64,000 bases of DNA from NCBI GenBank assembly GCA_012838665.1, contig DUOX01000023.1, positions 62,001 through 126,000 of the forward strand, in the 5' to 3' direction. Both the position numbers and the translations under genes were made by a program. Of this stretch, positions 1-64,000 are shown piece by piece. The first letter of the stretch is position 1. Each line of letters opens with the position of its first letter. The DNA is from Clostridiales bacterium. GTDB taxonomy: Bacteria > Bacillota > Clostridia > Oscillospirales > Oscillospiraceae. The notes under the pieces were generated by a model. That model searched no databases. It was not told the origin of the DNA and saw nothing but the letters and a program-made list of their open reading frames with translations.

Positions 1-42
1 AATATTCTTTATCCGGATGGCGGGTTGACCGCAGTAGGATAA
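1..42 (+). CDS. 3' end of an upstream gene (partial)
   Basis: Frame 1 is open from the left edge and reads NILYPDGGLTAVG before a TAA at 40-42. The DGG-x-x-A-x-G ending is like the C-terminus of many short-chain dehydrogenases, but 13 residues cannot settle the family. A strong terminator follows at 87-130, as expected if a gene ends here. The fragment could also be chance. Confidence 0.25.
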   Translation, partial: NILYPDGGLTAVG

Positions 43-86
43 TATAAATAGTTCCGAAGGCACGGAGGCAAGTGCATATTAATACG

Positions 87-130
87 AATGCCTGCCTCAT
101 AGCTCTATGTATGTGAGGCGGGCATTTTGG
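87..130 (+). terminator. Rho-independent terminator
   Basis: A 13-bp stem (AATGCCTGCCTCA with TGAGGCGGGCATT, one G-U pair) is followed by TTTTGGTTT. It ends transcription of whatever lies left of the window. It also shows that the reading frame open from position 107 is not translated from there, so the first gene starts at 239. Confidence 0.75.
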
Positions 131-238
131 TTTATTGAAAACATATGCATGGCTTGTTTTAGCGGCTGTGGTGATGCCAAGCTGGTTTTACGGAAGTACT
201 TGCCTTTTTTATTATCCTACTGGAAGGGTGTGACACAT

Positions 239-2533
239 ATGTGTGATAAATATAAGTTTGATAATGTTGTCCGCTCGACTGCATGGTCTCCTGGTCCCGG
301 CTGTCATGGTGGCTGTGGTGTGAAGTTATATGTAAAGGACAATAAGGTTGTCCGCGTTGAAGGCGATGAAGAACATCCGTTTAACCACGGAAGAAGTTGC
401 CCGCGAATGATGGCTCTCACACAGTACATGTATCATCCGGAGAGGTTTCTCTATCCCCTCAAGCGCGTGGGAAAAAGAGGAGAGGGGAAGTTCGAAAGAA
501 TCAGTTGGGATGAAGCATTTGACACAATTGAACAGAGATTTAACGAGATTAAAGAAAAATATGGACCTGAGGCGGTAATTTTTGCTCAGGGCACGGGACG
601 TGACATCGGCGGTGCCATATCCTTTTTGTGCTATTCCTTTGGCAGCCCAAACTGGGTTCAACTGGGACTTTCCGGGCAATCCTGCTACACCCCCCGCCTG
701 GGTGCCATGACAATGGTGCAGGGAGCGCCATGTGTAGCTGACTGTGGTCAGTTTTTTGAGAAACGCTACGATGACGAGAGATACCAGCTTCCCAAATATA
801 TAGTAATCTGGGGTCAGGACCCCTCGGCCGGATGCCCGGATGCTTTCATGGGCGCCTGGGTAGTCGACTGCATGAAGCGTGGAACAAAACTGATTTGCAT
901 AGACCCCAGAAATACGTTTTACACCTCCCGGGCAGAGCATTTCCTTCAAATCCGCCCTGGCACTGACGGCGCCCTTGCAATGGGAATGCTGAACCTTATT
1001 ATTGAAAATAAGTGGTACGATGCCGAATTTGTCGAAAAGTGGTGCCATGGATTTGAAGAACTGGCGGAAAGATGCAAGGAATATCCTCTGCAAAAGGTTT
1101 CTCAGATAACAGGTATACCTCAGGAGGATATCTTTGCCGCAACCAAGGCTTATGCCACAAACAACCCGTCGTCAATTCACTGGGGCGTTCCCATTGACAT
1201 GTGTCCCGAAGGTACAACCGTGGCTCAGGCAATTTCCCTTTTATGGTGTCTCACGGGCAATCTAGACGTACCGGGTGGAAACGTAATAGCAAGACCTGCC
1301 TTTTTGATAACAACATACCCCTATGATACCCAGCAGATGAAAGATCTTTACGGCGAGGGTATCATGGATTTCATAAATACTAAGCGGGCGGGAGCCGACC
1401 AATACAAATATTTGGCGAACTTCCGCGGCTGGGCACAGCCGGACCTGATGGTCCAGCAAATGATATACGGTAAACCCTACCCCATAAAGGCCGCCTGGAT
1501 ACAGACTACCAACGTGCTGGGCGGTCAGGCGGCCGACCTGAACAAGCACTATGAAGCCCTTATGAACATGGAGTTTAATGTGGTAGTGGATACGTTTCAC
1601 AATCCCACTACCATGGCCGTGGCGGATATTATCCTTCCGGCGGCGACCTTTGCCGAGAAGGAGAGTTTTCGTACATGGTATACTCCTTTGCAGATTATCA
1701 ATCCTGCTGTACAGGTAGGAGAGTGCAAGTCTGACTGGGAAATCAATCTTGAGCTTGCAAGAAGATTTAACCCGTCCATACGGGAGAAGTATCCCACCTT
1801 CCAGCATCTTGTTAATGAAAGGATAGGAGCTCACGGTTTTACCTATCAGAAGCTGAGGGATGAGCATAACGGCTGGGTTTATCCCACTGAAGGTCCCTCC
1901 GTCCCGTACAAGCGATATGAAACCGGCCTGCTTCGACGGGATGGAAAACCGGGATTTGAAACCCCCACCGGAAAGGTGGAGCTATGGTCCACAAGGCACG
2001 AGGAATTCGATATTGACCCGCTACCTTTTTACAAGGAACCGCCGGAGAGCGAGCTTGCCACTCCGGAGCTTTTCAAAGAGTATCCTCTGGTTATGGTTAC
2101 CGGCAAACGTAGTCCCCTTTATTTCCACGCGGAGCACAGGAACATACCCTGGCTGCGCAGTAAGGACCCGTATCCCAAGGTGGAGGTAAATCCAAAGGTT
2201 CTTAAAGAGCTGGGAATCAGTGACGGTGAGTGGGTGTGGGTTGAAAACCAGCGCGGAAAAGTTCTTCGCAAGGTCAAGGCCAGCATTGCCATGGATGAAA
2301 AGTGCGTAAGCGTTCCTCATGGCTGGTGGCTTCCCGAGGAAAAGGGAACATACCCCGACTTTTTTAAAGCATGGACACACAACTGCAACCTTCTTGTCCC
2401 CGTGGGCAATCAGTCCAGTTCCGGTTACGGCGGTGGAGCGTATAAGACCACACTGTGCAGATTGAGAAAGGTAAGTCCGGACGAGATGCCAATGCTGCCG
2501 CCGGAGGTCCATGATGGCGCAAAGGAGTTTTAA
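239..2533 (+). CDS. Molybdopterin oxidoreductase, acetylene-hydratase-like
   Basis: A 764-residue member of the DMSO reductase (MopB) superfamily. Family features seen: an N-terminal Fe-S segment, YPLKRVG followed by ERISWDEAFD (about residues 72-95), IDPR and RPGTD of the cofactor domains, and a C-terminal MGD-binding barrel. Cys149 in GQSCYTPR aligns with the usual Mo/W ligand position. Whole-length layout, including YPLQKVSQITG and KPYPIKAAW, is closest to my knowledge of acetylene hydratase and relatives, so the reaction may be a hydration or hydroxyl transfer and not a simple redox step. The Fe-S segment is odd: Cys22-x3-Cys26-x27-Cys54 is present but the first cysteine of the usual Cx2Cx3Cx27C is Gly19. 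No Tat signal is visible, so it should be cytoplasmic. Start chosen at ATG 239, 11 nt after GGAAGG, because a terminator lies upstream. It forms an operon with the next three genes. Substrate unknown. Confidence 0.85.
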   Translation: MCDKYKFDNVVRSTAWSPGPGCHGGCGVKLYVKDNKVVRVEGDEEHPFNHGRSCPRMMALTQYMYHPERFLYPLKRVGKRGEGKFERISWDEAFDTIEQRFNEIKEKYGPEAVIFAQGTGRDIGGAISFLCYSFGSPNWVQLGLSGQSCYTPRLGAMTMVQGAPCVADCGQFFEKRYDDERYQLPKYIVIWGQDPSAGCPDAFMGAWVVDCMKRGTKLICIDPRNTFYTSRAEHFLQIRPGTDGALAMGMLNLIIENKWYDAEFVEKWCHGFEELAERCKEYPLQKVSQITGIPQEDIFAATKAYATNNPSSIHWGVPIDMCPEGTTVAQAISLLWCLTGNLDVPGGNVIARPAFLITTYPYDTQQMKDLYGEGIMDFINTKRAGADQYKYLANFRGWAQPDLMVQQMIYGKPYPIKAAWIQTTNVLGGQAADLNKHYEALMNMEFNVVVDTFHNPTTMAVADIILPAATFAEKESFRTWYTPLQIINPAVQVGECKSDWEINLELARRFNPSIREKYPTFQHLVNERIGAHGFTYQKLRDEHNGWVYPTEGPSVPYKRYETGLLRRDGKPGFETPTGKVELWSTRHEEFDIDPLPFYKEPPESELATPELFKEYPLVMVTGKRSPLYFHAEHRNIPWLRSKDPYPKVEVNPKVLKELGISDGEWVWVENQRGKVLRKVKASIAMDEKCVSVPHGWWLPEEKGTYPDFFKAWTHNCNLLVPVGNQSSSGYGGGAYKTTLCRLRKVSPDEMPMLPPEVHDGAKEF

Positions 2534-2534
2534 A

Positions 2535-2870
2535 ATGAAGAAATATGGACTTCTATTTGACTTGGAATACTGTGTAGGTTGCAAAACCTGCTGTGTAGCC
2601 TGTCAACAGGAAAACGGTTTTGATGGGGATTCCTGCGGAATCTTTATAAATGAACATATTTATAAGAAAAACAATGGCCGGGTACAAGTGGATTATCTGC
2701 CTTTTCCGACGCAGCTCTGTAATCTGTGTGAAGAGCGGATATCCAGCGGCTTTGATACGCGCCCGTCGTGTGTCAAGCACTGTCCCTCCGCGTGCATAGA
2801 ATACGGAGATGCCGAGGAACTCTATGAAAAAGCGAAAAAAATGGTCAGACCTGTAATTTATTTAGCTTGA
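2535..2870 (+). CDS. Small dicluster ferredoxin subunit
   Basis: A 111-residue electron-transfer protein of the DmsB/NrfC type but much shorter than the usual ~200 residues. Cysteine groups CVGCKTCCVAC near the N-terminus and CNLCEE...CVKHCPSAC near the C-terminus would bind about two [4Fe-4S] clusters. The ATG follows AAAGGAG at a 7-nt distance and lies 1 nt after the stop of the molybdoenzyme gene. It is most simply the partner of that enzyme, passing electrons to or from it in the cytoplasm. The reduced cluster number is notable, since four clusters are common in this family. Confidence 0.8.
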   Translation: MKKYGLLFDLEYCVGCKTCCVACQQENGFDGDSCGIFINEHIYKKNNGRVQVDYLPFPTQLCNLCEERISSGFDTRPSCVKHCPSACIEYGDAEELYEKAKKMVRPVIYLA

Positions 2871-2877
2871 AAGGAAA

Positions 2878-5409
2878 ATGAAGATGGAAAAAGTGTACAC
2901 AAACTTAACGAACGGCGGCCCGGTGTCCGTCTACGTTAAGGACGGGGTTATTACACGCATCCGTCCCTTGCAAATCCCGGAAACGGATTTTCCGAAGCCC
3001 TGGGTTATAGTGGGTAACGACGGCAAGAAATATTCCCCTCCAAAGGCGTTCCGCCTTGCCCCGCCGGTACATGGCGAACGTAACAAGATTTACTCCAAAA
3101 ACCGCATTCTTTACCCCATGAAGCGCGTGGACTTTGATCCCAACGGCGAGCGCAATCCTCAAAACCGCGGCAAGAGCGAATATGTACGCATTTCCTGGGA
3201 TGAAGCTCTTGATATTGTGGCCGGGGAAATAAAGCGTATTCGCTCCACATATGGAGATCATGCCGTTACCGGCATGACCTCCTCACACCACAACTGGGGC
3301 GTTGTGGGATATAAGATGGGCCCCTTCGGCCGCTTTATGAACATGATTCATTATACCCCTGTTTTTGATAACCCGGACTCGTGGGAAGGTTGGCACTGGG
3401 GCGCAACCCACACCTACGGTTTCCAGTGGAGGCTGGGAATGCCCGAGCAGTTCGATTTGCTTGAGGACGCGCTGCAGAACGTGGAAATGATAGTCTTCTG
3501 GTCAAACGACCCGGATAGCACCCGCGGTACATATTCCGGACAGGAGTCTCATATCTGGCGTGTCTGGCTCAAGGAAAAAGGTGTCAAGTGCGTATTTATC
3601 GACCCATACTACAACTATACTGCGGCTGTTATGGACGGCACTTGGCTTGCCCCCCGTCCCGGATCCGATACGGCCATTGCAATGGCCATTGCCTATGTAT
3701 GGATAACGGAAGGCACATATGATACGGAGTACGTAAGAGATCGCACATACGGCTTTGACGAGTTTAAGGACATGATCCTAGGCAAGGGCGACGACGGCTA
3801 CGCCAAAACCCCAGAATGGGCGGAAGAGCAAAGCGGCATCCCTGCCCGCAAGATTATCTCCCTGGCAAGGGAATGGGCAAAGAAGACGACCTGCCTGTCC
3901 TCCGGCTGCCGTGGCGGACAGGGAAGTGCCTGCCGCACCGAATACGGTACTGAATGGGCCAGAATGATGGTGCTGCTCCAGGCAATGCAGGGCCTTGGAA
4001 AGCCGGGCATTTCCATTTGGGGTACAACAATGGGGGCTCCCTCCAGCTACAAGTGGTTCCCCGGCTATGCCGAGCCCCAGGGCACCATTGCCAAAGCAGA
4101 CATTGCAAAGCATAAGCCAGCCCTTACCAACCCCACCAAGCAGAGACTGTTCCGCCTGAACCTGCCTGACGCCATCCTGGACGGCCAGTTCTCCTTCCGC
4201 GGCGAAGGCTTCTGCGGCAACTCTCTTGAACAGCAGTTCGTCATGCAGCACTATCCCATTGAAGGTCCGGTAAAGATGTTCTACCGCTATGGCGGCTCAT
4301 TTATCGGCACCATGTCCGACACGAACAAGTGGGTTAAAATGTATCAGAGCCCCGAGCTTGAGTTTGTCGTCAATCAGGACTGCTGGTTCGGTGGCGAGGC
4401 CAGATTCGCTGACATAATTCTGCCTGCCTGCACCAACTTTGAACGTGAAGACATCGGCGAGTGGGCCACCTGCGGCGGTTATACCACCAATGCCCATATT
4501 GGCAATAACTGGCGTGTGGTTGTCCGCCAGAAGAAGTGTATAGAGCCCCTTGGCGAATCTAAGTCGGACTATGAAATCTTCCGTCTCCTGGCTCAGAGGC
4601 TCGGTTTTGAAGAGGAGTTTACCGAAGGCAATACGGAGCTTGACTGGGCCCGCAAATTCTTCGAGACCTCCGATATCTGCAAGGACGGAGACGTTACCTG
4701 GGAAGAGTTTAACGAAAGGGGCTATTATCTGATCCCCTGTCCGGAAGACAGAAAGCCCACGCCCAGCCTGCGCTGGTTTGCCGAGGGCCGCGAGTGCGAC
4801 ACTCCCGATACCGGAAACCGCAAGCGTTTGGCCGGTAAGCCAAAGGAACTTGGAACCTATACAGGAAAGATTGAGTTTGCCTCTGTTTCCCTCAGGGAGA
4901 ACCTGCCCGACGATAAGGAAAGGCCCGTAGTCCCGCACTTTATACCCTGGGAAGAGGGTTACAAGAGCAAGCAGTGGGAGAAATACCCCCTACAGATTAT
5001 TTCGCCCCATCCCCGTTTCTCCTTCCACACCCACTATGATAATCATGTGGAGTGGCTCAACGAGATACCCATGCACCGTGTGCTTAAGGACGGATACGCC
5101 TGGTGGCCGGTCCGCATTAATCCTGTAGACGCGGCAAAACGTGGGATTTCCGAGGGTGATATTGTCGAGTTGTATAATGACAGGGGAAGCGTTCTGGCAT
5201 ATGCTCATGTGACATACCGCGTACCCCAGGGCGTAATTCACAGCTATGGCTGCTCCGCTAAATACGATCCTGTCGAACCGGGCAAGCCCGGCTCCACAGA
5301 CAAGGCAGGTTGCGTAAACCTCCTTACCCAAAGTAAACTGTTAAGTAAAAATGCGCCGGGCATGACACCAAATTCCTGTCTGTGCGAAGTCAGAAAATGG
5401 GAGGGATAA
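2878..5409 (+). CDS. athL: Pyrogallol/phloroglucinol transhydroxylase-like large subunit
   Basis: An 843-residue MopB protein that resembles the large subunit of Pelobacter acidigallici pyrogallol:phloroglucinol transhydroxylase along its length. Like that enzyme it lacks the N-terminal Fe-S cysteines and instead begins with TNGGPVSVYVKDG. The active-site stretch SSHHNWG (His137) and DNPDSWEGWHWG (Asp167, Ser168) match the catalytic His144, Asp174 and Mo-ligand Ser175 of TthL, with identical spacing. YPMKRxxFDPNGERNPQ, WAEExSG, FPGYAEP and DIILPACTNFER are also shared. It should move a hydroxyl group between polyhydroxybenzenes in the cytoplasm without net redox change. Resorcinol hydroxylase (RhL) is a close relative and cannot be excluded. 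The start is ATG 2878 or ATG 2884; the latter matches the TthL N-terminus slightly better. The small subunit follows after 4 nt. Confidence 0.85.
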   Translation: MKMEKVYTNLTNGGPVSVYVKDGVITRIRPLQIPETDFPKPWVIVGNDGKKYSPPKAFRLAPPVHGERNKIYSKNRILYPMKRVDFDPNGERNPQNRGKSEYVRISWDEALDIVAGEIKRIRSTYGDHAVTGMTSSHHNWGVVGYKMGPFGRFMNMIHYTPVFDNPDSWEGWHWGATHTYGFQWRLGMPEQFDLLEDALQNVEMIVFWSNDPDSTRGTYSGQESHIWRVWLKEKGVKCVFIDPYYNYTAAVMDGTWLAPRPGSDTAIAMAIAYVWITEGTYDTEYVRDRTYGFDEFKDMILGKGDDGYAKTPEWAEEQSGIPARKIISLAREWAKKTTCLSSGCRGGQGSACRTEYGTEWARMMVLLQAMQGLGKPGISIWGTTMGAPSSYKWFPGYAEPQGTIAKADIAKHKPALTNPTKQRLFRLNLPDAILDGQFSFRGEGFCGNSLEQQFVMQHYPIEGPVKMFYRYGGSFIGTMSDTNKWVKMYQSPELEFVVNQDCWFGGEARFADIILPACTNFEREDIGEWATCGGYTTNAHIGNNWRVVVRQKKCIEPLGESKSDYEIFRLLAQRLGFEEEFTEGNTELDWARKFFETSDICKDGDVTWEEFNERGYYLIPCPEDRKPTPSLRWFAEGRECDTPDTGNRKRLAGKPKELGTYTGKIEFASVSLRENLPDDKERPVVPHFIPWEEGYKSKQWEKYPLQIISPHPRFSFHTHYDNHVEWLNEIPMHRVLKDGYAWWPVRINPVDAAKRGISEGDIVELYNDRGSVLAYAHVTYRVPQGVIHSYGCSAKYDPVEPGKPGSTDKAGCVNLLTQSKLLSKNAPGMTPNSCLCEVRKWEG

Positions 5410-5413
5410 GAAA

Positions 5414-6253
5414 ATGGCAAGGTATTCAATAGCAATAGATGTGTCCCGCTGCAGCGGGTGCGGCTCCTGCTTTCTGGCCTGCAAAGACGAATATATAGGC
5501 AATGATTATCTGCCTTATTCCCTTGCACAGCCTGAACAGGGCCACAAATGGATGGATTTAAAGGAAATAGAACAGGGCGAAAACAGCAAGGTTAAGGTGA
5601 ACTATATACCCTTAATGTGCCAGCACTGCGAGAATCCTCCCTGTGCAAAGAATGCACCGGAGGGCGCGGTCTATACAAGGGAAGACGGAATAGTCCTTTT
5701 CGATCCCGAAAAGTCCAAGGGCTGCAGGGAAATTATGGAAAACTGCTGCTACGGTGTCGTGTTCTGGAACGAGAAGGAGAATATCCCCCAGAAATGCGGT
5801 ATGTGCGCCCACATGCTGGACAATGGGGAAAAGGCTCCTCGCTGTGTGGAAAGCTGCCCCTCGAAAGCTCTGCTATTCGGCGATTTGGATGATCCCAACA
5901 GTGAGATTTCACAATACATAGCACAACGCGGAGACTTTGCCGTCCTGAATCCCGAGTACGGCGCTAATCCTTCTGTTGTCTATAGAGCGCTTCCTTCGCC
6001 CTTTATCACCGGAGAGGTCATACTGTCCGACAAGATGAGCGAGTGTTGCGAGGGAGCAAAGGTTGTCTGTGAATGTTCCTGCGGCAGCAAATTTGAGACT
6101 ACAACGGACTTCATGGGCGACTTCCAGTTCAAACACTTGAAAGAGGGACAGGACTATACCATTACCGTTTCCTATCCCGGATATAAGGATTTCACAACGA
6201 TTGTCACTCTGGATAAGGCCCGCGATTTAGGGCTGATTGTTTTGGCGAAATAG
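5414..6253 (+). CDS. athS: Transhydroxylase-like small subunit with Fe-S clusters
   Basis: 279 residues, near the 275 of Pelobacter TthS. The N-terminal two thirds carry ferredoxin motifs: CSGCGSCFLAC (residues ~13-23), CQHCENPPC, a Cys-rich CREIMENCCYGVVFW stretch, and CGMCAHML followed by CVESCPS. Three [4Fe-4S] clusters are expected by analogy. Sequence blocks GHKWMD, EDGIVLFDPEK and CYGVVFWNE mirror TthS. The last ~70 residues (after ECCEGAKVV) form a transthyretin/SpaA-like beta domain with FMGDFQFKHL, also as in TthS. This domain order is diagnostic for transhydroxylase and resorcinol hydroxylase small subunits. It starts 4 nt after the large subunit, with GGAGGG 8 nt upstream of the ATG, and the operon ends in a strong terminator. 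Confidence 0.85.
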   Translation: MARYSIAIDVSRCSGCGSCFLACKDEYIGNDYLPYSLAQPEQGHKWMDLKEIEQGENSKVKVNYIPLMCQHCENPPCAKNAPEGAVYTREDGIVLFDPEKSKGCREIMENCCYGVVFWNEKENIPQKCGMCAHMLDNGEKAPRCVESCPSKALLFGDLDDPNSEISQYIAQRGDFAVLNPEYGANPSVVYRALPSPFITGEVILSDKMSECCEGAKVVCECSCGSKFETTTDFMGDFQFKHLKEGQDYTITVSYPGYKDFTTIVTLDKARDLGLIVLAK

Positions 6254-6266
6254 CGGATTATAAAGC

Positions 6267-6305
6267 AAGGCCGGCTTTCAATTTGAAAGCCGGCCTTATT
6301 TTTAT
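6267..6305 (+). terminator. Rho-independent terminator of the transhydroxylase operon
   Basis: A near-perfect inverted repeat, AAGGCCGGCTTTCAA against TTGAAAGCCGGCCTT with a single central base, is followed by ATTTTTAT. It closes the operon that begins at 239. Confidence 0.85.
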
Positions 6306-6323
6306 ATGCAATCCATTAACTGG

Positions 6324-6352
6324 TTGAAATTTGTCAAAATATTATATAAGAT
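6324..6352 (+). promoter_or_regulatory. Candidate sigma-A promoter
   Basis: TTGAAA (6324-6329) and TAAGAT (6347-6352) are 17 nt apart, between a terminator and the transporter gene. Hexamer match is moderate. Confidence 0.35.
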
Positions 6353-6408
6353 ACAAGGGTATTCGGAATTAATGAACAAATGAGAAAGTCTGGAGAGAGT
6401 GATTGCCC

Positions 6409-7812
6409 ATGAAGACCTATGTTGGCAGCGGTGCCGTACTGGTTCTGGCATTGTTTGTCATGATTTTTCAGCCTTTTGGGAATGCGCTGAGCCTTCAAAG
6501 CCAGCTTATGCTTGGAGGAATACTTATCACCTTTGGAATCTGGATATTTAAGCCCTTTAACATTCCCTTCTCCGTGGGCGCCATGTTTCTCGGATGCTTC
6601 GGACTTGCCGTTGGGCTTCCTCCGAGCGTGGTATTTTCGGGTTTTACACAGAGCGCTGTCTGGACCCTGATAGCCGCCCTTTTCTTTGGCTTTGCACTTC
6701 AAAAAACCGGACTGGGTTATCGTATTGCTCTGGCCATCCTGCGCCTGTTCAAACCGTCGTACATAAGCCTTGTACTGGCCTGGGCAATCATAGGACTGGC
6801 GCTTTCAGTCCTTACTCCCTCAATAACCGTCCGGGTGGCAATAGTAATCCCAATTGCGGTAAACTGCTGTGAGCTGTGCCACCTTAAGCCGGGCTCCAAA
6901 GGCAACTCTCTGATTATGCTGACGGCATTCGCAATGGCGATGGTGCCCGGGGGTGGGTGGATGAACGGCGCTTTGGCGGGCCCCATTATTCATGGTGCTT
7001 ATGAATCGGTGCCGGAGCTTGCCGGCATGCTTACCTTCGACAGCTGGATGAGTGTTTCCCTTGCGCCGGTGGAGATAGCGACAGCGCTTATGCTTATTGG
7101 CAGCCTAATTCTTTTTAAACCGAAGGAGCCCTTACCTGCCAAGGCGATAAATGCCATAAAAAGCACGCGGCTTGAGCCCATATCAATGAATGAAATTATC
7201 ACCGCGGCCATACTTATTGGTGCGTTTATACTGTTTTTTACCGGCAGCATTCATAACATACCTTCAACGGCGGTGTGCCTTGGAGCAACATTTTTGCTGT
7301 TCGCCTTTGGAATTATAAAGGTTGATGAAATTGGAACGGGTGTCAACTGGGATAATATTATTTTTATAGGTATAGCGCTGGGGCTTGGCACTATATGCTC
7401 CGCCACCGGCATTACGGAATGGATATCAGGTCTCATTGTGCCTGCTTTGACCGGCATCTCGAACAGTCCTTTTCTCTTTGTAGGGGTAATAGCGGTAGTT
7501 TTCTTTGCATGGCGTATGATTGATATAGCAAATTTTATGACCACATTTATACTTATCCCCGCCATGCTGCCGGCCATTAATGCCCGGTACGGCGTTCATC
7601 CCCTGGTTTTCGTTCCCATGCTCTATCTTGCCAGCAATGCTTTTTTCATGAACTATCAAAACTCGTGGGCGCTTATGGGGCAGGCGGTAGCCAGGAAACG
7701 TTCCTGGACCCCGGGGCATCTCGCGGCTTACGGGACAATATACTTTGCAGCCAGCATAATTTCCCTTATGATTATGGTGCCCTTCTGGGTGAAAGTGGGA
7801 ATGTTCGGTTGA
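6409..7812 (+). CDS. DASS/SLC13-family anion:sodium symporter
   Basis: A ~467-residue inner-membrane protein with about 11-13 hydrophobic helices. It has the layout of divalent anion:Na+ symporters (CitT/SdcS/TtdT type): FTQSAVWTLIAALFFGFALQKTGL early, a central SxTxR-like LTPSITVRVAIVIP segment, and a second half with IGIALGLGTICSATGITEWI. Known members carry dicarboxylates, tricarboxylates or aromatic-linked acids. Here the neighbours suggest an organic acid made or used by the transhydroxylase pathway, which is inference. It is a single-gene unit between two terminators. ATG 6409 is given; TTG 6403 is possible, since GGAGAG lies 5 nt before it and 11 nt before the ATG. Confidence 0.85.
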   Translation: MKTYVGSGAVLVLALFVMIFQPFGNALSLQSQLMLGGILITFGIWIFKPFNIPFSVGAMFLGCFGLAVGLPPSVVFSGFTQSAVWTLIAALFFGFALQKTGLGYRIALAILRLFKPSYISLVLAWAIIGLALSVLTPSITVRVAIVIPIAVNCCELCHLKPGSKGNSLIMLTAFAMAMVPGGGWMNGALAGPIIHGAYESVPELAGMLTFDSWMSVSLAPVEIATALMLIGSLILFKPKEPLPAKAINAIKSTRLEPISMNEIITAAILIGAFILFFTGSIHNIPSTAVCLGATFLLFAFGIIKVDEIGTGVNWDNIIFIGIALGLGTICSATGITEWISGLIVPALTGISNSPFLFVGVIAVVFFAWRMIDIANFMTTFILIPAMLPAINARYGVHPLVFVPMLYLASNAFFMNYQNSWALMGQAVARKRSWTPGHLAAYGTIYFAASIISLMIMVPFWVKVGMFG

Positions 7813-7853
7813 TTTTTCGCCATATATGGAATCTGACAGGTTAAAAACGAAGC

Positions 7854-7896
7854 AAACCCCTTAGTATTAACTCAATCCTAAGGGGTTTATATTTTC
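7854..7896 (+). terminator. Rho-independent terminator
   Basis: An 11-bp stem, AAACCCCTTAG with CTAAGGGGTTT, is followed by ATATTTTCT. It lies 42 nt after the transporter stop. The remaining ~150 nt up to 8051 hold no gene that I can see. Confidence 0.75.
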
Positions 7897-8051
7897 TATG
7901 AGCTATTATTGCATAAAGTGCATGAATATGGCCGGTATTCGGTTTGGCTATACGGCCGTGAATAATCTATAATAAAACTCGATGTATTCATGCGGATATT
8001 TAACGGAGAAAAATATTCAGGCTGCAAGGCGGCATATCTGGAGGGATTTGT

Positions 8052-9377
8052 TTGTTAGTTTTTGACCCTAATGACAGGACCATAACAAGCACAAGCGGAG
8101 GCTATAGCAATGAAGGGCTGCCCATTCGGGATACTTTTGTGCAGTTTACATCCGGTTTGCAAATTCAGCGTGGAATTCTCTATGAGCCGGTTACTCCCTG
8201 CGAGAAAAGCAAAATCGGCATCATTATTATACATTCAAATTCTGACTACTCCACCTGGGATATATGCGCTGAACTGGCCAAGCGCGGCTACCGCACTGTT
8301 GGCGGCCAGGTAACTGACCCCAATGGCTCCATGGATGCCAAAATACTTGATATTAAGCGTGTGGTTGAATTCATGCGCAGTTACCCGGGGATTGAAAAGG
8401 TTGTGCTGCTGGGGCACAGCGGCGGCGCGACGCTTATGACAGCCTATCAATGTGCCGCCGAAAACGGCCCTCAAGTATTCCAGGGCGATGAAAAGCTGAT
8501 TAAGTGTTCCATTACGGAACCTCTTTCCCCTGCCGATGCCCTTATGGCTTTGGATGCCAACTGGGGCAACGGGGCAATGACGCTTACCAGTGTCGACCCA
8601 GCGGTGGTGCAGGATGGCAACGATATTAAACTGGATCCGGAGCTGGATATTTTCTCTCCTGCCAACGGGTTCGACCCGGAGGGCGCCAATTACAGCGATG
8701 CGTTTATAGACAAATACTGTAAAGCCCAGGCTGAACGCAACAATAAAATAGTGAAATATGCGCTGGAGCGCCTGCATGCATTGGAAGCGGGCAAGAGCTT
8801 TTTTGTGGACGACGAGCCGCTGGTTATACCGGGCGCGGCTCTGTTTGGCCCCTGCAACAAGCTCTTCCCCCAGGACCTGAGACTGCTGTCCCGCACAAAG
8901 GGGAAGTATGATTTGCTTCATGGGGATGGCACCGTCACCAACGGGATAATCCGCAGCGTACGGCGCCCCATGTTTACAAAAACCATGACAACCAGCATTT
9001 TTTCCACATTGCGGACCACCGTTCGCAACTTTCTGCGGGAAAACGCAGTAATCGCTCTGCCTAATTATCGCATACGCGAGGATGGCATTGAGGGAATCGA
9101 CTGGACGCGCGGCTACAACTGCCCCACCAGCTGCATAAAGGGAGTATCAGTTCCTCTACTTTGCATGGGAATGACAGCCGGTTACGAGTTTCTGGCCTCC
9201 GAATTGCTGTACGAGAACGCGACGACGAAGGACAAAACCCTTGCCTTTGTGAGCGGCGCAAACCATGTTTTCCAAACATGCACCGAATGCGAGGCCTTCC
9301 CCGGGCAGTTTGGAGACACACAGAAAACCCTTTGCGACTACGTTGACAGGTGGCTGGCTGAAAAGCTGATGGATTAA
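8052..9377 (+). CDS. Alpha/beta-hydrolase family protein
   Basis: 441 residues. The nucleophile elbow GHSGGA (around residue 122) follows a strand KVVLL, and a late GANHVF gives a plausible catalytic His. The N-terminal IGIIIIHSNSDYSTWD supplies the oxyanion loop. The protein is larger than a plain 280-residue hydrolase: a ~150-residue insert between the elbow region and the C-terminal strand may form a lid. The start is TTG at 8052 with GGAGGG 6 nt upstream. The SDR gene begins 17 nt downstream, so the two are probably cotranscribed. It could cleave an ester, a thioester or a C-C bond of a ring-derived diketone; the sequence does not say which. No signal peptide. Confidence 0.7.
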   Translation: MLVFDPNDRTITSTSGGYSNEGLPIRDTFVQFTSGLQIQRGILYEPVTPCEKSKIGIIIIHSNSDYSTWDICAELAKRGYRTVGGQVTDPNGSMDAKILDIKRVVEFMRSYPGIEKVVLLGHSGGATLMTAYQCAAENGPQVFQGDEKLIKCSITEPLSPADALMALDANWGNGAMTLTSVDPAVVQDGNDIKLDPELDIFSPANGFDPEGANYSDAFIDKYCKAQAERNNKIVKYALERLHALEAGKSFFVDDEPLVIPGAALFGPCNKLFPQDLRLLSRTKGKYDLLHGDGTVTNGIIRSVRRPMFTKTMTTSIFSTLRTTVRNFLRENAVIALPNYRIREDGIEGIDWTRGYNCPTSCIKGVSVPLLCMGMTAGYEFLASELLYENATTKDKTLAFVSGANHVFQTCTECEAFPGQFGDTQKTLCDYVDRWLAEKLMD

Positions 9378-9394
9378 TCAAGGAGCGTGATGCA

Positions 9395-10159
9395 GTGCAG
9401 ACATTAAGCGGAAGAACCTGCGTGTTTGCAGGAGGCGCGGCGGGAGACGGTATTGATACCGTTAAAGCCCTTTGCGCCGGCGGCATGAACGTGGTATTGG
9501 CCACACACCAGATAGAACGTGCCGTGCCGTTAATCGAGGAAATAAAGGCCGCGAATTATCCGGGGGACTGTATCGCCATAGCCGGGGATGAAAAAGGCCC
9601 GGCGGAGCAGAATGAGGAGGCGTATAAAAAACTCATTGACAAATACGGCTCCGTGGATGTTGTAATCTGCAACACCGGAGGATACGGCCAGGCCGGCGAT
9701 ATTGAAGACATTGACGGCGTTTCTTTTATGAAGGGCGTGGAGCATTTGCTAATGACAAGCTATAACATGCTACGCACGGCACTTCCCTTCCTGAAACAGA
9801 GCAGAGCGCCCCGCGTTATATTTATGACTACGGTAGAGGGGTGCCGGGGCGGCACCTTTGAGGGGCTGGCGAATGCCGTGGGCAAGGGGGCCGTCCGTTC
9901 CCTGACTTTAAACGCCGCCGCACGTTTGGCGAAGCACGGAATCACGGTCAACTGTATTTCAAAGGGGGCCATCCCCCGTGTGGAGAAGCAGCCGGAGGAC
10001 GCGCCGAAAATAGAGGCAATATTACCTTATATCCCCTTGGGCAGGCTGGGGACGCCAAATGACCTGGCCCAGGCGGTTTGCTTCCTTGCCAGCGAGGAAA
10101 GCGGCTATATTACAGGGCAGATACTTGAACTTAACGGCGGTTTAAATCTGGGGCGCTGA
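9395..10159 (+). CDS. SDR-family protein with altered catalytic residues
   Basis: 254 residues with the short-chain dehydrogenase fold. Seen are the nucleotide loop FAGGAAGDGID, the strand end VICNTGG (NAG-like), the catalytic region and the C-terminal YITGQILELNGG. The YxxxK pair is broken: aligning Lys of NAVGKGAV puts Asn where Tyr should be, and the usual catalytic Ser is Thr (TTVEG). The protein may bind NAD(P)H without ordinary ketone reduction, or use another acid. Phloroglucinol reductase is an SDR, which makes the location next to a transhydroxylase suggestive, but the missing Tyr argues against a simple match. GTG start at 9395, 9 nt after AGGAG. Its 3' end overlaps the convergent LysR gene by 18 nt. 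Confidence 0.75.
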   Translation: MQTLSGRTCVFAGGAAGDGIDTVKALCAGGMNVVLATHQIERAVPLIEEIKAANYPGDCIAIAGDEKGPAEQNEEAYKKLIDKYGSVDVVICNTGGYGQAGDIEDIDGVSFMKGVEHLLMTSYNMLRTALPFLKQSRAPRVIFMTTVEGCRGGTFEGLANAVGKGAVRSLTLNAAARLAKHGITVNCISKGAIPRVEKQPEDAPKIEAILPYIPLGRLGTPNDLAQAVCFLASEESGYITGQILELNGGLNLGR

Positions 10160-11074
10160 ATTGCCGCCGTTGCCCGTTTGGGAGGGTATCCACTCATTTA
10201 TAATAAACTGCTTTAACCTCTTTGCGCCGTCCGTAAGCCGCACATTCTTTCTGTGGCACAGCGCAAGCTCCGCGGTAATGGCAGGCTCGATATCCACAAA
10301 AGTAATTTCCGCGTTAGTGGTTTTTGAAACGCTTTTTTTAAAAAGTATGGAGATTCCAAGCCCGTGTGATACCAGCGTGGCGATGGCGCTGCCCACGTTC
10401 GCCCCGGGGCGGGCCTTAATTTTCGGTTCAAAGCCGGCCTGCCGACAGAGGCAGTGAAGGCGCAGGTCGCCATAGGACCCGGAATGGAAGGAGACGAAAT
10501 CCTCCCTGGCCAGTTCCTTCAGCGCCACGCTTTTTTTGGATGCCAGCGGATGGTTTTTAGACACTACGGCAACATAGCGGTCAGTGGATACAACGGTTGT
10601 TGCCATTTCCTCCTTTTCATTTTCAGGGAGATCCACCACCAAAGCCAGCTCGTAGTTATTCAGCAGGCGCAGTATGCTCATATGGCTTGCAAACTCAGGT
10701 ATGTTTTCAAGAATAACCGGATTAACCGTAACATTTTTGTCGTAATCGTAAAAAGCGGCCAGCAGGTCGTCTATGTAATAATTTGTGGCCAGCTGCACGG
10801 TGGTTTCCCTGGATTTTTGGGCTTTTCGCAAGTCTTGGACCCCTTGCCTGTAAAGCTCCACAATCTGCCTGGCGTATTCCAAAAAAATGTGGCCGAAGGG
10901 GTTTAACTCTACTTTGCGGGTGGTTCTCGTAAACAGTTCTACCCCCAGTTCATCCTCGATGGCCTTAATGTGCCGCGTAAGAGTAGAACTGGAAATGTTC
11001 AGCTCATCAGCCGTTTCCGCATAATTCTTGATTTCGGCCAGCAGCGCGAAATCCTCAAGATACCTAATGTCCAT
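10142..11074 (-). CDS. LysR-family transcriptional regulator
   Basis: 310 residues with an N-terminal winged helix-turn-helix (MDIRYLEDFALLAEIKNYAE, then LNISSSTLTRHIKAIEDELG) and a periplasmic-binding-like effector domain. ATG 11074 is chosen over 11095 because AGGAG lies 7 nt upstream and LysR proteins start exactly here. It is divergent from the ABC importer beginning at 11271, the usual position for a LysR regulator controlling its neighbour. It converges on the hydrolase-SDR pair and overlaps it. Effector unknown; probably a substrate of the importer or of the transhydroxylase pathway. Confidence 0.9.
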   Translation of the reverse strand: MDIRYLEDFALLAEIKNYAETADELNISSSTLTRHIKAIEDELGVELFTRTTRKVELNPFGHIFLEYARQIVELYRQGVQDLRKAQKSRETTVQLATNYYIDDLLAAFYDYDKNVTVNPVILENIPEFASHMSILRLLNNYELALVVDLPENEKEEMATTVVSTDRYVAVVSKNHPLASKKSVALKELAREDFVSFHSGSYGDLRLHCLCRQAGFEPKIKARPGANVGSAIATLVSHGLGISILFKKSVSKTTNAEITFVDIEPAITAELALCHRKNVRLTDGAKRLKQFIINEWIPSQTGNGGNSAPQI

Positions 11075-11187
11075 AATTTCACTCCTACCCCGCACGTCGT
11101 TTTTAGTGGCTTTGTGACATTATTGCATATTCTGCAGTAATCCGTCAAGAATGTGGTTTGCTACATACACTGACAAGTTTTACAATT

Positions 11188-11233
11188 AAAATAACCATTA
11201 TTAAAAAATTATATACTAGTTTCTGGTTATTTT
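11188..11233. promoter_or_regulatory. Inverted repeat in the LysR/importer intergenic region
   Basis: AAAATAACCA at 11188-11197 and its exact complement TGGTTATTTT at 11224-11233 are separated by 26 AT-rich nt. They lie between the divergent LysR gene and the importer operon, so they are a candidate paired operator for the regulator, or for looping. Confidence 0.4.
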
Positions 11234-11270
11234 CAATTAGCGGAATTAAATTAATCAGGAGGGAACTATT

Positions 11271-12911
11271 ATGAAAAAGAGGTTTGTCAGCCTATTACTA
11301 GCACTGTGCCTGATACTGACACTTGCAGCATGCGGCGGCTCAAAAGGTAAACCAACAGGCGACTCATCGGAGCCTCCCGCAAATGAATCACCGTCTCCCG
11401 TTCAGGAGGTAACCCCGCCCCCGGTTGACACAGCTCGCAGGACCACCGCAGACACCGATGAACGCTATCCCAAGGTTGTAATCGGATTAAACAGCGATCC
11501 GCAGAACCTGTCGCCCTTTGATCCTAACGCAGCAAGCAAACCCTACATATTCTTTGAATTCTATGAATGCCTGTTTGACCTTGAAAACAATGAATACATA
11601 CCCGTCATGGCAGAATCCTTTGAACACATTGATGACTTGCACACCCAGGTCAAAATATACGACTATATTTATGACCATGCCGGAAACCACATAACAGCGG
11701 ATGACGTGGTATTTTCCTATCAAACCCTGCTTGATTCCGGTTTTGCAATCAAGTACAGCGCGTTTGCCGATATTAAAAAAGTTGATGACTACACCGTGGA
11801 ATTCACCTGGAACTATCCTCTGGACAGCGTCGGCGTTCTGGAATTCCCCTGGTGCCGTACCTTCATCTTCTCACAGAAGGCTTATGAGGAAGGCAACTTT
11901 GCCACCAACCCTGTTGGAACAGGCCCCTACAAAGTGACGCACTTCACCAGCGGCTCCAAGGTTGTTCTGGAAGCTGTTGATAATTACTGGCAGAAGGATG
12001 AGAGCAAAATCAGTGACCGTCACAAGGCCAAGGTGCAGACCATTGAGTACACAATCAACACCGAGGCGGCACAGCACGTTATTGCTCTTAAATCCGGAGC
12101 CATAGACTTCTCGCAGGTCGTTCCGGATGAGAACCTGAAGGATTTTGAAGGAAACGAAGATTTCTCAATCTATGTCACCCCCGCCAGCCGCACCTTCTTT
12201 ATGACGCCCAACGTGGAGGGGGCCTTTACCAGCGACATCAATTTCCGCAAGGCAGTTTTCTATGCGATTGACAACGAGGCTTTGGCGACCGCCACCGGCG
12301 GCACCGTTGCAGCAAAGGCCCTCGGCAGCGGCTTCTTCAGTGATTACCAAAAATCCTGGGAAGATGAGAAAACTTATATAAATACCTATGACCCCGAATT
12401 GGCCAAGGAATTGCTGAAACAGACCAGCTATAACGGCGAGACCATCATGATTTTGACCAGCAACGCGGAGCTGCATAAGAACATCGCCACTGTTGTTCAG
12501 AATTTCCTTACCAATGTAGGCATCAATTCGGATTTGACACTTGTCGAGCCCGCCCAGCTTGGCAACTACACCACCCAGGAAGGTTGGGACCTCTTTATAC
12601 ATGACCTTGGCGGAGGCTCACAGCTGGGAGCATGGAACCGTGTATTCAACCGTGATGAGTTTGCCAACGGAAAGGCATTTGGATTCATATATGATGACAC
12701 CCTTCAAAATCTGTACAAGGATGCCTTGAAGGTTGCAAATTACGGTCCTGAGTCAATTACCGAACTCCACAACTATGTTTTGGAAAACGCATATGCCACC
12801 ACTCTGGTTTGCGGTAAGCTCAACATGGTTTACAACAGCGATATTGCTAACATATTCCTGCGTGAGGGTGCCTATCTGCTGCCGGGTTCTTGTGATTACT
12901 ATCTAGACTAA
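11271..12911 (+). CDS. ABC importer substrate-binding lipoprotein (family 5)
   Basis: 546 residues. The N-terminus is a lipoprotein signal (KKR, hydrophobic stretch, lipobox LAAC at about residues 18-21) followed by a Ser/Pro/Thr-rich linker. The mature part is a family 5 (DppA/OppA/NikA) binding protein, with LNSDPQNLSPFDP, NHITADDVVFSYQ and VGTGPYKVTHF. It would sit on the outer face of the membrane and hand substrate to the permeases encoded next. Known family ligands are peptides, nickel chelates, sugars and opines, so the substrate is open. CAGGAGGGA precedes the ATG. A paralogous system lies at 37.6-43.3 kb. Confidence 0.9.
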   Translation: MKKRFVSLLLALCLILTLAACGGSKGKPTGDSSEPPANESPSPVQEVTPPPVDTARRTTADTDERYPKVVIGLNSDPQNLSPFDPNAASKPYIFFEFYECLFDLENNEYIPVMAESFEHIDDLHTQVKIYDYIYDHAGNHITADDVVFSYQTLLDSGFAIKYSAFADIKKVDDYTVEFTWNYPLDSVGVLEFPWCRTFIFSQKAYEEGNFATNPVGTGPYKVTHFTSGSKVVLEAVDNYWQKDESKISDRHKAKVQTIEYTINTEAAQHVIALKSGAIDFSQVVPDENLKDFEGNEDFSIYVTPASRTFFMTPNVEGAFTSDINFRKAVFYAIDNEALATATGGTVAAKALGSGFFSDYQKSWEDEKTYINTYDPELAKELLKQTSYNGETIMILTSNAELHKNIATVVQNFLTNVGINSDLTLVEPAQLGNYTTQEGWDLFIHDLGGGSQLGAWNRVFNRDEFANGKAFGFIYDDTLQNLYKDALKVANYGPESITELHNYVLENAYATTLVCGKLNMVYNSDIANIFLREGAYLLPGSCDYYLD

Positions 12912-12941
12912 ATTGACAGTTTCTGCTAAATTATAATTGGC

Positions 12942-13003
12942 GCGGCATTGCTGTTGTTTTGCCTGTCGGTTTCGGTGCAAACAGCCGCAATGCCGCCCTT
13001 TTT
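12942..13003 (+). terminator. Intercistronic hairpin, possible attenuator
   Basis: GCGGCATTG (12942-12950) pairs with CAATGCCGC (12988-12996) and is followed by CCTTTTTG. It lies between the binding protein and permease genes, where partial termination or 3'-end protection would raise binding-protein levels over the membrane subunits. Confidence 0.5.
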
Positions 13004-13037
13004 GAAAATTGATACTGAAAAAACCGGAGTGATACTT

Positions 13038-13991
13038 ATGGCAGAGTATATCTTAAAAAGATGCCTGGCATTAATCATTATAGTTTTCGCAACGGCGTTT
13101 ATCATTTTTACCATTCTCTATTTTACCCCCGGGGACCCCGCCCGCGCCCTGCTTGGCGCAAGCGCCAGCGACGCCGAAGTAGCGGCGATGAATGAGGCTT
13201 TGGGTGTTAACCGTCCCTATCTTGTACAGCTGGGGGATTTTTTTTATGACACTTTCATCCGCTTTGACTTTGGCGAAAGCTGGGTTTACGGCAGGCCTGT
13301 CTACGAAGAACTGGCTGCCCGTTTGCCCCGCACCGTGCTGATTGGCCTTTCGGCTATGGTGTTAAACCTCTTCTTTGGGTTGCTGCTGGGCATCTTCGCG
13401 GGAACTCACGGCAGCAAATGGCAGGATTCGCTTACAATGGCAATCGCGATGGTGTTTATCTCCTGTCCCGACTTCTGGGTCGCGCTGATGATGATAGTCT
13501 TGTTCAGTCTCAAACTGGGCTGGCTGCCTCCTTACGGTATCGGCGGACCGGAGTATTATATCATGCCGATAATATGCGCTTCTCTTGGAGGCATTGCGGT
13601 CAACGCCCGTCAAACCCGTTCAAGTATTCTGGAAGTTTACCGCGAGGACTATATAACTACGGCTCGCAGCAAGGGACAGCGGGAAAGTGTGGTAGTTAGG
13701 AGGCACATGCTGCCAAACGCTTTAATGCCCATTATCACGACCATAGGCACGGGATTTTCCCGTATCGTAGCCGGCTCCGCTGTTATCGAGACCGTTTTTT
13801 CCATACCCGGCGTGGGAACTTATATGCTTAGCGCAATCAACGGGCGCGACTATCCGGCAGTGCGGGCCAGCGTGCTTTTCTTCGCCGTGTTTACCTGCAT
13901 AGTCATGTTGGTGGTAGACCTGATGTATGCCTTCGTAGACCCGCGTATCAAGGCGCAATACTCCAGAGTTAGGAGGGCAAAGGTCCAATGA
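13038..13991 (+). CDS. ABC importer permease, DppB type
   Basis: 317 residues and six membrane helices, starting MAEYILKRCLALIIIVF, the typical DppB/OppB N-terminus, followed by FTPGDPARALLG. The cytoplasmic EAA loop reads YITTARSKGQRESVVVRRHMLPNAL. The start is ATG 13038 with GGAG upstream; an in-frame upstream extension overlaps the hairpin and lacks family resemblance. It overlaps the next permease gene by 4 nt (ATGA), implying coupled translation and heterodimer assembly. Confidence 0.9.
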   Translation: MAEYILKRCLALIIIVFATAFIIFTILYFTPGDPARALLGASASDAEVAAMNEALGVNRPYLVQLGDFFYDTFIRFDFGESWVYGRPVYEELAARLPRTVLIGLSAMVLNLFFGLLLGIFAGTHGSKWQDSLTMAIAMVFISCPDFWVALMMIVLFSLKLGWLPPYGIGGPEYYIMPIICASLGGIAVNARQTRSSILEVYREDYITTARSKGQRESVVVRRHMLPNALMPIITTIGTGFSRIVAGSAVIETVFSIPGVGTYMLSAINGRDYPAVRASVLFFAVFTCIVMLVVDLMYAFVDPRIKAQYSRVRRAKVQ

Positions 13992-14881
13992 CAAAAACTA
14001 TTGTAAAGCAAGAGAAAACACAGATTGAAAAGATTGAAAAGTCCTCCTTTTTTAAAGAAACAATGCAGCGAATGGTTAAAGGGGCGGGCGCAAAAGTTGG
14101 AGTTGCCCTGTTGGCGGTTATTGTAATTTCCTGCCTCCTGGCAGATTATATTGCGCCTTTCAGCCCCACGGAAATGGATTTTACTGCATTGTTTGCAAAG
14201 CCCAACGCCAGGCATATTTTTGGAACTGACGGCATGGGCAGGGATATTTTCAGCCGCATACTTTACGGCGGCCGTTATTCGCTGGCACTTGGCCTTTCTG
14301 CATCCTTGCTTGGAACCGCGGTAGGTATAATTATTGGCAGTATAGCAGGCTACTTCGGCAAAAAAGTGGAAACCGTCATCATGCGTGTTATGGACATTTG
14401 GTCTTCTATCCCCACCTTGCTGCTCAGCATTCTGATAGCCACTGCGCTTGGCGAGGGATTTTTCAATACCATTCTTGCGTTGGCTGTAGGCGAGGTCCCC
14501 GTATGCGTACGCCTTATACGCGGACAAATTTTAAAGGAGCGCTGTAAGGAGTATCTTGAAGCCGCTGAGAGTATCAACTGTCCCAAGGCTGTGATTATGT
14601 TCCAACACTTGCTGCCAAACGTGATTTCGCCCGTAATAGTACATATGACCATGGGAATCGGAAGCACCATCACAATGGCGGCCACCCTCAGCTACATAGG
14701 ACTGGGTGTCAAGCCGCCAACTCCGGAATGGGGAGCATTGCTGTCGGATGCCCGGGCACATATCCTTAACTACCCCCACCTTATCATGTTTCCCGGTTTT
14801 GTCATTGCCCTGACAGTACTGGCTATAAACCTTATCGGCGACGGTCTGCGCGATGCTCTGGACCCGAAGCTGCGTAGTTAG
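13988..14881 (+). CDS. ABC importer permease, DppC type
   Basis: 297 residues. It has the DppC layout: an N-terminal helix, the FGTDGMGRDIFSRILYGGRYSL block, an EAA-type loop (EAAESINCPKAVIMFQHLLPN) and the closing GDGLRDALDPK. It pairs with the preceding DppB-type permease to form the channel. The ATPase gene follows after 15 nt. Confidence 0.9.
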   Translation: MTKTIVKQEKTQIEKIEKSSFFKETMQRMVKGAGAKVGVALLAVIVISCLLADYIAPFSPTEMDFTALFAKPNARHIFGTDGMGRDIFSRILYGGRYSLALGLSASLLGTAVGIIIGSIAGYFGKKVETVIMRVMDIWSSIPTLLLSILIATALGEGFFNTILALAVGEVPVCVRLIRGQILKERCKEYLEAAESINCPKAVIMFQHLLPNVISPVIVHMTMGIGSTITMAATLSYIGLGVKPPTPEWGALLSDARAHILNYPHLIMFPGFVIALTVLAINLIGDGLRDALDPKLRS

Positions 14882-14896
14882 GAGGGGCGGTTAGTT

Positions 14897-15907
14897 ATGG
14901 ACAATACTTTTCTTTCCGTTAAAGACCTTGAGGTGATTTACACCTCGGGCAAAAAGATTGTAAGAGCGGTTAACGGAGTCAGCTTTTCCCTGCAAAGAGG
15001 CGAAACCCTTGCTCTGGTAGGCGAAACCGGCGCAGGAAAGACCAGCATTGCCAAGGCCATCATGCGAATTCTGCCCAACCCGCCCGGAAAAATTGTGGGC
15101 GGAGTTGTTGAGCTGGAAGGCGAGAATCTCCTGGAAAAGAGCGAAGCCGAAATGCTTGAGATTCGCGGCGAAAGGATTGCTATGATTTTCCAGGATCCCA
15201 TGACGGCCCTCAATCCCCTAATGACTGTAGGAGACCAAATCGTAGAGGGACTGCGCCTTCACAATGACCTAACCTTTGCCGAGGCAAAAAAGCGCGCGGA
15301 GGAGATGCTGGAGCAGGTGGGAATTCCCGCAGTTCGTTTTGTGGAGTACCCCTTCGAGTTCTCCGGCGGCATGAGGCAGCGTGTTGTTATAGCCATGGCG
15401 CTGGCATGCAACCCCGACCTTTTGCTAGCGGATGAGCCTACCACCGCGCTTGACGTGACAATACAGGCCCAGGTGCTTAATCTTATCAAGAGCCTGAGGC
15501 AAAAATACGGTACATCCATGATACTTATTTCCCACGACCTGGGCGTGGTGGCCCAAACCTGTGACAGCGTCGCCATTGTTTATGCCGGACAAATCATGGA
15601 ATACGGTACAAAGCGGCATGTCTTTAAAAATCCCTGCCATCCCTATACCCGGGGGCTGTTTAACTCCCTGCCCAGCATGAACAGTGACTCGGACAGACTG
15701 AAACCTATTGAAGGCACACTGCCTGACCCCACAAATCTTCCGGACGGCTGTCCCTTCCATCCCCGTTGCCCCAGGGCGACGCAGGAGTGTAAAATAGGAG
15801 TCATCGAGCCGGTTAAGGTGGAACCCGGACATATTTGCCGCTGCATACATGCCGGCGCAGAAAAATCCGTTGAAGACTCCAAGCGTATCCATAGTGGGGA
15901 GGTTTAA
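14897..15907 (+). CDS. ABC importer ATPase, DppD type
   Basis: 336 residues with Walker A GETGAGKTS, Q-loop IFQDPMTALNP, signature FSGGMRQR and Walker B LLLADEPTTALD. The C-terminal oligopeptide-transporter domain has the Cys cluster CPFHPRCPRATQEC seen in DppD/OppD. It powers the importer together with the next gene. AGGAGGGG precedes the ATG. Confidence 0.92.
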   Translation: MDNTFLSVKDLEVIYTSGKKIVRAVNGVSFSLQRGETLALVGETGAGKTSIAKAIMRILPNPPGKIVGGVVELEGENLLEKSEAEMLEIRGERIAMIFQDPMTALNPLMTVGDQIVEGLRLHNDLTFAEAKKRAEEMLEQVGIPAVRFVEYPFEFSGGMRQRVVIAMALACNPDLLLADEPTTALDVTIQAQVLNLIKSLRQKYGTSMILISHDLGVVAQTCDSVAIVYAGQIMEYGTKRHVFKNPCHPYTRGLFNSLPSMNSDSDRLKPIEGTLPDPTNLPDGCPFHPRCPRATQECKIGVIEPVKVEPGHICRCIHAGAEKSVEDSKRIHSGEV

Positions 15908-15909
15908 TC

Positions 15910-16860
15910 ATGGCTCCATTAATAGAGGTAAAAAATCTAAAGAAATTTTTTAAGGTGCCCGCCGGCACGCTTTATGCGGTGGATAATGTATCTTTCACCA
16001 TTAATAAGGGGGAAACCGTTGGCGTTGTGGGTGAGAGCGGCTGCGGGAAATCCACCCTTGGCCGTACAATTATTAGATTGCTGGACGCTACCGACGGACA
16101 GATACTATTGGAAGGCGATGACATTACCCACGTAACGGGAAAGAAGCTCAAGGCAGTGCGCGAGAAGATGCAGATTATCTTTCAGGACCCGTATTCTTCA
16201 CTTAATCCCCGCCAGCGCATCATCACCACGGTTAAAGAGCCGCTGGCCCGCTCTGGGCGTTTTCCCCGTTCGGTTATCAATGAGGAAACCGAGCGGCTGA
16301 TGGACATGGTAGGCATCGACGCCAGGCTGCGCCAGAGCTATCCCCATGAACTGGACGGCGGCCGCCGCCAGCGTGTTGGTATCGCGCGGGCATTGGCCCT
16401 TAATCCACAGTTCGTCGTGTGTGATGAGCCGGTTTCATCTCTGGATGTGTCAATTCAGGCCCAGGTGCTGAACCTCCTTATGGATTTGCAGGAGCAAATG
16501 GGCGTGGCATATATGTTTGTTACTCATGACCTTTCTGTTGTGCGCCATATTTCCGACAGCATTTGTGTCATGTACCTTGGACAGATAGTTGAAAAAAGTC
16601 CCGCCAAGGAGCTTTTCTCTATGCCGCTGCATCCTTATACGAAAGCGCTTTTGTCGGCCATTCCTTCCACCAATATTGATGAGGTCATGCAGCAGGTGGA
16701 GCTTAAGGGAGAGCTTACCTCCCCCATAAACCCCAAACCGGGTTGCCGTTTTGCTCCCCGCTGCCCGTATGCCAGAGAAGAATGTGAGCAGCCTCAGGAG
16801 CTTCAGGAGATAGCGCCTGATCATTTTGCGGCTTGCTGGCGTGTTAAAGAAATAGGCTGA
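15910..16860 (+). CDS. ABC importer ATPase, DppF type
   Basis: 316 residues with Walker A GESGCGKST, Q-loop IFQDPYSSLNP and Walker B FVVCDEPVSSLD. The signature region reads [15 protein letters not shown], so the canonical LSGGQ is LDGGR; the paralogue at 42.3 kb has the same change, a normal DppF/OppF variant in clostridia. C-terminal CRFAPRCPYAREEC is as in OppF. It starts 2 nt after the DppD-type gene. Confidence 0.92.
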   Translation: MAPLIEVKNLKKFFKVPAGTLYAVDNVSFTINKGETVGVVGESGCGKSTLGRTIIRLLDATDGQILLEGDDITHVTGKKLKAVREKMQIIFQDPYSSLNPRQRIITTVKEPLARSGRFPRSVINEETERLMDMVGIDARLRQSYPHELDGGRRQRVGIARALALNPQFVVCDEPVSSLDVSIQAQVLNLLMDLQEQMGVAYMFVTHDLSVVRHISDSICVMYLGQIVEKSPAKELFSMPLHPYTKALLSAIPSTNIDEVMQQVELKGELTSPINPKPGCRFAPRCPYAREECEQPQELQEIAPDHFAACWRVKEIG

Positions 16861-17510
16861 TGTTTAAGAAAGAAAACCTGGGTGACAGTGTACGCAGCGG
16901 CGGATTTGGGGAGAAAAAATTTTTTGGGCGAAGTCCGTACCACAGGCACTTTGCAGGTTACAGCGAGTATCTTGCGCCCCGCAAAAGCGGCAAAGGCATG
17001 CGCATCAAGCGCATCTACACGGGCGATACCTATAAGCTTGACCTGCCCAAGGTGAAGGGGGCTGCCGCCAGAATATCTCAAGCAGTCCTGACGGTTGCGG
17101 CCGTATGGCTGTTTGTAAGGTCGGCGACAAAATATCTGCCGGGCAATAGCTTTTGGGCGGCAAACCTAGCCCAAGCCGTTACCATTGCCGCATTTGTCTG
17201 GGAGTTAATTTCGCTGATTCACAGCTGCCGCACCAATGTGTATACCGTAGGAGCATTTCGGGATGGGCCAAGAGCCTTGCGCAGGTCCAGCCTTGCCGCG
17301 GCAGGTGCGGAAGGGGTGCTGACACTGGTAACCGCGCTCTTTGCCCTGCTGGGCGGCCGGGGGCAGATGGTGCCCGAACTGCTTGGAGCATTACGATATC
17401 TAATAGCAGGAGGGATGATCCTGGTCGTGAACTTTATAGAAAGAAGTATCCCCTACACTATATCCTCCGGGACAAATGAAAAGTCAGAAGACAGTGAGGA
17501 AATATGGTGA
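16860..17510 (+). CDS. Small membrane protein of unknown function
   Basis: 216 residues; I do not recognise a family. The first ~60 residues are basic and hydrophilic. They are followed by four likely membrane helices, around residues 63-83, 92-115, 146-167 and 178-197, and an acidic tail. Its start overlaps the stop of the DppF-type gene (TGATG), so it is translationally coupled to the importer and probably its last gene. No counterpart is present in the second importer operon. It might modulate the transporter, or be an unrelated hitchhiker. Confidence 0.65.
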   Translation: MFKKENLGDSVRSGGFGEKKFFGRSPYHRHFAGYSEYLAPRKSGKGMRIKRIYTGDTYKLDLPKVKGAAARISQAVLTVAAVWLFVRSATKYLPGNSFWAANLAQAVTIAAFVWELISLIHSCRTNVYTVGAFRDGPRALRRSSLAAAGAEGVLTLVTALFALLGGRGQMVPELLGALRYLIAGGMILVVNFIERSIPYTISSGTNEKSEDSEEIW

Positions 17511-17513
17511 TAA

Positions 17514-17550
17514 AGCAAACCCTCCATAAAACCTGCGGAGGGTTTGCTTA
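17514..17550 (+). terminator. Hairpin closing the importer operon
   Basis: A 12-bp stem, AGCAAACCCTCC with GGAGGGTTTGCT, begins 3 nt after the stop. The downstream side is TATGGGG with no T-run, so intrinsic termination may be weak. Confidence 0.5.
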
Positions 17551-17654
17551 TGGGGGGCTGCAAATGGAGCCTTATGCCCTTCTTATATAAATATCCAATG
17601 GGGATAATACAGCAGAATTTTTAGATTAAGCCCTTATAATTGTGTAAAAAGAAA

Positions 17655-17960
17655 ATGAGCCACAAACTCATATCCTCGGTTAGAATAAGCCGTAGACCTG
17701 GAAAGCGCCAAAGGTGTCCGGGATCAGAGTCGCATTTATTCCACGATCCTGGTTGACAGTGAGCCTCTAGCCGCATGGCTTCTGGCACCACAGGCAGCCC
17801 CTGTTCACAACTGCCTACCTGGTCCTAATGGGTGATTAAAAGCTGCCGAGTATTGCCATAAAGGTTGTCCCGTGTTTGGGTGCTACCAGGCTTTTAGCCT
17901 ACCATGCGGCCTCTCACTGTTCAACCAGGTTTTCGCGGCATAAAAGCTCACGGTTTGTGA
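17655..17960 (+). ncRNA. Large structured non-coding element (HEARO/omega-RNA-like?)
   Basis: About 300 nt with no reading frame but dense nested pairing. A closing stem joins CACAAAC (17661-17667) and GTTTGTG (17953-17959). GAATAA (17683) pairs with TTATTC (17736), interlocked with GGATC (17721)/GATCC (17745), which makes a pseudoknot. A long imperfect stem joins CCTGGTTGA-CAGTGAG-GCCGCATGG (17748-17777) to CCATGCGGC-CTCACTG-TTCAACCAGG (17902-17929). Inside it TAAAAGC (17837) pairs with GCTTTTA (17890), CCTGGT/ACCAGG pair, and AGGCAG/CTGCCT form a hairpin. Size, pseudoknotting and an ATGA just at the 5' edge (17655) fit a HEARO/omega-RNA left without its IscB/IsrB gene. An IS110-type bridge RNA or a MITE is the alternative. 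The family name is a guess; the structure is visible. Strand is assumed. Confidence 0.45.
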
Positions 17961-18225
17961 TACTGAAAAAGTGAGCAGCCCTTAACAACAAACTGATTAA
18001 TGTGTTACCGAGGAAATTTACACACTAATTGGGACTTGACTGAATTTTTATAACTGATAAAATATGCTAAATTTCTATGTAATAATATGGTAAATTGACT
18101 GAGGTGATGTATAAAAATGAGAATTAAATCCTAATGAGCAGTTGTCCAATTTTAGCAAGTGCGGAGAATAACCAACAGGTTCCTTAAAACAACAGGCTAA
18201 GGTTCTAAATGAACGAAACTATAGC
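17961..18225. other. AT-rich non-coding stretch
   Basis: No gene is visible here. The stretch is markedly AT-rich against its neighbours and contains TTGACT-like promoter fragments and two short ATGA-containing repeats near 18116 and 18133. It separates the structured element from a 5'-truncated gene and may include the junction of an insertion. Confidence 0.4.
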
Positions 18226-18906
18226 TTGAAGTTAAGTCCTAAGAACGAAAACTATTACGGCATGAAGCCTGACGTCATCAACAATACCCAGATGGCGGTA
18301 AATGGCAGGGCTATTTCGGCAGACGTGTCGGGCTATCTCAGCAACAAACTGGAATCCATGTATGAAGGAGCTACGGCACTATACTTAATGGGTGACGCTG
18401 CTGACCAGATACCCCAGAAGACCGCCGATTATTGGCGTGCCGGCGCCGACGGCAAAGCGGAAAGAGTCCAGCTCAGTGTCCAGGAGGGTTTGGCGTTTGT
18501 GAAAGATCTGGGCGATAAAATGACCACATCCGCCCTCGGTATCATTAACAAAATTGATTGCAGGGATTCCAGTCCCAACATAAGCCTCACCCCGACCTCG
18601 TTCTCATGGCCCCTCAAGAACGGAACCATGGGAAATGTGGATGTGGAGATTATGCGTATCGGCGCTGATTTGACCCTTGTGGGCCTTAAACCGGAAATCA
18701 ACGCTTTAACCGGCCTTGCTTTGCGTAATGGGTCTCCCTTTAAAAATACGGTAGCCGTGTCCTTCCTGAACGGCGACCAGAAGTATCTGCCGGACGCACA
18801 GGCCTATCTTGATAATACGCGAGAAATAAGCCGCACCGACTTCTCCGCAGGCGCCGCTGAAAAGTTTTTGGAGACGGTGTTTGATATCCTGAATGATATG
18901 AAATAA
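18226..18906 (+). pseudogene. Neutral ceramidase-like protein, 5'-truncated remnant
   Basis: 226 residues open from a TTG. The sequence matches the second half of the neutral/alkaline non-lysosomal ceramidase-like family: ADVSGYLSNKLESMYEGATALYLMGDAADQIP corresponds to the family's gas/quality-controlled GAAGDxNP region (shown here as MGDAADQIP). The metal-binding His motifs of the N-terminal ~200 residues are absent. Full proteins of this family are ~430 residues or more. Upstream DNA is AT-rich and non-coding, so the 5' half was lost. A strong terminator follows. Family assignment is moderate. Confidence 0.55.
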
Positions 18907-18982
18907 AATGTTGAATGAATGGGTTCGTTACTTAGTGGAAAGGCTTTCTTGCGATTCGGATTAAGTTCACGCCCATAGAAGA

Positions 18983-19025
18983 AAAAGCCCACAAATCGTT
19001 GAAAATCAACGGTTTGTGGGCTTTT
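18983..19025. terminator. Strong bidirectional terminator
   Basis: AAAAGCCCACAAA pairs with TTTGTGGGCTTTT around CGTTGAAAATCAACG, itself self-complementary. It lies between the ceramidase remnant (+) and the RpiR remnant (-) and can serve both. Confidence 0.8.
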
Positions 19026-19094
19026 AGCATAGAAAAATATTTGAGGAAGGATTAAGGGGCAAGGTTTAAAAATGAATCTAATCGTTACATCAGA

Positions 19095-19951
19095 TTAGCC
19101 TGGTATGCAGAATTGTTCCAATGCGTCAAAATACTGCTCGTACTCATTCAAGTGACTGATTGTAGACTCGCTGTTTTTCGCGATGGTAAGTGTGATTAGT
19201 AATTCCGCTATCATCATTGCCGATATGATGGAGTTATGGAAGTCGTTGCTGATGCTTGGAGCAAAAAAAGCGGTGTCGCTGTATGGGAGAAAGGGGGACT
19301 GGGAGGAATCATTGATAGAGATAATCTTCAATTTTTTTTCTTTAATATCTCTGCGGTAGTCAGCAGGCGCTTGCTGTAGCGCGGAACACAGACAAAGATG
19401 GCAACATCGTCTTCTTTTACCCTTTTCAGAAAATCAGCCAGCTTGTCATCGTCCGGTACTAGGTCCACTTTCCCTAACGCTCGGTTGAGATGTTGGGCGA
19501 GGAAATAAGAAACGCAGAAACTGCCGCGGCTTCCCAGGGAGTACACGTGATTTGCGGACATAATTAAATCATATGCCCTGCTCATGGAGCGAAACATTTC
19601 CTGTGTGAAGGTCTTCTGAAGATTGCTCAGCTGGGTCTCATAGGCTTTTGCCAGCAATTCCTCATCCTTTGAATTTACGACAACGTGCAGCTTCATGCGC
19701 TTTACGGGGTTGGACTCAGCTTGAATATGCTTGTGAAGCTCAATCTGAAGCTGGGGAAACCCCGCGCCTGTGATGTCCTGGGCGAATCTGACGATGGTAG
19801 CCGGGCTTACACCAATTTTTTTTGACATTTCCTTAACGGAGAGGAAGGAGGCAGAGAGAGGGTCCTGGAGAATAGCCAAAGCGACCTTTTTCTGTTTTAG
19901 AGAAAGCGATGGCAGTTCTTCTTCTATTTTTCTTAAAATATTTTCCTCCAT
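19095..19951 (-). pseudogene. RpiR-family regulator with a frameshift at an A8 run
   Basis: The first frame (19951 to 19328, 207 residues) has the RpiR helix-turn-helix (SVKEMSKKIGVSPATIVRFAQ) and the start of the SIS sugar-phosphate domain (VYSLGSRGSFCVSYFLAQHL). It stops after ILKKKN at a run of eight A. The next frame continues smoothly as LKIISINDSSQSPFLPYSDTAFF to 19095, the expected second half of the SIS domain. One added A, or a -1 shift on A-AAA-AAA, restores a ~285-residue protein, the normal family length. This may be a true mutation in a decaying region, transcript slippage, or a homopolymer sequencing error. RBS AGAGGT lies upstream of ATG 19951. It is divergent from the RraA remnant. 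Confidence 0.75.
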
Positions 19952-20068
19952 ATTTCTTACCTCTTATCCATAATTGTAATCCAGTATACAAGAAATGGAA
20001 CAAAGATTTCAAGTAAAAATTTATTTAATTCAAATTTTGTCGTTTTTTAATAATATCGGCACCAATAA

Positions 20069-20649
20069 TTGTTAAAAGTAATAATTTTTAAGCTGCCGAT
20101 AAATCCTAACGCGCCTATGATGGTTGGTACGGCGATGACGGTGGAAACCGACAACGGCGACAACTTTCCAATTCATGTTGCTACATATTCAGCCAAGCCC
20201 GGTTATGTCATGGTTGTAGACGGTAAGAACTATCAGGAACGCCCTTACTTCGGCGACCTTATTGTACACGCAGCCAAGGCTGTCGGTCTGGCGGGAATAG
20301 TCATTGACGGCTACGTGCGTGACAGGGAAGGCGTTACAAAGCTTAATTTCCCCGTGTTTTCAAAGGGGCTACTGCAGCGCGGCGTCATAAAGAAGAATCC
20401 CGGAATGATCAACTGCCCAGTGAAGTGCGGCGGAATTATTGTAAAGCCCGGCGACTTAGTGGTCGGTGACTCCGATGGTGTTACTGTAGTACCCAGGGAA
20501 ATTGTCTATGAGGTACTGGAGAAAGCAGAGGAAAAGGCTGCCTACGAAGATGCCAGAGACGCCGTCATTATATCCGCTGTGTGGCGGAGGGCAAGGAGCC
20601 TCCCCAGCTGGCACCACAATGGGTGCTGGATATGCTGGACCAGCTGTAA
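20069..20649 (+). pseudogene. RraA/HMG-aldolase-like remnant, truncated and frameshifted
   Basis: NAPMMVGTAMTVET, GYVMVVDG, LAGIVIDGYVRD and KPGDLVVGDSDGVTVVP are RraA-family blocks. The ~35 residues that normally precede NAPMMVG are missing. After EDARDAV (about 20570) the frame is lost; the +1 frame resumes CVAEGKEPPQLAPQW and ends VLDMLDQL at TAA 20647-20649. Two lesions make this a pseudogene. It is a fourth relative of the three intact RraA-family genes at 46.2-48.3 kb. Confidence 0.75.
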
Positions 20650-20685
20650 AGTACAAAACGGGATTACGGAGGACACTATGAATAG

Positions 20686-21201
20686 TTGCGTCAACGTGCA
20701 GATTTTAGGATGGAGGAAATCGAAAAGATTATCCTTTATACCTATCCCGCCTCGGAGAAGCTCACTGGCTCAATCCGCTACCCGGCAAGCCAGGACGAGG
20801 CCAAATTCAGCCTGACTTATGCTGCGGCAGTGGCATTGCTTACCGCTAACTTCACTTTGGGCGATCTTTACCGCGCTGCGGACATGAACGCCATGGTGCG
20901 GCGCCTGATAGGCTTGATGGAAATCCAGGTCCGCCCGGAACTGGAGGACCGGAAGAATATGATCCGGGGCGCCCGGATGAAGCTTATCCTGAAAGACGGC
21001 ACCAACCGCGAAAGCTATGTAGAAGTACCTAAGGGCGAGAAGAAATTCCCCCTTACTCCGGCGGATATGCGCCGGAAGCTGGAAGCTTGCGGCGAGGGCC
21101 TGCTGACAGAAAAGCAGCAGGACCGAATTTTCCGGTGCGCCATAGAGTTCGGAGAGGGAACTAATCTCACGGATCTATTCCTATATACAGTATTACAGTA
21201 A
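20686..21201 (+). pseudogene. MmgE/PrpD-family C-terminal fragment
   Basis: 171 residues resembling only the last third of MmgE/PrpD proteins (2-methylcitrate dehydratase, cis-aconitate decarboxylase). Seen are MEEIEKIILYTYPAS, QDEAKFSLTYAAAVALL and a late VYVP-like YVEVPKGEKKFPLT. Intact members are ~450 residues, so about 280 are gone, including most of the active site. It sits directly after the RraA remnant, as if both came from one old operon. Confidence 0.65.
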
Positions 21202-21214
21202 AACGGGGTAAATA

Positions 21215-21370
21215 ATGGAGAAAGTACTTGTTGTTGGGCCGTTCAATTCCGCTATGAAAGCGGCGCTTAACGAAGCCCTTTCTGATAAATTTGAACTGGA
21301 ATACATAACGAGCCGCGAAGAATATGGGCGTCTAATCCTGAATCTTCAAGGGTTCAGGATTATTATTTAG
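21215..21370 (+). pseudogene. Short fragment, possibly 2-hydroxyacid dehydrogenase N-terminus
   Basis: A 51-codon frame from ATG 21215 reads MEKVLVVGPFNSAMKAAL and then KFELEYITSREEYGRL. This resembles the first strand-helix-strand of D-2-hydroxyacid dehydrogenases, where family members go on for another ~270 residues. It stops at TAG 21368. It begins 13 nt after the PrpD fragment. Identification is weak because so little remains. Confidence 0.35.
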
Positions 21371-21389
21371 AATTTTTTTTCGTAAAGTT

Positions 21390-21418
21390 TTGCAGACGGG
21401 TCGACAGATTTTTATACT
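21390..21418 (+). promoter_or_regulatory. Candidate sigma-A promoter for purC
   Basis: TTGCAG (21390-21395) and TATACT (21413-21418) are separated by 17 nt, about 50 nt upstream of the purC start codon. Confidence 0.5.
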
Positions 21419-21469
21419 TGTGATAAACTAAAAAAACGCCAGATGTAAAACCTGAGGGGAGCGAATTTT

Positions 21470-22165
21470 ATGAAAACAATCTACAATGGTAAGACAAAAG
21501 CAGTGCTTGCAGATGAGGAAAAGGGCGCCGTCTATCTGCTTTTTAAGGATGACCTCACCGGTGAAAATGGGGTATTTGACCCCGGCTCCAACACAGTTGG
21601 CGGAAGCGTAGAGGGGAAAGGAAAAATCGGCCTGATAATTTCCCGGCACTTTTTTGAATTGCTGGAGAGAAACGGCATACCCACTCACTATTTGGGCGCG
21701 GATATCGACAAATGCCTGATGCGGGTACGGAAGCTGACAGTGCCCAAATTGGAATTCGTGCTCCGTTACTTCACAGCGGGAAGCATGTGCCGCAGGTTCT
21801 CCCTGGAAGAGGGGATACCCTTTGAACCCCCCTATCATGAGGTCACATTGAAGGACGATGAGCAGGGCGACCCCCTTATCAGCGAGAGGCTGTGTATTAT
21901 GAAGGGCCTGCTGAGAGAAGGGCAGTATGATGAGGCCCTGAACCTTTTGATAAGGGTCGGAGAAGTCTTGAAAGCGGAACTAGCTAAAATGGACCTTACC
22001 CTGGTGGATTTTAAGATAGAGATAGGCTATGACGAAGAAGGCAAGGTGTATGTGGCGGACGAGATTACCCCAGACATCTGGCGTGTGCGGGACAAAGACG
22101 GGAAGATTTCCAACCAAATTGAATGTGCCGGGCTTATCCTGGAAAGGATAACAAAAGGGCAGTAG
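21470..22165 (+). CDS. purC: SAICAR synthetase (purine biosynthesis)
   Basis: 231 residues, the normal bacterial length. It joins aspartate to carboxyaminoimidazole ribotide using ATP in de novo purine synthesis. Seen are the N-terminal IYNGKTKAVLADEE (YxGKxK), HYLGADIDKCLMRVRKLTVPKLEFVLRYFTAGS (conserved lysine/arginine substrate segment, here described by its ends), and the C-terminal VDFKIEIGYDEEGKVYVADEITPDIWR. It stands alone with its own promoter and terminator, unlike the usual pur operon, and marks the end of the decayed region. Confidence 0.93.
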   Translation: MKTIYNGKTKAVLADEEKGAVYLLFKDDLTGENGVFDPGSNTVGGSVEGKGKIGLIISRHFFELLERNGIPTHYLGADIDKCLMRVRKLTVPKLEFVLRYFTAGSMCRRFSLEEGIPFEPPYHEVTLKDDEQGDPLISERLCIMKGLLREGQYDEALNLLIRVGEVLKAELAKMDLTLVDFKIEIGYDEEGKVYVADEITPDIWRVRDKDGKISNQIECAGLILERITKGQ

Positions 22166-22173
22166 GCTGCATA

Positions 22174-22230
22174 AAAGCGGCGTGGTTTAGGAACAGCATT
22201 TGCCTGTCCGGACCACGCCGCTTTCTACTT
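22174..22230 (+). terminator. Rho-independent terminator after purC
   Basis: A 13-bp stem, AAAGCGGCGTGGT with ACCACGCCGCTTT, is followed by CTACTTT. It also faces the convergent ger operon. Confidence 0.75.
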
Positions 22231-22241
22231 TCATATTTGCG

Positions 22242-22451
22242 TTAATAAGTTAAATGCCAGGATTTTAAAATATCTCCAAGAAATAGCAATATGCTGGGAA
22301 TCTTAACCTTGAGTTTTAGCAGTATAGCCAGTGTCAGCGATATGACAAACAGCACAATGAATACAAGTATACAGCGCCAGGAGCGGCTCCTTATGATGGG
22401 GAAAATATCAACCAGAGCAAAAATTGCGTATGCTGCTATTATCAGTCCCAC
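22242..22451 (-). CDS. Small membrane protein of the ger operon
   Basis: 69 residues with two hydrophobic segments (IIAAYAIFALVDIFPII and ILVFIVLFVISLTLAILL). It is the last gene of the germination operon, 3 nt after gerAB. Small two-helix proteins (sometimes called GerD-like or 2TM) accompany some GerA-type receptors and tune receptor function. That role is inferred from position and size only. Confidence 0.6.
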   Translation of the reverse strand: MGLIIAAYAIFALVDIFPIIRSRSWRCILVFIVLFVISLTLAILLKLKVKIPSILLFLGDILKSWHLTY

Positions 22452-22454
22452 AGG

Positions 22455-23555
22455 CTAAGCCTCCTTCGCTTTTGGCAGTTTTCGTATTTTGGCAAGAATA
22501 AAAGTTAAAGTGGGTATTAGAATTTCAAATACGGTCCAGATTACGGGTACTGTTTCCTGGACAGAGGCGGCCTGCTTCTGGGGGCTGGGATACAGGGTGA
22601 GTCCGTAGGTAATCATCAGGGAGCCTACAACAAGGACAAGATGGTTATATGACCTAATTTTAAACAGTTGGGATATGGTAAGCACCGCCACATAATACAG
22701 TAAGGTGATTTTATAAAACAAAAGCATTATCAGGATTATGGCGAATAGTATTTCCGTGCGGCTAATGGACGGCCCCACTTGCACGAGGCGAAAGGTTATG
22801 AGAGAAGGGACTGTAAAAAGGTCCACAGTATTTCCCAGCACTCCAATATCTCTAAGGGTGGTGGACCAGAGGGTAAGCCCGCCCACTGCAAATCCCCAGA
22901 ACAAACTTTTTCTGATTTCCCGGCGGGAAAACTTTACATTAGGGTGAATCATCAAATAAACCACCATCTCGCCAAAGGGGATGGTTGCTATAATATGGGT
23001 GCCTTGAAAGTAGCTTTTAGCCGGAAGCGTAAATATCGGCAGGAAGTTTTCAAGTTTAAACTGGTTTATGACCAGAAAAGTGGAAAGAGTCATGGTAACA
23101 ATTGCTACAATTACAAATAAGGGGCTGAATTTTGTCACTAACTTGATGCCCTTTCGGACTGCGATGGCAGAGACCAGTATACATACTGCCGACATTGCCG
23201 GGGCGGGGGTCCTGAACATGATGGTACCCTTTGTGAAGTCTGCCAGGTCCGTCAGGTTAACCGATGATAGTGTTAGGAAAAACCAAAGGTATGCCAGGCC
23301 CAGGATTTTGCCCAACACGGGGCCATAGACTTCGTCCAGAATCTGTATCAGATTTTGTTCCGGGAACATAGCCATCAGCGTTCCGAGAAGCCATAAAAAG
23401 GGCAGATAAACTATTGCCCCAAGCAATACTACAATCCAGGAGTCTTGCCTTGTTATTTCCGTTAGGAAGGCGGTTAGAAGCGCCGAGGATTGGAGGAAGC
23501 AGGCTACTGAGAACAAAAGCAGCCTGCTAGATATTTGTCCTTTATCTATCCTCAT
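22455..23555 (-). CDS. gerAB: Spore germination protein, GerAB/permease-like subunit
   Basis: 366 residues with about ten membrane helices, of the APC-related GerAB family. It begins GQISSRLLLFSVACFLQSSALLTAF, and the mid-protein has FAKGTIMFRTPAPA-like and FPIFTLPAKSYFQG segments typical of the family. GerAB binds germinant in the inner spore membrane together with GerAA and GerAC. Its start overlaps the end of gerAC by 14 nt. The operon order is A-C-B, unlike the A-B-C order of Bacillus subtilis gerA. Confidence 0.88.
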   Translation of the reverse strand: MRIDKGQISSRLLLFSVACFLQSSALLTAFLTEITRQDSWIVVLLGAIVYLPFLWLLGTLMAMFPEQNLIQILDEVYGPVLGKILGLAYLWFFLTLSSVNLTDLADFTKGTIMFRTPAPAMSAVCILVSAIAVRKGIKLVTKFSPLFVIVAIVTMTLSTFLVINQFKLENFLPIFTLPAKSYFQGTHIIATIPFGEMVVYLMIHPNVKFSRREIRKSLFWGFAVGGLTLWSTTLRDIGVLGNTVDLFTVPSLITFRLVQVGPSISRTEILFAIILIMLLFYKITLLYYVAVLTISQLFKIRSYNHLVLVVGSLMITYGLTLYPSPQKQAASVQETVPVIWTVFEILIPTLTFILAKIRKLPKAKEA

Positions 23556-24735
23556 GACTTGCCCCCTCCATTTCCAGGGATATCATACTCTTTCCGGTTT
23601 CAGGTATCTCAACTTTCACATCCACGGTCAGGTCGATGTTTGAGAAAACACTGCCCCAGCTGGATTTCATCTGCTCCCATTTCTTGGGGTGTTTGCGGTG
23701 TATTTCGGAGCCGATGGCGTATATATCCGCTTCCAGGGACTTTGCTTTCTCGAAGGTTTCGGCAATTTGCTCTTTTATCCGTTCTTCAGCCATTTTAGTG
23801 AGCTCCGGGATTACCTTCGGAAAATCCATACCGTTGAAACCCTTGAGTTCGCCAATGCCCAATGCCCCCTCTACAGAGAGTTTTACCTGCACGCCGCCGT
23901 CCTGACGAAGCTTAACATCCCTTTTGGTGTCGAGGTTAATGGTGTTGAATATTACATGTCCCTTTTCGCTTTGGGCCTCAATACCGATGAGCTTCACATC
24001 GCCCATGGCCAATATATAACCCAGGGTTTCATAATTGTTCAGGCTGTCAAGCATTTTGCCGTCCTTGAATATGGCCATGCCGCAGATTTGCAGCTTTTGC
24101 AGGTCTTCTTCGTCATATGCGGCGACCATGGGAATTAAAGCGGAGACCGTTTCCTCCCGCGTACGGGATAAAAAATCCAGCATTCGGACCTTGTAGTAAG
24201 GGGATAGTTTGGACAGGTCCTGTATAACTCTGGCCAGGTACATGCCTGCCGACTGTTCCTGTTCCAGGTCCACTGCCAGTATTCTGTCCGTAGGCCCGTC
24301 TGTTACGAATACCGGCACCTCCATTCGGGATTCATAGTCACGCAGGAAGAAATCCAGATACTCCTTGAGCCCTTCCCTGGCTAATTCGGAGCTGAAGAGC
24401 ACTGCCTGGTTGTGTTCATAAAACAGGGAACGGCTGCTGTTGAAATTGAGTCTTTTAATCCCATGAAGAGGGGTTCTACCGGAAGCCTTCAATATGATGG
24501 CATTCTTATCCTCCTGGGAGCCCGATTCTGACGATGCGCCGGTTTTTGATTCCGTCTTGCCGATTTGCAGGGTGACAGTTATAAGGTCAGAGTCCGGGGC
24601 TTTATCCAGGGCTATGCCCGTGACGATAAAAAGGCTGTCCAGCTCCCGGTTGTCCCAGCAGCCGGAGAGAAGCGTTATTAACAGAGAAGCCAGCAAGACT
24701 GTAGCAATAAGACTTAAGCGCTGCCTATTCAACAT
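23542..24735 (-). CDS. gerAC: Spore germination lipoprotein, Ger(x)C family
   Basis: About 397 residues. The N-terminal signal has lipobox LLSGC followed by WDNRELDSL, the hallmark of Ger(x)C proteins. The rest is the three-domain GerAC body, with FIVTGIALDKAP and LLFYEHNQAVLFS-like segments and a C-terminal KAKSLEADIYAIG. It is anchored on the outer face of the inner spore membrane. The start at 24735 is chosen because a longer frame adds residues before the signal peptide; here the ATG overlaps the gerAA stop and GGAAGG lies 9 nt upstream. Confidence 0.88.
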   Translation of the reverse strand: MLNRQRLSLIATVLLASLLITLLSGCWDNRELDSLFIVTGIALDKAPDSDLITVTLQIGKTESKTGASSESGSQEDKNAIILKASGRTPLHGIKRLNFNSSRSLFYEHNQAVLFSSELAREGLKEYLDFFLRDYESRMEVPVFVTDGPTDRILAVDLEQEQSAGMYLARVIQDLSKLSPYYKVRMLDFLSRTREETVSALIPMVAAYDEEDLQKLQICGMAIFKDGKMLDSLNNYETLGYILAMGDVKLIGIEAQSEKGHVIFNTINLDTKRDVKLRQDGGVQVKLSVEGALGIGELKGFNGMDFPKVIPELTKMAEERIKEQIAETFEKAKSLEADIYAIGSEIHRKHPKKWEQMKSSWGSVFSNIDLTVDVKVEIPETGKSMISLEMEGASHEDR

Positions 24736-26356
24736 CTTCACCGCCTTCCGAATCATCCTCCTCCTCGGCAGCATAAGGCCGGAGAGGAGGCACGAAAAAG
24801 CGCCGACGGGTCATGTCACCCCGGGCTATATTTGCGGGCCTTTTGACCATAGTCCAAAGAGGCATGCGGACTGCAGAGTCCTGAAGATTCCTTGTCCAGG
24901 CAAAGCCCGCAAAAAAGTCTATGCCGAAGGAGGTCAGGGAACCCAGATACAGCAGCAAGGCCAAAAAGCCCATGGCAACGCCATAAAGGCCCAGTATGGA
25001 GGATAATATCATTATTAGAATCCTTATAATCGACGCGGATTCGTTTTGCATTGGCACTAAAAAACTCGACACCGCGGTAAGCGCTACGGTAATTACCACC
25101 GGCGCCCCCACCAGACCGGCGGAGGTGGCGGCCTCTCCCATAATAAGGGCTCCTACGATACTGACGGCCTGTCCCACCGCCCGGGGCAGTCGGATTCCGG
25201 CCTCCCGCAGGATTTCATATGAAAATATCATGATTAGGATTTCAAGAAAAACCGGGAACGGGGTGCCCTCGCGGGCGTTAGCTATGGTAAAAAGCAGGGT
25301 GGTGGGAAGCAGTTCCTGATGAAAGGCGGTCAGTGAAATATAAATGGCCGGTGCGAAAATAGTGATAAAGTAGGCGGTCATGCGCAGCATGCGCATGATG
25401 CTGGCATACAGGGGCCGGGTGTAGTAGTCCTCCGTAGTCTGAAAGATCTCGATGAAAAGCATGGGGACGGTCAGTACAAATGGGGTGCCGTCCACCACAA
25501 TGGCAACACGGCCTTCAAGGAGGCGACCGGCCACCACGTCCGGCTTTTCGGTGCTGCCTATGGTGGCAAAGGGTGAAAAGGGAGCGTCTTCGATATATTC
25601 CTCAATGTAACCGGACTCAAGAATGGAGTCCACCTTCAGGTTGCTGATGCGGTATTTGACCTTTTCCACCACCTTTTCATCGGCAACGCCATCTAAATAC
25701 ATTAAACAAATATCCGTCTGGGTTTTACGGCCTACAGTCAGCATTTCCGTGCGCAGTTTGGGGTTTTTTATTTTGCGCCTGATCAGGGCGGTATTGGTCC
25801 GCAGATTCTCCGTAAAGCCTTCCCTTGGCCCCCGGACCACGGTTTCCGATTCCGGCTCGGCCACGCTCCGCTTGTCCCAACCCTTGCTGTTTACTACAAG
25901 GGCATGGCAACACCCGTCTATGAGAATTGCTGTATCGCCGGAGAGGCAGCCTCCGGCCAGTTTTGACATGGTAGAGACCTTTTCCACCTCGCCGGCCCAC
26001 AGAACAGACTCGGATAGGATGTCCGCTATTTCCCGCATGGACAATGGCCCCTCTTCCGGCTGCCATTCTATAATTGGGCGCAAAATTGCCTCCGTTACAG
26101 TGCTGCTGCTTGCAAGCCCGTCAATGAATGCCACTGCCCCGGAGAATTCATACCCCCCGCCAAACTTAAACTTGTGGATTTTCAAATCGCTGCTGTTCAC
26201 AAACAGCTTTTTCAGGCTGCATAAATTTTCATCCAGGTTATTGCCTATATCCCCTACGGAGGTGTAGGTCCTGTCTTTGTGCTCAGTCTGATAATAGGAG
26301 CTGTTGTTGCCGTCCAATAAGAATCTTAATTTTCTGAGAATGAATTCTATCAGCAC
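24725..26356 (-). CDS. gerAA: Spore germination protein, GerAA family
   Basis: 543 residues: a hydrophilic N-terminal half (VAFIDGLASS, then a long soluble domain with LLDGRVAIVVDGTPFVLTVP-type motif ending in P) and a C-terminal half with about five membrane helices, ending in an acidic tail. This is the pore-forming germinant receptor A subunit (GerA family), found only in endospore formers. It therefore fixes the organism as a sporulating Firmicute. GTG start at 26356 with GAGGG upstream. It is first in the gerAA-gerAC-gerAB-small-protein operon, which is probably made in the forespore. Confidence 0.9.
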   Translation of the reverse strand: MLIEFILRKLRFLLDGNNSSYYQTEHKDRTYTSVGDIGNNLDENLCSLKKLFVNSSDLKIHKFKFGGGYEFSGAVAFIDGLASSSTVTEAILRPIIEWQPEEGPLSMREIADILSESVLWAGEVEKVSTMSKLAGGCLSGDTAILIDGCCHALVVNSKGWDKRSVAEPESETVVRGPREGFTENLRTNTALIRRKIKNPKLRTEMLTVGRKTQTDICLMYLDGVADEKVVEKVKYRISNLKVDSILESGYIEEYIEDAPFSPFATIGSTEKPDVVAGRLLEGRVAIVVDGTPFVLTVPMLFIEIFQTTEDYYTRPLYASIMRMLRMTAYFITIFAPAIYISLTAFHQELLPTTLLFTIANAREGTPFPVFLEILIMIFSYEILREAGIRLPRAVGQAVSIVGALIMGEAATSAGLVGAPVVITVALTAVSSFLVPMQNESASIIRILIMILSSILGLYGVAMGFLALLLYLGSLTSFGIDFFAGFAWTRNLQDSAVRMPLWTMVKRPANIARGDMTRRRFFVPPLRPYAAEEEDDSEGGEDVE

Positions 26357-26466
26357 CTAAATCTACCCTCAATAACACATTTTTTATCTATTATTCCATA
26401 AACCACTTGCTTATATATTAAACCGCCCCGCTTAAATAATGGAAATCGGTGTTATTGAAAGAAACG

Positions 26467-26500
26467 AAAAGGAGTGCGAAAATAAATCGCACTCCCTTTT
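26467..26500 (-). terminator. Rho-independent terminator of the feo operon
   Basis: GGAGTGCGA pairs with TCGCACTCC around AAATAAA. On the minus strand it is followed by TTTTCGTTTC. It lies just after the small Cys-rich gene. Confidence 0.75.
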
Positions 26501-26520
26501 ATGAGATTAATGATTAGTTT

Positions 26521-26688
26521 CTAATCCTTATGACATATATCTGCGCTGGGGCAACTGCTGCAGCCGCAGGCGGCGCTTTGGCCGCGTTTTTTTCTTTTTA
26601 CCATGCTGGCTATTATCAGCGCAACGGTAGCCAATAAAACCAGGATGACGATTATTGTTCCGAGGTTGCAAATCAAAAAAGCTATCAT
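26521..26688 (-). CDS. FeoB-associated Cys-rich membrane protein
   Basis: 55 residues: one N-terminal membrane helix (IIVILVLLATVALIIASM), a basic stretch KRKKR, and a Cys-rich tail CGCSSCPSADICHK. This is the usual form of the small proteins found after feoB (FeoC-like in position, Cys-rich). It probably sits in the membrane with FeoB and handles Fe(II) or senses redox state; exact role unproven. ATG 26688 follows GGGGGT by 7 nt, and the gene lies 17 nt after feoB. Confidence 0.85.
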   Translation of the reverse strand: MIAFLICNLGTIIVILVLLATVALIIASMVKRKKRGQSAACGCSSCPSADICHKD

Positions 26689-26705
26689 ATAATGACCCCC
26701 TTTAA

Positions 26706-28865
26706 TTAGGTACGCGCCTTGGATGAAAGGGCCCCTGACCGGGTTAAAGTTTCATCTTTTGAGGGGCGCAGAAGGAAGTAGAGGAGCACCGCCACTATAA
26801 CAAGAGCGACTGCGGTTCCTGTGCCAAAGCCGCCGCTGGCAAAGAGTGTGCCCAACTGGTAAATGCTAAGGGAAACTCCATAGGAGAGAAGGGTTTGATA
26901 CCCGACGGCAAACAGGGTCCACTTTCCGTTGTTCATCTCTCTTTTAATGGCACCAATTGCAGCAAAGCAGGGCGTGCACAGGAGATTGAACACCAGGAAG
27001 GAATATGCGGAAATGGTTGTAAAGTCCCTGGCGAGCAGGCCCCAGATGTGGGCACCCGTCTCGGAGACCTCGCTAAAGCCGTAGAGGATTCCCAGGGTGG
27101 CCACAACGTTTTCCTTTGCAACCAGGCCGGTAATTGCGGCGACGGCCGCCTGCCAGTGGCCCCATCCCAGAGGCGCGAAGATGGGAGCAATAACTCCGCC
27201 CAGTTTTGCCAGAATTCCGTCGCTCAGGTCTTCAACCATGCCGAAGCTCCCGTCAACGAAGCCGAAGTTGGAAATAAACCAGATTACGATGGAGGAAAGC
27301 AGAATAATGGTTCCGGCCTTCTTGATAAAGGACCAGCCGCGCTCCCACATGCTGCGCAGGACGTTTCCAACAGTGGGCCAGTGGTAGGCGGGTAGCTCCA
27401 TGACAAAGGGAGCCGGATCCCCTGCAAACAGTTTGGTTTTCTTCAGAATAATACCGGAGCAGATAATGGCGATAATGCCCACAAAGTATGCGCTGGGAGC
27501 GACCCACCAGGCTTCATTAAAGAGCGCCCCGGCAATAAGCGCTATGATGGGTATTTTGGCGCCGCAGGGGATAAAGGTTGTGGTCATTATTGTCATCCTG
27601 CGGTCCCGCTGGTTTTCGATGGTGCGGGAGGCCATGATGCCGGGCACACCGCAGCCGGTTCCAATGAGTATGGGGATAAATGACTTGCCGGAGAGCCTGA
27701 ATTTACGGAAAATACGATCCATTATAAAGGCGATGCGGGCCATGTATCCGCAGGACTCAAGGAACGCAAGAAAGATAAACAGGACAAACATCTGTGGAAC
27801 AAATCCCAGGACGGCGCCGACACCGGCAACAATACCGTCAAGGATAAGGCCCTTCAGCAAATCGGCAGTACCGATGGACTCAAGGAAGCCTTCAACGGCG
27901 GGGGGGATAATCTCGCCAAAGAGAACTTCGTTTGTCCAGTCGGTTACCCAGGTGCCCACCGTAGTAACGGAAACATAATAGACTATGAACATTACCACGG
28001 CGAAAATGGGTAGCGCCAGATACCGGTTGGTGACGACCTTGTCTATCTTATCGGAAGTGGTGAGTTTACCCTTGTTTTTCTTTATGTAGCAGCCCCGGAT
28101 TATGGAAGCTATGTAAAGATAGCGCTCGTTTGTGATAATGCTCTCGGCATCGTCGTCCATTTCCTCTTCACAGCTTACGATGTCTTCTTCAATATGCTGG
28201 CGCAGCTCTTCCGACAGACCCAGCTTTTCGAGAACCTTCTCATCCCGCTCGAAGACTTTTATTGCATACCAGCGCTGCTGGCTTTCGTCAAACATTCCCT
28301 GGGTTGCCTCTTCAATATGGGCTATGGCGTGTTCCACGCTGCCGGAAAAAGTGTGTTGGGGTTTTATGGGCACCTTTTGCCGTGCCAGCTCCACAACTTT
28401 TTCCGTCGCTTCAGTTATGCCTGTGCCCTTAAGGGCAGAAATTTCGACAACGGGACAGCCCAGGGCCTCGGAGAGGCGGTCCGTGAAAATCGTATCTCCA
28501 CTTTTTTTGACTATGTCCATCATGTTCACAGCCAGGACCATTGGGATACCCAGTTCTAGAAGCTGTGTGGTCAGGTAGAGGTTGCGCTCCAGATTTGTTC
28601 CGTCCACTATGTTTAATATTGCATCGGGGCGCTCATCAATAAGATAATTTCTCGCAATGACCTCTTCAAGGGTGTATGGAGACAGGGAATAAATTCCCGG
28701 AAGGTCAATAATAAGGATGTCTTTGTTGTTTTTAAGCTTGCCTTCCTTCTTTTCCACCGTAACCCCAGGCCAGTTTCCCACAAACTGGTTCGAGCCCGTC
28801 AGGGCATTGAAAAGGGTGGTCTTGCCGCTGTTGGGGTTGCCTGCAAGGGCTATTTTTATTGGCAT
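26706..28865 (-). CDS. feoB: Ferrous iron transporter B
   Basis: 719 residues. The N-terminal G domain has G1 GNPNSGKTT (residues 9-17), the switch FVGNWPGVTVEKKEG, G3 DLPGIYSL and G4 NMMD. A GDI-like helical linker follows, then two Gate domains with the Cys signatures GTGCGVPG and FIPCGAKIP. It moves Fe(II) across the inner membrane, gated by GTP. Start ATG 28865 with GAGGAGG 9 nt upstream. A DtxR-like operator lies in the feoA-feoB gap. A free iron supply fits a cell rich in Fe-S enzymes. Confidence 0.95.
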   Translation of the reverse strand: MPIKIALAGNPNSGKTTLFNALTGSNQFVGNWPGVTVEKKEGKLKNNKDILIIDLPGIYSLSPYTLEEVIARNYLIDERPDAILNIVDGTNLERNLYLTTQLLELGIPMVLAVNMMDIVKKSGDTIFTDRLSEALGCPVVEISALKGTGITEATEKVVELARQKVPIKPQHTFSGSVEHAIAHIEEATQGMFDESQQRWYAIKVFERDEKVLEKLGLSEELRQHIEEDIVSCEEEMDDDAESIITNERYLYIASIIRGCYIKKNKGKLTTSDKIDKVVTNRYLALPIFAVVMFIVYYVSVTTVGTWVTDWTNEVLFGEIIPPAVEGFLESIGTADLLKGLILDGIVAGVGAVLGFVPQMFVLFIFLAFLESCGYMARIAFIMDRIFRKFRLSGKSFIPILIGTGCGVPGIMASRTIENQRDRRMTIMTTTFIPCGAKIPIIALIAGALFNEAWWVAPSAYFVGIIAIICSGIILKKTKLFAGDPAPFVMELPAYHWPTVGNVLRSMWERGWSFIKKAGTIILLSSIVIWFISNFGFVDGSFGMVEDLSDGILAKLGGVIAPIFAPLGWGHWQAAVAAITGLVAKENVVATLGILYGFSEVSETGAHIWGLLARDFTTISAYSFLVFNLLCTPCFAAIGAIKREMNNGKWTLFAVGYQTLLSYGVSLSIYQLGTLFASGGFGTGTAVALVIVAVLLYFLLRPSKDETLTRSGALSSKART

Positions 28866-28906
28866 TGCGTCTTCCTCCTCAAAGTCTAGCCTATGGTCTC
28901 CGGCGA

Positions 28907-28922
28907 GTTAGCCTATACTAAC
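28907..28922. promoter_or_regulatory. DtxR-like operator between feoA and feoB
   Basis: A perfect inverted repeat, GTTAG-N6-CTAAC (spacer CCTATA), 42 nt upstream of feoB. The same 5-bp arms recur twice in front of the first feoA. This pattern fits a DtxR/IdeR/MntR-family metal repressor and suggests separate internal control of feoB. Confidence 0.6.
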
Positions 28923-28971
28923 TGCGGGGGAATAAAACTGCAGGATAAATGCAGACTTGCAAATCCCGCCC

Positions 28972-29193
28972 TTATTGAACGATTATCATTTCAGCGTCCG
29001 CTTTGCGCAGAGACAGTTCGTATCCTCTTACCGTTACTTCTATGGGGTCTCCAAGGGGGGCAACTTTGCGGACAAAGATTTCCGCTCCCTTTGTTATGCC
29101 CATATCCATAATTCTTCGTTTAACTGGCCCTGCGCCGTTAATTTTCTTAACGGTAACGGTCTGGCCGCAGGGCACATCTCTCAAGGTATGCAT
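28972..29193 (-). CDS. feoA: FeoA-domain protein
   Basis: 73 residues, a single SH3-like FeoA domain. It begins MHTLRDVPCGQTVTVKKI, has RIMDMGITKGAEI in the middle and ends in EVTVRGYELSLRKADAEMI. FeoA proteins interact with FeoB and are needed for full Fe(II) uptake. It is second of two feoA genes, 22 nt after the first and ~105 nt before feoB. Confidence 0.9.
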   Translation of the reverse strand: MHTLRDVPCGQTVTVKKINGAGPVKRRIMDMGITKGAEIFVRKVAPLGDPIEVTVRGYELSLRKADAEMIIVQ

Positions 29194-29215
29194 GCTTAAC
29201 TCCTTCCATCACTTA

Positions 29216-29425
29216 CTACACTATAATTTTATTTGCCATTTCACGGCTGACGGCAATCCTTGAATCTTTGACGTTGACTATCAGGTTGCCGGCAATTTCC
29301 GAAATCACGGTTACGTGGCTGCCAACAACAAATCCAAGGCTCTCAAGGAATTTTTTCGTCTCGGCCCTGCCGCCTACTTTCTTGATGAGGTTTTCCTCTC
29401 CCACCTTAGTCATGGTTAAGGGCAT
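29216..29425 (-). CDS. feoA: FeoA-domain protein, first copy
   Basis: About 69 residues, also a single FeoA domain: MPLTMTKVGEENLIKKVGG, then FLESLGFVVGSHVTVISE and VNVKDSRIAVSREMANKIIV. It differs clearly from the second copy, so this is an old pair and not a recent duplication. ATG 29425 lies 7 nt after GGGAGG; ATG 29428 is the alternative. It is the first gene of the feo operon, under two tandem DtxR-like operators. Confidence 0.88.
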   Translation of the reverse strand: MPLTMTKVGEENLIKKVGGRAETKKFLESLGFVVGSHVTVISEIAGNLIVNVKDSRIAVSREMANKIIV

Positions 29426-29482
29426 CATAATTCCTCCCTGCTTTGAGGTCTATTTACAGATTTATTTATGTAATAATTGTCA

Positions 29483-29534
29483 GTTAGCTGCATCTAACTA
29501 ATATTAAGTTAGCATAAACTAACCGCCTTGTCAA
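29483..29534 (-). promoter_or_regulatory. feo promoter with two tandem DtxR-like operators
   Basis: GTTAG-N6-CTAAC occurs at 29483-29498 (spacer CTGCAT) and 29508-29523 (spacer CATAAA), 25 bp apart. A minus-strand -35 TTGACA is at 29529-29534, so the second operator fills the space between -35 and the expected -10. A metal-bound DtxR-type repressor would block RNA polymerase here and shut feo off when iron is plentiful. The regulator gene itself is not in the window. Confidence 0.65.
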
Positions 29535-29558
29535 TATTATACTTTCAAATTTTTTATA

Positions 29559-29590
29559 AAAAAAGCCGCCGGATTCGGCGGCTTTTTCCG
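29559..29590 (-). terminator. Rho-independent terminator
   Basis: AAAAAGCCGCCG-gatt-CGGCGGCTTTTT, a 12-bp stem, A-rich on one side and T-rich on the other, so it works on either strand. It closes the ferritin-like gene at 29593 and isolates it from feo. Confidence 0.85.
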
Positions 29591-29592
29591 TC

Positions 29593-30831
29593 CTATTGCC
29601 GGGCGATTATGGTGTTGTCCACTGTCCGGTCCGTAAGGGCCTGGACAGGATTGGTTTTTGCTTCGGCCCGGTAGTCCACGTTATACGTCTTCTGGTGCTG
29701 GACAATCACCTTATGGCTGGGAACCGCATTGACATCATGGTTGACGCAGTTTTGATAAAAGAAGAATTCGTGGTCCCTGGGCAGCTCGGGCACGGGAGTG
29801 TAATGTTCACGGTTGGCGGTCAGCAAAATCTGCTGTCCCAGAATGTCCCGGACGTAATCCCGGGTGTCGTGGAACTGCAGGAGCTTGGGGAATTCCCCGC
29901 CGGGGATGACCTGCTGCCAGTCTTTGCCCTCATATTTCCTCAGCAAATCGGCGGCCAGGTGCAGGTGCGCGATTTCCTGCTGCAGGTGCAGTTCCCAAAC
30001 GGATTTCGTATTGGCGCAAATCTCGTCCTGGTAGAATGAATAATAGAGATAGCACTCGGTGTATTCGTGAAGCAAAAGGTTTTCCAGCCATGTGCAGTTG
30101 GGGTCAAGGAGGGAACCGTAATGGCTTACGTGCTGTTCCTCTATCATTGCTATCTCCTGATAAAGCTGGCGTCCCAGGTCATTATAATAGGTGTTTCCGA
30201 TGTTCATATAAAAGTTCATGGTTTGCTGCTCGGCGGAGGTAATGATAAGGGTGTTCAGCTTGGTCCGTACATCCGCCGTCTTGAAATCCACGTGGTTCTT
30301 TACGGAGTCGTAAGGAAAACGGTGCTCCGCTATGGTGGGGCGCCCGGGAGTGATGTCCACATAGCTTTTTACAAGCTGCTGCGCGGGAATCTGGGCATCC
30401 AGGTCCAGTAGGTTTGCGTAGCGGTACAGGTGGTCGAAGTCCTCCAGCAGGGCGAAGTCCAGAGCCTGCTTAACGTAGGGGTCAGGCTCATTCTGGGCCA
30501 GCCAGGCAGTCAGGTCCACGGCCACGTGCTCATATCCGATGGTGGTTTCCAGCGCGGTCTCGTCAATGGGTTTCAGCCAGTTAATATGTTTTTGCTGCTG
30601 CTGTTCGATGCGGCGGGTCAGGGCCAGTTCCCGGCGTATATCGTTGTTCTGGCAGTTGCGGTGGAATTGGTGCTTAAATATCGCCGCCTCCACCTCTATG
30701 CCGTTCATGAGGATAATGCGGACTTTCGTATAGGGGTCGACGGTTTGTTTATAATACGGCATAGGATATATTTTGCGCCAATCCATAAAGGTGTCTTTTA
30801 CAGGCATGGGTTTTTGCTCAAAAGGGTTCAT
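29593..30831 (-). CDS. Ferritin-like helical protein of unknown function
   Basis: 412 residues, soluble, mostly helical and rich in His, Glu, Gln and Tyr. Repeated E-x2-H type pairs are visible: GYEHVAVDL, LLEDFDHLYRY, IEEQHVSHYGSLLD, LLHEYTECYLYY and LQQEIAHLHLAADLL. These are the ligand spacings of ferritin-like di-iron four-helix bundles, perhaps two in tandem. A Cys occurs in a late FFYQNCVNHDVNAVP stretch. I do not know a named family member. ATG 30831 is chosen because AAGGAG lies 7 nt upstream. It has its own terminator and stands beside feo, so a role in iron storage, metal-dependent oxidation or spore/oxidative protection is possible, all inference. Confidence 0.6.
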   Translation of the reverse strand: MNPFEQKPMPVKDTFMDWRKIYPMPYYKQTVDPYTKVRIILMNGIEVEAAIFKHQFHRNCQNNDIRRELALTRRIEQQQQKHINWLKPIDETALETTIGYEHVAVDLTAWLAQNEPDPYVKQALDFALLEDFDHLYRYANLLDLDAQIPAQQLVKSYVDITPGRPTIAEHRFPYDSVKNHVDFKTADVRTKLNTLIITSAEQQTMNFYMNIGNTYYNDLGRQLYQEIAMIEEQHVSHYGSLLDPNCTWLENLLLHEYTECYLYYSFYQDEICANTKSVWELHLQQEIAHLHLAADLLRKYEGKDWQQVIPGGEFPKLLQFHDTRDYVRDILGQQILLTANREHYTPVPELPRDHEFFFYQNCVNHDVNAVPSHKVIVQHQKTYNVDYRAEAKTNPVQALTDRTVDNTIIARQ

Positions 30832-30980
30832 AGCCAATCTCCTTTATTTTTTAATTGTGCCATATCAGTTTTTACGAAAATACCGCCAGCTATACCTCCA
30901 CCTGCCCGATTGCTGCCTGCATAATAAAAAATTATGTGGCAAGACTTAGGTAATGAAGAAAACAGGGCGGTGAATATGGC

Positions 30981-33317
30981 TTGAAATCCATCGGCAAAAG
31001 TATCTGGCGCAAGGAGGCCTGGGACAAGGTAACGGCAATTGCCAAATATACTGACGACCTGCCCGCAACGGGGGTACTTTCTGCCCGACTGCTTACCAGC
31101 ACCCATGCCCACGCGAAAATTAAAAAAATAGACGTATCCAAGGCACTGGCAGTGCCGGGGGTGAAATCCGTGCTGACCGGAAAAGACTGCCCGGTACTGT
31201 TTGGCCCCCTGCTCCAGGACAGGCCCGCCCTGGCCAGGGACGTGGTCCGCTATGCAGGCGAGCCGGTGGCGCTGGTTGTGGCGCAGGGTGAAGCTGCTGC
31301 GGAAAAGGCGGTACGGCTCATTGAGGTAGAATATGAACCCCTGCCCTTTGTCCTGACCCCTTCCCAGGCCCTGGCCGAAGGGGCAGTTTTGGTGCACGGC
31401 CGGCCGGATGGATATAGGAAAACCGTGACGGACGTTTATCCCGAAGCCGGCACCAATATTGCCAGCCGCTATAAAATACGGAAAGGAAATGTGGAGGAGG
31501 CTTTTGCCCGGTGTGAAGCAATAGTGCATGAACGTTTTTCGCTGCCCCCCTCCGACCACCTTGCCATGGAAGTGCGTGCGGCCCGGGCAGAAATATCCCC
31601 CGAGGGGAGGGTCTTGATTACCACTTCCTCGCAGGCCCCCTACTCGGTGAGGAAACAGATTTCCGAGGCCTTCATGATACCCGCCGGGCAGATTCAGGTG
31701 CGGGTCCCCTTCGTAGGCGGGGGCTTCGGGGGAAAGGTGCCCGTTTTCCTTGAGATACTCGCATTCTTGGCCTCACGCAGTGTGGGCGGGAAGTCTGTTC
31801 GCTTAAGCCTCCCCCGGGAGCAGGATATGGCCTCTGCCCCCTGCCGCATCGGACTGGAAGCGGACATTAAGCTCGGGGCGGACAGGGAGGGGATTATTAG
31901 GGCCGCCCAGATGACTTTCCGGCTTGACTGTGGTGCCTACACCGATAATTCGCCCTATATGGCAAAGGCCGTCGCGGTGGATTGCACCAGCCCTTATCAT
32001 ATTGAAAACCTTAATTGCGACTCCCTGTGCGTTTATACCAATCATACTTACGCCACGTCCTTCCGGAGCTTTGCCCATGAATCCTATACCTTCTGCGTCG
32101 AGCGGGCCATAGATATGCTGGCCCGCCGCTGCGGGATTGACCCGCTGGAAATGAGGCTGAAAAACGCCATCCGCCCGGGCAGCCTAACTCCCACCCGGGT
32201 GATGTGCACCGGTAGCCTTACGGGCAATCTTACGGAATGCTTGAAAAAAGTGAAAGCTCTTTCCAAATGGGAGGGAGGAAAAGCAGTCAAAATCAAGGAA
32301 GACACGGTGCGGGCCAAAGGGGTGGCCTGCCTGTGGAAAACTCCGAACCCGCCCACCGACGCAGCTTCCGGGGCGCTCATAACCTTTAATCCCGACGGGA
32401 GCGTCAACCTTAACACCGGCGCGGTGGAAATGGGCTCGGGAGGCCAGACCAACCTGGCCCAGATTCTGGCGGAAAAGCTGGGCATGGACCCGGGCATGGT
32501 GCATGTGGTTATGGACGTGGACACCCGGACCGCGCCGGAGTACTGGAAGACCGCCGCCAGCCTTACGGAATACATGGTGGGCCGGGCAGTTATGCGGGCG
32601 GCCGACGATGCATTGGGGCAGCTTCGCCAAAACGGCGCCCAGGCACTGGGCTGTCCTCCCGAAGAAATTGAAGTTGCAAACGGCCGGGTATTCTCTAAGA
32701 AAAATCCGGAGAAATTCATAGCCTTTAAGGATATAGTGCAGGGGTACAAGACAGATGCGGGGCTGTCCATTGGAGAGCCAGTTCTGGGCCGCGGCGGTTT
32801 TATGCTTAAAGGATTGAGTAAGCTTGACCCGGAAGCAGGTAAAGGGAAGACCGGCCCTTCCTGGACGTTGGGGGCCCAGGTGGTGGAGGTAGAGGCAAGT
32901 CTCAAAACCTTCACCTACCGCATTATTTCCGCCTCCACGGTAATGGATGTGGGGAAAGTCATAAACCCGGAACTGATGCGCTCCGTCATAGCAGGCGGCA
33001 TGTCAATGGGCGTCAGCCTGGCCAGCCGGGAGGCCTTTGTCTATGACCAAAAAGGCATTCCGCAAACTCCCAATTTGCGGACATATAAGTTGCTGCACAT
33101 AGGGCAGGAGCCGGACTATAGGGTGGATTTTGTGGAAACGCCGGAAGAGGGCTCGCCCTATGGCGTACGAAGCTATACCGAACACGGCATCATCGGTATT
33201 CCGGCAGCTCTGGCCAATGCCCTGTCCGCAGCCTTTGGAAGAGAAATCTTATCCCTGCCCCTGACGCCGGAGAGGATTTGGAGGGCCGTTAAGGAGGACA
33301 CAGATGATTCCCTGTGA
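30981..33317 (+). CDS. Molybdenum hydroxylase, large (Mo-cofactor) subunit
   Basis: 778 residues of the xanthine oxidase family. An N-terminal a/b hammerhead domain (GVLSARLLTSTHAHAKI to about residue 110) is followed by the MoCo-binding domains, with VPFVGGGFGGK, RSFAHESYTFCVERAID and VEMGSGGQTN. The catalytic Glu is kept in SYTEHGIIGIPAALANAL near the C-terminus, though the usual GVGE reads SYTE. Such enzymes add a water-derived hydroxyl to, or remove one from, an N-heterocycle, purine or aromatic CoA ester. Start TTG 30981, ~9 nt after GGGCGG; no better start is in frame. The FAD gene overlaps its end by 14 nt. Gene order is large-FAD-[2Fe-2S]. Confidence 0.88.
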   Translation: MKSIGKSIWRKEAWDKVTAIAKYTDDLPATGVLSARLLTSTHAHAKIKKIDVSKALAVPGVKSVLTGKDCPVLFGPLLQDRPALARDVVRYAGEPVALVVAQGEAAAEKAVRLIEVEYEPLPFVLTPSQALAEGAVLVHGRPDGYRKTVTDVYPEAGTNIASRYKIRKGNVEEAFARCEAIVHERFSLPPSDHLAMEVRAARAEISPEGRVLITTSSQAPYSVRKQISEAFMIPAGQIQVRVPFVGGGFGGKVPVFLEILAFLASRSVGGKSVRLSLPREQDMASAPCRIGLEADIKLGADREGIIRAAQMTFRLDCGAYTDNSPYMAKAVAVDCTSPYHIENLNCDSLCVYTNHTYATSFRSFAHESYTFCVERAIDMLARRCGIDPLEMRLKNAIRPGSLTPTRVMCTGSLTGNLTECLKKVKALSKWEGGKAVKIKEDTVRAKGVACLWKTPNPPTDAASGALITFNPDGSVNLNTGAVEMGSGGQTNLAQILAEKLGMDPGMVHVVMDVDTRTAPEYWKTAASLTEYMVGRAVMRAADDALGQLRQNGAQALGCPPEEIEVANGRVFSKKNPEKFIAFKDIVQGYKTDAGLSIGEPVLGRGGFMLKGLSKLDPEAGKGKTGPSWTLGAQVVEVEASLKTFTYRIISASTVMDVGKVINPELMRSVIAGGMSMGVSLASREAFVYDQKGIPQTPNLRTYKLLHIGQEPDYRVDFVETPEEGSPYGVRSYTEHGIIGIPAALANALSAAFGREILSLPLTPERIWRAVKEDTDDSL

Positions 33318-34143
33318 CGTTGTATATTACCGCCCCGGCACACTTATGGAAGCCTATGAGGCTTACAGACTGCTGCAAATTGAGGGAAAGAAGCCCCTTT
33401 ATTACGCCGGCGGCAGCGAAATCATTACCATGAGCAGGGCCGGAAGCATTAGGCCCTCCGCCATCGTCGATATTAAAAGGATACCGGAATGCATGCTTTT
33501 ATCCGCAAACGACGAGGGGCTCCATATAGGCTCTGCCTGCACCTTAAACCAGATTAAAGAGTCAAGGCTGTTCCCGCTACTGGGCTCATCCTGCGGCAGA
33601 ATCGCGGACCACACAAATCAATGCAGGATTACATTGGGGGGCAATTTGTGCGGGACTATAATTTACCGGGAGACCAGCCTGCCCCTGCTGCTTTCGGACG
33701 CAAGGGTTTCGCTGTTCGGGAGCCAAGGCATGCGAACCGTGCCTTTTCAGAGTGTTTTCCACGGGCGCATGCGACTTAAACCTAGTGAAGTTGTTGTGCA
33801 GATACACGTGCCCGGGTGGGCACTGAAAGCTCCGTTTTTTCACGTGAAACATACAACAAACGAAAAAATAGATTACCCTCTGGTAAGCGCGGCGGCTCTT
33901 TGGAAGGATGGGAATATGCGGATTGCTTTTTCCGGCCTATGCTCGTATCCCTTTCGCAGCTCTAAAATAGAAGCCGTTTTAAATGACTGGTCTATGCCTG
34001 TTTCCGCCCGGGTGGATAAGGCGGCGGAGCTGCTGCCGGAGGAGCCTTACAGCGACGTGGAGGGCTCCGGGGAATATAGATTGTTCGTACTAAAAAATAT
34101 GCTGCATGCCCTTTTGGAGGACTACACAAATGGTAAGATATGA
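33304..34143 (+). CDS. Molybdenum hydroxylase, FAD subunit
   Basis: 279 residues of the CoxM/XdhB type. FAD-binding segments are YYAGGSEIITMSRAG (normally AGGTDL), IGSACTLNQI and TLGGNLCGTIIYRETSLPLLL. The C-terminal CO dehydrogenase flavoprotein domain is present. It lacks the extra [4Fe-4S] insert of 4-hydroxybenzoyl-CoA reductase beta subunits, so that specific function is less likely. It passes electrons from the Fe-S subunit to NAD or another carrier. Confidence 0.88.
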   Translation: MIPCDVVYYRPGTLMEAYEAYRLLQIEGKKPLYYAGGSEIITMSRAGSIRPSAIVDIKRIPECMLLSANDEGLHIGSACTLNQIKESRLFPLLGSSCGRIADHTNQCRITLGGNLCGTIIYRETSLPLLLSDARVSLFGSQGMRTVPFQSVFHGRMRLKPSEVVVQIHVPGWALKAPFFHVKHTTNEKIDYPLVSAAALWKDGNMRIAFSGLCSYPFRSSKIEAVLNDWSMPVSARVDKAAELLPEEPYSDVEGSGEYRLFVLKNMLHALLEDYTNGKI

Positions 34144-34609
34144 AGGGAAAACGGTAATCACTCTCAATGTGAACGGGCAGCCGCACGAAGTGATGGTACG
34201 GCCGGCTGACCTGCTTTTGGACGTGCTCAGGGAACAGCTGGGTTTAACCGGAGCCAAGCCCGGGTGCAAAAACGGCGACTGCGGCGCCTGCACCGTCATT
34301 ATTGACGGCTGGCCGGCAAAATCCTGTCTGGTCCTGGCCGTGGAAGCGGAAGGACATGTGATCTTAACCGTGGAGGGCCTGGAAGGAAAAGCCCCGATCC
34401 AAAAAAGTTTTGTAAAAGATAACGCCTTCCAGTGCGGATACTGCACCTCCGGTTTTTTGATGGTCTGCCATGCCCTGCAAATGCAGCACCCCGATATGCC
34501 AGAGGAGCATGTGATTGAAGAATGGCTTCAGTCTAATATCTGCCGGTGCACCAGCTATCAGGAAATACGAAGGGCTGTGCATGGCATGTATAATAATAAG
34601 GGGCTGTAG
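34130..34609 (+). CDS. Molybdenum hydroxylase, [2Fe-2S] subunit
   Basis: 159 residues. The plant-type cluster motif is CKNGDCGACTVIIDG with a fourth Cys in AKSC (residues ~45-66). The C-terminal four-helix cluster domain has CGYCTSGFLM and CRCTSYQEI. This is the CoxS/XdhC-type subunit linking the Mo site to FAD. ATG 34130 follows GGAGG by 9 nt and overlaps the FAD subunit gene by 14 nt. Confidence 0.92.
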   Translation: MVRYEGKTVITLNVNGQPHEVMVRPADLLLDVLREQLGLTGAKPGCKNGDCGACTVIIDGWPAKSCLVLAVEAEGHVILTVEGLEGKAPIQKSFVKDNAFQCGYCTSGFLMVCHALQMQHPDMPEEHVIEEWLQSNICRCTSYQEIRRAVHGMYNNKGL

Positions 34610-34630
34610 CTTTTTTTGCTACAGCCCCTT
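34598..34630. terminator. Hairpin at the end of the hydroxylase operon
   Basis: AAGGGGCTGTAGC pairs with GCTACAGCCCCTT around a T7 loop, a perfect 13-bp stem that includes the stop codon. On the + strand the 3' side is AAAAC, so it is a strong 3'-end structure but not a textbook terminator. Confidence 0.5.
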
Positions 34631-34862
34631 AAAACATGCCGCCCGTTGAACGGGCGCGCTTATCACCCATAACGGCGCCCGCATTCGCAATGAGTTTTAT
34701 AACGCTCAAAACCAGACTTACACTTACGTTTTTGGGTTTAGAAACAAGTAAAAATTGACAAGATTTTTGTTACCAAAAAACTTTTTGCTAGTTACAAAGT
34801 CTTGGTTATCAGCACCTTTCTCGCCGTAGGGCCCTTCGTAAGTGCATTTTGCATAAGTAATA

Positions 34863-35005
34863 TTTATAATTACTTAAAAAAGCTGTACTTTACAAACAAC
34901 ATTTAAGGTGCTATTCTTTAAGTCACAGATAGAATTATGTTACATATTGTATTAATAAACAGTTTTTTGTAATTTTTAGCATTCCTAATCATTACAATTT
35001 GTAAT
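34863..35005 (+). promoter_or_regulatory. Promoter/operator region of the first NicX/M29-like gene
   Basis: This is the informative part of a ~390-nt AT-rich gap (34631-35022) without genes. TTTACA (34889-34894) and TATTCT (34912-34917) are 17 nt apart. TTTATAATTACTTAAAA (34863-34879) and ATGTTACAT (34937-34945) recur in front of the paralogous gene. A 15-nt palindrome, ATTACAA-T-TTGTAAT (34991-35005), sits just before the ribosome site. Confidence 0.45.
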
Positions 35006-35022
35006 AAAAGATGGGGGAAATA

Positions 35023-36180
35023 ATGGCTATTCAAGTTGGTATTCCTCAGGCGGCAATGATTTCACTTACCGATATGGTAGATAATTGCGCGGAAATAAAG
35101 CCCGGTATGGAGGCATTGATTCTTGCCCACAAGGATGGCCTTTATGGCGGAATAAATCTGGTGGACGAGGAGGCAGTCGCATGGACCGCATCCGTAGTCC
35201 GGTCCCGAGGGGCAAATTGCTCCATCCTTTGGATAGATGACCCGCAAAAAACTCACCAATGGCGCTACCCGCCAGTTGTCAAGGGTGCTGTTTCAGGTTC
35301 CGATGTGCTTCTGAACTTTTCCTCCGAGCTGACAAATGAGGAGATTTCGGAATTCCGGATGCATATGCGCGAGGCGAATACATGGAACATCCGTATATTT
35401 GCCGTAACGGCCCCGCTTTTGATGAGCGAGTGGGCTCAAACGCCTTACGAGCTGGTCAGCAAGATCCGCCAGGTGAGCTCCAAGCCGTTGATGAAAGACA
35501 ATTCCAAGTTCGTAATGACGGACCCGAACGGCACTTATCTGGAGGGATATCTTATAAAGCCCGTGAAGCGGGAAGGCATCCCTGGAGTGCAATACGGAAA
35601 GCCGCGCAAGGAGACGGGCCGCTACGCGCCGTGGCCGGAGTGGCTGCATACGCAGGTAAGATGCAAAGATGTCAACGGCATATTCAGGTTTAACTGCATG
35701 CTCGGCTGGTGGGCAAACCATATGGGCATACCGCCGGAATGGGAAACACCCATAACCATTGAAGTCAAGGACGGACGCATGGTAAAGTTCTCCGGCGGGC
35801 CGGAGGCGGCTGCCCTAAAGCGCTTTTTGCATGAATTGGAAGGCAAAGTGGGCGAAGGCATTTGGCTTTTCGACACCTTCCACTTCGGCATCCATCCGAA
35901 TGCGAAAGTAACCGAGTACCAGTGTCCCCATACTTTGCACAGGCGGCTTATCAATCATTCGCACAGCTCCAACCTGCATTGGCATATAGGTTCTGCCCCG
36001 GCGAATGAGAAATATCCCTACTGGCCGCATATCACCGGCGACATCCGCAACACAACGCTTAAAGTTGAGGACACCCTTGTCTATGATAACGGGTACCTGT
36101 GCTGTCTGGACGACCCAGAAGTTCTGGCGGTTGCGGCTAAATATCCCGATCGTCCCGGTTTGCCCGGCAGACCGGAATAA
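35023..36180 (+). CDS. NicX/aminopeptidase-T (M29)-like metalloprotein, copy 1
   Basis: 385 residues, no signal peptide. The fold class is suggested by the DTFHFGIHPNAKV and HTLHRRLINHSHSSNLHWHIG segments near residues 290-335. These hold the His-rich metal site of the family that joins M29 aminopeptidases and 2,5-dihydroxypyridine 5,6-dioxygenase (NicX). The N-terminal half (GIPQAAMISLTDMVDNCAEIKPG, ILAHKDGLYG) is the companion alpha/beta domain. It could be a metal-dependent hydrolase, or a ring-acting enzyme that in an anaerobe cannot use oxygen. ATG 35023 is chosen because GGGGGAAA precedes it and the paralogue starts at the same residue. A paralogue follows 185 nt downstream. Exact reaction unknown. 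Confidence 0.6.
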   Translation: MAIQVGIPQAAMISLTDMVDNCAEIKPGMEALILAHKDGLYGGINLVDEEAVAWTASVVRSRGANCSILWIDDPQKTHQWRYPPVVKGAVSGSDVLLNFSSELTNEEISEFRMHMREANTWNIRIFAVTAPLLMSEWAQTPYELVSKIRQVSSKPLMKDNSKFVMTDPNGTYLEGYLIKPVKREGIPGVQYGKPRKETGRYAPWPEWLHTQVRCKDVNGIFRFNCMLGWWANHMGIPPEWETPITIEVKDGRMVKFSGGPEAAALKRFLHELEGKVGEGIWLFDTFHFGIHPNAKVTEYQCPHTLHRRLINHSHSSNLHWHIGSAPANEKYPYWPHITGDIRNTTLKVEDTLVYDNGYLCCLDDPEVLAVAAKYPDRPGLPGRPE

Positions 36181-36227
36181 AATAGTATCCCAGGCAGACC
36201 GAAAGATGCCCATATGCATAAAATTTA

Positions 36228-36281
36228 TTTATAAATACTTAAAATTGTTGTGCTTTTTAAATATAGACTTTTATGTTACAT
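36228..36281 (+). promoter_or_regulatory. Duplicated upstream element of the second NicX/M29-like gene
   Basis: TTTATAAATACTTAAAA (36228-36244) matches 16 of 17 bases of the element at 34863. ATGTTACAT (36273-36281) is identical to 34937-34945. The shared blocks suggest the duplication included the control region and that both genes answer to the same regulator. Confidence 0.45.
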
Positions 36282-36365
36282 TCAAAATGGGTAACGCCGT
36301 TTGGGCAAGACACGGCTGCGGCGGCACCGGATGAAAATACGCGACGTTAAAGAAAGAGGGGGATT

Positions 36366-37517
36366 ATGGCAATTCAAGTTGGCATTCCACAGGCCGCAAT
36401 GGTTTCGCTTATCGACCTGGTGGACAATTGCGCCGAAGTAAAACCCGGCATGGAAGTGCTAATCCTAGCACATAAAGACGGCCTTTACGGCGGGGATGAC
36501 TTAATCGACGAGGAAGCTGTGGCATGGACTGCGTCCGTAGTACAATCGCGGGGAGCCCGCTGTTCTATCCTCTGGATTGACGATAAGCAGGACATGCATG
36601 AGTGGCGTTATCCTCCCATTGTTAAGGGCGCCGTTGCCGAGGCAGATTTGGTGATTTGCATGCTGTTTCAAATCACGACAACAGAATACGAGGAGTTCAG
36701 GAAACATTTTGAAGCCGCAGGCACATGGATGGTGCGCATGTTCCCTGTAACAGCCCCGCTTCTGATGAGCGATTGGGCCCAAACACCGCATGAGCTTGTC
36801 AGCACGATTCGTTACGTAAGTTCCAAACCCTTTATGAAGCATATGTCCAGGTTTGTTTTAACCGAACCAAACGGAACTCACATTGAAGGTTATACTCTGG
36901 ATCCGGTAATGCGGCAGGGAATCCCCGGTTTGCCTTATAACTCACGGCGGAAAGACGTCAGGAAGGTTTCTTTCTGGCCGGAATGGGTGCACCCGCCGAT
37001 AAATTGCGCGGAAGTAAACGGAGTATATTATTTCGACCGCATGCTCAGTTGGTGGTCGCGCTACATCGGTATCCAGCCCGAATGGGATGAACCGATTCGG
37101 ATCGATGTCAGAGACAGCCGCATTGAAAAAATCTCCGGCGGCCCCGAGGCGGATGCGCTAAAGCGCTTTTTGGACGTAATGGAAGAAAAGGTTGGAGAAG
37201 GCATTTGGAACTTTGACACCTTCCATTTTGGAGTTCATCCGAATGCAAGCGTTAAGGAATACCAGTGCCCCAACATACTTCACAGGCGTCTGATAGATCA
37301 TTCCCATACGTCAAACCTGCATGTACATATTGGTTCTGCTCCTACAAATGAGAATTATCGCATCTATCCGCATATTACCGGCGATATTCGCAGAGCTACG
37401 CTGACAGTGGGTGAAACGCTCGTCTATGATGATGGCTACCTTTGCTGCCTGGATGATCCGGAAGTTCTGGAGGTTGCCGCCAAGTATCCAGACCGTCCCG
37501 GTTTACCTGGTAGATGA
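36366..37517 (+). CDS. NicX/aminopeptidase-T (M29)-like metalloprotein, copy 2
   Basis: 383 residues, clearly paralogous to the preceding gene over its whole length: the same MAIQVGIPQAAM start, LILAHKDGLYGG, LLMSDWAQTPHELVS, WNFDTFHFGVHPNA and HRRLIDHSHTSNLHVHIG. The putative metal ligands are kept in both copies, while the substrate-facing middle (residues ~95-210) differs, which suggests different substrates or a heteromer. GAGGGGG precedes the ATG. The binding-protein gene of an ABC importer follows 86 nt downstream, so uptake and this enzyme are probably linked. Confidence 0.6.
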   Translation: MAIQVGIPQAAMVSLIDLVDNCAEVKPGMEVLILAHKDGLYGGDDLIDEEAVAWTASVVQSRGARCSILWIDDKQDMHEWRYPPIVKGAVAEADLVICMLFQITTTEYEEFRKHFEAAGTWMVRMFPVTAPLLMSDWAQTPHELVSTIRYVSSKPFMKHMSRFVLTEPNGTHIEGYTLDPVMRQGIPGLPYNSRRKDVRKVSFWPEWVHPPINCAEVNGVYYFDRMLSWWSRYIGIQPEWDEPIRIDVRDSRIEKISGGPEADALKRFLDVMEEKVGEGIWNFDTFHFGVHPNASVKEYQCPNILHRRLIDHSHTSNLHVHIGSAPTNENYRIYPHITGDIRRATLTVGETLVYDDGYLCCLDDPEVLEVAAKYPDRPGLPGR

Positions 37518-37603
37518 TTTAATAAACTCAAGCAGAAGTAAGAAAGAAACGAGAAAGAACGGAACAGTAGCAGGTAACAACCCAAATTGATAGGAGGATG
37601 AAA

Positions 37604-39256
37604 ATGAAAAAAGCAAAGAAATACCTGGCTATCTTACTCATCCTTGTAATGGTCCTGGCACTTGCGGCCTGTGGCGGAAACAAGGAACAACCCAAGACCC
37701 CCGACGCATCTAACGGCGGTAATGTCGCAGATCCTTCCACATCTTCAAAGCCCGATACCTCGAAGCCTGAAGATTCGGGTCCAAAAAAAGTTAGAATAGC
37801 CGTAACAGACGTCGCTTCTAACGTTTCTCCCTGGGCAGGCACTGCAACGGGTCGTCACATGATTATCTACAACCTGTATCAGCCCCTGCTTGAAAGAGAC
37901 AAGCCCACTGGCGAAATCAAGGGCATTCTCATGGATAAGTATGAGAAGGTTAGCGCAAACACCTATCATGTAACCATCCACGATAACATTTACGACGGTG
38001 AAAACAACCACGTAACAGCTGATGACGTTATTTTCTCCATTGAGATGGCCATTAAGGAAGGCAACATCTCCGGCCTGAAGTTTATCGACAGCGCAAAGAA
38101 GGTTGACGACTATACTGTTGAGATTGTAATGAAATCCGAGATGGATTACCAGTTCGCATCTTCCGTCGGCATGATTAACATTGTTACCAAGGCCGCATAT
38201 GAGGCCAGCCCCGATGGCATGTCTACCACTCCTGTTTCCACTGCACCCTATGAGCTGACTGAATGGTCTCCCGGCACCAGCGCAATTCTGACCGCCAAGA
38301 AAGACTACTGGGGAGCAGAACTTGCAGATCCCTCTGTAAAATCCGCATGGCATTGGTTTGCACAGGATATCGACGTTGCTGAGTACACCAAGATTAGCGA
38401 ACCTTCCCAGATGTCCATAGCTCTCGAGACTGGCACAATTGACATAGCTCTCTTCCTTACTCAGAATGAGGCAGAGCGTTTCATGAGCAATCCCGACTAT
38501 AACGTCCACGAAATCCAGGACACTCTCGCTTATAACCTCTTCTTTAACTGCGGTGATAATAGCGTCCTTTCCGACAAGAAGCTCCGCCAGGCCATCTGCT
38601 ACGCCATTGACGCTGAGGCCGTCCGGCAGGCAAACGGCGGATACGGAACCATGTGCTATACCTTTGGCAGCAGCGAGTTTGTCGATAACGATCCCAGCTG
38701 GAAAAACGAAGGATACTATGAGTATGACAGAGATGCTGCCGAACAGCTTGTCAAAGATTCGAATTACAATGGTGAAGTTGTCAGAATCATGGTCTCCAGC
38801 GCTGACAGCATGCGTACAACAGTGGCCGAGGTTGTTCAGGGCTTCCTGCTTGATGTTGGCATAAATGCCCAGATCGACCCTTACGACAGCGCAACCTTCG
38901 CGGCAAACAAGTATGACGAGACACTGTACGATATAAGAGTCGACACAAACTCCTTCGAGTGCCTTGCGGACCTCTGGAACCAGTTCCTGTCAGCCGAAGG
39001 CCACAAGGATGGCAAGAACTATGGCCACTTCTACGACGAGACACTCCAAGGTCTCCTTGATAACCTCACTAAGGCAGATACCTATACTCCGGAAAATATA
39101 AAGGCTGCTCACGAGTATATTAAGGAAAATGCATTTGCATATAGTCTCTACTCAAAAGTGAACTTCCATGTTTCTACTAAGTTTGTTGAAGAATATGTAG
39201 GAACTGCCAAGCTTTATCCCAACGTTGGCGCATGGGGATATAATTTCAGTGCTTGA
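37604..39256 (+). CDS. ABC importer substrate-binding lipoprotein (family 5), second system
   Basis: 550 residues. Lipoprotein signal KKAKKYLAILLILVMVLALAAC with the lipobox Cys at about residue 22 (only its ends matter: KK, then LAAC), then a Pro/Asp/Ser linker. Family 5 binding-protein body with HVTADDVIFSIEMA and TAPYELTEWSPG. AGGAGG lies 6 nt before ATG 37604; ATG 37598 would sit directly on the ribosome site. Ligand unknown, presumably the compound processed by the flanking NicX-like and GalB-like genes. Paralogous to the protein at 11271. Confidence 0.9.
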   Translation: MKKAKKYLAILLILVMVLALAACGGNKEQPKTPDASNGGNVADPSTSSKPDTSKPEDSGPKKVRIAVTDVASNVSPWAGTATGRHMIIYNLYQPLLERDKPTGEIKGILMDKYEKVSANTYHVTIHDNIYDGENNHVTADDVIFSIEMAIKEGNISGLKFIDSAKKVDDYTVEIVMKSEMDYQFASSVGMINIVTKAAYEASPDGMSTTPVSTAPYELTEWSPGTSAILTAKKDYWGAELADPSVKSAWHWFAQDIDVAEYTKISEPSQMSIALETGTIDIALFLTQNEAERFMSNPDYNVHEIQDTLAYNLFFNCGDNSVLSDKKLRQAICYAIDAEAVRQANGGYGTMCYTFGSSEFVDNDPSWKNEGYYEYDRDAAEQLVKDSNYNGEVVRIMVSSADSMRTTVAEVVQGFLLDVGINAQIDPYDSATFAANKYDETLYDIRVDTNSFECLADLWNQFLSAEGHKDGKNYGHFYDETLQGLLDNLTKADTYTPENIKAAHEYIKENAFAYSLYSKVNFHVSTKFVEEYVGTAKLYPNVGAWGYNFSA

Positions 39257-39317
39257 GCAGAGCTATAGCTCGCATTATTTAATACCGGCTAAGCATGAAT
39301 TAGTCTATTAGTTTAAT

Positions 39318-39356
39318 GCCCTATGCATCAGAGTGTTTCACCCTAATGCATAGGGC
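39318..39356 (+). other. Intercistronic hairpin between binding protein and permease
   Basis: GCCCTATGCAT pairs exactly with ATGCATAGGGC (11 bp, 17-nt loop), followed by GATTCC and no T-run. It more likely stabilises the upstream mRNA than terminates it. The other importer operon has a hairpin in the same place. Confidence 0.5.
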
Positions 39357-39418
39357 GATTCCAACACAAAAGTTGTACGCAGAGTAGTTGGTAAAGAAAT
39401 CTAGTGAGAGGCTTTATT

Positions 39419-40366
39419 ATGTGGAGATATGTATTAAAAAGATTGCTTTGGATGATACCGGTTGTACTCGGTGTAACCATTCTAATCTTTACAATATTAT
39501 ATTTTGTACCGGGCGATCCGGCGCAAACTATACTTGGAAGCGATGCCACGCCAGAGGAGCTGCAGGCCAAGAGGGAAGAACTGGGCCTGGACGACCCGTA
39601 CTTTGTCCGTTTGGGACGTTATCTTAAGGATGTTTATATTAACTTTGATTTTGGCAGGTCGTACATAAGCAATCAAAGTATTACGCAGGAACTCATGGCG
39701 CGGTTCCCCCGCACATTAGCTCTGTGCCTGGCGTCCATGATTGTCGCTATGTTGATTGGAATACCGCTGGGGGTAAACGCTGCCGTTCACCAGGGCAGCG
39801 CCTGGGACACCATATCCATGGTCATAGCCCTTTTGGGTGTCTCAATGCCCACGTTCTGGGTAGCCCAGCTGCTTGTAATGCTGTTTGCCCTAAAACTGGG
39901 GTGGCTGCCCCCGGTCGGGTATCAAAACTTTTCAAACTATGTTCTGCCATGCATAGCCAATGCCTTTAACGGCCTTGCGATGCAGGCAAGACAGATGCGT
40001 TCCGGTATGCTGGAGGTAATACACTCTGACTATATTACCACGGCAAGGGCTAAAGGATTGTCAGAACGCAAGGTTATTTTCCGTCACGCACTTCCAAACG
40101 CCTTAATTCCAGTTGTTACTGTCGCCGGTACCACATTTGGAAAAATGCTTGGCAGCACAGTTGTTATAGAGTCGGTTTTCTCAATTCCCGGAATCGGCGG
40201 CTATATGATTAACGGTGTTAACGCTCGTGACTATACTGTTGTTCAGGCTTGTGTTATCTTCCTTGCCATCTTTTTCAGCATTATCATGCTGCTTGTTGAC
40301 TTGATGTATTCTGCTATTGACCCAAGAATTAAGGCACAATACACAAGAAAGAGAGGCAGGCGCTAA
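39419..40366 (+). CDS. ABC importer permease, DppB type, second system
   Basis: 315 residues, six helices, starting MWRYVLKRLLWMIPVVLGV, with FVPGDPAQTILG and the EAA loop YITTARAKGLSERKVIFRHALPN. ATG 39419 is preferred (GAGAGG 8 nt upstream) over GTG 39404, which adds five unlike residues. It pairs with the DppC-type permease encoded 1 nt downstream. Confidence 0.9.
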   Translation: MWRYVLKRLLWMIPVVLGVTILIFTILYFVPGDPAQTILGSDATPEELQAKREELGLDDPYFVRLGRYLKDVYINFDFGRSYISNQSITQELMARFPRTLALCLASMIVAMLIGIPLGVNAAVHQGSAWDTISMVIALLGVSMPTFWVAQLLVMLFALKLGWLPPVGYQNFSNYVLPCIANAFNGLAMQARQMRSGMLEVIHSDYITTARAKGLSERKVIFRHALPNALIPVVTVAGTTFGKMLGSTVVIESVFSIPGIGGYMINGVNARDYTVVQACVIFLAIFFSIIMLLVDLMYSAIDPRIKAQYTRKRGRR

Positions 40367-40367
40367 T

Positions 40368-41261
40368 ATGGTTAAAAACGTACATGAAACTGTTGTGGAA
40401 CCCACAACCAAACAAAAGAAAAGCAGTCTGTTCAAGCAAACAATGAAAAGACTGTTTACCAACAAAGGCGCAGTAATTGGCCTGGTTGTCTTTCTTATAA
40501 TAGTGTTTTTATCAGTTTTCGCGCCTCTAATAGCGCCCTATGGCTATACGGATATGGATATTGCCAGCAGGTTTGCCGCCCCTTCAAAAGACCACTTGTT
40601 TGGTTGCGATTCAATGGGACGTGATATCTTTTCACGTATTCTTTATGGAGGAAGGTACTCACTCCAGATTGGAATCATAGCCTCCGGTTGTGCCGCCATT
40701 ATGGCTGTCTTTATAGGCTCCGCTGCCGGATATTTCGGCGGCAAGGTTGATAATGCCCTGATGCGTATTCTTGATGTAATTCAGGCTATTCCAGGTATGC
40801 TTTTGTCAATCGCAATATCCGCAGTGCTTGGAAACGGATTGTATGAAACAATTATTGCCCTTGCTATCGGTAACGTCTCAACCATGAGCCGTATATTGCG
40901 AGGCTCCATACTTACTGTTAGAAAGTCAGAATATATTGATGCCGCTGTTGTGGACAACTCAAGCAATCTGCGTATAATCAGGAAACATATTCTGCCCAAC
41001 TCAATATCTCCTCTGATTGTTCAGATAACCATGGGATGCGCTCACGTCATTCTTGTTGCGGCAAGCCTGAGCTTTATCGGACTTGGCGTGCAGCCGCCTG
41101 AACCTGAATGGGGTGCAATGTTGTCCGCAGGACGAAGTTATATTCGCGACTATCCCCATATGACATTGTTCCCGGGCATTGCCATCATGTTGACCGTCTT
41201 ATCGTTGAATCTATTGGGTGATGGCCTGCGAGATGCTCTTGACCCTAAACAGAAGAGATGA
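40368..41261 (+). CDS. ABC importer permease, DppC type, second system
   Basis: 297 residues with FGCDSMGRDIFSRILYGGRYSLQ, an EAA-type loop (NLRIIRKHILPNSISPL) and the closing GDGLRDALDPKQ. ATG 40368 lies 1 nt after the stop of the DppB-type gene, with GAGAGGCAGG upstream. Confidence 0.9.
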   Translation: MVKNVHETVVEPTTKQKKSSLFKQTMKRLFTNKGAVIGLVVFLIIVFLSVFAPLIAPYGYTDMDIASRFAAPSKDHLFGCDSMGRDIFSRILYGGRYSLQIGIIASGCAAIMAVFIGSAAGYFGGKVDNALMRILDVIQAIPGMLLSIAISAVLGNGLYETIIALAIGNVSTMSRILRGSILTVRKSEYIDAAVVDNSSNLRIIRKHILPNSISPLIVQITMGCAHVILVAASLSFIGLGVQPPEPEWGAMLSAGRSYIRDYPHMTLFPGIAIMLTVLSLNLLGDGLRDALDPKQKR

Positions 41262-41275
41262 GAAGGGAGCATATT

Positions 41276-42295
41276 ATGTCTAATAACAATGTAAAAACAA
41301 CAGAACCCGTGGTCGGAGTTAACGATAAAGAAAACATTAACGAACCATTTCTTAAAGTTGAAGACCTTGTAGTTGAATATACCTCTTACGGGGAAATTAT
41401 TCATGCTGTCAACGGGGTTTCACTACAGCTGGAGCGGGGAAAAACCCTTGGTCTTGTTGGGGAAACGGGAGCAGGAAAGACTACCATTGCCAAATCCATC
41501 CTGGGAATACTGCCGAAATTCTCATCAAGTATCAAGCGGGGCCAGGTTTTCATAGATGGACAGGATTTGCTTTCGCTGCCCGAAAAAGAAATGCAGAAAA
41601 TCAGGGGCAACAAGATTGCCATGATATTCCAGGACCCCATGACCGCTTTGAATCCGATTATACCCGTTGGAAAGCAGATTTCAGAGGCAATACAGTTGCA
41701 TTATAACGTCAGCGCGAAAGAATCCGCGGAGCGGGCAATTGAGATGCTGGAAATGGCCGGTATCACGGGCGAGCGCTATAACGACTATCCTCACCAGTTT
41801 TCAGGCGGCATGAAACAGCGCGTTGTTATCGCCATGGCTTTGGCTTGCCGCCCTGAACTGCTCCTGGCAGACGAGCCGACAACGGCTCTTGACGTTACAA
41901 TCCAGGCGCAGATTCTGGAGATGATTAAGGAATTAAGAGATAAGTTTAACATGGCGCTGATTCTCATTACCCACGACTTCGGCGTTGTTGCCGAACTGTG
42001 TGATGAGGTAGCTGTCGTGTATGCAGGAGAAATTATTGAATCCGGCACTAAGGAAGACATTTTTATTCATCCTACACATCCTTACACTATAGGTCTTTTT
42101 GATTCTATTCCTCATATTGATTCAGACGCCGACCGCCTTAAACCCATTGCGGGACTTCCGCCCAACCCTGCCGTTTTGCCCAAGGGATGCCATTTTTCGC
42201 CGCGCTGTCCCAAGGCTACCGACGAATGCAGGGATCAACCTATACCAATGGTAGAGACTTCACCGGGTCATTTCTGCCGTTGCTGCCACATATAA
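41276..42295 (+). CDS. ABC importer ATPase, DppD type, second system
   Basis: 339 residues: Walker A GETGAGKTT, Q-loop IFQDPMTALNP, signature FSGGMKQR, Walker B LLLADEPTTALD, and a C-terminal Cys cluster CHFSPRCPKATDEC. ATG 41276 follows AGAAGGGAG, which belongs to an in-frame upstream extension that is probably not translated. About 30 extra N-terminal residues precede the domain start compared with the first system. Confidence 0.92.
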   Translation: MSNNNVKTTEPVVGVNDKENINEPFLKVEDLVVEYTSYGEIIHAVNGVSLQLERGKTLGLVGETGAGKTTIAKSILGILPKFSSSIKRGQVFIDGQDLLSLPEKEMQKIRGNKIAMIFQDPMTALNPIIPVGKQISEAIQLHYNVSAKESAERAIEMLEMAGITGERYNDYPHQFSGGMKQRVVIAMALACRPELLLADEPTTALDVTIQAQILEMIKELRDKFNMALILITHDFGVVAELCDEVAVVYAGEIIESGTKEDIFIHPTHPYTIGLFDSIPHIDSDADRLKPIAGLPPNPAVLPKGCHFSPRCPKATDECRDQPIPMVETSPGHFCRCCHI

Positions 42296-42310
42296 GAAGG
42301 GGGTAGAATT

Positions 42311-43261
42311 ATGAACACATTAGTTGAGGTAAAAGATCTCAAAAAATATTTTAATACTCCCGGTGGCCAGCTTCACGCTGTTGATGGTGTTTCCTTCAAA
42401 ATCCAGAAGGGAAAAACTATGGGTGTAGTAGGCGAGTCTGGCTGCGGAAAAACAACTTTGGGACGTTTGATGGTTCATTTGGAAGAGAGCACAGGCGGCA
42501 ATATATACTTTGAGGGCAAGGATATTACCCATGCTAAGGGCATAGAATTAAAGAAACTGCGCCAAAAAGTACGTATAATCTTTCAGGACCCGTTTTCTTC
42601 ATTGAACCCCAGAATGACAATTAGAAGTTCCATTCAGGAACCTCTCCGTATCGCCAGAAATCCTGTAGAAGAAATGGTTATGCGCACGAACCAGCTTATG
42701 GACATGGTGGGCATTGACACCCGTCTACACCTTTCATTTCCCCATGAGCTTGACGGCGGCCGCCGTCAACGCGTGGGCATAGGCCGTGCGCTGGCGCCAA
42801 ATCCGTCTTTCATCGTTTGCGACGAGCCGGTTTCGGCCCTGGACGTATCCATTCAGGCGCAGGTGCTGAACCTGTTGCAGGACCTGCAGCAGGAGTATGG
42901 AATTACATACATGTTCATAACCCACGACCTGTCGGTAGTGCGCCATATCTCAGACGATATCTGTGTCATGTATCTGGGGCAGCTGGTGGAAACAAGCCCA
43001 TCCAAGGAGCTGTTCAAAAATCCGCTGCACCCGTACACGAAAGCACTTCTGTCAGCGATTCCGTCCACTGATATTTACAAAAAACCAAAACGGATTATGC
43101 TGAAAGGCGAGCTGTCCTCTCCCATTAACCCAAAACCCGGCTGCCGCTTTTTGCCAAGGTGCCCCTACGCTACAGACGCCTGCAGGGAGCCGCAAAAGCT
43201 GGAGGAGATACTCCCCAACCATTTTGCATCTTGCTGCCGCGTCAAAGAAATCAACGACTGA
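42311..43261 (+). CDS. ABC importer ATPase, DppF type, second system
   Basis: 316 residues, the same length as the paralogue at 15910. Walker [11 protein letters not shown]-loop [11 protein letters not shown], signature region [15 protein letters not shown] and Walker [14 protein letters not shown]-terminal [14 protein letters not shown]. It ends the importer genes and is followed by a terminator-like hairpin. Confidence 0.92.
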
Positions 43262-43311
43262 TTTTACTGGCAGTAATATTTGCACTTCTTCATTCTTCTT
43301 GGCATAGCAAT

Positions 43312-43352
43312 ACCCCCTAATGTAGTGCTCCTGTATTCCTACATCAGGGGGT
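43312..43352 (+). terminator. Terminator-like hairpin after the second importer
   Basis: CCCCCTAATGTAG (43313-43325) pairs with CTACATCAGGGGG (43339-43351), one mismatch, followed by TGTTGTACGTTG. It lies between this operon and the convergent LysR gene. Confidence 0.55.
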
Positions 43353-43454
43353 GTTGTACGTTGTCCGTTTTTATTGGTTTGTATCAGATCCCGAGTTACC
43401 CAGCTTCAGCCCGAGGGGCATCTTGCAAATGCATAAACAGGCTCGGATTTGTCA

Positions 43455-44336
43455 TTATTTTTGGATAGGGCTTTTTGCCAGGATGTAATCGGTTAGAATT
43501 CGCAAATTTCTGCTCCTGAACTTGTCCTTATTCCACACAAGCGCAAAGTTTATAGGCACTTTTTCCTTCAACGGAATGGCTATAATCTCCGGGAGCGATT
43601 CTGCTAGTTCTTTAGAGAGGAAAGTACCGGCTTTACCCGAATATACGAACTGTTTAATAAGCGGCAGCTGTACCGCGTATAGAAGAATATTCGGAACCAG
43701 ACCCTCATCATAAAACCGCTTTTTAATTTGCCTGGTCATAAATGACTCTTCATGGTTTAAGATGAGCGGGTGGGATTCAATTTCTGCCAGAGACAATTCT
43801 TTTGCTCCCGCTAGAGGGTGACTGGAATTGACACAGAAAACAAACTCTGATGAAAAAACCCGGTGCATCTCCATGTTCTCGGGGAGTGTTTCCGGCTCCA
43901 CAACTATTGCCGCATCACAGGTACCGTTATTAAGAAATTTAAACGCGACAATTGAATTGCATTGCTTGACTTCAAAGAAAATGTCGGGATATTCATGATG
44001 GAAGTCTCCCATGAGCAGGGGAAACAGATGTATTCCCGTGAAGTTAGGTATACTGAGGCAAAGCCGACTCTGCTGACTTCCGATGTCAGCCATCTGTACC
44101 TCCAGAGCATTTATTCGATTGAGAATATCTTTTATGCGCTCATAGATGTATATGCCTTCCTGGGACAGTTTTAGCTGCTTATTCTCGCGATTGAACAATA
44201 CTATACCAAATTCCCTTTCCAGATCTTTTATTGCCATAGAAACGGACGGCTGTGATATAAAAAGCGCTTCTGCTGCTTTAGAAATGCTTCCGTACTCACA
44301 AACGGCGGCGAAGTATTGCATTTGCTGGATAGTCAT
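43455..44336 (-). CDS. LysR-family transcriptional regulator
   Basis: 293 residues. The helix-turn-helix (GSISKAAEALFISQPSVSMAIKDLE, residues ~17-41) is typical, followed by a LysR effector domain with LRLCLSIPNFTG-like strands and VVEPETLPENMEMHRVF. AAGGGGGG precedes the ATG. It is divergent from the amidohydrolase-GalB-RraA-Ior operon at 44539 and convergent with the importer, so it most likely controls one or both in response to a pathway intermediate. Confidence 0.92.
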   Translation of the reverse strand: MTIQQMQYFAAVCEYGSISKAAEALFISQPSVSMAIKDLEREFGIVLFNRENKQLKLSQEGIYIYERIKDILNRINALEVQMADIGSQQSRLCLSIPNFTGIHLFPLLMGDFHHEYPDIFFEVKQCNSIVAFKFLNNGTCDAAIVVEPETLPENMEMHRVFSSEFVFCVNSSHPLAGAKELSLAEIESHPLILNHEESFMTRQIKKRFYDEGLVPNILLYAVQLPLIKQFVYSGKAGTFLSKELAESLPEIIAIPLKEKVPINFALVWNKDKFRSRNLRILTDYILAKSPIQK

Positions 44337-44396
44337 CTTAGCCCCCCTTTCTTTAGATCTGTGGTTATAATTTGGTTTTCAGTGTTTAATGACATT

Positions 44397-44479
44397 ATAG
44401 CATAAAAAATTAATAATATCAAATTTACTGAACTAATTATATTTTTTTCATATTTTACATTTTAAAGTATAAATGCTAT
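44397..44479. promoter_or_regulatory. Divergent control region with ATAGCAT inverted repeat
   Basis: The ~200-nt gap between the LysR gene and the catabolic operon is very AT-rich. ATAGCAT (44397-44403) and ATGCTAT (44473-44479) form an inverted pair 69 nt apart, each next to a run of A/T. These are candidate LysR contact sites; no convincing -35/-10 pair was picked. Confidence 0.3.
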
Positions 44480-44538
44480 CCTCGATTTAGAAGTAAATTA
44501 TTTTGGTGTATCCTTTTATAATTTCGGGGTGTTTTCAA

Positions 44539-45438
44539 ATGAGCGATTCAATTATAACCGGCGCCTATGATATGCATATACACACGGGTCCAGATATCAT
44601 GGATAGAAAGATGGACTACCTTGAACAGGCAGAACGTGTGGTAAAAGCAGGCATGGCGGGTTTCGTAATCAAAAGTCACTATTTTACCAGTTCCTCCTGG
44701 GCCAAGGTAGCAAACGCGAGATTTCCGGAGTGCCAGACCTTTGGCAGCATTGTTCTAAACAATTCCGTAGGCGGCATGAATCCTTTTGCAGTTGACGCAG
44801 TCGCGCGCGACGGCGGAAAGGTAGTCTGGTTCCCCACGGTTGACACGGTCGCAGCAATTAAAAAGACGGAGCACTCTGCCGAGCAAGGCGGTCGCCGCCC
44901 CCACTGGCTCGACGTACTGCTGTCAATACAGGCGGACGGAATAGTGGAGCTTAAGCCAGTCCGCATACTGGACGATAACGGCAAACTGCTGCCCGAAGTC
45001 ATCGAAGTTATTGACGTCATTGCAAAATACGACATGATTCTCTGCACCGGGCATATCTCTCCGCGAGAGGGAAAAGAAGTCGTAAAAACCGCATATGAGC
45101 GGGGAGTCAAAAGGATTATATGCACTCATGTGGACTCTGAGCTCTGTTTTTACGAAATTGAGGAGCAGCTTGAACTGGTTAAAAAGTACGGGGCATACAT
45201 GGAGCATTGCACCAACAGCTGCACCACGGGAAAGGTGTCATGGGATGTATGCCTGGCCCAAATCAAGGCTGTCGGATGCGATAATGTTATCATCAGCACC
45301 GACCTGGGCCAGCTTAAACACAAGTATCCGGACGAGGGCCTTTTGGATTTTGCGCACTGGATGCTGGAAAACGGAATATCGGAAACGGATGTCAGAAAGA
45401 CGTTTTACGATAATCCTCGCAAGCTTCTATTTGGATAA
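44539..45438 (+). CDS. Amidohydrolase-like protein (DUF6282 type)
   Basis: 299 residues with a TIM-barrel metallohydrolase pattern. HIHTGPD (residues ~14-20) gives the first His-x-His metal pair. SHYF after strand 2, LCTGHIS and CTHVDSE give later His ligands, and IISTDLG supplies the closing Asp. The layout fits the DUF6282 family, related to amidohydrolases, whose reaction is not settled. It may open a lactone, lactam or amide. ATG 44539 is chosen because GGGGTG precedes it and HIHTG proteins start close to this point. First gene of an eight-gene operon divergent from LysR. Confidence 0.65.
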   Translation: MSDSIITGAYDMHIHTGPDIMDRKMDYLEQAERVVKAGMAGFVIKSHYFTSSSWAKVANARFPECQTFGSIVLNNSVGGMNPFAVDAVARDGGKVVWFPTVDTVAAIKKTEHSAEQGGRRPHWLDVLLSIQADGIVELKPVRILDDNGKLLPEVIEVIDVIAKYDMILCTGHISPREGKEVVKTAYERGVKRIICTHVDSELCFYEIEEQLELVKKYGAYMEHCTNSCTTGKVSWDVCLAQIKAVGCDNVIISTDLGQLKHKYPDEGLLDFAHWMLENGISETDVRKTFYDNPRKLLFG

Positions 45439-45461
45439 TGCTTTTTTGGAGGCGATAAACA

Positions 45462-46214
45462 ATGTTTAGTGATCAACGTCTATTAGTAGTTTCAGCTCAT
45501 TCTGCAGACTGGGTATGGCGCAGCGGCGGAACAATCGCCAAGTATTTGGCAGGCGGAGCCGCGGTATATGTGGTATGTCTTACGCACGGCGTCCGCGGGG
45601 AGTCCGCCCAACTGTGGAAAGACCCGGATCAGGTGGCGGAGAATGTCAGAAAGATTCGGAGTCAGGAAGCAGCAAACGCTGCCAAGGTTCTTGGCGTAAC
45701 CAATCTTGAGATGTGGGATTTCAACGACTGCATGCTGGAAGTTGAGCCAAAGATTCTGCAAAAGCTTAATGAGAAAATCCGTCAGGTACAGCCTACTCTG
45801 ATCATTACTCACGACAAGCGTGACGTAACCAATCCTGACCACGGATTTGCAAGCGAGATTGTCTACCGTGCGGTAATCATGGCAAAGCAGAACGGAATTG
45901 ACTGCGGCGGATTGAAGCCCGCAAAACCCTGCCCCGTTTACGGCTTTGAGGCGTCGGAGCCTGAGAGAAGCGGCTTTGTTCCCGCCGTTTACATAGACAT
46001 TACCGATTTCTTTGAAAAGAAGCTCGAGGCAATGAAGTGCATTGAATCTCAGACAGAGGGACCCTTCATTCACACCAGACTGAGCACCCACAGAGGATGG
46101 CAGGCATCCCGCACCATAGGCGACAAAAACATTAAGTATGCCGAGGCCTTCACAATGAGAGATCCGCTTGTTGTAGCCAAGTTACCGGTGAGGAAGCTTC
46201 AGAATTTTAATTAA
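45462..46214 (+). CDS. PIG-L-family protein, GalB (4-oxalomesaconate hydratase)-like
   Basis: 250 residues of the PIG-L/LmbE Zn-dependent fold. In deacetylases the first motif is HPDDE; here it reads AHSADWVWRSGG, the form I associate with GalB, the PIG-L-family hydratase of 4-oxalomesaconate in Pseudomonas gallate degradation. The second metal region THDKRDVTNPDHGFA keeps the PDH of the family, and FIHTRLSTHRG is near the end. By that analogy it would hydrate a double bond of a tricarboxylic ring-cleavage product and feed an aldolase, and three RraA-type aldolase candidates follow directly. TTGGAGG precedes the ATG. Confidence 0.65.
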   Translation: MFSDQRLLVVSAHSADWVWRSGGTIAKYLAGGAAVYVVCLTHGVRGESAQLWKDPDQVAENVRKIRSQEAANAAKVLGVTNLEMWDFNDCMLEVEPKILQKLNEKIRQVQPTLIITHDKRDVTNPDHGFASEIVYRAVIMAKQNGIDCGGLKPAKPCPVYGFEASEPERSGFVPAVYIDITDFFEKKLEAMKCIESQTEGPFIHTRLSTHRGWQASRTIGDKNIKYAEAFTMRDPLVVAKLPVRKLQNFN

Positions 46215-46232
46215 CATGGAAGGAGGATTGTA

Positions 46233-46901
46233 ATGGGAGCATTAACTCCTGAACTAAGGGAACGCCTGTACAAGCTTAGTACTACCAATATTTCAGACGC
46301 AATGGACGCTTTAGGATTTTCAAACGTCTGTCATGGTATTGTGCCCCTGTACGAAAGTTGCAAGAAAATTGTTGGTGAGGCGATAACTCAGAGATTTATC
46401 CCCACGGACCACCTCCCCAAGCAGAAGCATGGCGGCATGGAGGCAATCCAAAATGCAGCCCCGGGAAGTATTATTGTGGTAGAAGGTAGCGTGCGCACCG
46501 ATATGAACACCTGCGGAGGAATCGCGGCTACTGCAGCCAGCGTGAACGGCCTCGCGGGCTGGGTGTCAGACGGCCTTGTACGAGATGTGGATGAGATAGT
46601 CGACCTGGGTTTCCCTGTGTACTGCAAGGGAAGAACTGTTTTAACCACCCGCGGACGTTTTATGGAAGCCGCTATTAATGAGCCCATCTGCTGCGGCGGT
46701 GCCCTGTGCCGCTTTGGAGACATCGTGGTGGCCGACAAGAGCGGCGTTGTGATTATTCCTCAGGAAAGGCTGGAAGAGGTTACGGTTAAGGCCGAGGAAC
46801 TCGCCGCCAGGGAAGATGCTATGATCCGCAGCATCAAAGAAGGAGCGGCCCTGGGCGATGTAGATGTTAAGTCAAACTATGAAAACATGCTTAAAAACTA
46901 A
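46233..46901 (+). CDS. RraA-family protein, HMG/CHA-aldolase-like, copy 1
   Basis: 222 residues of the RraA/class II HMG aldolase fold. It has NISDAMDALGF, GSIIVVEG, SDGLVRDVDE, GGALCRFGDIVVADKSGVVIIP and a C-terminal helix. The RD-x2-E/D motif (RDVDE) linked to 4-hydroxy-4-methyl-2-oxoglutarate/4-carboxy-4-hydroxy-2-oxoadipate aldolase activity is intact. E. coli RraA, an RNase E inhibitor, lacks the Asp. It would split a 4-hydroxy-2-oxo acid into pyruvate and another 2-oxo acid, or decarboxylate oxaloacetate. AGGAGG precedes the ATG; it lies 18 nt after the GalB-like gene. Confidence 0.75.
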   Translation: MGALTPELRERLYKLSTTNISDAMDALGFSNVCHGIVPLYESCKKIVGEAITQRFIPTDHLPKQKHGGMEAIQNAAPGSIIVVEGSVRTDMNTCGGIAATAASVNGLAGWVSDGLVRDVDEIVDLGFPVYCKGRTVLTTRGRFMEAAINEPICCGGALCRFGDIVVADKSGVVIIPQERLEEVTVKAEELAAREDAMIRSIKEGAALGDVDVKSNYENMLKN

Positions 46902-46925
46902 CTAAACAAGGAAAGGGGTTTTTTC

Positions 46926-47603
46926 ATGGAAAACAGGATTTTACCTCCGGAGATAATAGAGGCATTTAAAGAGCTTGACACTTCTGAAGTTGCCGATGCA
47001 GTCAACCGTTTCGGCATAAATACAGGTATGTTTGGAATCAAGAGCGTTGTCCCCGGCACAAAACTCTGCGGCCAGGCCTTTACCTGCCTGTTTGGAGTAT
47101 GCGCCGCCGGTCAGGAAGGCAAGATGGATTACCTGGATGACGTTCCGGCCGGACATGTTGTCGTTATTGATAACGATGGACGCCTCGATTACTCTTGCTG
47201 GGGCGATCTGATGAGCCGCGTTGCCATGCGCAACGGCGTGAACGGCACTGTTGCCGACGGCATTGTCAGGGACGTGAATGACATTCGTGAAATGAAATAT
47301 CCCACATTCGCCCGCGCAACGCATATGTGGACAGGCAAGATGCATTCTTACCTGGAGGCTGTACAGGTGCCCATTCGTATTGCGGGCGTCAAAGTCAATC
47401 CCGGCGACCTGATAATTGGTGACGATACCGGCGTTCTCAGCGTTCCTTTTGAACTGGCAGAGAAGGTTCTTGAAGCCGCTCAGGAAATCAGGGAAAGGGA
47501 GAAGGTTATCGAGGGCTTTATCCAGCAGGGCATGCGTCTTGACGAGGCTCGCGAGGCAACCGGTTACTATTTCCTCCAAGAAGCAAAAAAGGCACAGAAA
47601 TAG
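46926..47603 (+). CDS. RraA-family protein, HMG/CHA-aldolase-like, copy 2
   Basis: 225 residues. Family blocks DTSEVADAVNRFGI, GHVVVIDNDGRLDYSCWGD (ends quoted as VVIDN and WGD), VADGIVRDVND and NPGDLIIGDDTGVLSVP. The RD-x2-E/D motif is intact (RDVND). Divergent from copy 1, so the copies probably act on different compounds or form mixed hexamers. AAAGGGG precedes the ATG. Confidence 0.75.
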   Translation: MENRILPPEIIEAFKELDTSEVADAVNRFGINTGMFGIKSVVPGTKLCGQAFTCLFGVCAAGQEGKMDYLDDVPAGHVVVIDNDGRLDYSCWGDLMSRVAMRNGVNGTVADGIVRDVNDIREMKYPTFARATHMWTGKMHSYLEAVQVPIRIAGVKVNPGDLIIGDDTGVLSVPFELAEKVLEAAQEIREREKVIEGFIQQGMRLDEAREATGYYFLQEAKKAQK

Positions 47604-47612
47604 GAGAACATC

Positions 47613-48284
47613 ATGTCTAATGTTGGGTTCCGTCGATTTACGAACATAAACCGTCCTGACAAATCCATAGTAGAGCTGTTCAGGGGGCTCCCGACGCCCA
47701 ATATCTGCGACAATATGAGCAGGCTTTACGCTCTTTCGGGGCTTAAACCCTACAACAAGGCGCCTCTGCTTGGCACTGCTTTTACGGTCAAGGTGCCGGC
47801 CGGCGAGAATCTGATGTTCAATCATGCCATTGATTTGGCTCAGCCCGGCGATGTGCTTGTTATTGACGGCGGGGGTTCAATGGAACGCGCTCTCTGCGGC
47901 GAAATAATGATTAGCCACGCAAAGCACCGGGGGCTAGCCGGATTTATAATCAACGGCTGCATAAGGGATATTGACGCCATTGCCGATATGGATTTCCCCG
48001 TGTACGCGTTAGGGGCCAATCCTAACGGGCCGTTGAAAAATGGGCTTGGGGAGATTAACGTTCCTGTTGTCGCTGGCGGAATGGCAATATTACCCGGTGA
48101 CATTTTGATTGGAGATGCCGACGGTATTGTTGTTGTCAGGCCGCAGGATGCAGTAGAGGTCGCGGCCAAGGCCGCCAAGCAACATGAGGGTGAGCATAAG
48201 CTACTTGAAATCATAGCAGCAGGAACATGGGACAGAAGTAGTATCGCCACCGCTCTAGCTGAGAAGGGCTGCGAGATTATATAA
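47613..48284 (+). CDS. RraA-family protein, copy 3 with altered motif
   Basis: 223 residues: TPNICDNMSRLYAL, GDVLVIDGGGSMERALCGE, INGCIRDIDA and LPGDILIGDADGIVVVRP. The RD pair remains, but the residue two after it is followed by Ala (RDIDA), so the RD-x2-E/D motif is incomplete, and the usual DG before it is NG. It may have a changed reaction or be a structural partner of copies 1 and 2. TAGGAGA precedes the ATG; it starts 9 nt after copy 2. Confidence 0.72.
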   Translation: MSNVGFRRFTNINRPDKSIVELFRGLPTPNICDNMSRLYALSGLKPYNKAPLLGTAFTVKVPAGENLMFNHAIDLAQPGDVLVIDGGGSMERALCGEIMISHAKHRGLAGFIINGCIRDIDAIADMDFPVYALGANPNGPLKNGLGEINVPVVAGGMAILPGDILIGDADGIVVVRPQDAVEVAAKAAKQHEGEHKLLEIIAAGTWDRSSIATALAEKGCEII

Positions 48285-48307
48285 TTTAAACTTCATGTAA
48301 CTCATAG

Positions 48308-48351
48308 AAAGGCTGCAACACACGGTGCTCAGAACGTTTGTTGTAGCCTTT
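48308..48351 (+). other. Intercistronic hairpin before iorA
   Basis: AAAGGCTGCAACA pairs with TGTTGTAGCCTTT (13 bp, one G-U pair), followed by CGCGG without a T-run. It may adjust the ratio of RraA to IorAB transcripts. Confidence 0.4.
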
Positions 48352-48385
48352 CGCGGATTGTAAATGATTCAAAGGAGGATTGTTA

Positions 48386-50182
48386 GTGAGACGCCTTTTG
48401 ACAGGTAATGAAGCGGTTGCCCGCGGAGTGTGGGAGGCAGGCGCGGGATATGCGGCCGCATATCCGGGAACACCCAGCACCGAGATTCTGGAAAACATAG
48501 CAATGTATGACAAGAAGGATATTACAGCAGAGTGGGCGCCCAACGAAAAAGTCGCTGTTGAAAGCAGCCTGGGCGCTTCAATGGCCGGAATTCGCAGCTT
48601 TGTTTCCATGAAGTGCGTGGGCGTAAACGCTTCAGCGGATCCGTGGATGTGCATGTCCTACTCCGGCTGTAATGCCGGTATGGTTATTGCCGTGGCAGAC
48701 GAGCCGGGGCAGCAGTCAAGCGGACAGACCGCTCAGGACAACCGCACTTTTTTCAAGTTCGCGAAATACCCGTTCTTCGAGCCATCTGACAGTCAGGAAG
48801 CCAAGGATATGGTTAAGGAGGCATTCCGTATAAGCGAGGCCTCGGACACGGCGGTTGCAGTTCGACTGACAACCCGCGTATGCCATTCTAAAACCATTGT
48901 AGAGCTGGAAGATAGGCAGGAGTATGAGCCCCGAAACTATGAGCGCAATCCCGCAAAATACGTTCCCGTGCCGGGACACTCCCCTGCGCTTCTGGAAAAG
49001 GTTATGAGCAAAGCCGACAGGCTCAGGGAATATTCCGAGAATACCCCATTTAACCGCGAGGAAATATATGATACAAAAATCGGTATCATCTGTTCCGGTG
49101 TCAGCTATTGCTACGCAAAGGAAGTATTCGGCGAGAACGCGTCATATCTGAAAATCGGGTTTCTGAACCCCATTCCCATGAATAAAATCAGGGCATTCGC
49201 GCAGAAGGTTGACAAGCTTTACATCATCGAGGAAACCGACCCGATTATTGAAGACGAGGTGCGCCTTGCCGGAATCCCCTGTCATGGCAAGGATGTTCTG
49301 CCGAAAACCGGCGAACTGCTCCCCGATGTCCTGCGTGAAAAGATTTTAGGCGTTGAAATACCTAAAGTGGACGTTGACCGCGGCAAAATTCTTCCCCGCC
49401 CTCCCATGCTGTGTTCCGGCTGTCCTCATCGCGGGTTTTTCTATGAGCTGGGCAAACTAAAGAATGTCATGGTTTCGTCCGACATCGGCTGTTATACACT
49501 CGCCTGGGGCGAGCCTTTCCACACCGGCGACGCAGGCATATGCATGGGTTCGAGCCTTAGCGTTGGTCATGGCTTTAAGAAAGGAATGGATAAAAAGAAC
49601 GGAAATACGAAAGTGGTTTCCGTCCTGGGCGACTCCACCTTCCTGCATACGGGCGTACAGTCGCTGATGACGGCGGTATATAACAACAGTGATACTGTTA
49701 ATGTGATTTTAGATAACAGAATAACTGCCATGACCGGGCAGCAGGAGAACCCGTCCTCCGGCCTTACGGCCCAGGGGGATGCGGCGGTGGAGACAGACAT
49801 TCCCGCACTGTGCCGGGCCCTGGGAGTAAAACATATTGTGACAGTCAATCCAAACGACCTGCCCGCGGTCAGAACTGCCCTGAAGGAGGCCCTTGCGCGC
49901 GAAGGAGAGGGGCCCTCGGTCATAATAACCCGCTGGCCATGTGTCCTGAAGAAATTATCTCAGGCGGATAAAGAGGAATTCCCCAGCCTATACGCGGACA
50001 AGTACGACATTGATAAAGACAAATGCATAGGCTGCAAGCAATGCTTAAAGGTGGGATGCCCCGCCATCACATTTAATTCTGAGACTAAAACGGCAGAAAT
50101 TAATGATGATTGCAAGGGATGTACGGTTTGCTGCCAGGTTTGTCCCAAGCAGGCAATGTACATAAAGGAGGCTCGAGCATAG
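48386..50182 (+). CDS. iorA: Indolepyruvate:ferredoxin oxidoreductase, alpha subunit
   Basis: 598 residues. The N-terminal pyrimidine-binding domain (TGNEAVARGVWEAGAGYAAAYPG, ending AYPGTPSTEI) is followed by the TPP domain, with CSGCPHRGFF and DIGCYTLAWGEPF. A C-terminal 2x[4Fe-4S] ferredoxin domain has CIGCKQCLKVGCP and CKGCTVCCQVCP. It oxidatively decarboxylates aryl or branched 2-oxoacids to acyl-CoA while reducing ferredoxin, and its oxygen sensitivity supports an anaerobic host. GTG 48386 lies 7 nt after AAAGGAGG. In this operon it may take the 2-oxoacid released by the RraA-type enzymes. Confidence 0.93.
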   Translation: MRRLLTGNEAVARGVWEAGAGYAAAYPGTPSTEILENIAMYDKKDITAEWAPNEKVAVESSLGASMAGIRSFVSMKCVGVNASADPWMCMSYSGCNAGMVIAVADEPGQQSSGQTAQDNRTFFKFAKYPFFEPSDSQEAKDMVKEAFRISEASDTAVAVRLTTRVCHSKTIVELEDRQEYEPRNYERNPAKYVPVPGHSPALLEKVMSKADRLREYSENTPFNREEIYDTKIGIICSGVSYCYAKEVFGENASYLKIGFLNPIPMNKIRAFAQKVDKLYIIEETDPIIEDEVRLAGIPCHGKDVLPKTGELLPDVLREKILGVEIPKVDVDRGKILPRPPMLCSGCPHRGFFYELGKLKNVMVSSDIGCYTLAWGEPFHTGDAGICMGSSLSVGHGFKKGMDKKNGNTKVVSVLGDSTFLHTGVQSLMTAVYNNSDTVNVILDNRITAMTGQQENPSSGLTAQGDAAVETDIPALCRALGVKHIVTVNPNDLPAVRTALKEALAREGEGPSVIITRWPCVLKKLSQADKEEFPSLYADKYDIDKDKCIGCKQCLKVGCPAITFNSETKTAEINDDCKGCTVCCQVCPKQAMYIKEARA

Positions 50183-50766
50183 TGACAAAAAGTGTATTAC
50201 TTGTGGGAGTCGGCGGACAGGGAACTATAACGGCAAGCAAGTTGCTGACCCTCGGTCTTCTGGAGTCGGGCTATGACGTGAAGATGAATGAAATCCACGG
50301 AATGAGCCAGCGCGGCGGCTCGGTCTCCTCAGATGTGCGCTACAATGACACCGGAAAGGTTCATTCCCCTGTAATTAGCCTCGGAGGAGCAGATATTCTG
50401 GTGTCATTCGAGGAGATGGAGGCGCTCCGCTGGTGCGACTATGTAAAGCCGGAGGGCGCTATTATAGTTAGCACCGAACGTATTGCGGGGCTCCCGATTA
50501 TGACCGGGCGCATGGAATACCCGGAGGGTATTGTTGACGAGCTCAAGAAAGTGGCCAAAACAGTTCTGGCCATTGACGGTCCTGCCGAAGCCGAAAAAAT
50601 CGGCAACAGCAGAGTGACGAATGTAATACTCCTCGGTGTCATTGTCAAATACATGGGCCTTGAGAACATTGACTGGCATAAAATCATACGGGAAAACATA
50701 AAGCCGGCTTTTATTGATTTGAATATTAAAGCCTTTGAGCTGGGCAAAACCCTGCTTGACCGGTAG
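50182..50766 (+). CDS. iorB: Indolepyruvate:ferredoxin oxidoreductase, beta subunit
   Basis: 194 residues, the gamma-like domain of 2-oxoacid oxidoreductases: VLLVGVGGQGTITASKLL, EIHGMSQRGGSVSSDVR and DILVSFEEMEALRW. GTG 50182 overlaps the iorA stop by one base, with AAAGGAGG 8 nt upstream, so it is translationally coupled to iorA. Confidence 0.92.
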   Translation: MTKSVLLVGVGGQGTITASKLLTLGLLESGYDVKMNEIHGMSQRGGSVSSDVRYNDTGKVHSPVISLGGADILVSFEEMEALRWCDYVKPEGAIIVSTERIAGLPIMTGRMEYPEGIVDELKKVAKTVLAIDGPAEAEKIGNSRVTNVILLGVIVKYMGLENIDWHKIIRENIKPAFIDLNIKAFELGKTLLDR

Positions 50767-50826
50767 TTTAAGCGGGACTTCCAGCAAAAATCCAGACATT
50801 TCTAATTCAAATGGAGGAATTTATTT

Positions 50827-51702
50827 ATGCCTCAGGTGCATGATGTTTCAATAGTAATAGATACATATCCCCAAACCCGCACCATTAAGGAGGGCGAGCT
50901 GACCAGCCCGATTCTTAATTTGAAGTTTACGGAATACAAGCCCATCAGCAAGGCCTTTGATGATATGCTCAAGGACCAGCCTTTCGATGTGTGCGAAATG
51001 GCCCTCGGGACATATCTGCAGGCTCTTGATGTCGGAAAATCCGTAAAGCTTTTGCCCGTAGTAATGGGCGGAGAGTTCCACCACGGCAGCATTTGGTATA
51101 ATCCGGCCCTTGGTCATCTAAGTCCATCAGACCTGAAGGGCAAAAAGGTTGGTGTACGCGCCTATACCCAGACCACAGGACTGTGGGTGCGCGGAATTAT
51201 TCAGGAACAGTTTGGCGTGCCGTCAAATGAGGTCACCTGGGTAACCACGGAGGCCCCCCACGTCGCCGAATACGTCTGCCCATCCAATGTGGAGCTTATG
51301 GAGGGTGCAGACCTTGCCGAAATGGTCCGTGCAGGCGAACTGGCGGCTGTCATAATGGGCTCAAAGCAGGGCGGCCCCAAGGGCCTGGAGAGGCTTATCC
51401 CGGATGTGGAAGGCTCAATAGCCCAGTGGTACGAAAAACATAAGGCTGTGCCCATTAACCACATGGTGGTTGTAAGCGAGAAAATGGACCCTGCTCTGGT
51501 CTGCGAGGTCTATGACCTTCTGTGCAAGGGACTCGAGCTGGCATATCCCCCCGCAGACCGGAAAGAAACCTTTGCGCTACGTAACGGCGTTGACGAAGTC
51601 TGGAGCGCCGTCGAGCTGGCAATTCAGTATTCATATGAACAGGGCCTTACTTCCCGCGTGTTTGATAAGAGCGAGGTTTTCCATAAAGTCTTTAACGAAT
51701 AG
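50827..51702 (+). CDS. 4,5-dihydroxyphthalate decarboxylase-like protein
   Basis: 291 residues, cytoplasmic, with the periplasmic-binding-protein-like fold of the Pht5/MqnA/NMT1 group. Blocks resembling 4,5-dihydroxyphthalate decarboxylase are DVCEMALGTYLQAL, LLPVVMGGEFHHGSIWYN (cut here at FHHG), GVRAYTQTTGLWVRGIIQEQ and MVVVSEKM. No signal peptide or lipobox is present, so it is an enzyme candidate and not a transporter part. It would remove a carboxyl group from a dihydroxylated aromatic or related acid. TGGAGG lies upstream of the ATG. Last gene of the operon. Confidence 0.75.
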   Translation: MPQVHDVSIVIDTYPQTRTIKEGELTSPILNLKFTEYKPISKAFDDMLKDQPFDVCEMALGTYLQALDVGKSVKLLPVVMGGEFHHGSIWYNPALGHLSPSDLKGKKVGVRAYTQTTGLWVRGIIQEQFGVPSNEVTWVTTEAPHVAEYVCPSNVELMEGADLAEMVRAGELAAVIMGSKQGGPKGLERLIPDVEGSIAQWYEKHKAVPINHMVVVSEKMDPALVCEVYDLLCKGLELAYPPADRKETFALRNGVDEVWSAVELAIQYSYEQGLTSRVFDKSEVFHKVFNE

Positions 51703-51736
51703 TTAAATGGTCATCAACTGAAGCTAATCAAAAAAA

Positions 51737-51784
51737 CAGAGCCGTCGCGTCTGCTTTCACAGCCGCTTCGGCTCTGCTTTTTTC
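51737..51784. terminator. Bidirectional terminator
   Basis: CAGAGCCG pairs with CGGCTCTG, with an A6 run on the left and CTTTTTT on the right. It separates the convergent catabolic operon (+) and the ROK gene (-), whose last codons it overlaps. Confidence 0.75.
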
Positions 51785-52928
51785 AGGCTTCCTGACCGTA
51801 GACCTGATAAAGGGGCAGCAGGGCTGAACCTAGAATTGCGCCGGTTTCGTTAAAAGCCGAAACCCGTATAGGTACGCCCTCGTATCCGAAAAAGCGGGAG
51901 TTGAGCTTTAAATCGTTTACGCCGTAGCTCACTATGTCTTCCATGAGCTCCCCCAGGTCGCCGCCGATAATTACCTCATCGGGGCTGAGGGAAAGAAGTA
52001 TAGCCTCAATCCCGCGGAACAGAAAGCGCGTATACTCCCGAACTGCCATTATGGCCGGGGATTCACCGTCCCTGAACGCCCGGTGGAGCATTTGAAGGAG
52101 GGTTTTGTCATCCGCGGCAGGGATGTCCCCGGCCTGTTCCCTGTAATAGCGCAGCAAGGCGGTTTTGGATGCGTACAACTCCCAGCAGTCGGTTCGCCCG
52201 CACTTGCAGGAAAGGCCTTTGTCAGCAACTTTTATATGCCCGAATTCACCGGCTTTTTTATTGCTGCTTTTGTATATGTCCCCATCGATGAAAATACCTG
52301 TTCCTATACCCTCGGCCACCGAGATGTAGACGAAGTTTTTTCCGGCAGTGGCTGAATCGATAAAACGCTGAGCCAGGGCGGCGGTAATGGCTTCGTTTTC
52401 CAGGAAGAGTTTAAACCCCAGTCTGTTTTCGAAATCTCTAAAGCAATAGCTGCGCAGGCCGATGTTTGGAGCGTACTCCACAAACTTTCTTTCCGAGTCC
52501 ACAACGCCGGGGAAGGACATGCCGACCCCCAGAATATGAGAGGGGTCAAGTTTTTTCTTCTTAATAATATCCCCTATAACATTTTGGATTGCTTCCAGGG
52601 TCTCCTCAAAAAGAGGGCTCGGCACGATAGTGCGCCGGGCAATTTCATGCCCGGGCAGGTTCACCGCCAGAATCACTACCCTTTCCGGGGCGAAATACGC
52701 CCCAAAGAAATACCGGGAGTTTTCGGCGAGCCTTACCATCACCGGCCTGCGGCCTCCCGCGGATTCTCCGAAACCGGCGGTTTCCACAAGCCCCTCTGCC
52801 GTCAAGTGCTCTATATAAGTATTTATTGTGGTATGGCTGAGCCCCAGAGCCGCGGACAGCTCCAGCTTTGTCATGTCGCCCTTGTTGCGAAGCAGGTTTA
52901 GCAGTTTTTTGTGATTCAGGTTTTCCAT
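51783..52928 (-). CDS. ROK-family transcriptional regulator
   Basis: About 381 residues. An N-terminal winged helix-turn-helix (GDMTKLELSAALGLSHTTINTYIEHL, here by its ends GDMTK and YIEHL) is followed by a ROK sugar-kinase-like domain, with GVGMSFPGVVD, NEAITAALAQ, VAEGIGTGIFIDG and the Zn motif CKCGRTDCWE. Such proteins repress genes and respond to small sugars or other ligands. The start at 52928 lies 2 nt after the AsrB-like gene; no clear ribosome site is seen, so translation may depend on coupling. Likely regulator of the molybdoenzyme operon it belongs to. Confidence 0.85.
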   Translation of the reverse strand: MENLNHKKLLNLLRNKGDMTKLELSAALGLSHTTINTYIEHLTAEGLVETAGFGESAGGRRPVMVRLAENSRYFFGAYFAPERVVILAVNLPGHEIARRTIVPSPLFEETLEAIQNVIGDIIKKKKLDPSHILGVGMSFPGVVDSERKFVEYAPNIGLRSYCFRDFENRLGFKLFLENEAITAALAQRFIDSATAGKNFVYISVAEGIGTGIFIDGDIYKSSNKKAGEFGHIKVADKGLSCKCGRTDCWELYASKTALLRYYREQAGDIPAADDKTLLQMLHRAFRDGESPAIMAVREYTRFLFRGIEAILLSLSPDEVIIGGDLGELMEDIVSYGVNDLKLNSRFFGYEGVPIRVSAFNETGAILGSALLPLYQVYGQEA

Positions 52929-52930
52929 GT

Positions 52931-53719
52931 TTAGTCTATGAGGTTTTTGGCCTGGACATAGTTGAACACCGGGCCTTCCTGGCAGACATATATGCCGCCG
53001 ATTTTGCAGTGTCCGCATTTCCCGACGGAGCAGGACATCTTCCGCTCAAGGGAAACCCATATTCGGGATTCGTCCACGCCGTTTTTTAAGCATTCCTTTG
53101 CAGAGAAGTTAATCATCGCAGGAGGGCCGACAATGACTATATTATAGTCTGAGAATGTGGCGAAAGGAACTTCTTTTATGTATTCCGTTACAAAGCCCTT
53201 ATTAAAACCTTCAGCCTCCATGTTGTCAAGGCAATAGAAGGTTTCAAATCTTTGCTTGAACTTCTCCAAATCATCACGGAACAGCACGCAGTCAATGTTC
53301 CTGAAACCGGTAATAAGGGTTAGGGAATTAATCTCCTCCGGGTTTGCGTAGAAATGCTGAAGCATGCTGCGAACTGCCGCAAGGCCGGTGCCGCCTGCAA
53401 TTACCACAAGGTCTTTACCTTTAAAATCCTCTACAGGGAAGGAGTTGCCATAGGGTCCTCTCATGAAAATGGTATCCCCGGCGTCCATTCCGAAGATGCC
53501 CCCCGTGAGACGGCCGACCTTACGGATTGTAAATTCCAGCCATCCGTTTCCCATAGAGCTGACGGAAATGGGGGCCTCGCCAATTTTGGGGATTGACAGG
53601 ACATAGAACTGTCCGTGCTCAACCTTTGCGTCGCATTCCACCCGGAAGGTGTATTCCGCATTGGTTTCATGGGTGACATTCAGGATTTTATGTGGTGTAG
53701 GCATCAATATGTTTTTCAT
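52931..53719 (-). CDS. FAD/NAD(P)H-binding electron-transfer subunit, AsrB-like
   Basis: 262 residues of the ferredoxin-NADP reductase/AsrB/PyrK type. The FAD half ends around GQFYVLSIPKIGEAPISVSS (here ISVSS as the family's RPxS-like site). The NAD half has VIAGGTGLAAVRSML and IVIVGPPAMI. The C-terminal CSVGKCGHCKIGGIYVC is a [2Fe-2S] motif (C-x4-C-x2-C-x7-C). It passes electrons between NAD(P)H and the partner Fe-S subunits. Its ATG overlaps the AsrA-like stop (ATGA). Confidence 0.85.
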   Translation of the reverse strand: MKNILMPTPHKILNVTHETNAEYTFRVECDAKVEHGQFYVLSIPKIGEAPISVSSMGNGWLEFTIRKVGRLTGGIFGMDAGDTIFMRGPYGNSFPVEDFKGKDLVVIAGGTGLAAVRSMLQHFYANPEEINSLTLITGFRNIDCVLFRDDLEKFKQRFETFYCLDNMEAEGFNKGFVTEYIKEVPFATFSDYNIVIVGPPAMINFSAKECLKNGVDESRIWVSLERKMSCSVGKCGHCKIGGIYVCQEGPVFNYVQAKNLID

Positions 53720-54642
53720 ACACCCGCTCCTCCTTCCGCTTTAAGTTGCTTCACCTTATCGGCAAGGGTGTTGACAATATCGGAAAATCTTATATCCCTG
53801 GGGCAGCGCTCCCCGCAGCGGCCGCAGCCGACGCACATGTGGGTCTCTCCAAAGCGCTGGCGGAAGTCGTATATCTTGTGCATGACTTTAAAGCGCATCC
53901 TGTCGCCAGCCCTTTTGCGGACGTTGTGCCCTCCCGCCATGGCGGTGAAATCCTCACGCATGCAGGAGCCCCAAACCCTGCGGCGTTCGCCGTCAAGGCT
54001 GGTTTCGCTGTAAATTACATCGATGGTATCGAAGCAGGAGCAGGTGGGGCACACAGCGGTGCAGCCGCCGCAGCCGGCGCAGTTTTCGTCAAAACTCCGC
54101 CAGTATTCAAGCTCAAAAACATCCTTTACAAGGCTCTCGTCAATATCCGGCACAGTAACGGACTTCTTATTCTCGCTTACAAATATGGGCTCGGACTCCA
54201 TGTCAATTTTACCGTCGCGGAGAATGCCTTTGAAATTGTCAGTTCTATTCGTGCCCATGGACACGCAGAAACAGCTGTCGAAACTGTCCTTGCACTCAAT
54301 GAGCACAAAATTTACTTTGTCCCTGAGTCGTTTGTAATAGAAATCCTCATTGCCGCCGTTTTTTAGAAAAATCGTGTCCAGCCTCTCAATGGCGTTTATA
54401 TCGCAGGCCCGGGCGAAAATCAATATTTCCCTGTCGTCTTCAAGTTTGCTTTCCGCGCAGTGACTATTTTCAAAGTAAAAGACTGTCTGCACTATGGGGA
54501 GGTACACTTCTTTTGGGGAAAAGTGGGACTTTTCGTCCACTACTATTTCCGAGAGAGAGTCTATTTCCCCATATCGTATAGACCCGTTAGGGAACCTTTT
54601 TGGAGCGAAAACTCTATACTTCTCCTTGAGCTTGGAAATCAT
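53716..54642 (-). CDS. Dicluster ferredoxin subunit, AsrA-like
   Basis: 308 residues. The N-terminal ~220 residues match anaerobic sulfite reductase subunit A / hydrogenase beta-like proteins (ARACDINAIERLD). The C-terminal clusters are CAGCGGCTAVCPTC and CVGCGRCGERCP. It normally works with an AsrB-like flavoprotein, as here. No AsrC (siroheme sulfite reductase) gene is present; a molybdoenzyme takes its place. Start at 54642 overlaps the ferredoxin stop (ATGA). Confidence 0.85.
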   Translation of the reverse strand: MISKLKEKYRVFAPKRFPNGSIRYGEIDSLSEIVVDEKSHFSPKEVYLPIVQTVFYFENSHCAESKLEDDREILIFARACDINAIERLDTIFLKNGGNEDFYYKRLRDKVNFVLIECKDSFDSCFCVSMGTNRTDNFKGILRDGKIDMESEPIFVSENKKSVTVPDIDESLVKDVFELEYWRSFDENCAGCGGCTAVCPTCSCFDTIDVIYSETSLDGERRRVWGSCMREDFTAMAGGHNVRKRAGDRMRFKVMHKIYDFRQRFGETHMCVGCGRCGERCPRDIRFSDIVNTLADKVKQLKAEGGAGV

Positions 54643-55229
54643 TTCTTCCACGGCTCTTCCTCCTTCCATTTGGCGCCCCGCAGGATGAACCTGCCGGAGG
54701 GTTTGTTCCCTTCGTCAGGAAGGGAATAGACATTTTCTCCTGCTTCACGGATAAGCTTTGACACTTCGCTTTCAGGGTCATTTATATCCCCGTAGTAAAT
54801 TGCACTTCCCGCGCAGTTTTTCACGCAGGCGGGTTTTTCGCCTTTTGAGCGAAGTTCGGAGCAAATGTCGCACTTATCCATGACGTGCATTTCCTTATTA
54901 AAATTCATGGCCCCGTATGGACAGCTTTGTTTACAGGTGCCGCAGCCAACGCAGCGGTCGGTGTTGATTTTAATGACTCCGTCCTCGGTATCTTTGTGGC
55001 AAGCGCCGGTGGGGCAAAGATTAACGCAGGGCGGGTTTTCGCATTGTTGGCACATTACGGGCAAAAAGTACATTTCCAGCTCCGGATAGCGCCCGCTTTC
55101 CATGGTGTACATCTTTGACCGGGAATCACCCAGGGCAGTGCCGTGCTCAAGTTTGCATGCCACGCGGCAGCCGCCCAGACAGCCGATGCAGCGGTCAAGA
55201 TCAATAACAAGGGTATATTGTTTGGACAT
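54639..55229 (-). CDS. 4Fe-4S ferredoxin subunit, DmsB/NrfC type
   Basis: 196 residues with four cluster motifs: CIGCLGGCRVAC, CQQCENPPCVNLCP, CVGCGTCKQSCP and CDICSELRSKGEKPACVKNC. This is the standard electron-transfer subunit of MopB enzymes. It has no twin-arginine partner signal, so the complex is cytoplasmic. The start overlaps the molybdoenzyme stop by one base (TGATG). Confidence 0.9.
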   Translation of the reverse strand: MSKQYTLVIDLDRCIGCLGGCRVACKLEHGTALGDSRSKMYTMESGRYPELEMYFLPVMCQQCENPPCVNLCPTGACHKDTEDGVIKINTDRCVGCGTCKQSCPYGAMNFNKEMHVMDKCDICSELRSKGEKPACVKNCAGSAIYYGDINDPESEVSKLIREAGENVYSLPDEGNKPSGRFILRGAKWKEEEPWKK

Positions 55230-57760
55230 CAGCGCACCTCCTTTTCCGAAAGGGGAAGCCAGCTCTTGAATTCCTCCGGCTTTTGCCAGATCCCTTCGGG
55301 GGGACCTTCGGCCTTGTATACTTTTACTTGGAATCCCCTGAGCGTGTAAGTGCCCACTACGTCGTTATAAGGCGCGCTTGCGCTGGTCAGGATATTTACG
55401 TTCATCTCTTTCCAGCCGTGGGTATCCTTGTTCAGGGTCTCCGGGGTCCAGAAGCGTTCCATATGGACAACTCCGGGCAAAATGCCCTCGGTAACCCTGG
55501 CCTTGGCCCGTGTTTTGCCACGTGGCGACTCTATCCATACCCAATCGCCATTGCTGACTCCATACTTTTGAGCGTCTTCGGTATGTATGGTAAGCTCCGG
55601 CACGGGATAAATCTCGCGCAGGGCGGGAATGTTGCGGCCCGTTGAGTGGTGGTAGAAGGGGACGCGCCCGCCTGTGTAAACAAGGGGGTATTCCTTGGCC
55701 AGCTCGCTGTTGGGGCTCTCGAAAGGCTCAATGAAATAAGGCAGGGGCTCGTAGTCCTTGGAGGCCGGGGGCAGTTCAATGAGACTAAAGGGCTTTCCGG
55801 TCCGGGAGAGGGTAATCATGCTCTCAAGGTAGACCTCCAGCTTTTTGGAGGGGGTATTGAAGCCCTTGGGCCTTCCGTTTTCGTCCGGCTCGAGATACAC
55901 GTAGTAGCTTCGCCATTCTTCCTTGGGCAAGTATTCAAAGGGAGCCTTTGCCTTAAACTCCTCCCATGTCAGGCCAACTTCTTTGGTAAAGTGGTTAAAG
56001 AACTCGTCCATGCTGTCCCAGTATGCCAGGTCCTCGCCCATAAACTCGGGGTCAAAGGACTTCCGGCAGCCCTCGTGGCCCAATTCGGCGCAGCGTTTGG
56101 CAAGTTTTGACCAGAACAACGTCTCGTCCATGGTTTCCCAAAGATGCACCACCGCCTGCCTTGCCACCAGGGTGTTGCAGGTTTCCACAATCATGTCGGT
56201 TTCAAGCCATTCCGCCGCAGGGAGCAAAATGTCCGCATATGCGGAAAATGAGGTCTGGCAAACGTGCATATGCACGATAAAGTCCAGCTTTTCAATGGCC
56301 TTTGCCCACTTCTGGCTTTCCGCCACAACGCCCAGCTTGTTGCCGGAGCGGTCAATCCAAACCCGGGGCTGACAGGGCTTTCCTGTCAGAATGGCGTCCA
56401 GGATGCTGGGGGGATGCCCCGCATACCAGATATGAAGCCCCTTATGCTCAATGCCGCCCAAACGCTTTTTAAGCTGCTCAGGAGGCAGCATTTTCTCGGC
56501 TACAGGTACCGGATAGTTAGGAACCTTCAAAACGCCGCTTGTCCTAAATCTCTGCAGCAGTGACCCGGGCCGCTCCACGTTTCCAAGGAGGATATCTAGG
56601 GTTGCCGCCGCCATAGCAGCCTGAACCGAGTTGGCGGTCTGGTCGGTCGCCACGCCTATTGCCAGACCGGAGGGGGTGTTTTCAGCGAAAAGCCTGATTG
56701 CTTTTTCGATTTTCTCCGCATCCAGCCAGCAGGTTTCCGCAGCCTTTTGGAGAGTAAAGGGCTCTGCCCGTTCCCAAAGCAGCTGGAAGCCCGTTTTATA
56801 TTCCCTGCCGTCAATGGTGAAAGTGCCAAACATGGCGGGGGCGAGATTTTCGTCCCAGGGATAAGGCATTGTCCTGGGGAAATTGCTGTTTGTGTCCCAG
56901 ACCACAAAATCCTCCCCGTCACGCAGGAGCATTTTTGTTTCCGTGTCTACCAGGAAAGGCAGGTTGGTCCACTTAAGCACAAACTCCCGGTCGTAAAGCT
57001 TGTTTTCGATTATGTAGCGAATCCATGCCAGCATCAGGGCAACGTCCGTGCCGGGGCGGATGGGCAGCCACACGGTGGCCTTTGCCGCGTCGGGAGTAAA
57101 CCTGGGGTCAACAACAACGGTCTTCACGCCTTTCGCACGCAGGTCAACCACAGCCCCGCCGCCGCTGGAGGGGCAGGAATAGGAGGGTGCTGTACCCCAC
57201 AAAACCAGGGTTTTGATGGGGGTGTCCTCCGGAAAATACAGCTCAAGGGCATTTGAGTCGGCAATGCTGGGGTCGGTTCCGCCGTACATCATGGTATAGG
57301 CCAAAACCCGGGGCAGGTAACACTGGGCACAGCCGGGCTCGAACCAGTTGGGCGTGCCGAAAATATTGCAGAAGCGGGCGATACTCCAGATTTCCGGGTT
57401 TCCGCCTCCGCCGGTGGAGCAGAAAACTGTCTCTGCCCCGTATTTTTCACGGGTTTCCATTAGTTTTCTGGCAATAATGTCCAATGCCTCATCCCAGGAA
57501 ATGCGCTCCCACTGGCCGCTTCCTCTGGGTCCTATACGCTTCATGGGATATTTAATCCGGTTGGGGTTATAAAGGGCCTGGATTCCGGCAAGCCCCTTGG
57601 CGCACAGGCGGCCCTTGCTCATGGGGTCCTCCGGGTTTCCCTCCAGCTTTACAACCCTGCCGTCCCGGACATGGGCAATTACTCCGCAGTTTGCTATACA
57701 AGCCCGGCATGCGGTTTTAACATACCGGGTCTCCTTTTTAGATGTCTGGTTGCTGGGCAA
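55229..57760 (-). CDS. Molybdopterin oxidoreductase (MopB family) catalytic subunit
   Basis: 843 residues. N-terminal [4Fe-4S] motif C18-x2-C21-x3-C25-x27-C53, complete here, unlike the protein at 239. YPMKRIG then ERISWDEALDIIARK; VVDPRFTPDA; IRPGTDVALML; Cys147 in CAQCYLPR as likely Mo/W ligand; C-terminal WIESPRGKTRAKA. No Tat signal precedes the Cys motif, so it is a soluble cytoplasmic enzyme. Relatives include thiosulfate/polysulfide reductase-like and aromatic-acyl-CoA-linked oxidoreductases; the substrate is open. TTG start at 57760 with GAGGTGAT 8 nt upstream. Head of a five-gene operon with ferredoxin, AsrA-like, AsrB-like and ROK genes. Confidence 0.88.
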   Translation of the reverse strand: MPSNQTSKKETRYVKTACRACIANCGVIAHVRDGRVVKLEGNPEDPMSKGRLCAKGLAGIQALYNPNRIKYPMKRIGPRGSGQWERISWDEALDIIARKLMETREKYGAETVFCSTGGGGNPEIWSIARFCNIFGTPNWFEPGCAQCYLPRVLAYTMMYGGTDPSIADSNALELYFPEDTPIKTLVLWGTAPSYSCPSSGGGAVVDLRAKGVKTVVVDPRFTPDAAKATVWLPIRPGTDVALMLAWIRYIIENKLYDREFVLKWTNLPFLVDTETKMLLRDGEDFVVWDTNSNFPRTMPYPWDENLAPAMFGTFTIDGREYKTGFQLLWERAEPFTLQKAAETCWLDAEKIEKAIRLFAENTPSGLAIGVATDQTANSVQAAMAAATLDILLGNVERPGSLLQRFRTSGVLKVPNYPVPVAEKMLPPEQLKKRLGGIEHKGLHIWYAGHPPSILDAILTGKPCQPRVWIDRSGNKLGVVAESQKWAKAIEKLDFIVHMHVCQTSFSAYADILLPAAEWLETDMIVETCNTLVARQAVVHLWETMDETLFWSKLAKRCAELGHEGCRKSFDPEFMGEDLAYWDSMDEFFNHFTKEVGLTWEEFKAKAPFEYLPKEEWRSYYVYLEPDENGRPKGFNTPSKKLEVYLESMITLSRTGKPFSLIELPPASKDYEPLPYFIEPFESPNSELAKEYPLVYTGGRVPFYHHSTGRNIPALREIYPVPELTIHTEDAQKYGVSNGDWVWIESPRGKTRAKARVTEGILPGVVHMERFWTPETLNKDTHGWKEMNVNILTSASAPYNDVVGTYTLRGFQVKVYKAEGPPEGIWQKPEEFKSWLPLSEKEVR

Positions 57761-57793
57761 ACCTAATCACCTCTTTCGGGTATTATCGACAAT

Positions 57794-57823
57794 ATTATAA
57801 CGCAGTCCCCCGGACTTTTGCAA
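57794..57823 (-). promoter_or_regulatory. Promoter of the molybdoenzyme operon with palindromic spacer
   Basis: Minus-strand TTGCAA (57823-57818) and TATAAT (57799-57794) are 18 nt apart, 34 nt before the TTG start. The spacer holds AGTCC-GGG-GGACT (57805-57817), a palindrome well placed to be an operator, perhaps for the ROK protein of the same operon. Confidence 0.6.
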
Positions 57824-57909
57824 CCCACTTTCAAAAGTCTACACAAAATATTAGTTATAATAGTTATGCCAAAGTTGAATAAAACAGCGAAAGTGTAGAA
57901 GTTTCTTAA

Positions 57910-59640
57910 TTATTTTTGAATTTTCTCCATGGGAATTTCATTTAACTTCCAGCGGTTTGTAACGGGATTTCTTTCTGACGGGTCATAATCCGCCCAGCAT
58001 ACGGCCTCTGCACTGTACAGCAGGGCGACACCCCGGCGGACACCTTTTTTAGGGGCGGTTCCGGGGTTTTGAGAGAGCCATTTTATAGCCTTGGCCAACA
58101 GCTCGTCGTCCCTGCGCAGGCAAGACGGCAGGCCGCCCGTTGAGTTGGTGGCAAGCCTGTCGCGTACAAGAAAATCCCTTAAAGTCTCCTCGTCCACATT
58201 ATGCAGGGCAGCCCAGTATTCCTGCAAAAATGCCGTATAATCGTCCAGGGAAATCCCCCATACAAGACCTGCCCTGTGGGTGGCAATACCCAGATTGGTG
58301 TAAAACTTAAAAGGGGATTGGCCGCTTGCCCTTAGCACATAATCTGCCGTCAGGCGGAAACGACCGCTGTTATACACCCGCTCCAGGGCATTTTCCGTAT
58401 GGTGCAGCAGCCGGAGTTCTTCAGCGGAAATCCAGGGTGTGGAGCGCACTTCATAGGGCGCCTTTTCATCGAATTCACAGGGGTAAGCCTGAGGCTGGCT
58501 CCGCATGGCGCTGCCGTGGAGCAGTTTTAAAAAGCCCAGCTGCAGCATATGCGCGCCCAGGGCATAGCCTTTGTTGAAACTTTCGGCGAAAATTGCCTGG
58601 GTCTCATAGGGTAATCCGGCAATAAGGTCAATATGGATATGCATGTTGCCCATGGCCACCAGTCGCCTTATGTTTAACTGCAAAAGGGCAATATCCGTTT
58701 TACGATTTACCGCCTCCAGGGTTTTCTCGCAGAAGGACTGGATGCCGATTTCAAGCTGCACCGCGCCCGGGGGCATTTGCTCAAGGAGATTGAAGGTCTC
58801 CTCCCTTAAAATATCCCCCGCTATTTCAAAATGGAAGCAGACGCCCCGGGGAATATCTTTGCCGTAGCGCTCCAGGATAAACCGCAGGATTTTATTAGCA
58901 TGGGCGGCATTTGCGTTAAATGTGCGGTCCACAAATTTTATAGTTTTAACACCGCTGTTTGCAAGGCGCAGCAGGTCGCCAAAAAGGCTGTCCAGTTCAA
59001 AAAAGCGGGGTTTGCCGCAGTTACCGGACAGGCAAAAGGCGCAGGAGTAGGGGCAGCCGCGGCTTGTCTCAAAATAGGCTATGCGGCCCCGTACTGCCCG
59101 GGTGTAACCCGCTGTGAGAGGGGAAGGCACCGCTCCATCCAGCACACAGGGGCCACTTTCAAATACGGTGCCGTCAAGGCGCCGCCCGCAAAGACCGGCA
59201 ATCAATGCTTTTTCGGGAATGTGCTCGGGTCTGTGAGCAAAAACGGCTTTTAGGAACTTAGGGAAACTCTCCTCGCCCTCCCCGGCCAGGATATAATCTA
59301 TCTCCGTATTGTTTTGCAGCACATCTTTCGCACAATAGCTTACCTCCGGCCCGCCTAATACAATAATCACATGGGGCAGCGCCCTCTTTAGCTGCCTGCA
59401 AAGGGCCAGGGTGGCGTCAATATTCCATATATAGCAGGAGAATCCAGCAACCGCAGGCGCTGCGGCAACAATCTGTTCCAGCACTTCTGCGGTCGGCTGG
59501 TTTATATGAGTCTCTATTATGCGTATGCGGCTGTATAGCTCCGGCGCATTAGCCTTTACGCCCGCCGCCAGGCACCAGGGGGCAGGCGATACGTGTACAT
59601 ATCTGGCGTTAAGTGCGCAAAGCACCACTGTTTTTTCCAC
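57910..59640 (-). CDS. B12-binding radical SAM protein (DUF4080 type)
   Basis: 576 residues. The N-terminal ~130 residues form a cobalamin-binding-like Rossmann domain (VLCALNARYVHVSPAPWCL, AGFSCYIWN, VLGGPEVSY). The radical SAM core has the cluster motif SRGCPYSCAFC (CxxxCxxC, near residue 205). A C-terminal DUF4080 region follows. Members of this class are widespread in clostridia; their substrates are largely unknown. GTG start at 59640 with GAGGAT upstream. It stands alone between the molybdoenzyme operon and liv genes. Confidence 0.85.
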   Translation of the reverse strand: MEKTVVLCALNARYVHVSPAPWCLAAGVKANAPELYSRIRIIETHINQPTAEVLEQIVAAAPAVAGFSCYIWNIDATLALCRQLKRALPHVIIVLGGPEVSYCAKDVLQNNTEIDYILAGEGEESFPKFLKAVFAHRPEHIPEKALIAGLCGRRLDGTVFESGPCVLDGAVPSPLTAGYTRAVRGRIAYFETSRGCPYSCAFCLSGNCGKPRFFELDSLFGDLLRLANSGVKTIKFVDRTFNANAAHANKILRFILERYGKDIPRGVCFHFEIAGDILREETFNLLEQMPPGAVQLEIGIQSFCEKTLEAVNRKTDIALLQLNIRRLVAMGNMHIHIDLIAGLPYETQAIFAESFNKGYALGAHMLQLGFLKLLHGSAMRSQPQAYPCEFDEKAPYEVRSTPWISAEELRLLHHTENALERVYNSGRFRLTADYVLRASGQSPFKFYTNLGIATHRAGLVWGISLDDYTAFLQEYWAALHNVDEETLRDFLVRDRLATNSTGGLPSCLRRDDELLAKAIKWLSQNPGTAPKKGVRRGVALLYSAEAVCWADYDPSERNPVTNRWKLNEIPMEKIQK

Positions 59641-59778
59641 AATAAATCCTCGCTTTTTGGTTGTTCATTGCGCCTTTTTAAAAGGCGGACTGCTAATAAA
59701 TAATTGTATCAAATTTCATGTTGTTTTCAAATATTTCTTGTCCGCGCATCAATAATTTTATTAAAACCATGTCTATAA

Positions 59779-59846
59779 GTGCCGTTTGGCACCTGACAAA
59801 TAATCAGCAGCTATAATGAGTATAGGCGCGCTTATTCGGCGCGCCT
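59779..59846. terminator. Two hairpins between liv operon and radical SAM gene
   Basis: GTGCC-GTTT-GGCAC (59779-59792) and AGGCGCGC-ttattc-G-GCGCGCCT (59824-59846). The T-rich run follows the second hairpin on the + strand, while the liv operon is read on the minus strand, so the role as its terminator is uncertain. The rest of the 59641-59862 gap shows no gene. Confidence 0.4.
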
Positions 59847-59862
59847 TGTTTTATTTTGGAGT

Positions 59863-60894
59863 TTATTCCTTGGAGAAGCGTTTTTGAGACAGAATCTCGA
59901 AATTAAACTTCTTCTGCAAGGTGCCCACGATTCCGTCCGGAAGGAACAGTATGACCAGGATGGCAATAAGGCCCAGAACGATATTGGTCCAGCCACCGGG
60001 CAATTTAGCCAGTTGCTCTTCCAAAATAACGTATATAATGGAGCCAAGAACAGGGCCTGCCATGGTGCCTATACCGCCGATAATGACGATAAAGACTATG
60101 GATACGGTCCAGCTGATGCCAAAGCCGCCAGCGGGGTAAATTGAACCTTTGTTAAGATAGAATACTCCGCCTGCAAGAGCGGTAAAGATAGCACAGATTA
60201 CAAAGACAAGTAACTTGGATTTAAATATATCCACGCCTACGCTGGAAGCCGCGTCCGCATCGTCACGCATGGCGGTGAGGCCAAGCCCGACTTTAGATTT
60301 AAGCAGGAAGTAAATGACTACAAGTGCGATAATGCACAGGGTCAGGGCAATCAAATATATCGTAGTGGTGCTGGGATAGGGGCGGGCGGCCACAGTCATG
60401 CCGGCCCCCTGCCTGACGAATTTCCAGCTGGTAAAGAAGGTGCGCAGGGCCTCGGCTATAACCCAAGTGGCTACGGCAAAGTACATGCCGCGCATCCTGA
60501 ACAGGATGATGGCCAGAATCAGCGAAACTATGGCGCTGATTACGGTACCCGCCAGGAAACCCACCCAGTAGGACATGGCATAGGTGGCGGTCATGACAGT
60601 CAGAGAATAGCCGGCAAGGCCAATGAAGGTTTGCTGGCCGAGGCTGGTCATGCCTGTATAACCACTCATCAGGTTCCACATGGAGCCCAGGGTGCAGTAC
60701 AGGAATATTTTCAGCAGGTAGCGCTGGGTATTGCTGTTTAAGACACCCGCGGCACCAAGCACATATAGCGCTGCTACGATAACGATACAGGCAATGAGCA
60801 TGGGCATGCCGTCCAATACCCGGACCTGCTTGAGGCCAGAGGTTATCGATTTAGTGTTAGCGTTCTTGCGACCAAAAATGTCTAGTTTTTTCAT
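59863..60894 (-). CDS. livM: Branched-chain amino-acid-type ABC importer, permease LivM
   Basis: 343 residues with about nine membrane helices. Family marks are MSGYTGMTSLGQQTFIGLAGY, the EAA-like loop LTAMRDDADAASSVGVDIFKSK (shown by its ends) and FIVIIGGIGTMAGPVLGS. It pairs with LivH to form the channel. Last gene of the operon, 15 nt after livH. The family also carries other amides and aromatic acids, so amino-acid specificity is not certain. Confidence 0.9.
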   Translation of the reverse strand: MKKLDIFGRKNANTKSITSGLKQVRVLDGMPMLIACIVIVAALYVLGAAGVLNSNTQRYLLKIFLYCTLGSMWNLMSGYTGMTSLGQQTFIGLAGYSLTVMTATYAMSYWVGFLAGTVISAIVSLILAIILFRMRGMYFAVATWVIAEALRTFFTSWKFVRQGAGMTVAARPYPSTTTIYLIALTLCIIALVVIYFLLKSKVGLGLTAMRDDADAASSVGVDIFKSKLLVFVICAIFTALAGGVFYLNKGSIYPAGGFGISWTVSIVFIVIIGGIGTMAGPVLGSIIYVILEEQLAKLPGGWTNIVLGLIAILVILFLPDGIVGTLQKKFNFEILSQKRFSKE

Positions 60895-60909
60895 TTTGTT
60901 TATTCCCCC

Positions 60910-61758
60910 TTATTTCGAGAACAGGCCCTGGGGACGGACCGCCAGCATGAGGATTAGAAGTATATAGCTGATGAGCATTCCGTAATTGGCGCCGCCGATA
61001 ACCTGAGCAAGACCGAAAATGAGGCCGGCTACCAATGTGCCGGGGATGCTTCCCATACCACCTATGACCACAACGCCAAAGGCAATGAGCAGATAATCTC
61101 CGCCGGAGCTCGGGTAGAAGGTCCAGCGCATGCCCACGCCCAGTCCGGCCACGGCAGCGGTCGCCATTGCAATGCCCATGGCTATGCCATAAGTACGCCT
61201 TACGCTCACGCCCATCAGAGAGGCGGCGGCTGTGTCATCGGAAGTGGCCCGAATGGCGCGGCCCATGTAAGTGTGGCGCAGGAACAGGGTCAGAATAAGT
61301 ATGGTGGCCAGGCTTATGGCAAACACCACAAGATCCAGCACGGCTATATGAAGTCCGGCGGGAAGCCGGATGGTGGCGGTGCTGTAGGGAACGTTGGCGT
61401 GCCGGGCGTCTGCCGTGAACAGCAGCAGCATGGCGTCTTTCAGAATTATAGACAGGCCGAAAGTGACCAGAAGGGCGGGTTCGGAGCCCTGGAGCATAAC
61501 CCGGTTAATGAGCACCGTCTGGAGCAGAACGCCCGCAATGAACATCATGGGGACGGTGATAACCAGGGTGAGAATAGGGTCAACGCCCAATGCCTGGGCC
61601 AGCAGTGTGGAGCCAAAGGCGCCTATGATAATAAATTCGCCATGTGCCAGGTTGGTGAGCTTGACTATGCCGAAAATCATTGTCATGCCTACACCTAGGA
61701 GGGCGTACACACTGCCCAGCAATATTCCATTGATTAACATCTGAATAACGGTAGTCAT
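60910..61758 (-). CDS. livH: Branched-chain amino-acid-type ABC importer, permease LivH
   Basis: 282 residues, about eight helices. LINGILLGSVYALLGVGMTM at the N-terminus, the EAA loop RATSDDTAAASLMGVSV and VVIGGMGSIPGTLVAG near the end are typical LivH blocks. It starts 15 nt after livF. Confidence 0.92.
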   Translation of the reverse strand: MTTVIQMLINGILLGSVYALLGVGMTMIFGIVKLTNLAHGEFIIIGAFGSTLLAQALGVDPILTLVITVPMMFIAGVLLQTVLINRVMLQGSEPALLVTFGLSIILKDAMLLLFTADARHANVPYSTATIRLPAGLHIAVLDLVVFAISLATILILTLFLRHTYMGRAIRATSDDTAAASLMGVSVRRTYGIAMGIAMATAAVAGLGVGMRWTFYPSSGGDYLLIAFGVVVIGGMGSIPGTLVAGLIFGLAQVIGGANYGMLISYILLILMLAVRPQGLFSK

Positions 61759-61773
61759 GTGTCCATTCCCTCC

Positions 61774-62487
61774 TTACAGACCGAAGTAGGCCTTTTTTAT
61801 TTCTTCCTCGCCCAGTTCCTTTGAGGGGCCGGAAAGGACGACTCTGCCCTTAAGCATTACGTGGGCGATTTCAGAAGTGCGGATGGCCCGGTTTGTATCC
61901 TGCTCGACAAGCACCACGGTGGTGCCGCCGGCGTTGATTTCTTTAATACGAGCGTAAATGTCCTTAATGATAGTGGGAGCCAGGCCCAGGGAAATCTCGT
62001 CAAAGAGAATAAGCTCCGGGTCGGCCATCAGGACGCGGCCGATAGCCACCATCTGGCGCTGTCCGCCGGACAGGGAACCGGAGAGCAGGTGGCGTTTCTC
62101 TTTCAGCACGGGAAACAGCTGATAGACGTGGTCCAGGGACTCCTTCATCTTGGCGCGGGCGTGCTTGGGGTAGCTGCCCATGATAAGGTTGTCCTCTACG
62201 GACATGCGCACAAAGCAGCGGCTGCCCTGAGGCACAAGGGACAGGCCGCGCAGCACTATCTTCTCGGCAGGCATGCCGGTGATGTCCTCGCCTTTGAAGT
62301 AGACTTTTCCTGCGCTAGGCTTGTGAATGCCGGCAATTGTGTCCATTAAAGTGGACTTGCCCGCGCCGTTGGACCCGATGACGGAGACGATTTTTCCTTT
62401 GGGAACGTCCAACGTGGCGGATTCTACCGCCAGGAAGTCGCCATATTTGGCCTGAAGGCCTTCTACTTTCAGAATGGGCTCACTCAT
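61774..62487 (-). CDS. livF: Branched-chain amino-acid-type ABC importer, ATPase LivF
   Basis: 237 residues. Walker A GSNGAGKST, signature LSGGQRQM, Walker B LILFDEISLGLAP (the usual DEPS reads DEIS) and VEQD switch. LivF-length protein without the C-terminal extension. It overlaps livG by 8 nt. Confidence 0.92.
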   Translation of the reverse strand: MSEPILKVEGLQAKYGDFLAVESATLDVPKGKIVSVIGSNGAGKSTLMDTIAGIHKPSAGKVYFKGEDITGMPAEKIVLRGLSLVPQGSRCFVRMSVEDNLIMGSYPKHARAKMKESLDHVYQLFPVLKEKRHLLSGSLSGGQRQMVAIGRVLMADPELILFDEISLGLAPTIIKDIYARIKEINAGGTTVVLVEQDTNRAIRTSEIAHVMLKGRVVLSGPSKELGEEEIKKAYFGL

Positions 62488-63208
62488 CTTCCGGCACCCC
62501 CAGATAAACCTCTTGCACCAGCTTTGAGTTCATGACTTCCAGCGGTTTGCCCACCAGCAGGTCGCGGCCTTCGGCCATGCACATCAGCGTGTCGGTGGAA
62601 TTGACCATGGTTTCGATTACGTGTTCAATCCAAATGATAGTGTAGCCGGCAGCCTTAAGGTTGGCCACCATCTTCGTAACGTCTTTGACCTCTGCATCGG
62701 TGAGGCCGGCAGCCACCTCGTCCAGCAAGAGCAGTTGGGGCTCAGTACCCAGAGCCCGGGCTATCTCCAGACGTTTGCGGTCCAGCAGGGTCAGCTCCCC
62801 GGCACGGACCTCGCGCTTATCATACAAATCGGTGAGTTTCAGGGCCTCCAGCGCTACCTGGCAGCCATCCTTCTCGCTGTGACCGGCGCCGTGGACAGCG
62901 GCCACCAGTACGTTTTCAAAAACGCTCATCCCCTCGAAAGGACGGGGCACCTGATATGTACGTCCAATGCCCAGGCGGCAACGGGCGTTAGCCGGCATTT
63001 TTGTTATGTTATGACCGTCGAAAATAATCTCGCCCTTGGTAGGCATTATCAGGCCTATGAGGGCGTTGAACATTGTAGTTTTGCCACAGCCGTTGGGACC
63101 TATGACTCCGAAAACCTCGCCCTCTTTGACTTCAAAGTTCAGGTCATTTAGGATTTGTATACGGCCGTAGCCTGCATTTACGTTATTAAAAACCAGTTTC
63201 GTTTCCAT
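62480..63208 (-). CDS. livG: Branched-chain amino-acid-type ABC importer, ATPase LivG
   Basis: 242 residues. Walker A GPNGCGKTT, Walker B LLLLDEVAAGL and switch WIEHVIE. The signature region reads LTLLDRKRLEIARAL, so LSGGQ is replaced by LTLLD. This is common in LivG subunits, which often have LSYGQ-like forms, but it is more divergent than usual. It pairs with LivF. The binding-protein gene precedes it by 89 nt. Confidence 0.9.
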   Translation of the reverse strand: METKLVFNNVNAGYGRIQILNDLNFEVKEGEVFGVIGPNGCGKTTMFNALIGLIMPTKGEIIFDGHNITKMPANARCRLGIGRTYQVPRPFEGMSVFENVLVAAVHGAGHSEKDGCQVALEALKLTDLYDKREVRAGELTLLDRKRLEIARALGTEPQLLLLDEVAAGLTDAEVKDVTKMVANLKAAGYTIIWIEHVIETMVNSTDTLMCMAEGRDLLVGKPLEVMNSKLVQEVYLGVPEDE

Positions 63209-63297
63209 ATTTCCATCCCCTTGAGGAACTATATCAGGCGGGGGCTGGAGGCTCCCCGCCCGATATGAAGAATAATTTTATTGCAGTAGAACCGAAA

Positions 63298-64000
63298 TTA
63301 CTTCTGGGTTGCGTTACCGGGTACATACTCTCCAGTAGTAGGCACTTCGGGATAAACGGAGTTGTCAATAATTATCAGGGTCAGCTTGCCGTCAACCATC
63401 TGCCACTGGCCGCCGCTGATGACCGTGTCGCCATAGGTCAGGCCGCCCATCTGCTGGTCATACTTAATGGGGCCGACAATGGTGGTTGTGTCCATCTTAC
63501 TCAGAGCATCACGAACGGCTTCCTTGTCTGTGGTGCCGGCATTTATAAAGGCCTGGACAGCCAGCTCAAGAGCGGCATAGCCGTATCCGGCGGGCTGAGG
63601 CATGGCGCGGCCGCCGTTATCCTTGGAATACTTCTCGCCCAGCTCGGAGCAGGATACGCCGGTGAGAGCGGAGGTGTAGGGGTTGGTGGGAGCCCACCAG
63701 ACCTCGGTCAGGATACCCTCTGCCTTGTCACCCAGAGCGGCGACGTCGCCTTCCAGCAGGCAGCACTTGCCCATAGTCACGCAGCCAACTTCAACGCCGG
63801 CGGCTATCATCTGGTTAAACAGGTTAGCAAAATCGGGGGGAATATTGGTTCCCGCCAGGATGTCGATGTTCTCGGACTTGAACTTGTTGACGATATTGGT
63901 AAAGTCCGTGGTGCCGGAGGGATATTGGCCGGGGTCAACCAGCGTGTAGCCGTCTTCCACTATTTTCTGAGTGAAAATGTTGTACCAGGCAGTGCCGTCA
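63298..64000 (-). CDS. livK: Branched-chain amino-acid-type binding protein LivK (partial)
   Basis: The C-terminal ~234 residues of a family 1-type binding protein (Leu/Ile/Val-binding fold). The frame stays open to the right edge, so the N-terminus and signal peptide lie outside. Visible blocks are TDFTNIVNKFKSENIDILAG, ANLFNQMIAAGVEVGCVTMG and PAGYGYAALELAVQAFINAG. Cys residues in CVTMGKCCLLEG and GVSCSELG are unusual for a secreted binding protein. It is the first gene of the livKGFHM operon. Ligand unknown; aromatic acids are possible in this setting. Confidence 0.85.
   Translation of the reverse strand, partial: DGTAWYNIFTQKIVEDGYTLVDPGQYPSGTTDFTNIVNKFKSENIDILAGTNIPPDFANLFNQMIAAGVEVGCVTMGKCCLLEGDVAALGDKAEGILTEVWWAPTNPYTSALTGVSCSELGEKYSKDNGGRAMPQPAGYGYAALELAVQAFINAGTTDKEAVRDALSKMDTTTIVGPIKYDQQMGGLTYGDTVISGGQWQMVDGKLTLIIIDNSVYPEVPTTGEYVPGNATQK

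Follow-up and report, generated by a model that had tools for sequence, protein, structure and literature searches.

Where GalB and the RraA-type aldolases have been described, they act in lower pathways opened by an oxygenase. An operon of a Clostridiales bacterium joins relatives of both to a DUF6282 protein and a 2-oxoacid:ferredoxin oxidoreductase, raising the question of what compound such a set of enzymes would degrade where a ring-cleaving oxygenase does not precede them. The locus was studied within a window of 64,000 nucleotides (bases 62001-126000 of contig C59; assembly of 1.76 Mb, 98% complete). The answer we lean toward, with slightly better than even confidence, is that the operon, under LysR control and needing no oxygen, serves to degrade a polycarboxylate that is imported and carries a hydrolysable ring or a lactone/enol structure; acids of the pyrone or lactone type derived from plant polyphenols would exemplify the substrate class.

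Organization of the operon and identity of its enzymes

Eight genes between positions 44539 and 51702, all on the plus strand, are real open frames separated by short gaps (23, 18, 24, 9, 95 and 60 bp in gene order, plus a 1-bp stop-start overlap of IorA and IorB). The first-pass annotation had described an eight-gene operon here, and its genes, strand, short gaps and family assignments were all confirmed. The operon is bounded by a LysR gene diverging from the first gene and, at the far end, by an opposite-strand ROK regulator. The features, in order, are:

43455..44336, minus strand: LysR-type regulator, divergent from the operon (Pfam LysR_substrate/HTH_1)
44337..44538, no strand assigned: putative promoter region between the divergent genes; each strand has a sigma-70-like match (consensus match only)
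44539..45438, plus strand: DUF6282 protein, amidohydrolase-superfamily hydrolase with a putative lactone- or ring-opening role (Pfam, fold model)
45462..46214, plus strand: predicted GalB-like PIG-L family hydratase (PDB 5cgz match, AHSAD motif)
46233..46901, plus strand: RraA1, class II pyruvate-aldolase type, G-x20-RD-x2-E (Pfam, alignment to 3NOJ)
46926..47603, plus strand: RraA2, class II pyruvate-aldolase type, D102 and RD-x2-D (Pfam, alignment to 3NOJ)
47613..48284, plus strand: RraA3, E102-x20-RD, nearest of the three to HMG/CHA aldolase (NCBIfam, PDB, alignment to 3NOJ)
48380..50182, plus strand: IorA-like 2-oxoacid:ferredoxin oxidoreductase alpha subunit (TIGR03336)
50182..50766, plus strand: IorB subunit, its GTG start overlapping the IorA stop (NF005325)
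50827..51702, plus strand: 4,5-dihydroxyphthalate-decarboxylase-like (DHPD-like) protein (PDB 9jp7, E 1.5e-12)
51761..51773, plus strand: terminator-like stem-loop with a T run, downstream of the last gene (scan match no better than the chance rate)

The two sigma-70-like matches, by consensus only, lie at 44422-44394 on the minus strand (11/12) and at 44389-44417 on the plus strand (10/12).

The DUF6282 protein scored 227.6 bits against its Pfam model (cut-off 26.8). Its AF2 model (pLDDT 83, six-sequence input) has as nearest folds a phosphotriesterase-homology protein, TatD, phosphotriesterases and lactonases, with Z of 18.5-19.7. The model is a TIM barrel that places HxH/His/His/Asp at the ends of strands 1, 5, 6 and 8, as in the amidohydrolase superfamily; the conserved residues are the HxH, H172, H197 and D255. 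As modelled, the protein is of the metal-type amidohydrolase fold, which indicates the type of hydrolase and says nothing on the substrate. Membership of the LigI family (cog3618 PDC hydrolases) was considered and rejected, the protein matching Pfam DUF6282 alone and no Amidohydro_2 model; its likeness to LigI is functional only. Relatives occur in 10 of 391 sampled genomes of the class, its own included, and DUF6282 is not mentioned in the literature searched, which lay mostly outside subscription journals.

The PIG-L protein scored 97.5 bits against its Pfam model (cut-off 28.2), and its best PDB match was GalB (5cgz) at 155.6 bits, with the runner-up at 40.5 bits. Its AHSAD sequence is the GalB motif, whereas deacetylases have AHPDD, with an acidic residue; A15 thus replaces the Asp that serves as the deacetylase base. 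At the 57 family-invariant positions, 49 residues are as in GalB versus 32 as in a deacetylase. H13, D16 and H127 are invariant in the protein's family, and these we take to be the PIG-L metal ligand positions (His, Asp and distal His). The motif and the GalB scores argue strongly against an amino-sugar deacetylase, and the GalB-like character first proposed from the sequence is borne out.

All three RraA proteins exceeded the Pfam cut-off of 24.5 bits (121, 127 and 169 bits). When aligned to HMG/CHA aldolase (3NOJ), each was found to keep R123, D124 and E199; in that enzyme, Arg123 is catalytic, Asp124 and Glu199 are metal residues, and the motif is D/E-x20-RD or RD-x2-E/D (PMC5065237). The aldolase motif had earlier been credited to two of the proteins; the aldolase sites stand, while the count rises to three. 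With TIGR02798 scores of 77-128 bits, all fell short of the LigK/PcmE equivalog cut-off of 304.5 and are thus regarded as aldolase-type, not as orthologous LigK. Three such proteins exceed what the aerobic scheme needs, which counts against the reading we favor. It is highly improbable that the PIG-L protein is instead an amino-sugar deacetylase and the RraA proteins RNase-E-type regulators, the gene set then forming no pathway. Both superfamilies contain such members, and BshB and RraA models were matched, all far below their cut-offs; however, an AHSAD motif lacking the deacetylase base, the retained aldolase catalytic residues and the strict co-conservation of the genes argue to the contrary.

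Conservation and spread of the gene set

Further copies were found by scanning with the PIG-L protein. The full operon is present in the sequenced gut bacterium Clostridiales bacterium 1_7_47_FAA, an Enterocloster-type isolate (L028), and additional copies occur in metagenome-assembled genomes (MAGs) of a Lachnospiraceae (L029), an Erysipelotrichaceae (L030, which lacks RraA2) and a Synergistaceae (L031, completed by L080 on the same contig). A LysR counterpart, 45-55% identical, holds the same divergent position in all four. As a unit, the gene set is conserved beyond its own family and also in a second phylum, more than chance would give; the co-occurrence on which the first-pass annotation had staked its reading is therefore real. 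Among 17 genomes of the genus of L028, no additional full-operon copy was found, and only two others have related PIG-L loci.

The operon proteins are 60-87% identical among the window and these four copies, the RraA1 proteins of the four other lineages being 79-87% identical and the DHPD-like proteins 61-70%. By comparison, identity to the window genome's counterpart is 62-63% for RpoB of the relatives' genomes and 49-58% for IF-2. Several operon proteins exceed this housekeeping identity (the first four in L028 at 81-87%; RraA1 of the Synergistaceae at 81%). This favors horizontal spread of the operon, which occurs in two phyla; three of the four relatives are MAGs. A second locus of genome G694 (L070) combines orthologues of RraA1, RraA2 and RraA3, one for each, with genes for a PIG-L and a propeller protein, suggesting that the three RraA proteins are old, separate lineages retained together.

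IorA scored 647 bits with TIGR03336, slightly under the cut-off of 650.9, while IorB was above the cut-off of NF005325 (255 versus 230 bits) and below that of TIGR03334 (156 versus 206 bits). The operon IorA proteins of L028, L029 and L030 likewise lie slightly below the IOR_alpha cut-off, and the Synergistaceae one lies above it, at 666 bits; G391, G392 and G394 additionally hold other IorA proteins above the cut-off. The operon proteins form their own clade with 100/100 support, separate from the other IorA proteins of the same genomes. The IorAB pair reported earlier is thus present, as an operon-specific paralogue. It would be an odd choice of enzyme if pyruvate were the sole product, a second point against the favored reading. 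The DHPD-like protein matched no Pfam or NCBIfam model, and its gene changes place: in the window it follows IorB, whereas L028-L030 have it ahead of IorA and L031 has it on the upstream side of LysR. Genes of the butyrate-kinase and phosphotransbutyrylase families extend the operon in L028, L029 and L030; the window genome has homologues, 61% and 73% identical, at ~42.8 and ~54.1 kb on the same contig. Oxidation to acyl-CoA, as proposed in the first-pass annotation, would fit these additions.

A smaller core of DUF6282, GalB-like PIG-L and RraA genes recurs with several carboxylate importers. It adjoins TRAP-TAXI genes in L017, L018 and L069 (G694; here also with a LysR gene) and TctABC in L047 (G619), and the full operon adjoins CitMHS-type carriers in L028 and L029. 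The two closest other DUF6282 proteins (G109 and G292; 46-49% identity) are encoded beside GalB-like PIG-L, RraA and TRAP-TAXI importer genes, and more distant ones adjoin TRAP, HMGL-like, AFOR, aconitase, CitG or MatC genes. SGL/NHL propeller genes lie next to the unit in L031 and L070. This propeller family includes lactonases. Given the mostly carboxylate-type importers of the core and the lactonase-family genes near two copies, a lactone- or pyrone-type polycarboxylate is favored as the substrate.

The same neighborhoods feed the main rival explanation, in which the polycarboxylate degraded comes from plants or microbes but is not aromatic (a lactone or ester resembling citrate, aconitate or an aldarate); the hydrolase-hydratase-aldolase chemistry would be unchanged, and no aromatic ring would stand at its head. 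We judge this rather unlikely though to be taken seriously. Di- and tricarboxylate-type importers and the aconitase, HMGL-like, CitG and TRAP/MatC genes beside DUF6282 elsewhere are in its favor; the aconitase, HMGL-like, AFOR and TRAP neighbors leave room for a tricarboxylate derivative without an aromatic ring as the substrate. Against it, the PIG-L protein is specifically GalB-like and the operon lies within a polyphenol island of transhydroxylase and phloroglucinol genes.

Neighboring genes and the search for a ring-cleaving enzyme

Upstream of the LysR gene lie two NicX/M29-like genes and an importer:

35011..36180, plus strand: NicX/M29-like gene 1, conserved neighbor (conserved neighborhood)
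36366..37517, plus strand: NicX/M29-like gene 2, conserved neighbor (60-77% identical to operon-adjacent genes in L028-L030)
37598-39256, 39404-40366, 40317-41261, 41258-42295 and 42311-43261, plus strand: OppABCDF-type importer, five genes (NCBIfam)

The importer set also lies between the NicX-like and LysR genes in L030. Opp importers, present in the window and in L030/L031, do not usually carry a small polycarboxylate, and this too weighs against the favored reading.

NicX-like genes flank the operon in four of the five copies, and a relative of theirs pairs with a propeller lactonase-family gene in other genomes. The first-pass annotation had called them NicX-like; taken as kinship with that dioxygenase, the label fared poorly. 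No Pfam model matched the proteins. A profile built from five sequences did not match NicX at all, and one built from nine reached only E 0.15. The iron ligands of NicX are His265, Ser302, His318 and Asp320 (PMC7910607). In the weak, short profile alignment, which covers one ligand, the His265 column is Thr in the NicX-like proteins; by eye, their invariant HxH (319, 321) falls at His318-x-Asp320, with Asp changed to His. These changed columns, in a weak alignment, do not support a ring-cleaving dioxygenase role, and the NicX reading was set aside; the AF2 model (pLDDT 45) was unusable. As to dioxygenases of known type, the two families searched, LigB-type and intradiol (Dioxygenase_C), gave no domain match in the genome, in agreement with the first-pass annotation, which had seen none in the operon.

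XdhA/B-like genes at 30981-34143 lie upstream of the NicX-like genes, and a route for an N-heterocycle can be drawn in which the Xdh-type and NicX-like proteins act on a pyridine-type ring and DUF6282 opens a lactam. The adjoining pair of NicX/M29-like genes, the Opp importer and the amidohydrolase fold of DUF6282 are compatible with it, but Xdh genes were not found around the other operon copies and the NicX-like proteins are without visible NicX iron ligands; we consider this route decidedly unlikely.

The contig also encodes several pyrogallol-transhydroxylase-like alpha subunits, the one in the window scoring 876 bits to the solved enzyme; one of the alpha-subunit genes immediately precedes a NicX-like gene, the third of its kind, and a propeller lactonase gene. 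On the same contig are cyclases of PF04199 (three), BKACE proteins (two), 3-hydroxyacyl-CoA dehydrogenases (3HCDH), thiolases and SDRs; these are gene families by which phloroglucinol is degraded anaerobically (PMC10470551). With these and the transhydroxylases at hand, gallate and pyrogallol would be served by the known route, and the operon is, on this genomic evidence, probably not for gallate. A literal anaerobic gallate/protocatechuate pathway, as first proposed, is thereby weakened. Its fullest form would have Mo transhydroxylases over-hydroxylate the ring and NicX-like or DUF6282 proteins open it hydrolytically, with entry at oxalomesaconate/CHA. The transhydroxylase genes suit this scheme, but they are absent from the stretch seen beside the other operon copies and the phloroglucinol-route families are present, making it very doubtful.

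A proposed route and its significance

From the gene set, its conservation, the active-site residues, the fold and the absence of the two dioxygenase families, we infer the substrate, every reaction and their order. Once taken up, the polycarboxylate would have its ring or lactone hydrolysed by DUF6282, as LigI does with 2-pyrone-4,6-dicarboxylate, and the GalB-like protein would hydrate the resulting enol or unsaturated keto acid. One or more RraA aldolases would then cleave the 4-hydroxy-2-oxo acid, yielding pyruvate together with another oxo acid; one RraA or the DHPD-like protein may act as a decarboxylase. IorAB would oxidize a 2-oxo acid to acyl-CoA with reduction of ferredoxin, and a phosphotransacylase and kinase, encoded in the operon in the relatives and elsewhere on the contig in the window genome, would yield ATP. 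A bolder version is tentative and less likely than not: a previously undescribed anaerobic funnel in which DUF6282 opens a pyrone or lactone (or a Mo-hydroxylated ring) ahead of a GalB-RraA lower pathway and IorAB-Ptb-Buk ATP formation, giving gut and fermentative bacteria an oxygenase-independent entry to oxalomesaconate/CHA-type intermediates that has spread between phyla.

The nearest known systems are the Pseudomonas galBCD (GalD-GalB-GalC) genes for the lower part of gallate degradation and the LigI-LigJ-LigK route of protocatechuate 4,5-cleavage; LigI, GalB/LigJ and LigK/GalC are the enzyme trio of the aerobic route, and galBCD is under a LysR regulator (PMC12314914). The operon has in common with them a GalB-type PIG-L hydratase, an RraA-fold aldolase, an amidohydrolase-fold hydrolase (as LigI) and a LysR regulator, but it has no ring-cleaving dioxygenase, three divergent RraA proteins, DUF6282 in place of the cog3618 LigI, attached IorAB and Ptb/Buk, and a strict-anaerobe gene complement. 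The phloroglucinol pathway of Clostridium scatologenes (PGR-DPGC-TfD-TAL), with its hydrolytic ring opening and induced butyrate kinase (PMC10470551), is likewise oxygen-free, and its gene families occur on this contig, whereas all its enzymes are distinct (cyclase family, BKACE) and GalB, RraA and IorAB are absent. Indolepyruvate:ferredoxin oxidoreductase shares both subunits and the TPP and Fe-S domains with the operon's IorAB, the operon IorA proteins differing in forming a clade apart.

Each enzyme family is already known; what appears new is the combination, its conservation and the oxygen-free setting, which were not found described in the literature searched (outside subscription journals). 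The operon context offers DUF6282 a first testable function, and a conserved, mobile anaerobic GalB/RraA operon with energy-conserving enzymes would point to a new carbon source, probably plant-derived, of gut Clostridia and Synergistetes.

The RraA3-IorA gap and a fourth RraA gene

Within the operon, the gap between RraA3 and IorA (window 48285-48379) was found to hold a hairpin with a 14-bp stem, at which there is no T run; the 100 nt that were folded gave -30.2 kcal/mol, with a z of -3.5. This hairpin may be a site of RNA processing or attenuation that separates the aldolase genes from the oxidoreductase genes. A fourth RraA gene, RraA0, is located at window 20069-20815, and it is kin to the RraA of the small-core loci L018 and L047 of other genomes. 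It is without its N-terminus and its C-terminal part runs on in a different frame; RraA0 is either a remnant or an assembly error.

NicX-like and molybdenum enzyme genes

On the window's own contig (L036:9561-11981) and at loci L062, L063 and L064, a propeller lactonase gene of family PF10282 comes directly after one that is NicX-like. This pairing is kept across other genomes independently of the operon, accompanied at L064 by a branched-chain-type ABC importer. Immediately upstream of the window's two NicX-like genes are XdhA- and XdhB-like molybdenum hydroxylase genes (window 30981-34143), which seem to be of the kind that has been described for gut dehydroxylases. At window 52931-57760 (minus strand), a molybdopterin oxidoreductase gene stands ahead of genes of the 4Fe-4S, Fe-S and FNR-like kinds, and the group possibly encodes an electron-transfer or dehydroxylase complex.

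A polyphenol island on the same contig

A polyphenol island occupies approximately 17.6-62 kb of the contig (loci L036-L038) together with window 107-6253. It encodes several pyrogallol-transhydroxylase-like alpha subunits, as well as beta subunits; further members are three cyclases (PF04199), two BKACE proteins, 3HCDH, thiolases and SDRs. All of these belong to families of the anaerobic gallate/phloroglucinol route. At L037:287-6539, thiolase and BKACE genes are adjoined by those for OAD_beta, carboxyltransferase and methylmalonyl-CoA mutase, a set that could constitute a sodium-pumping decarboxylase module.
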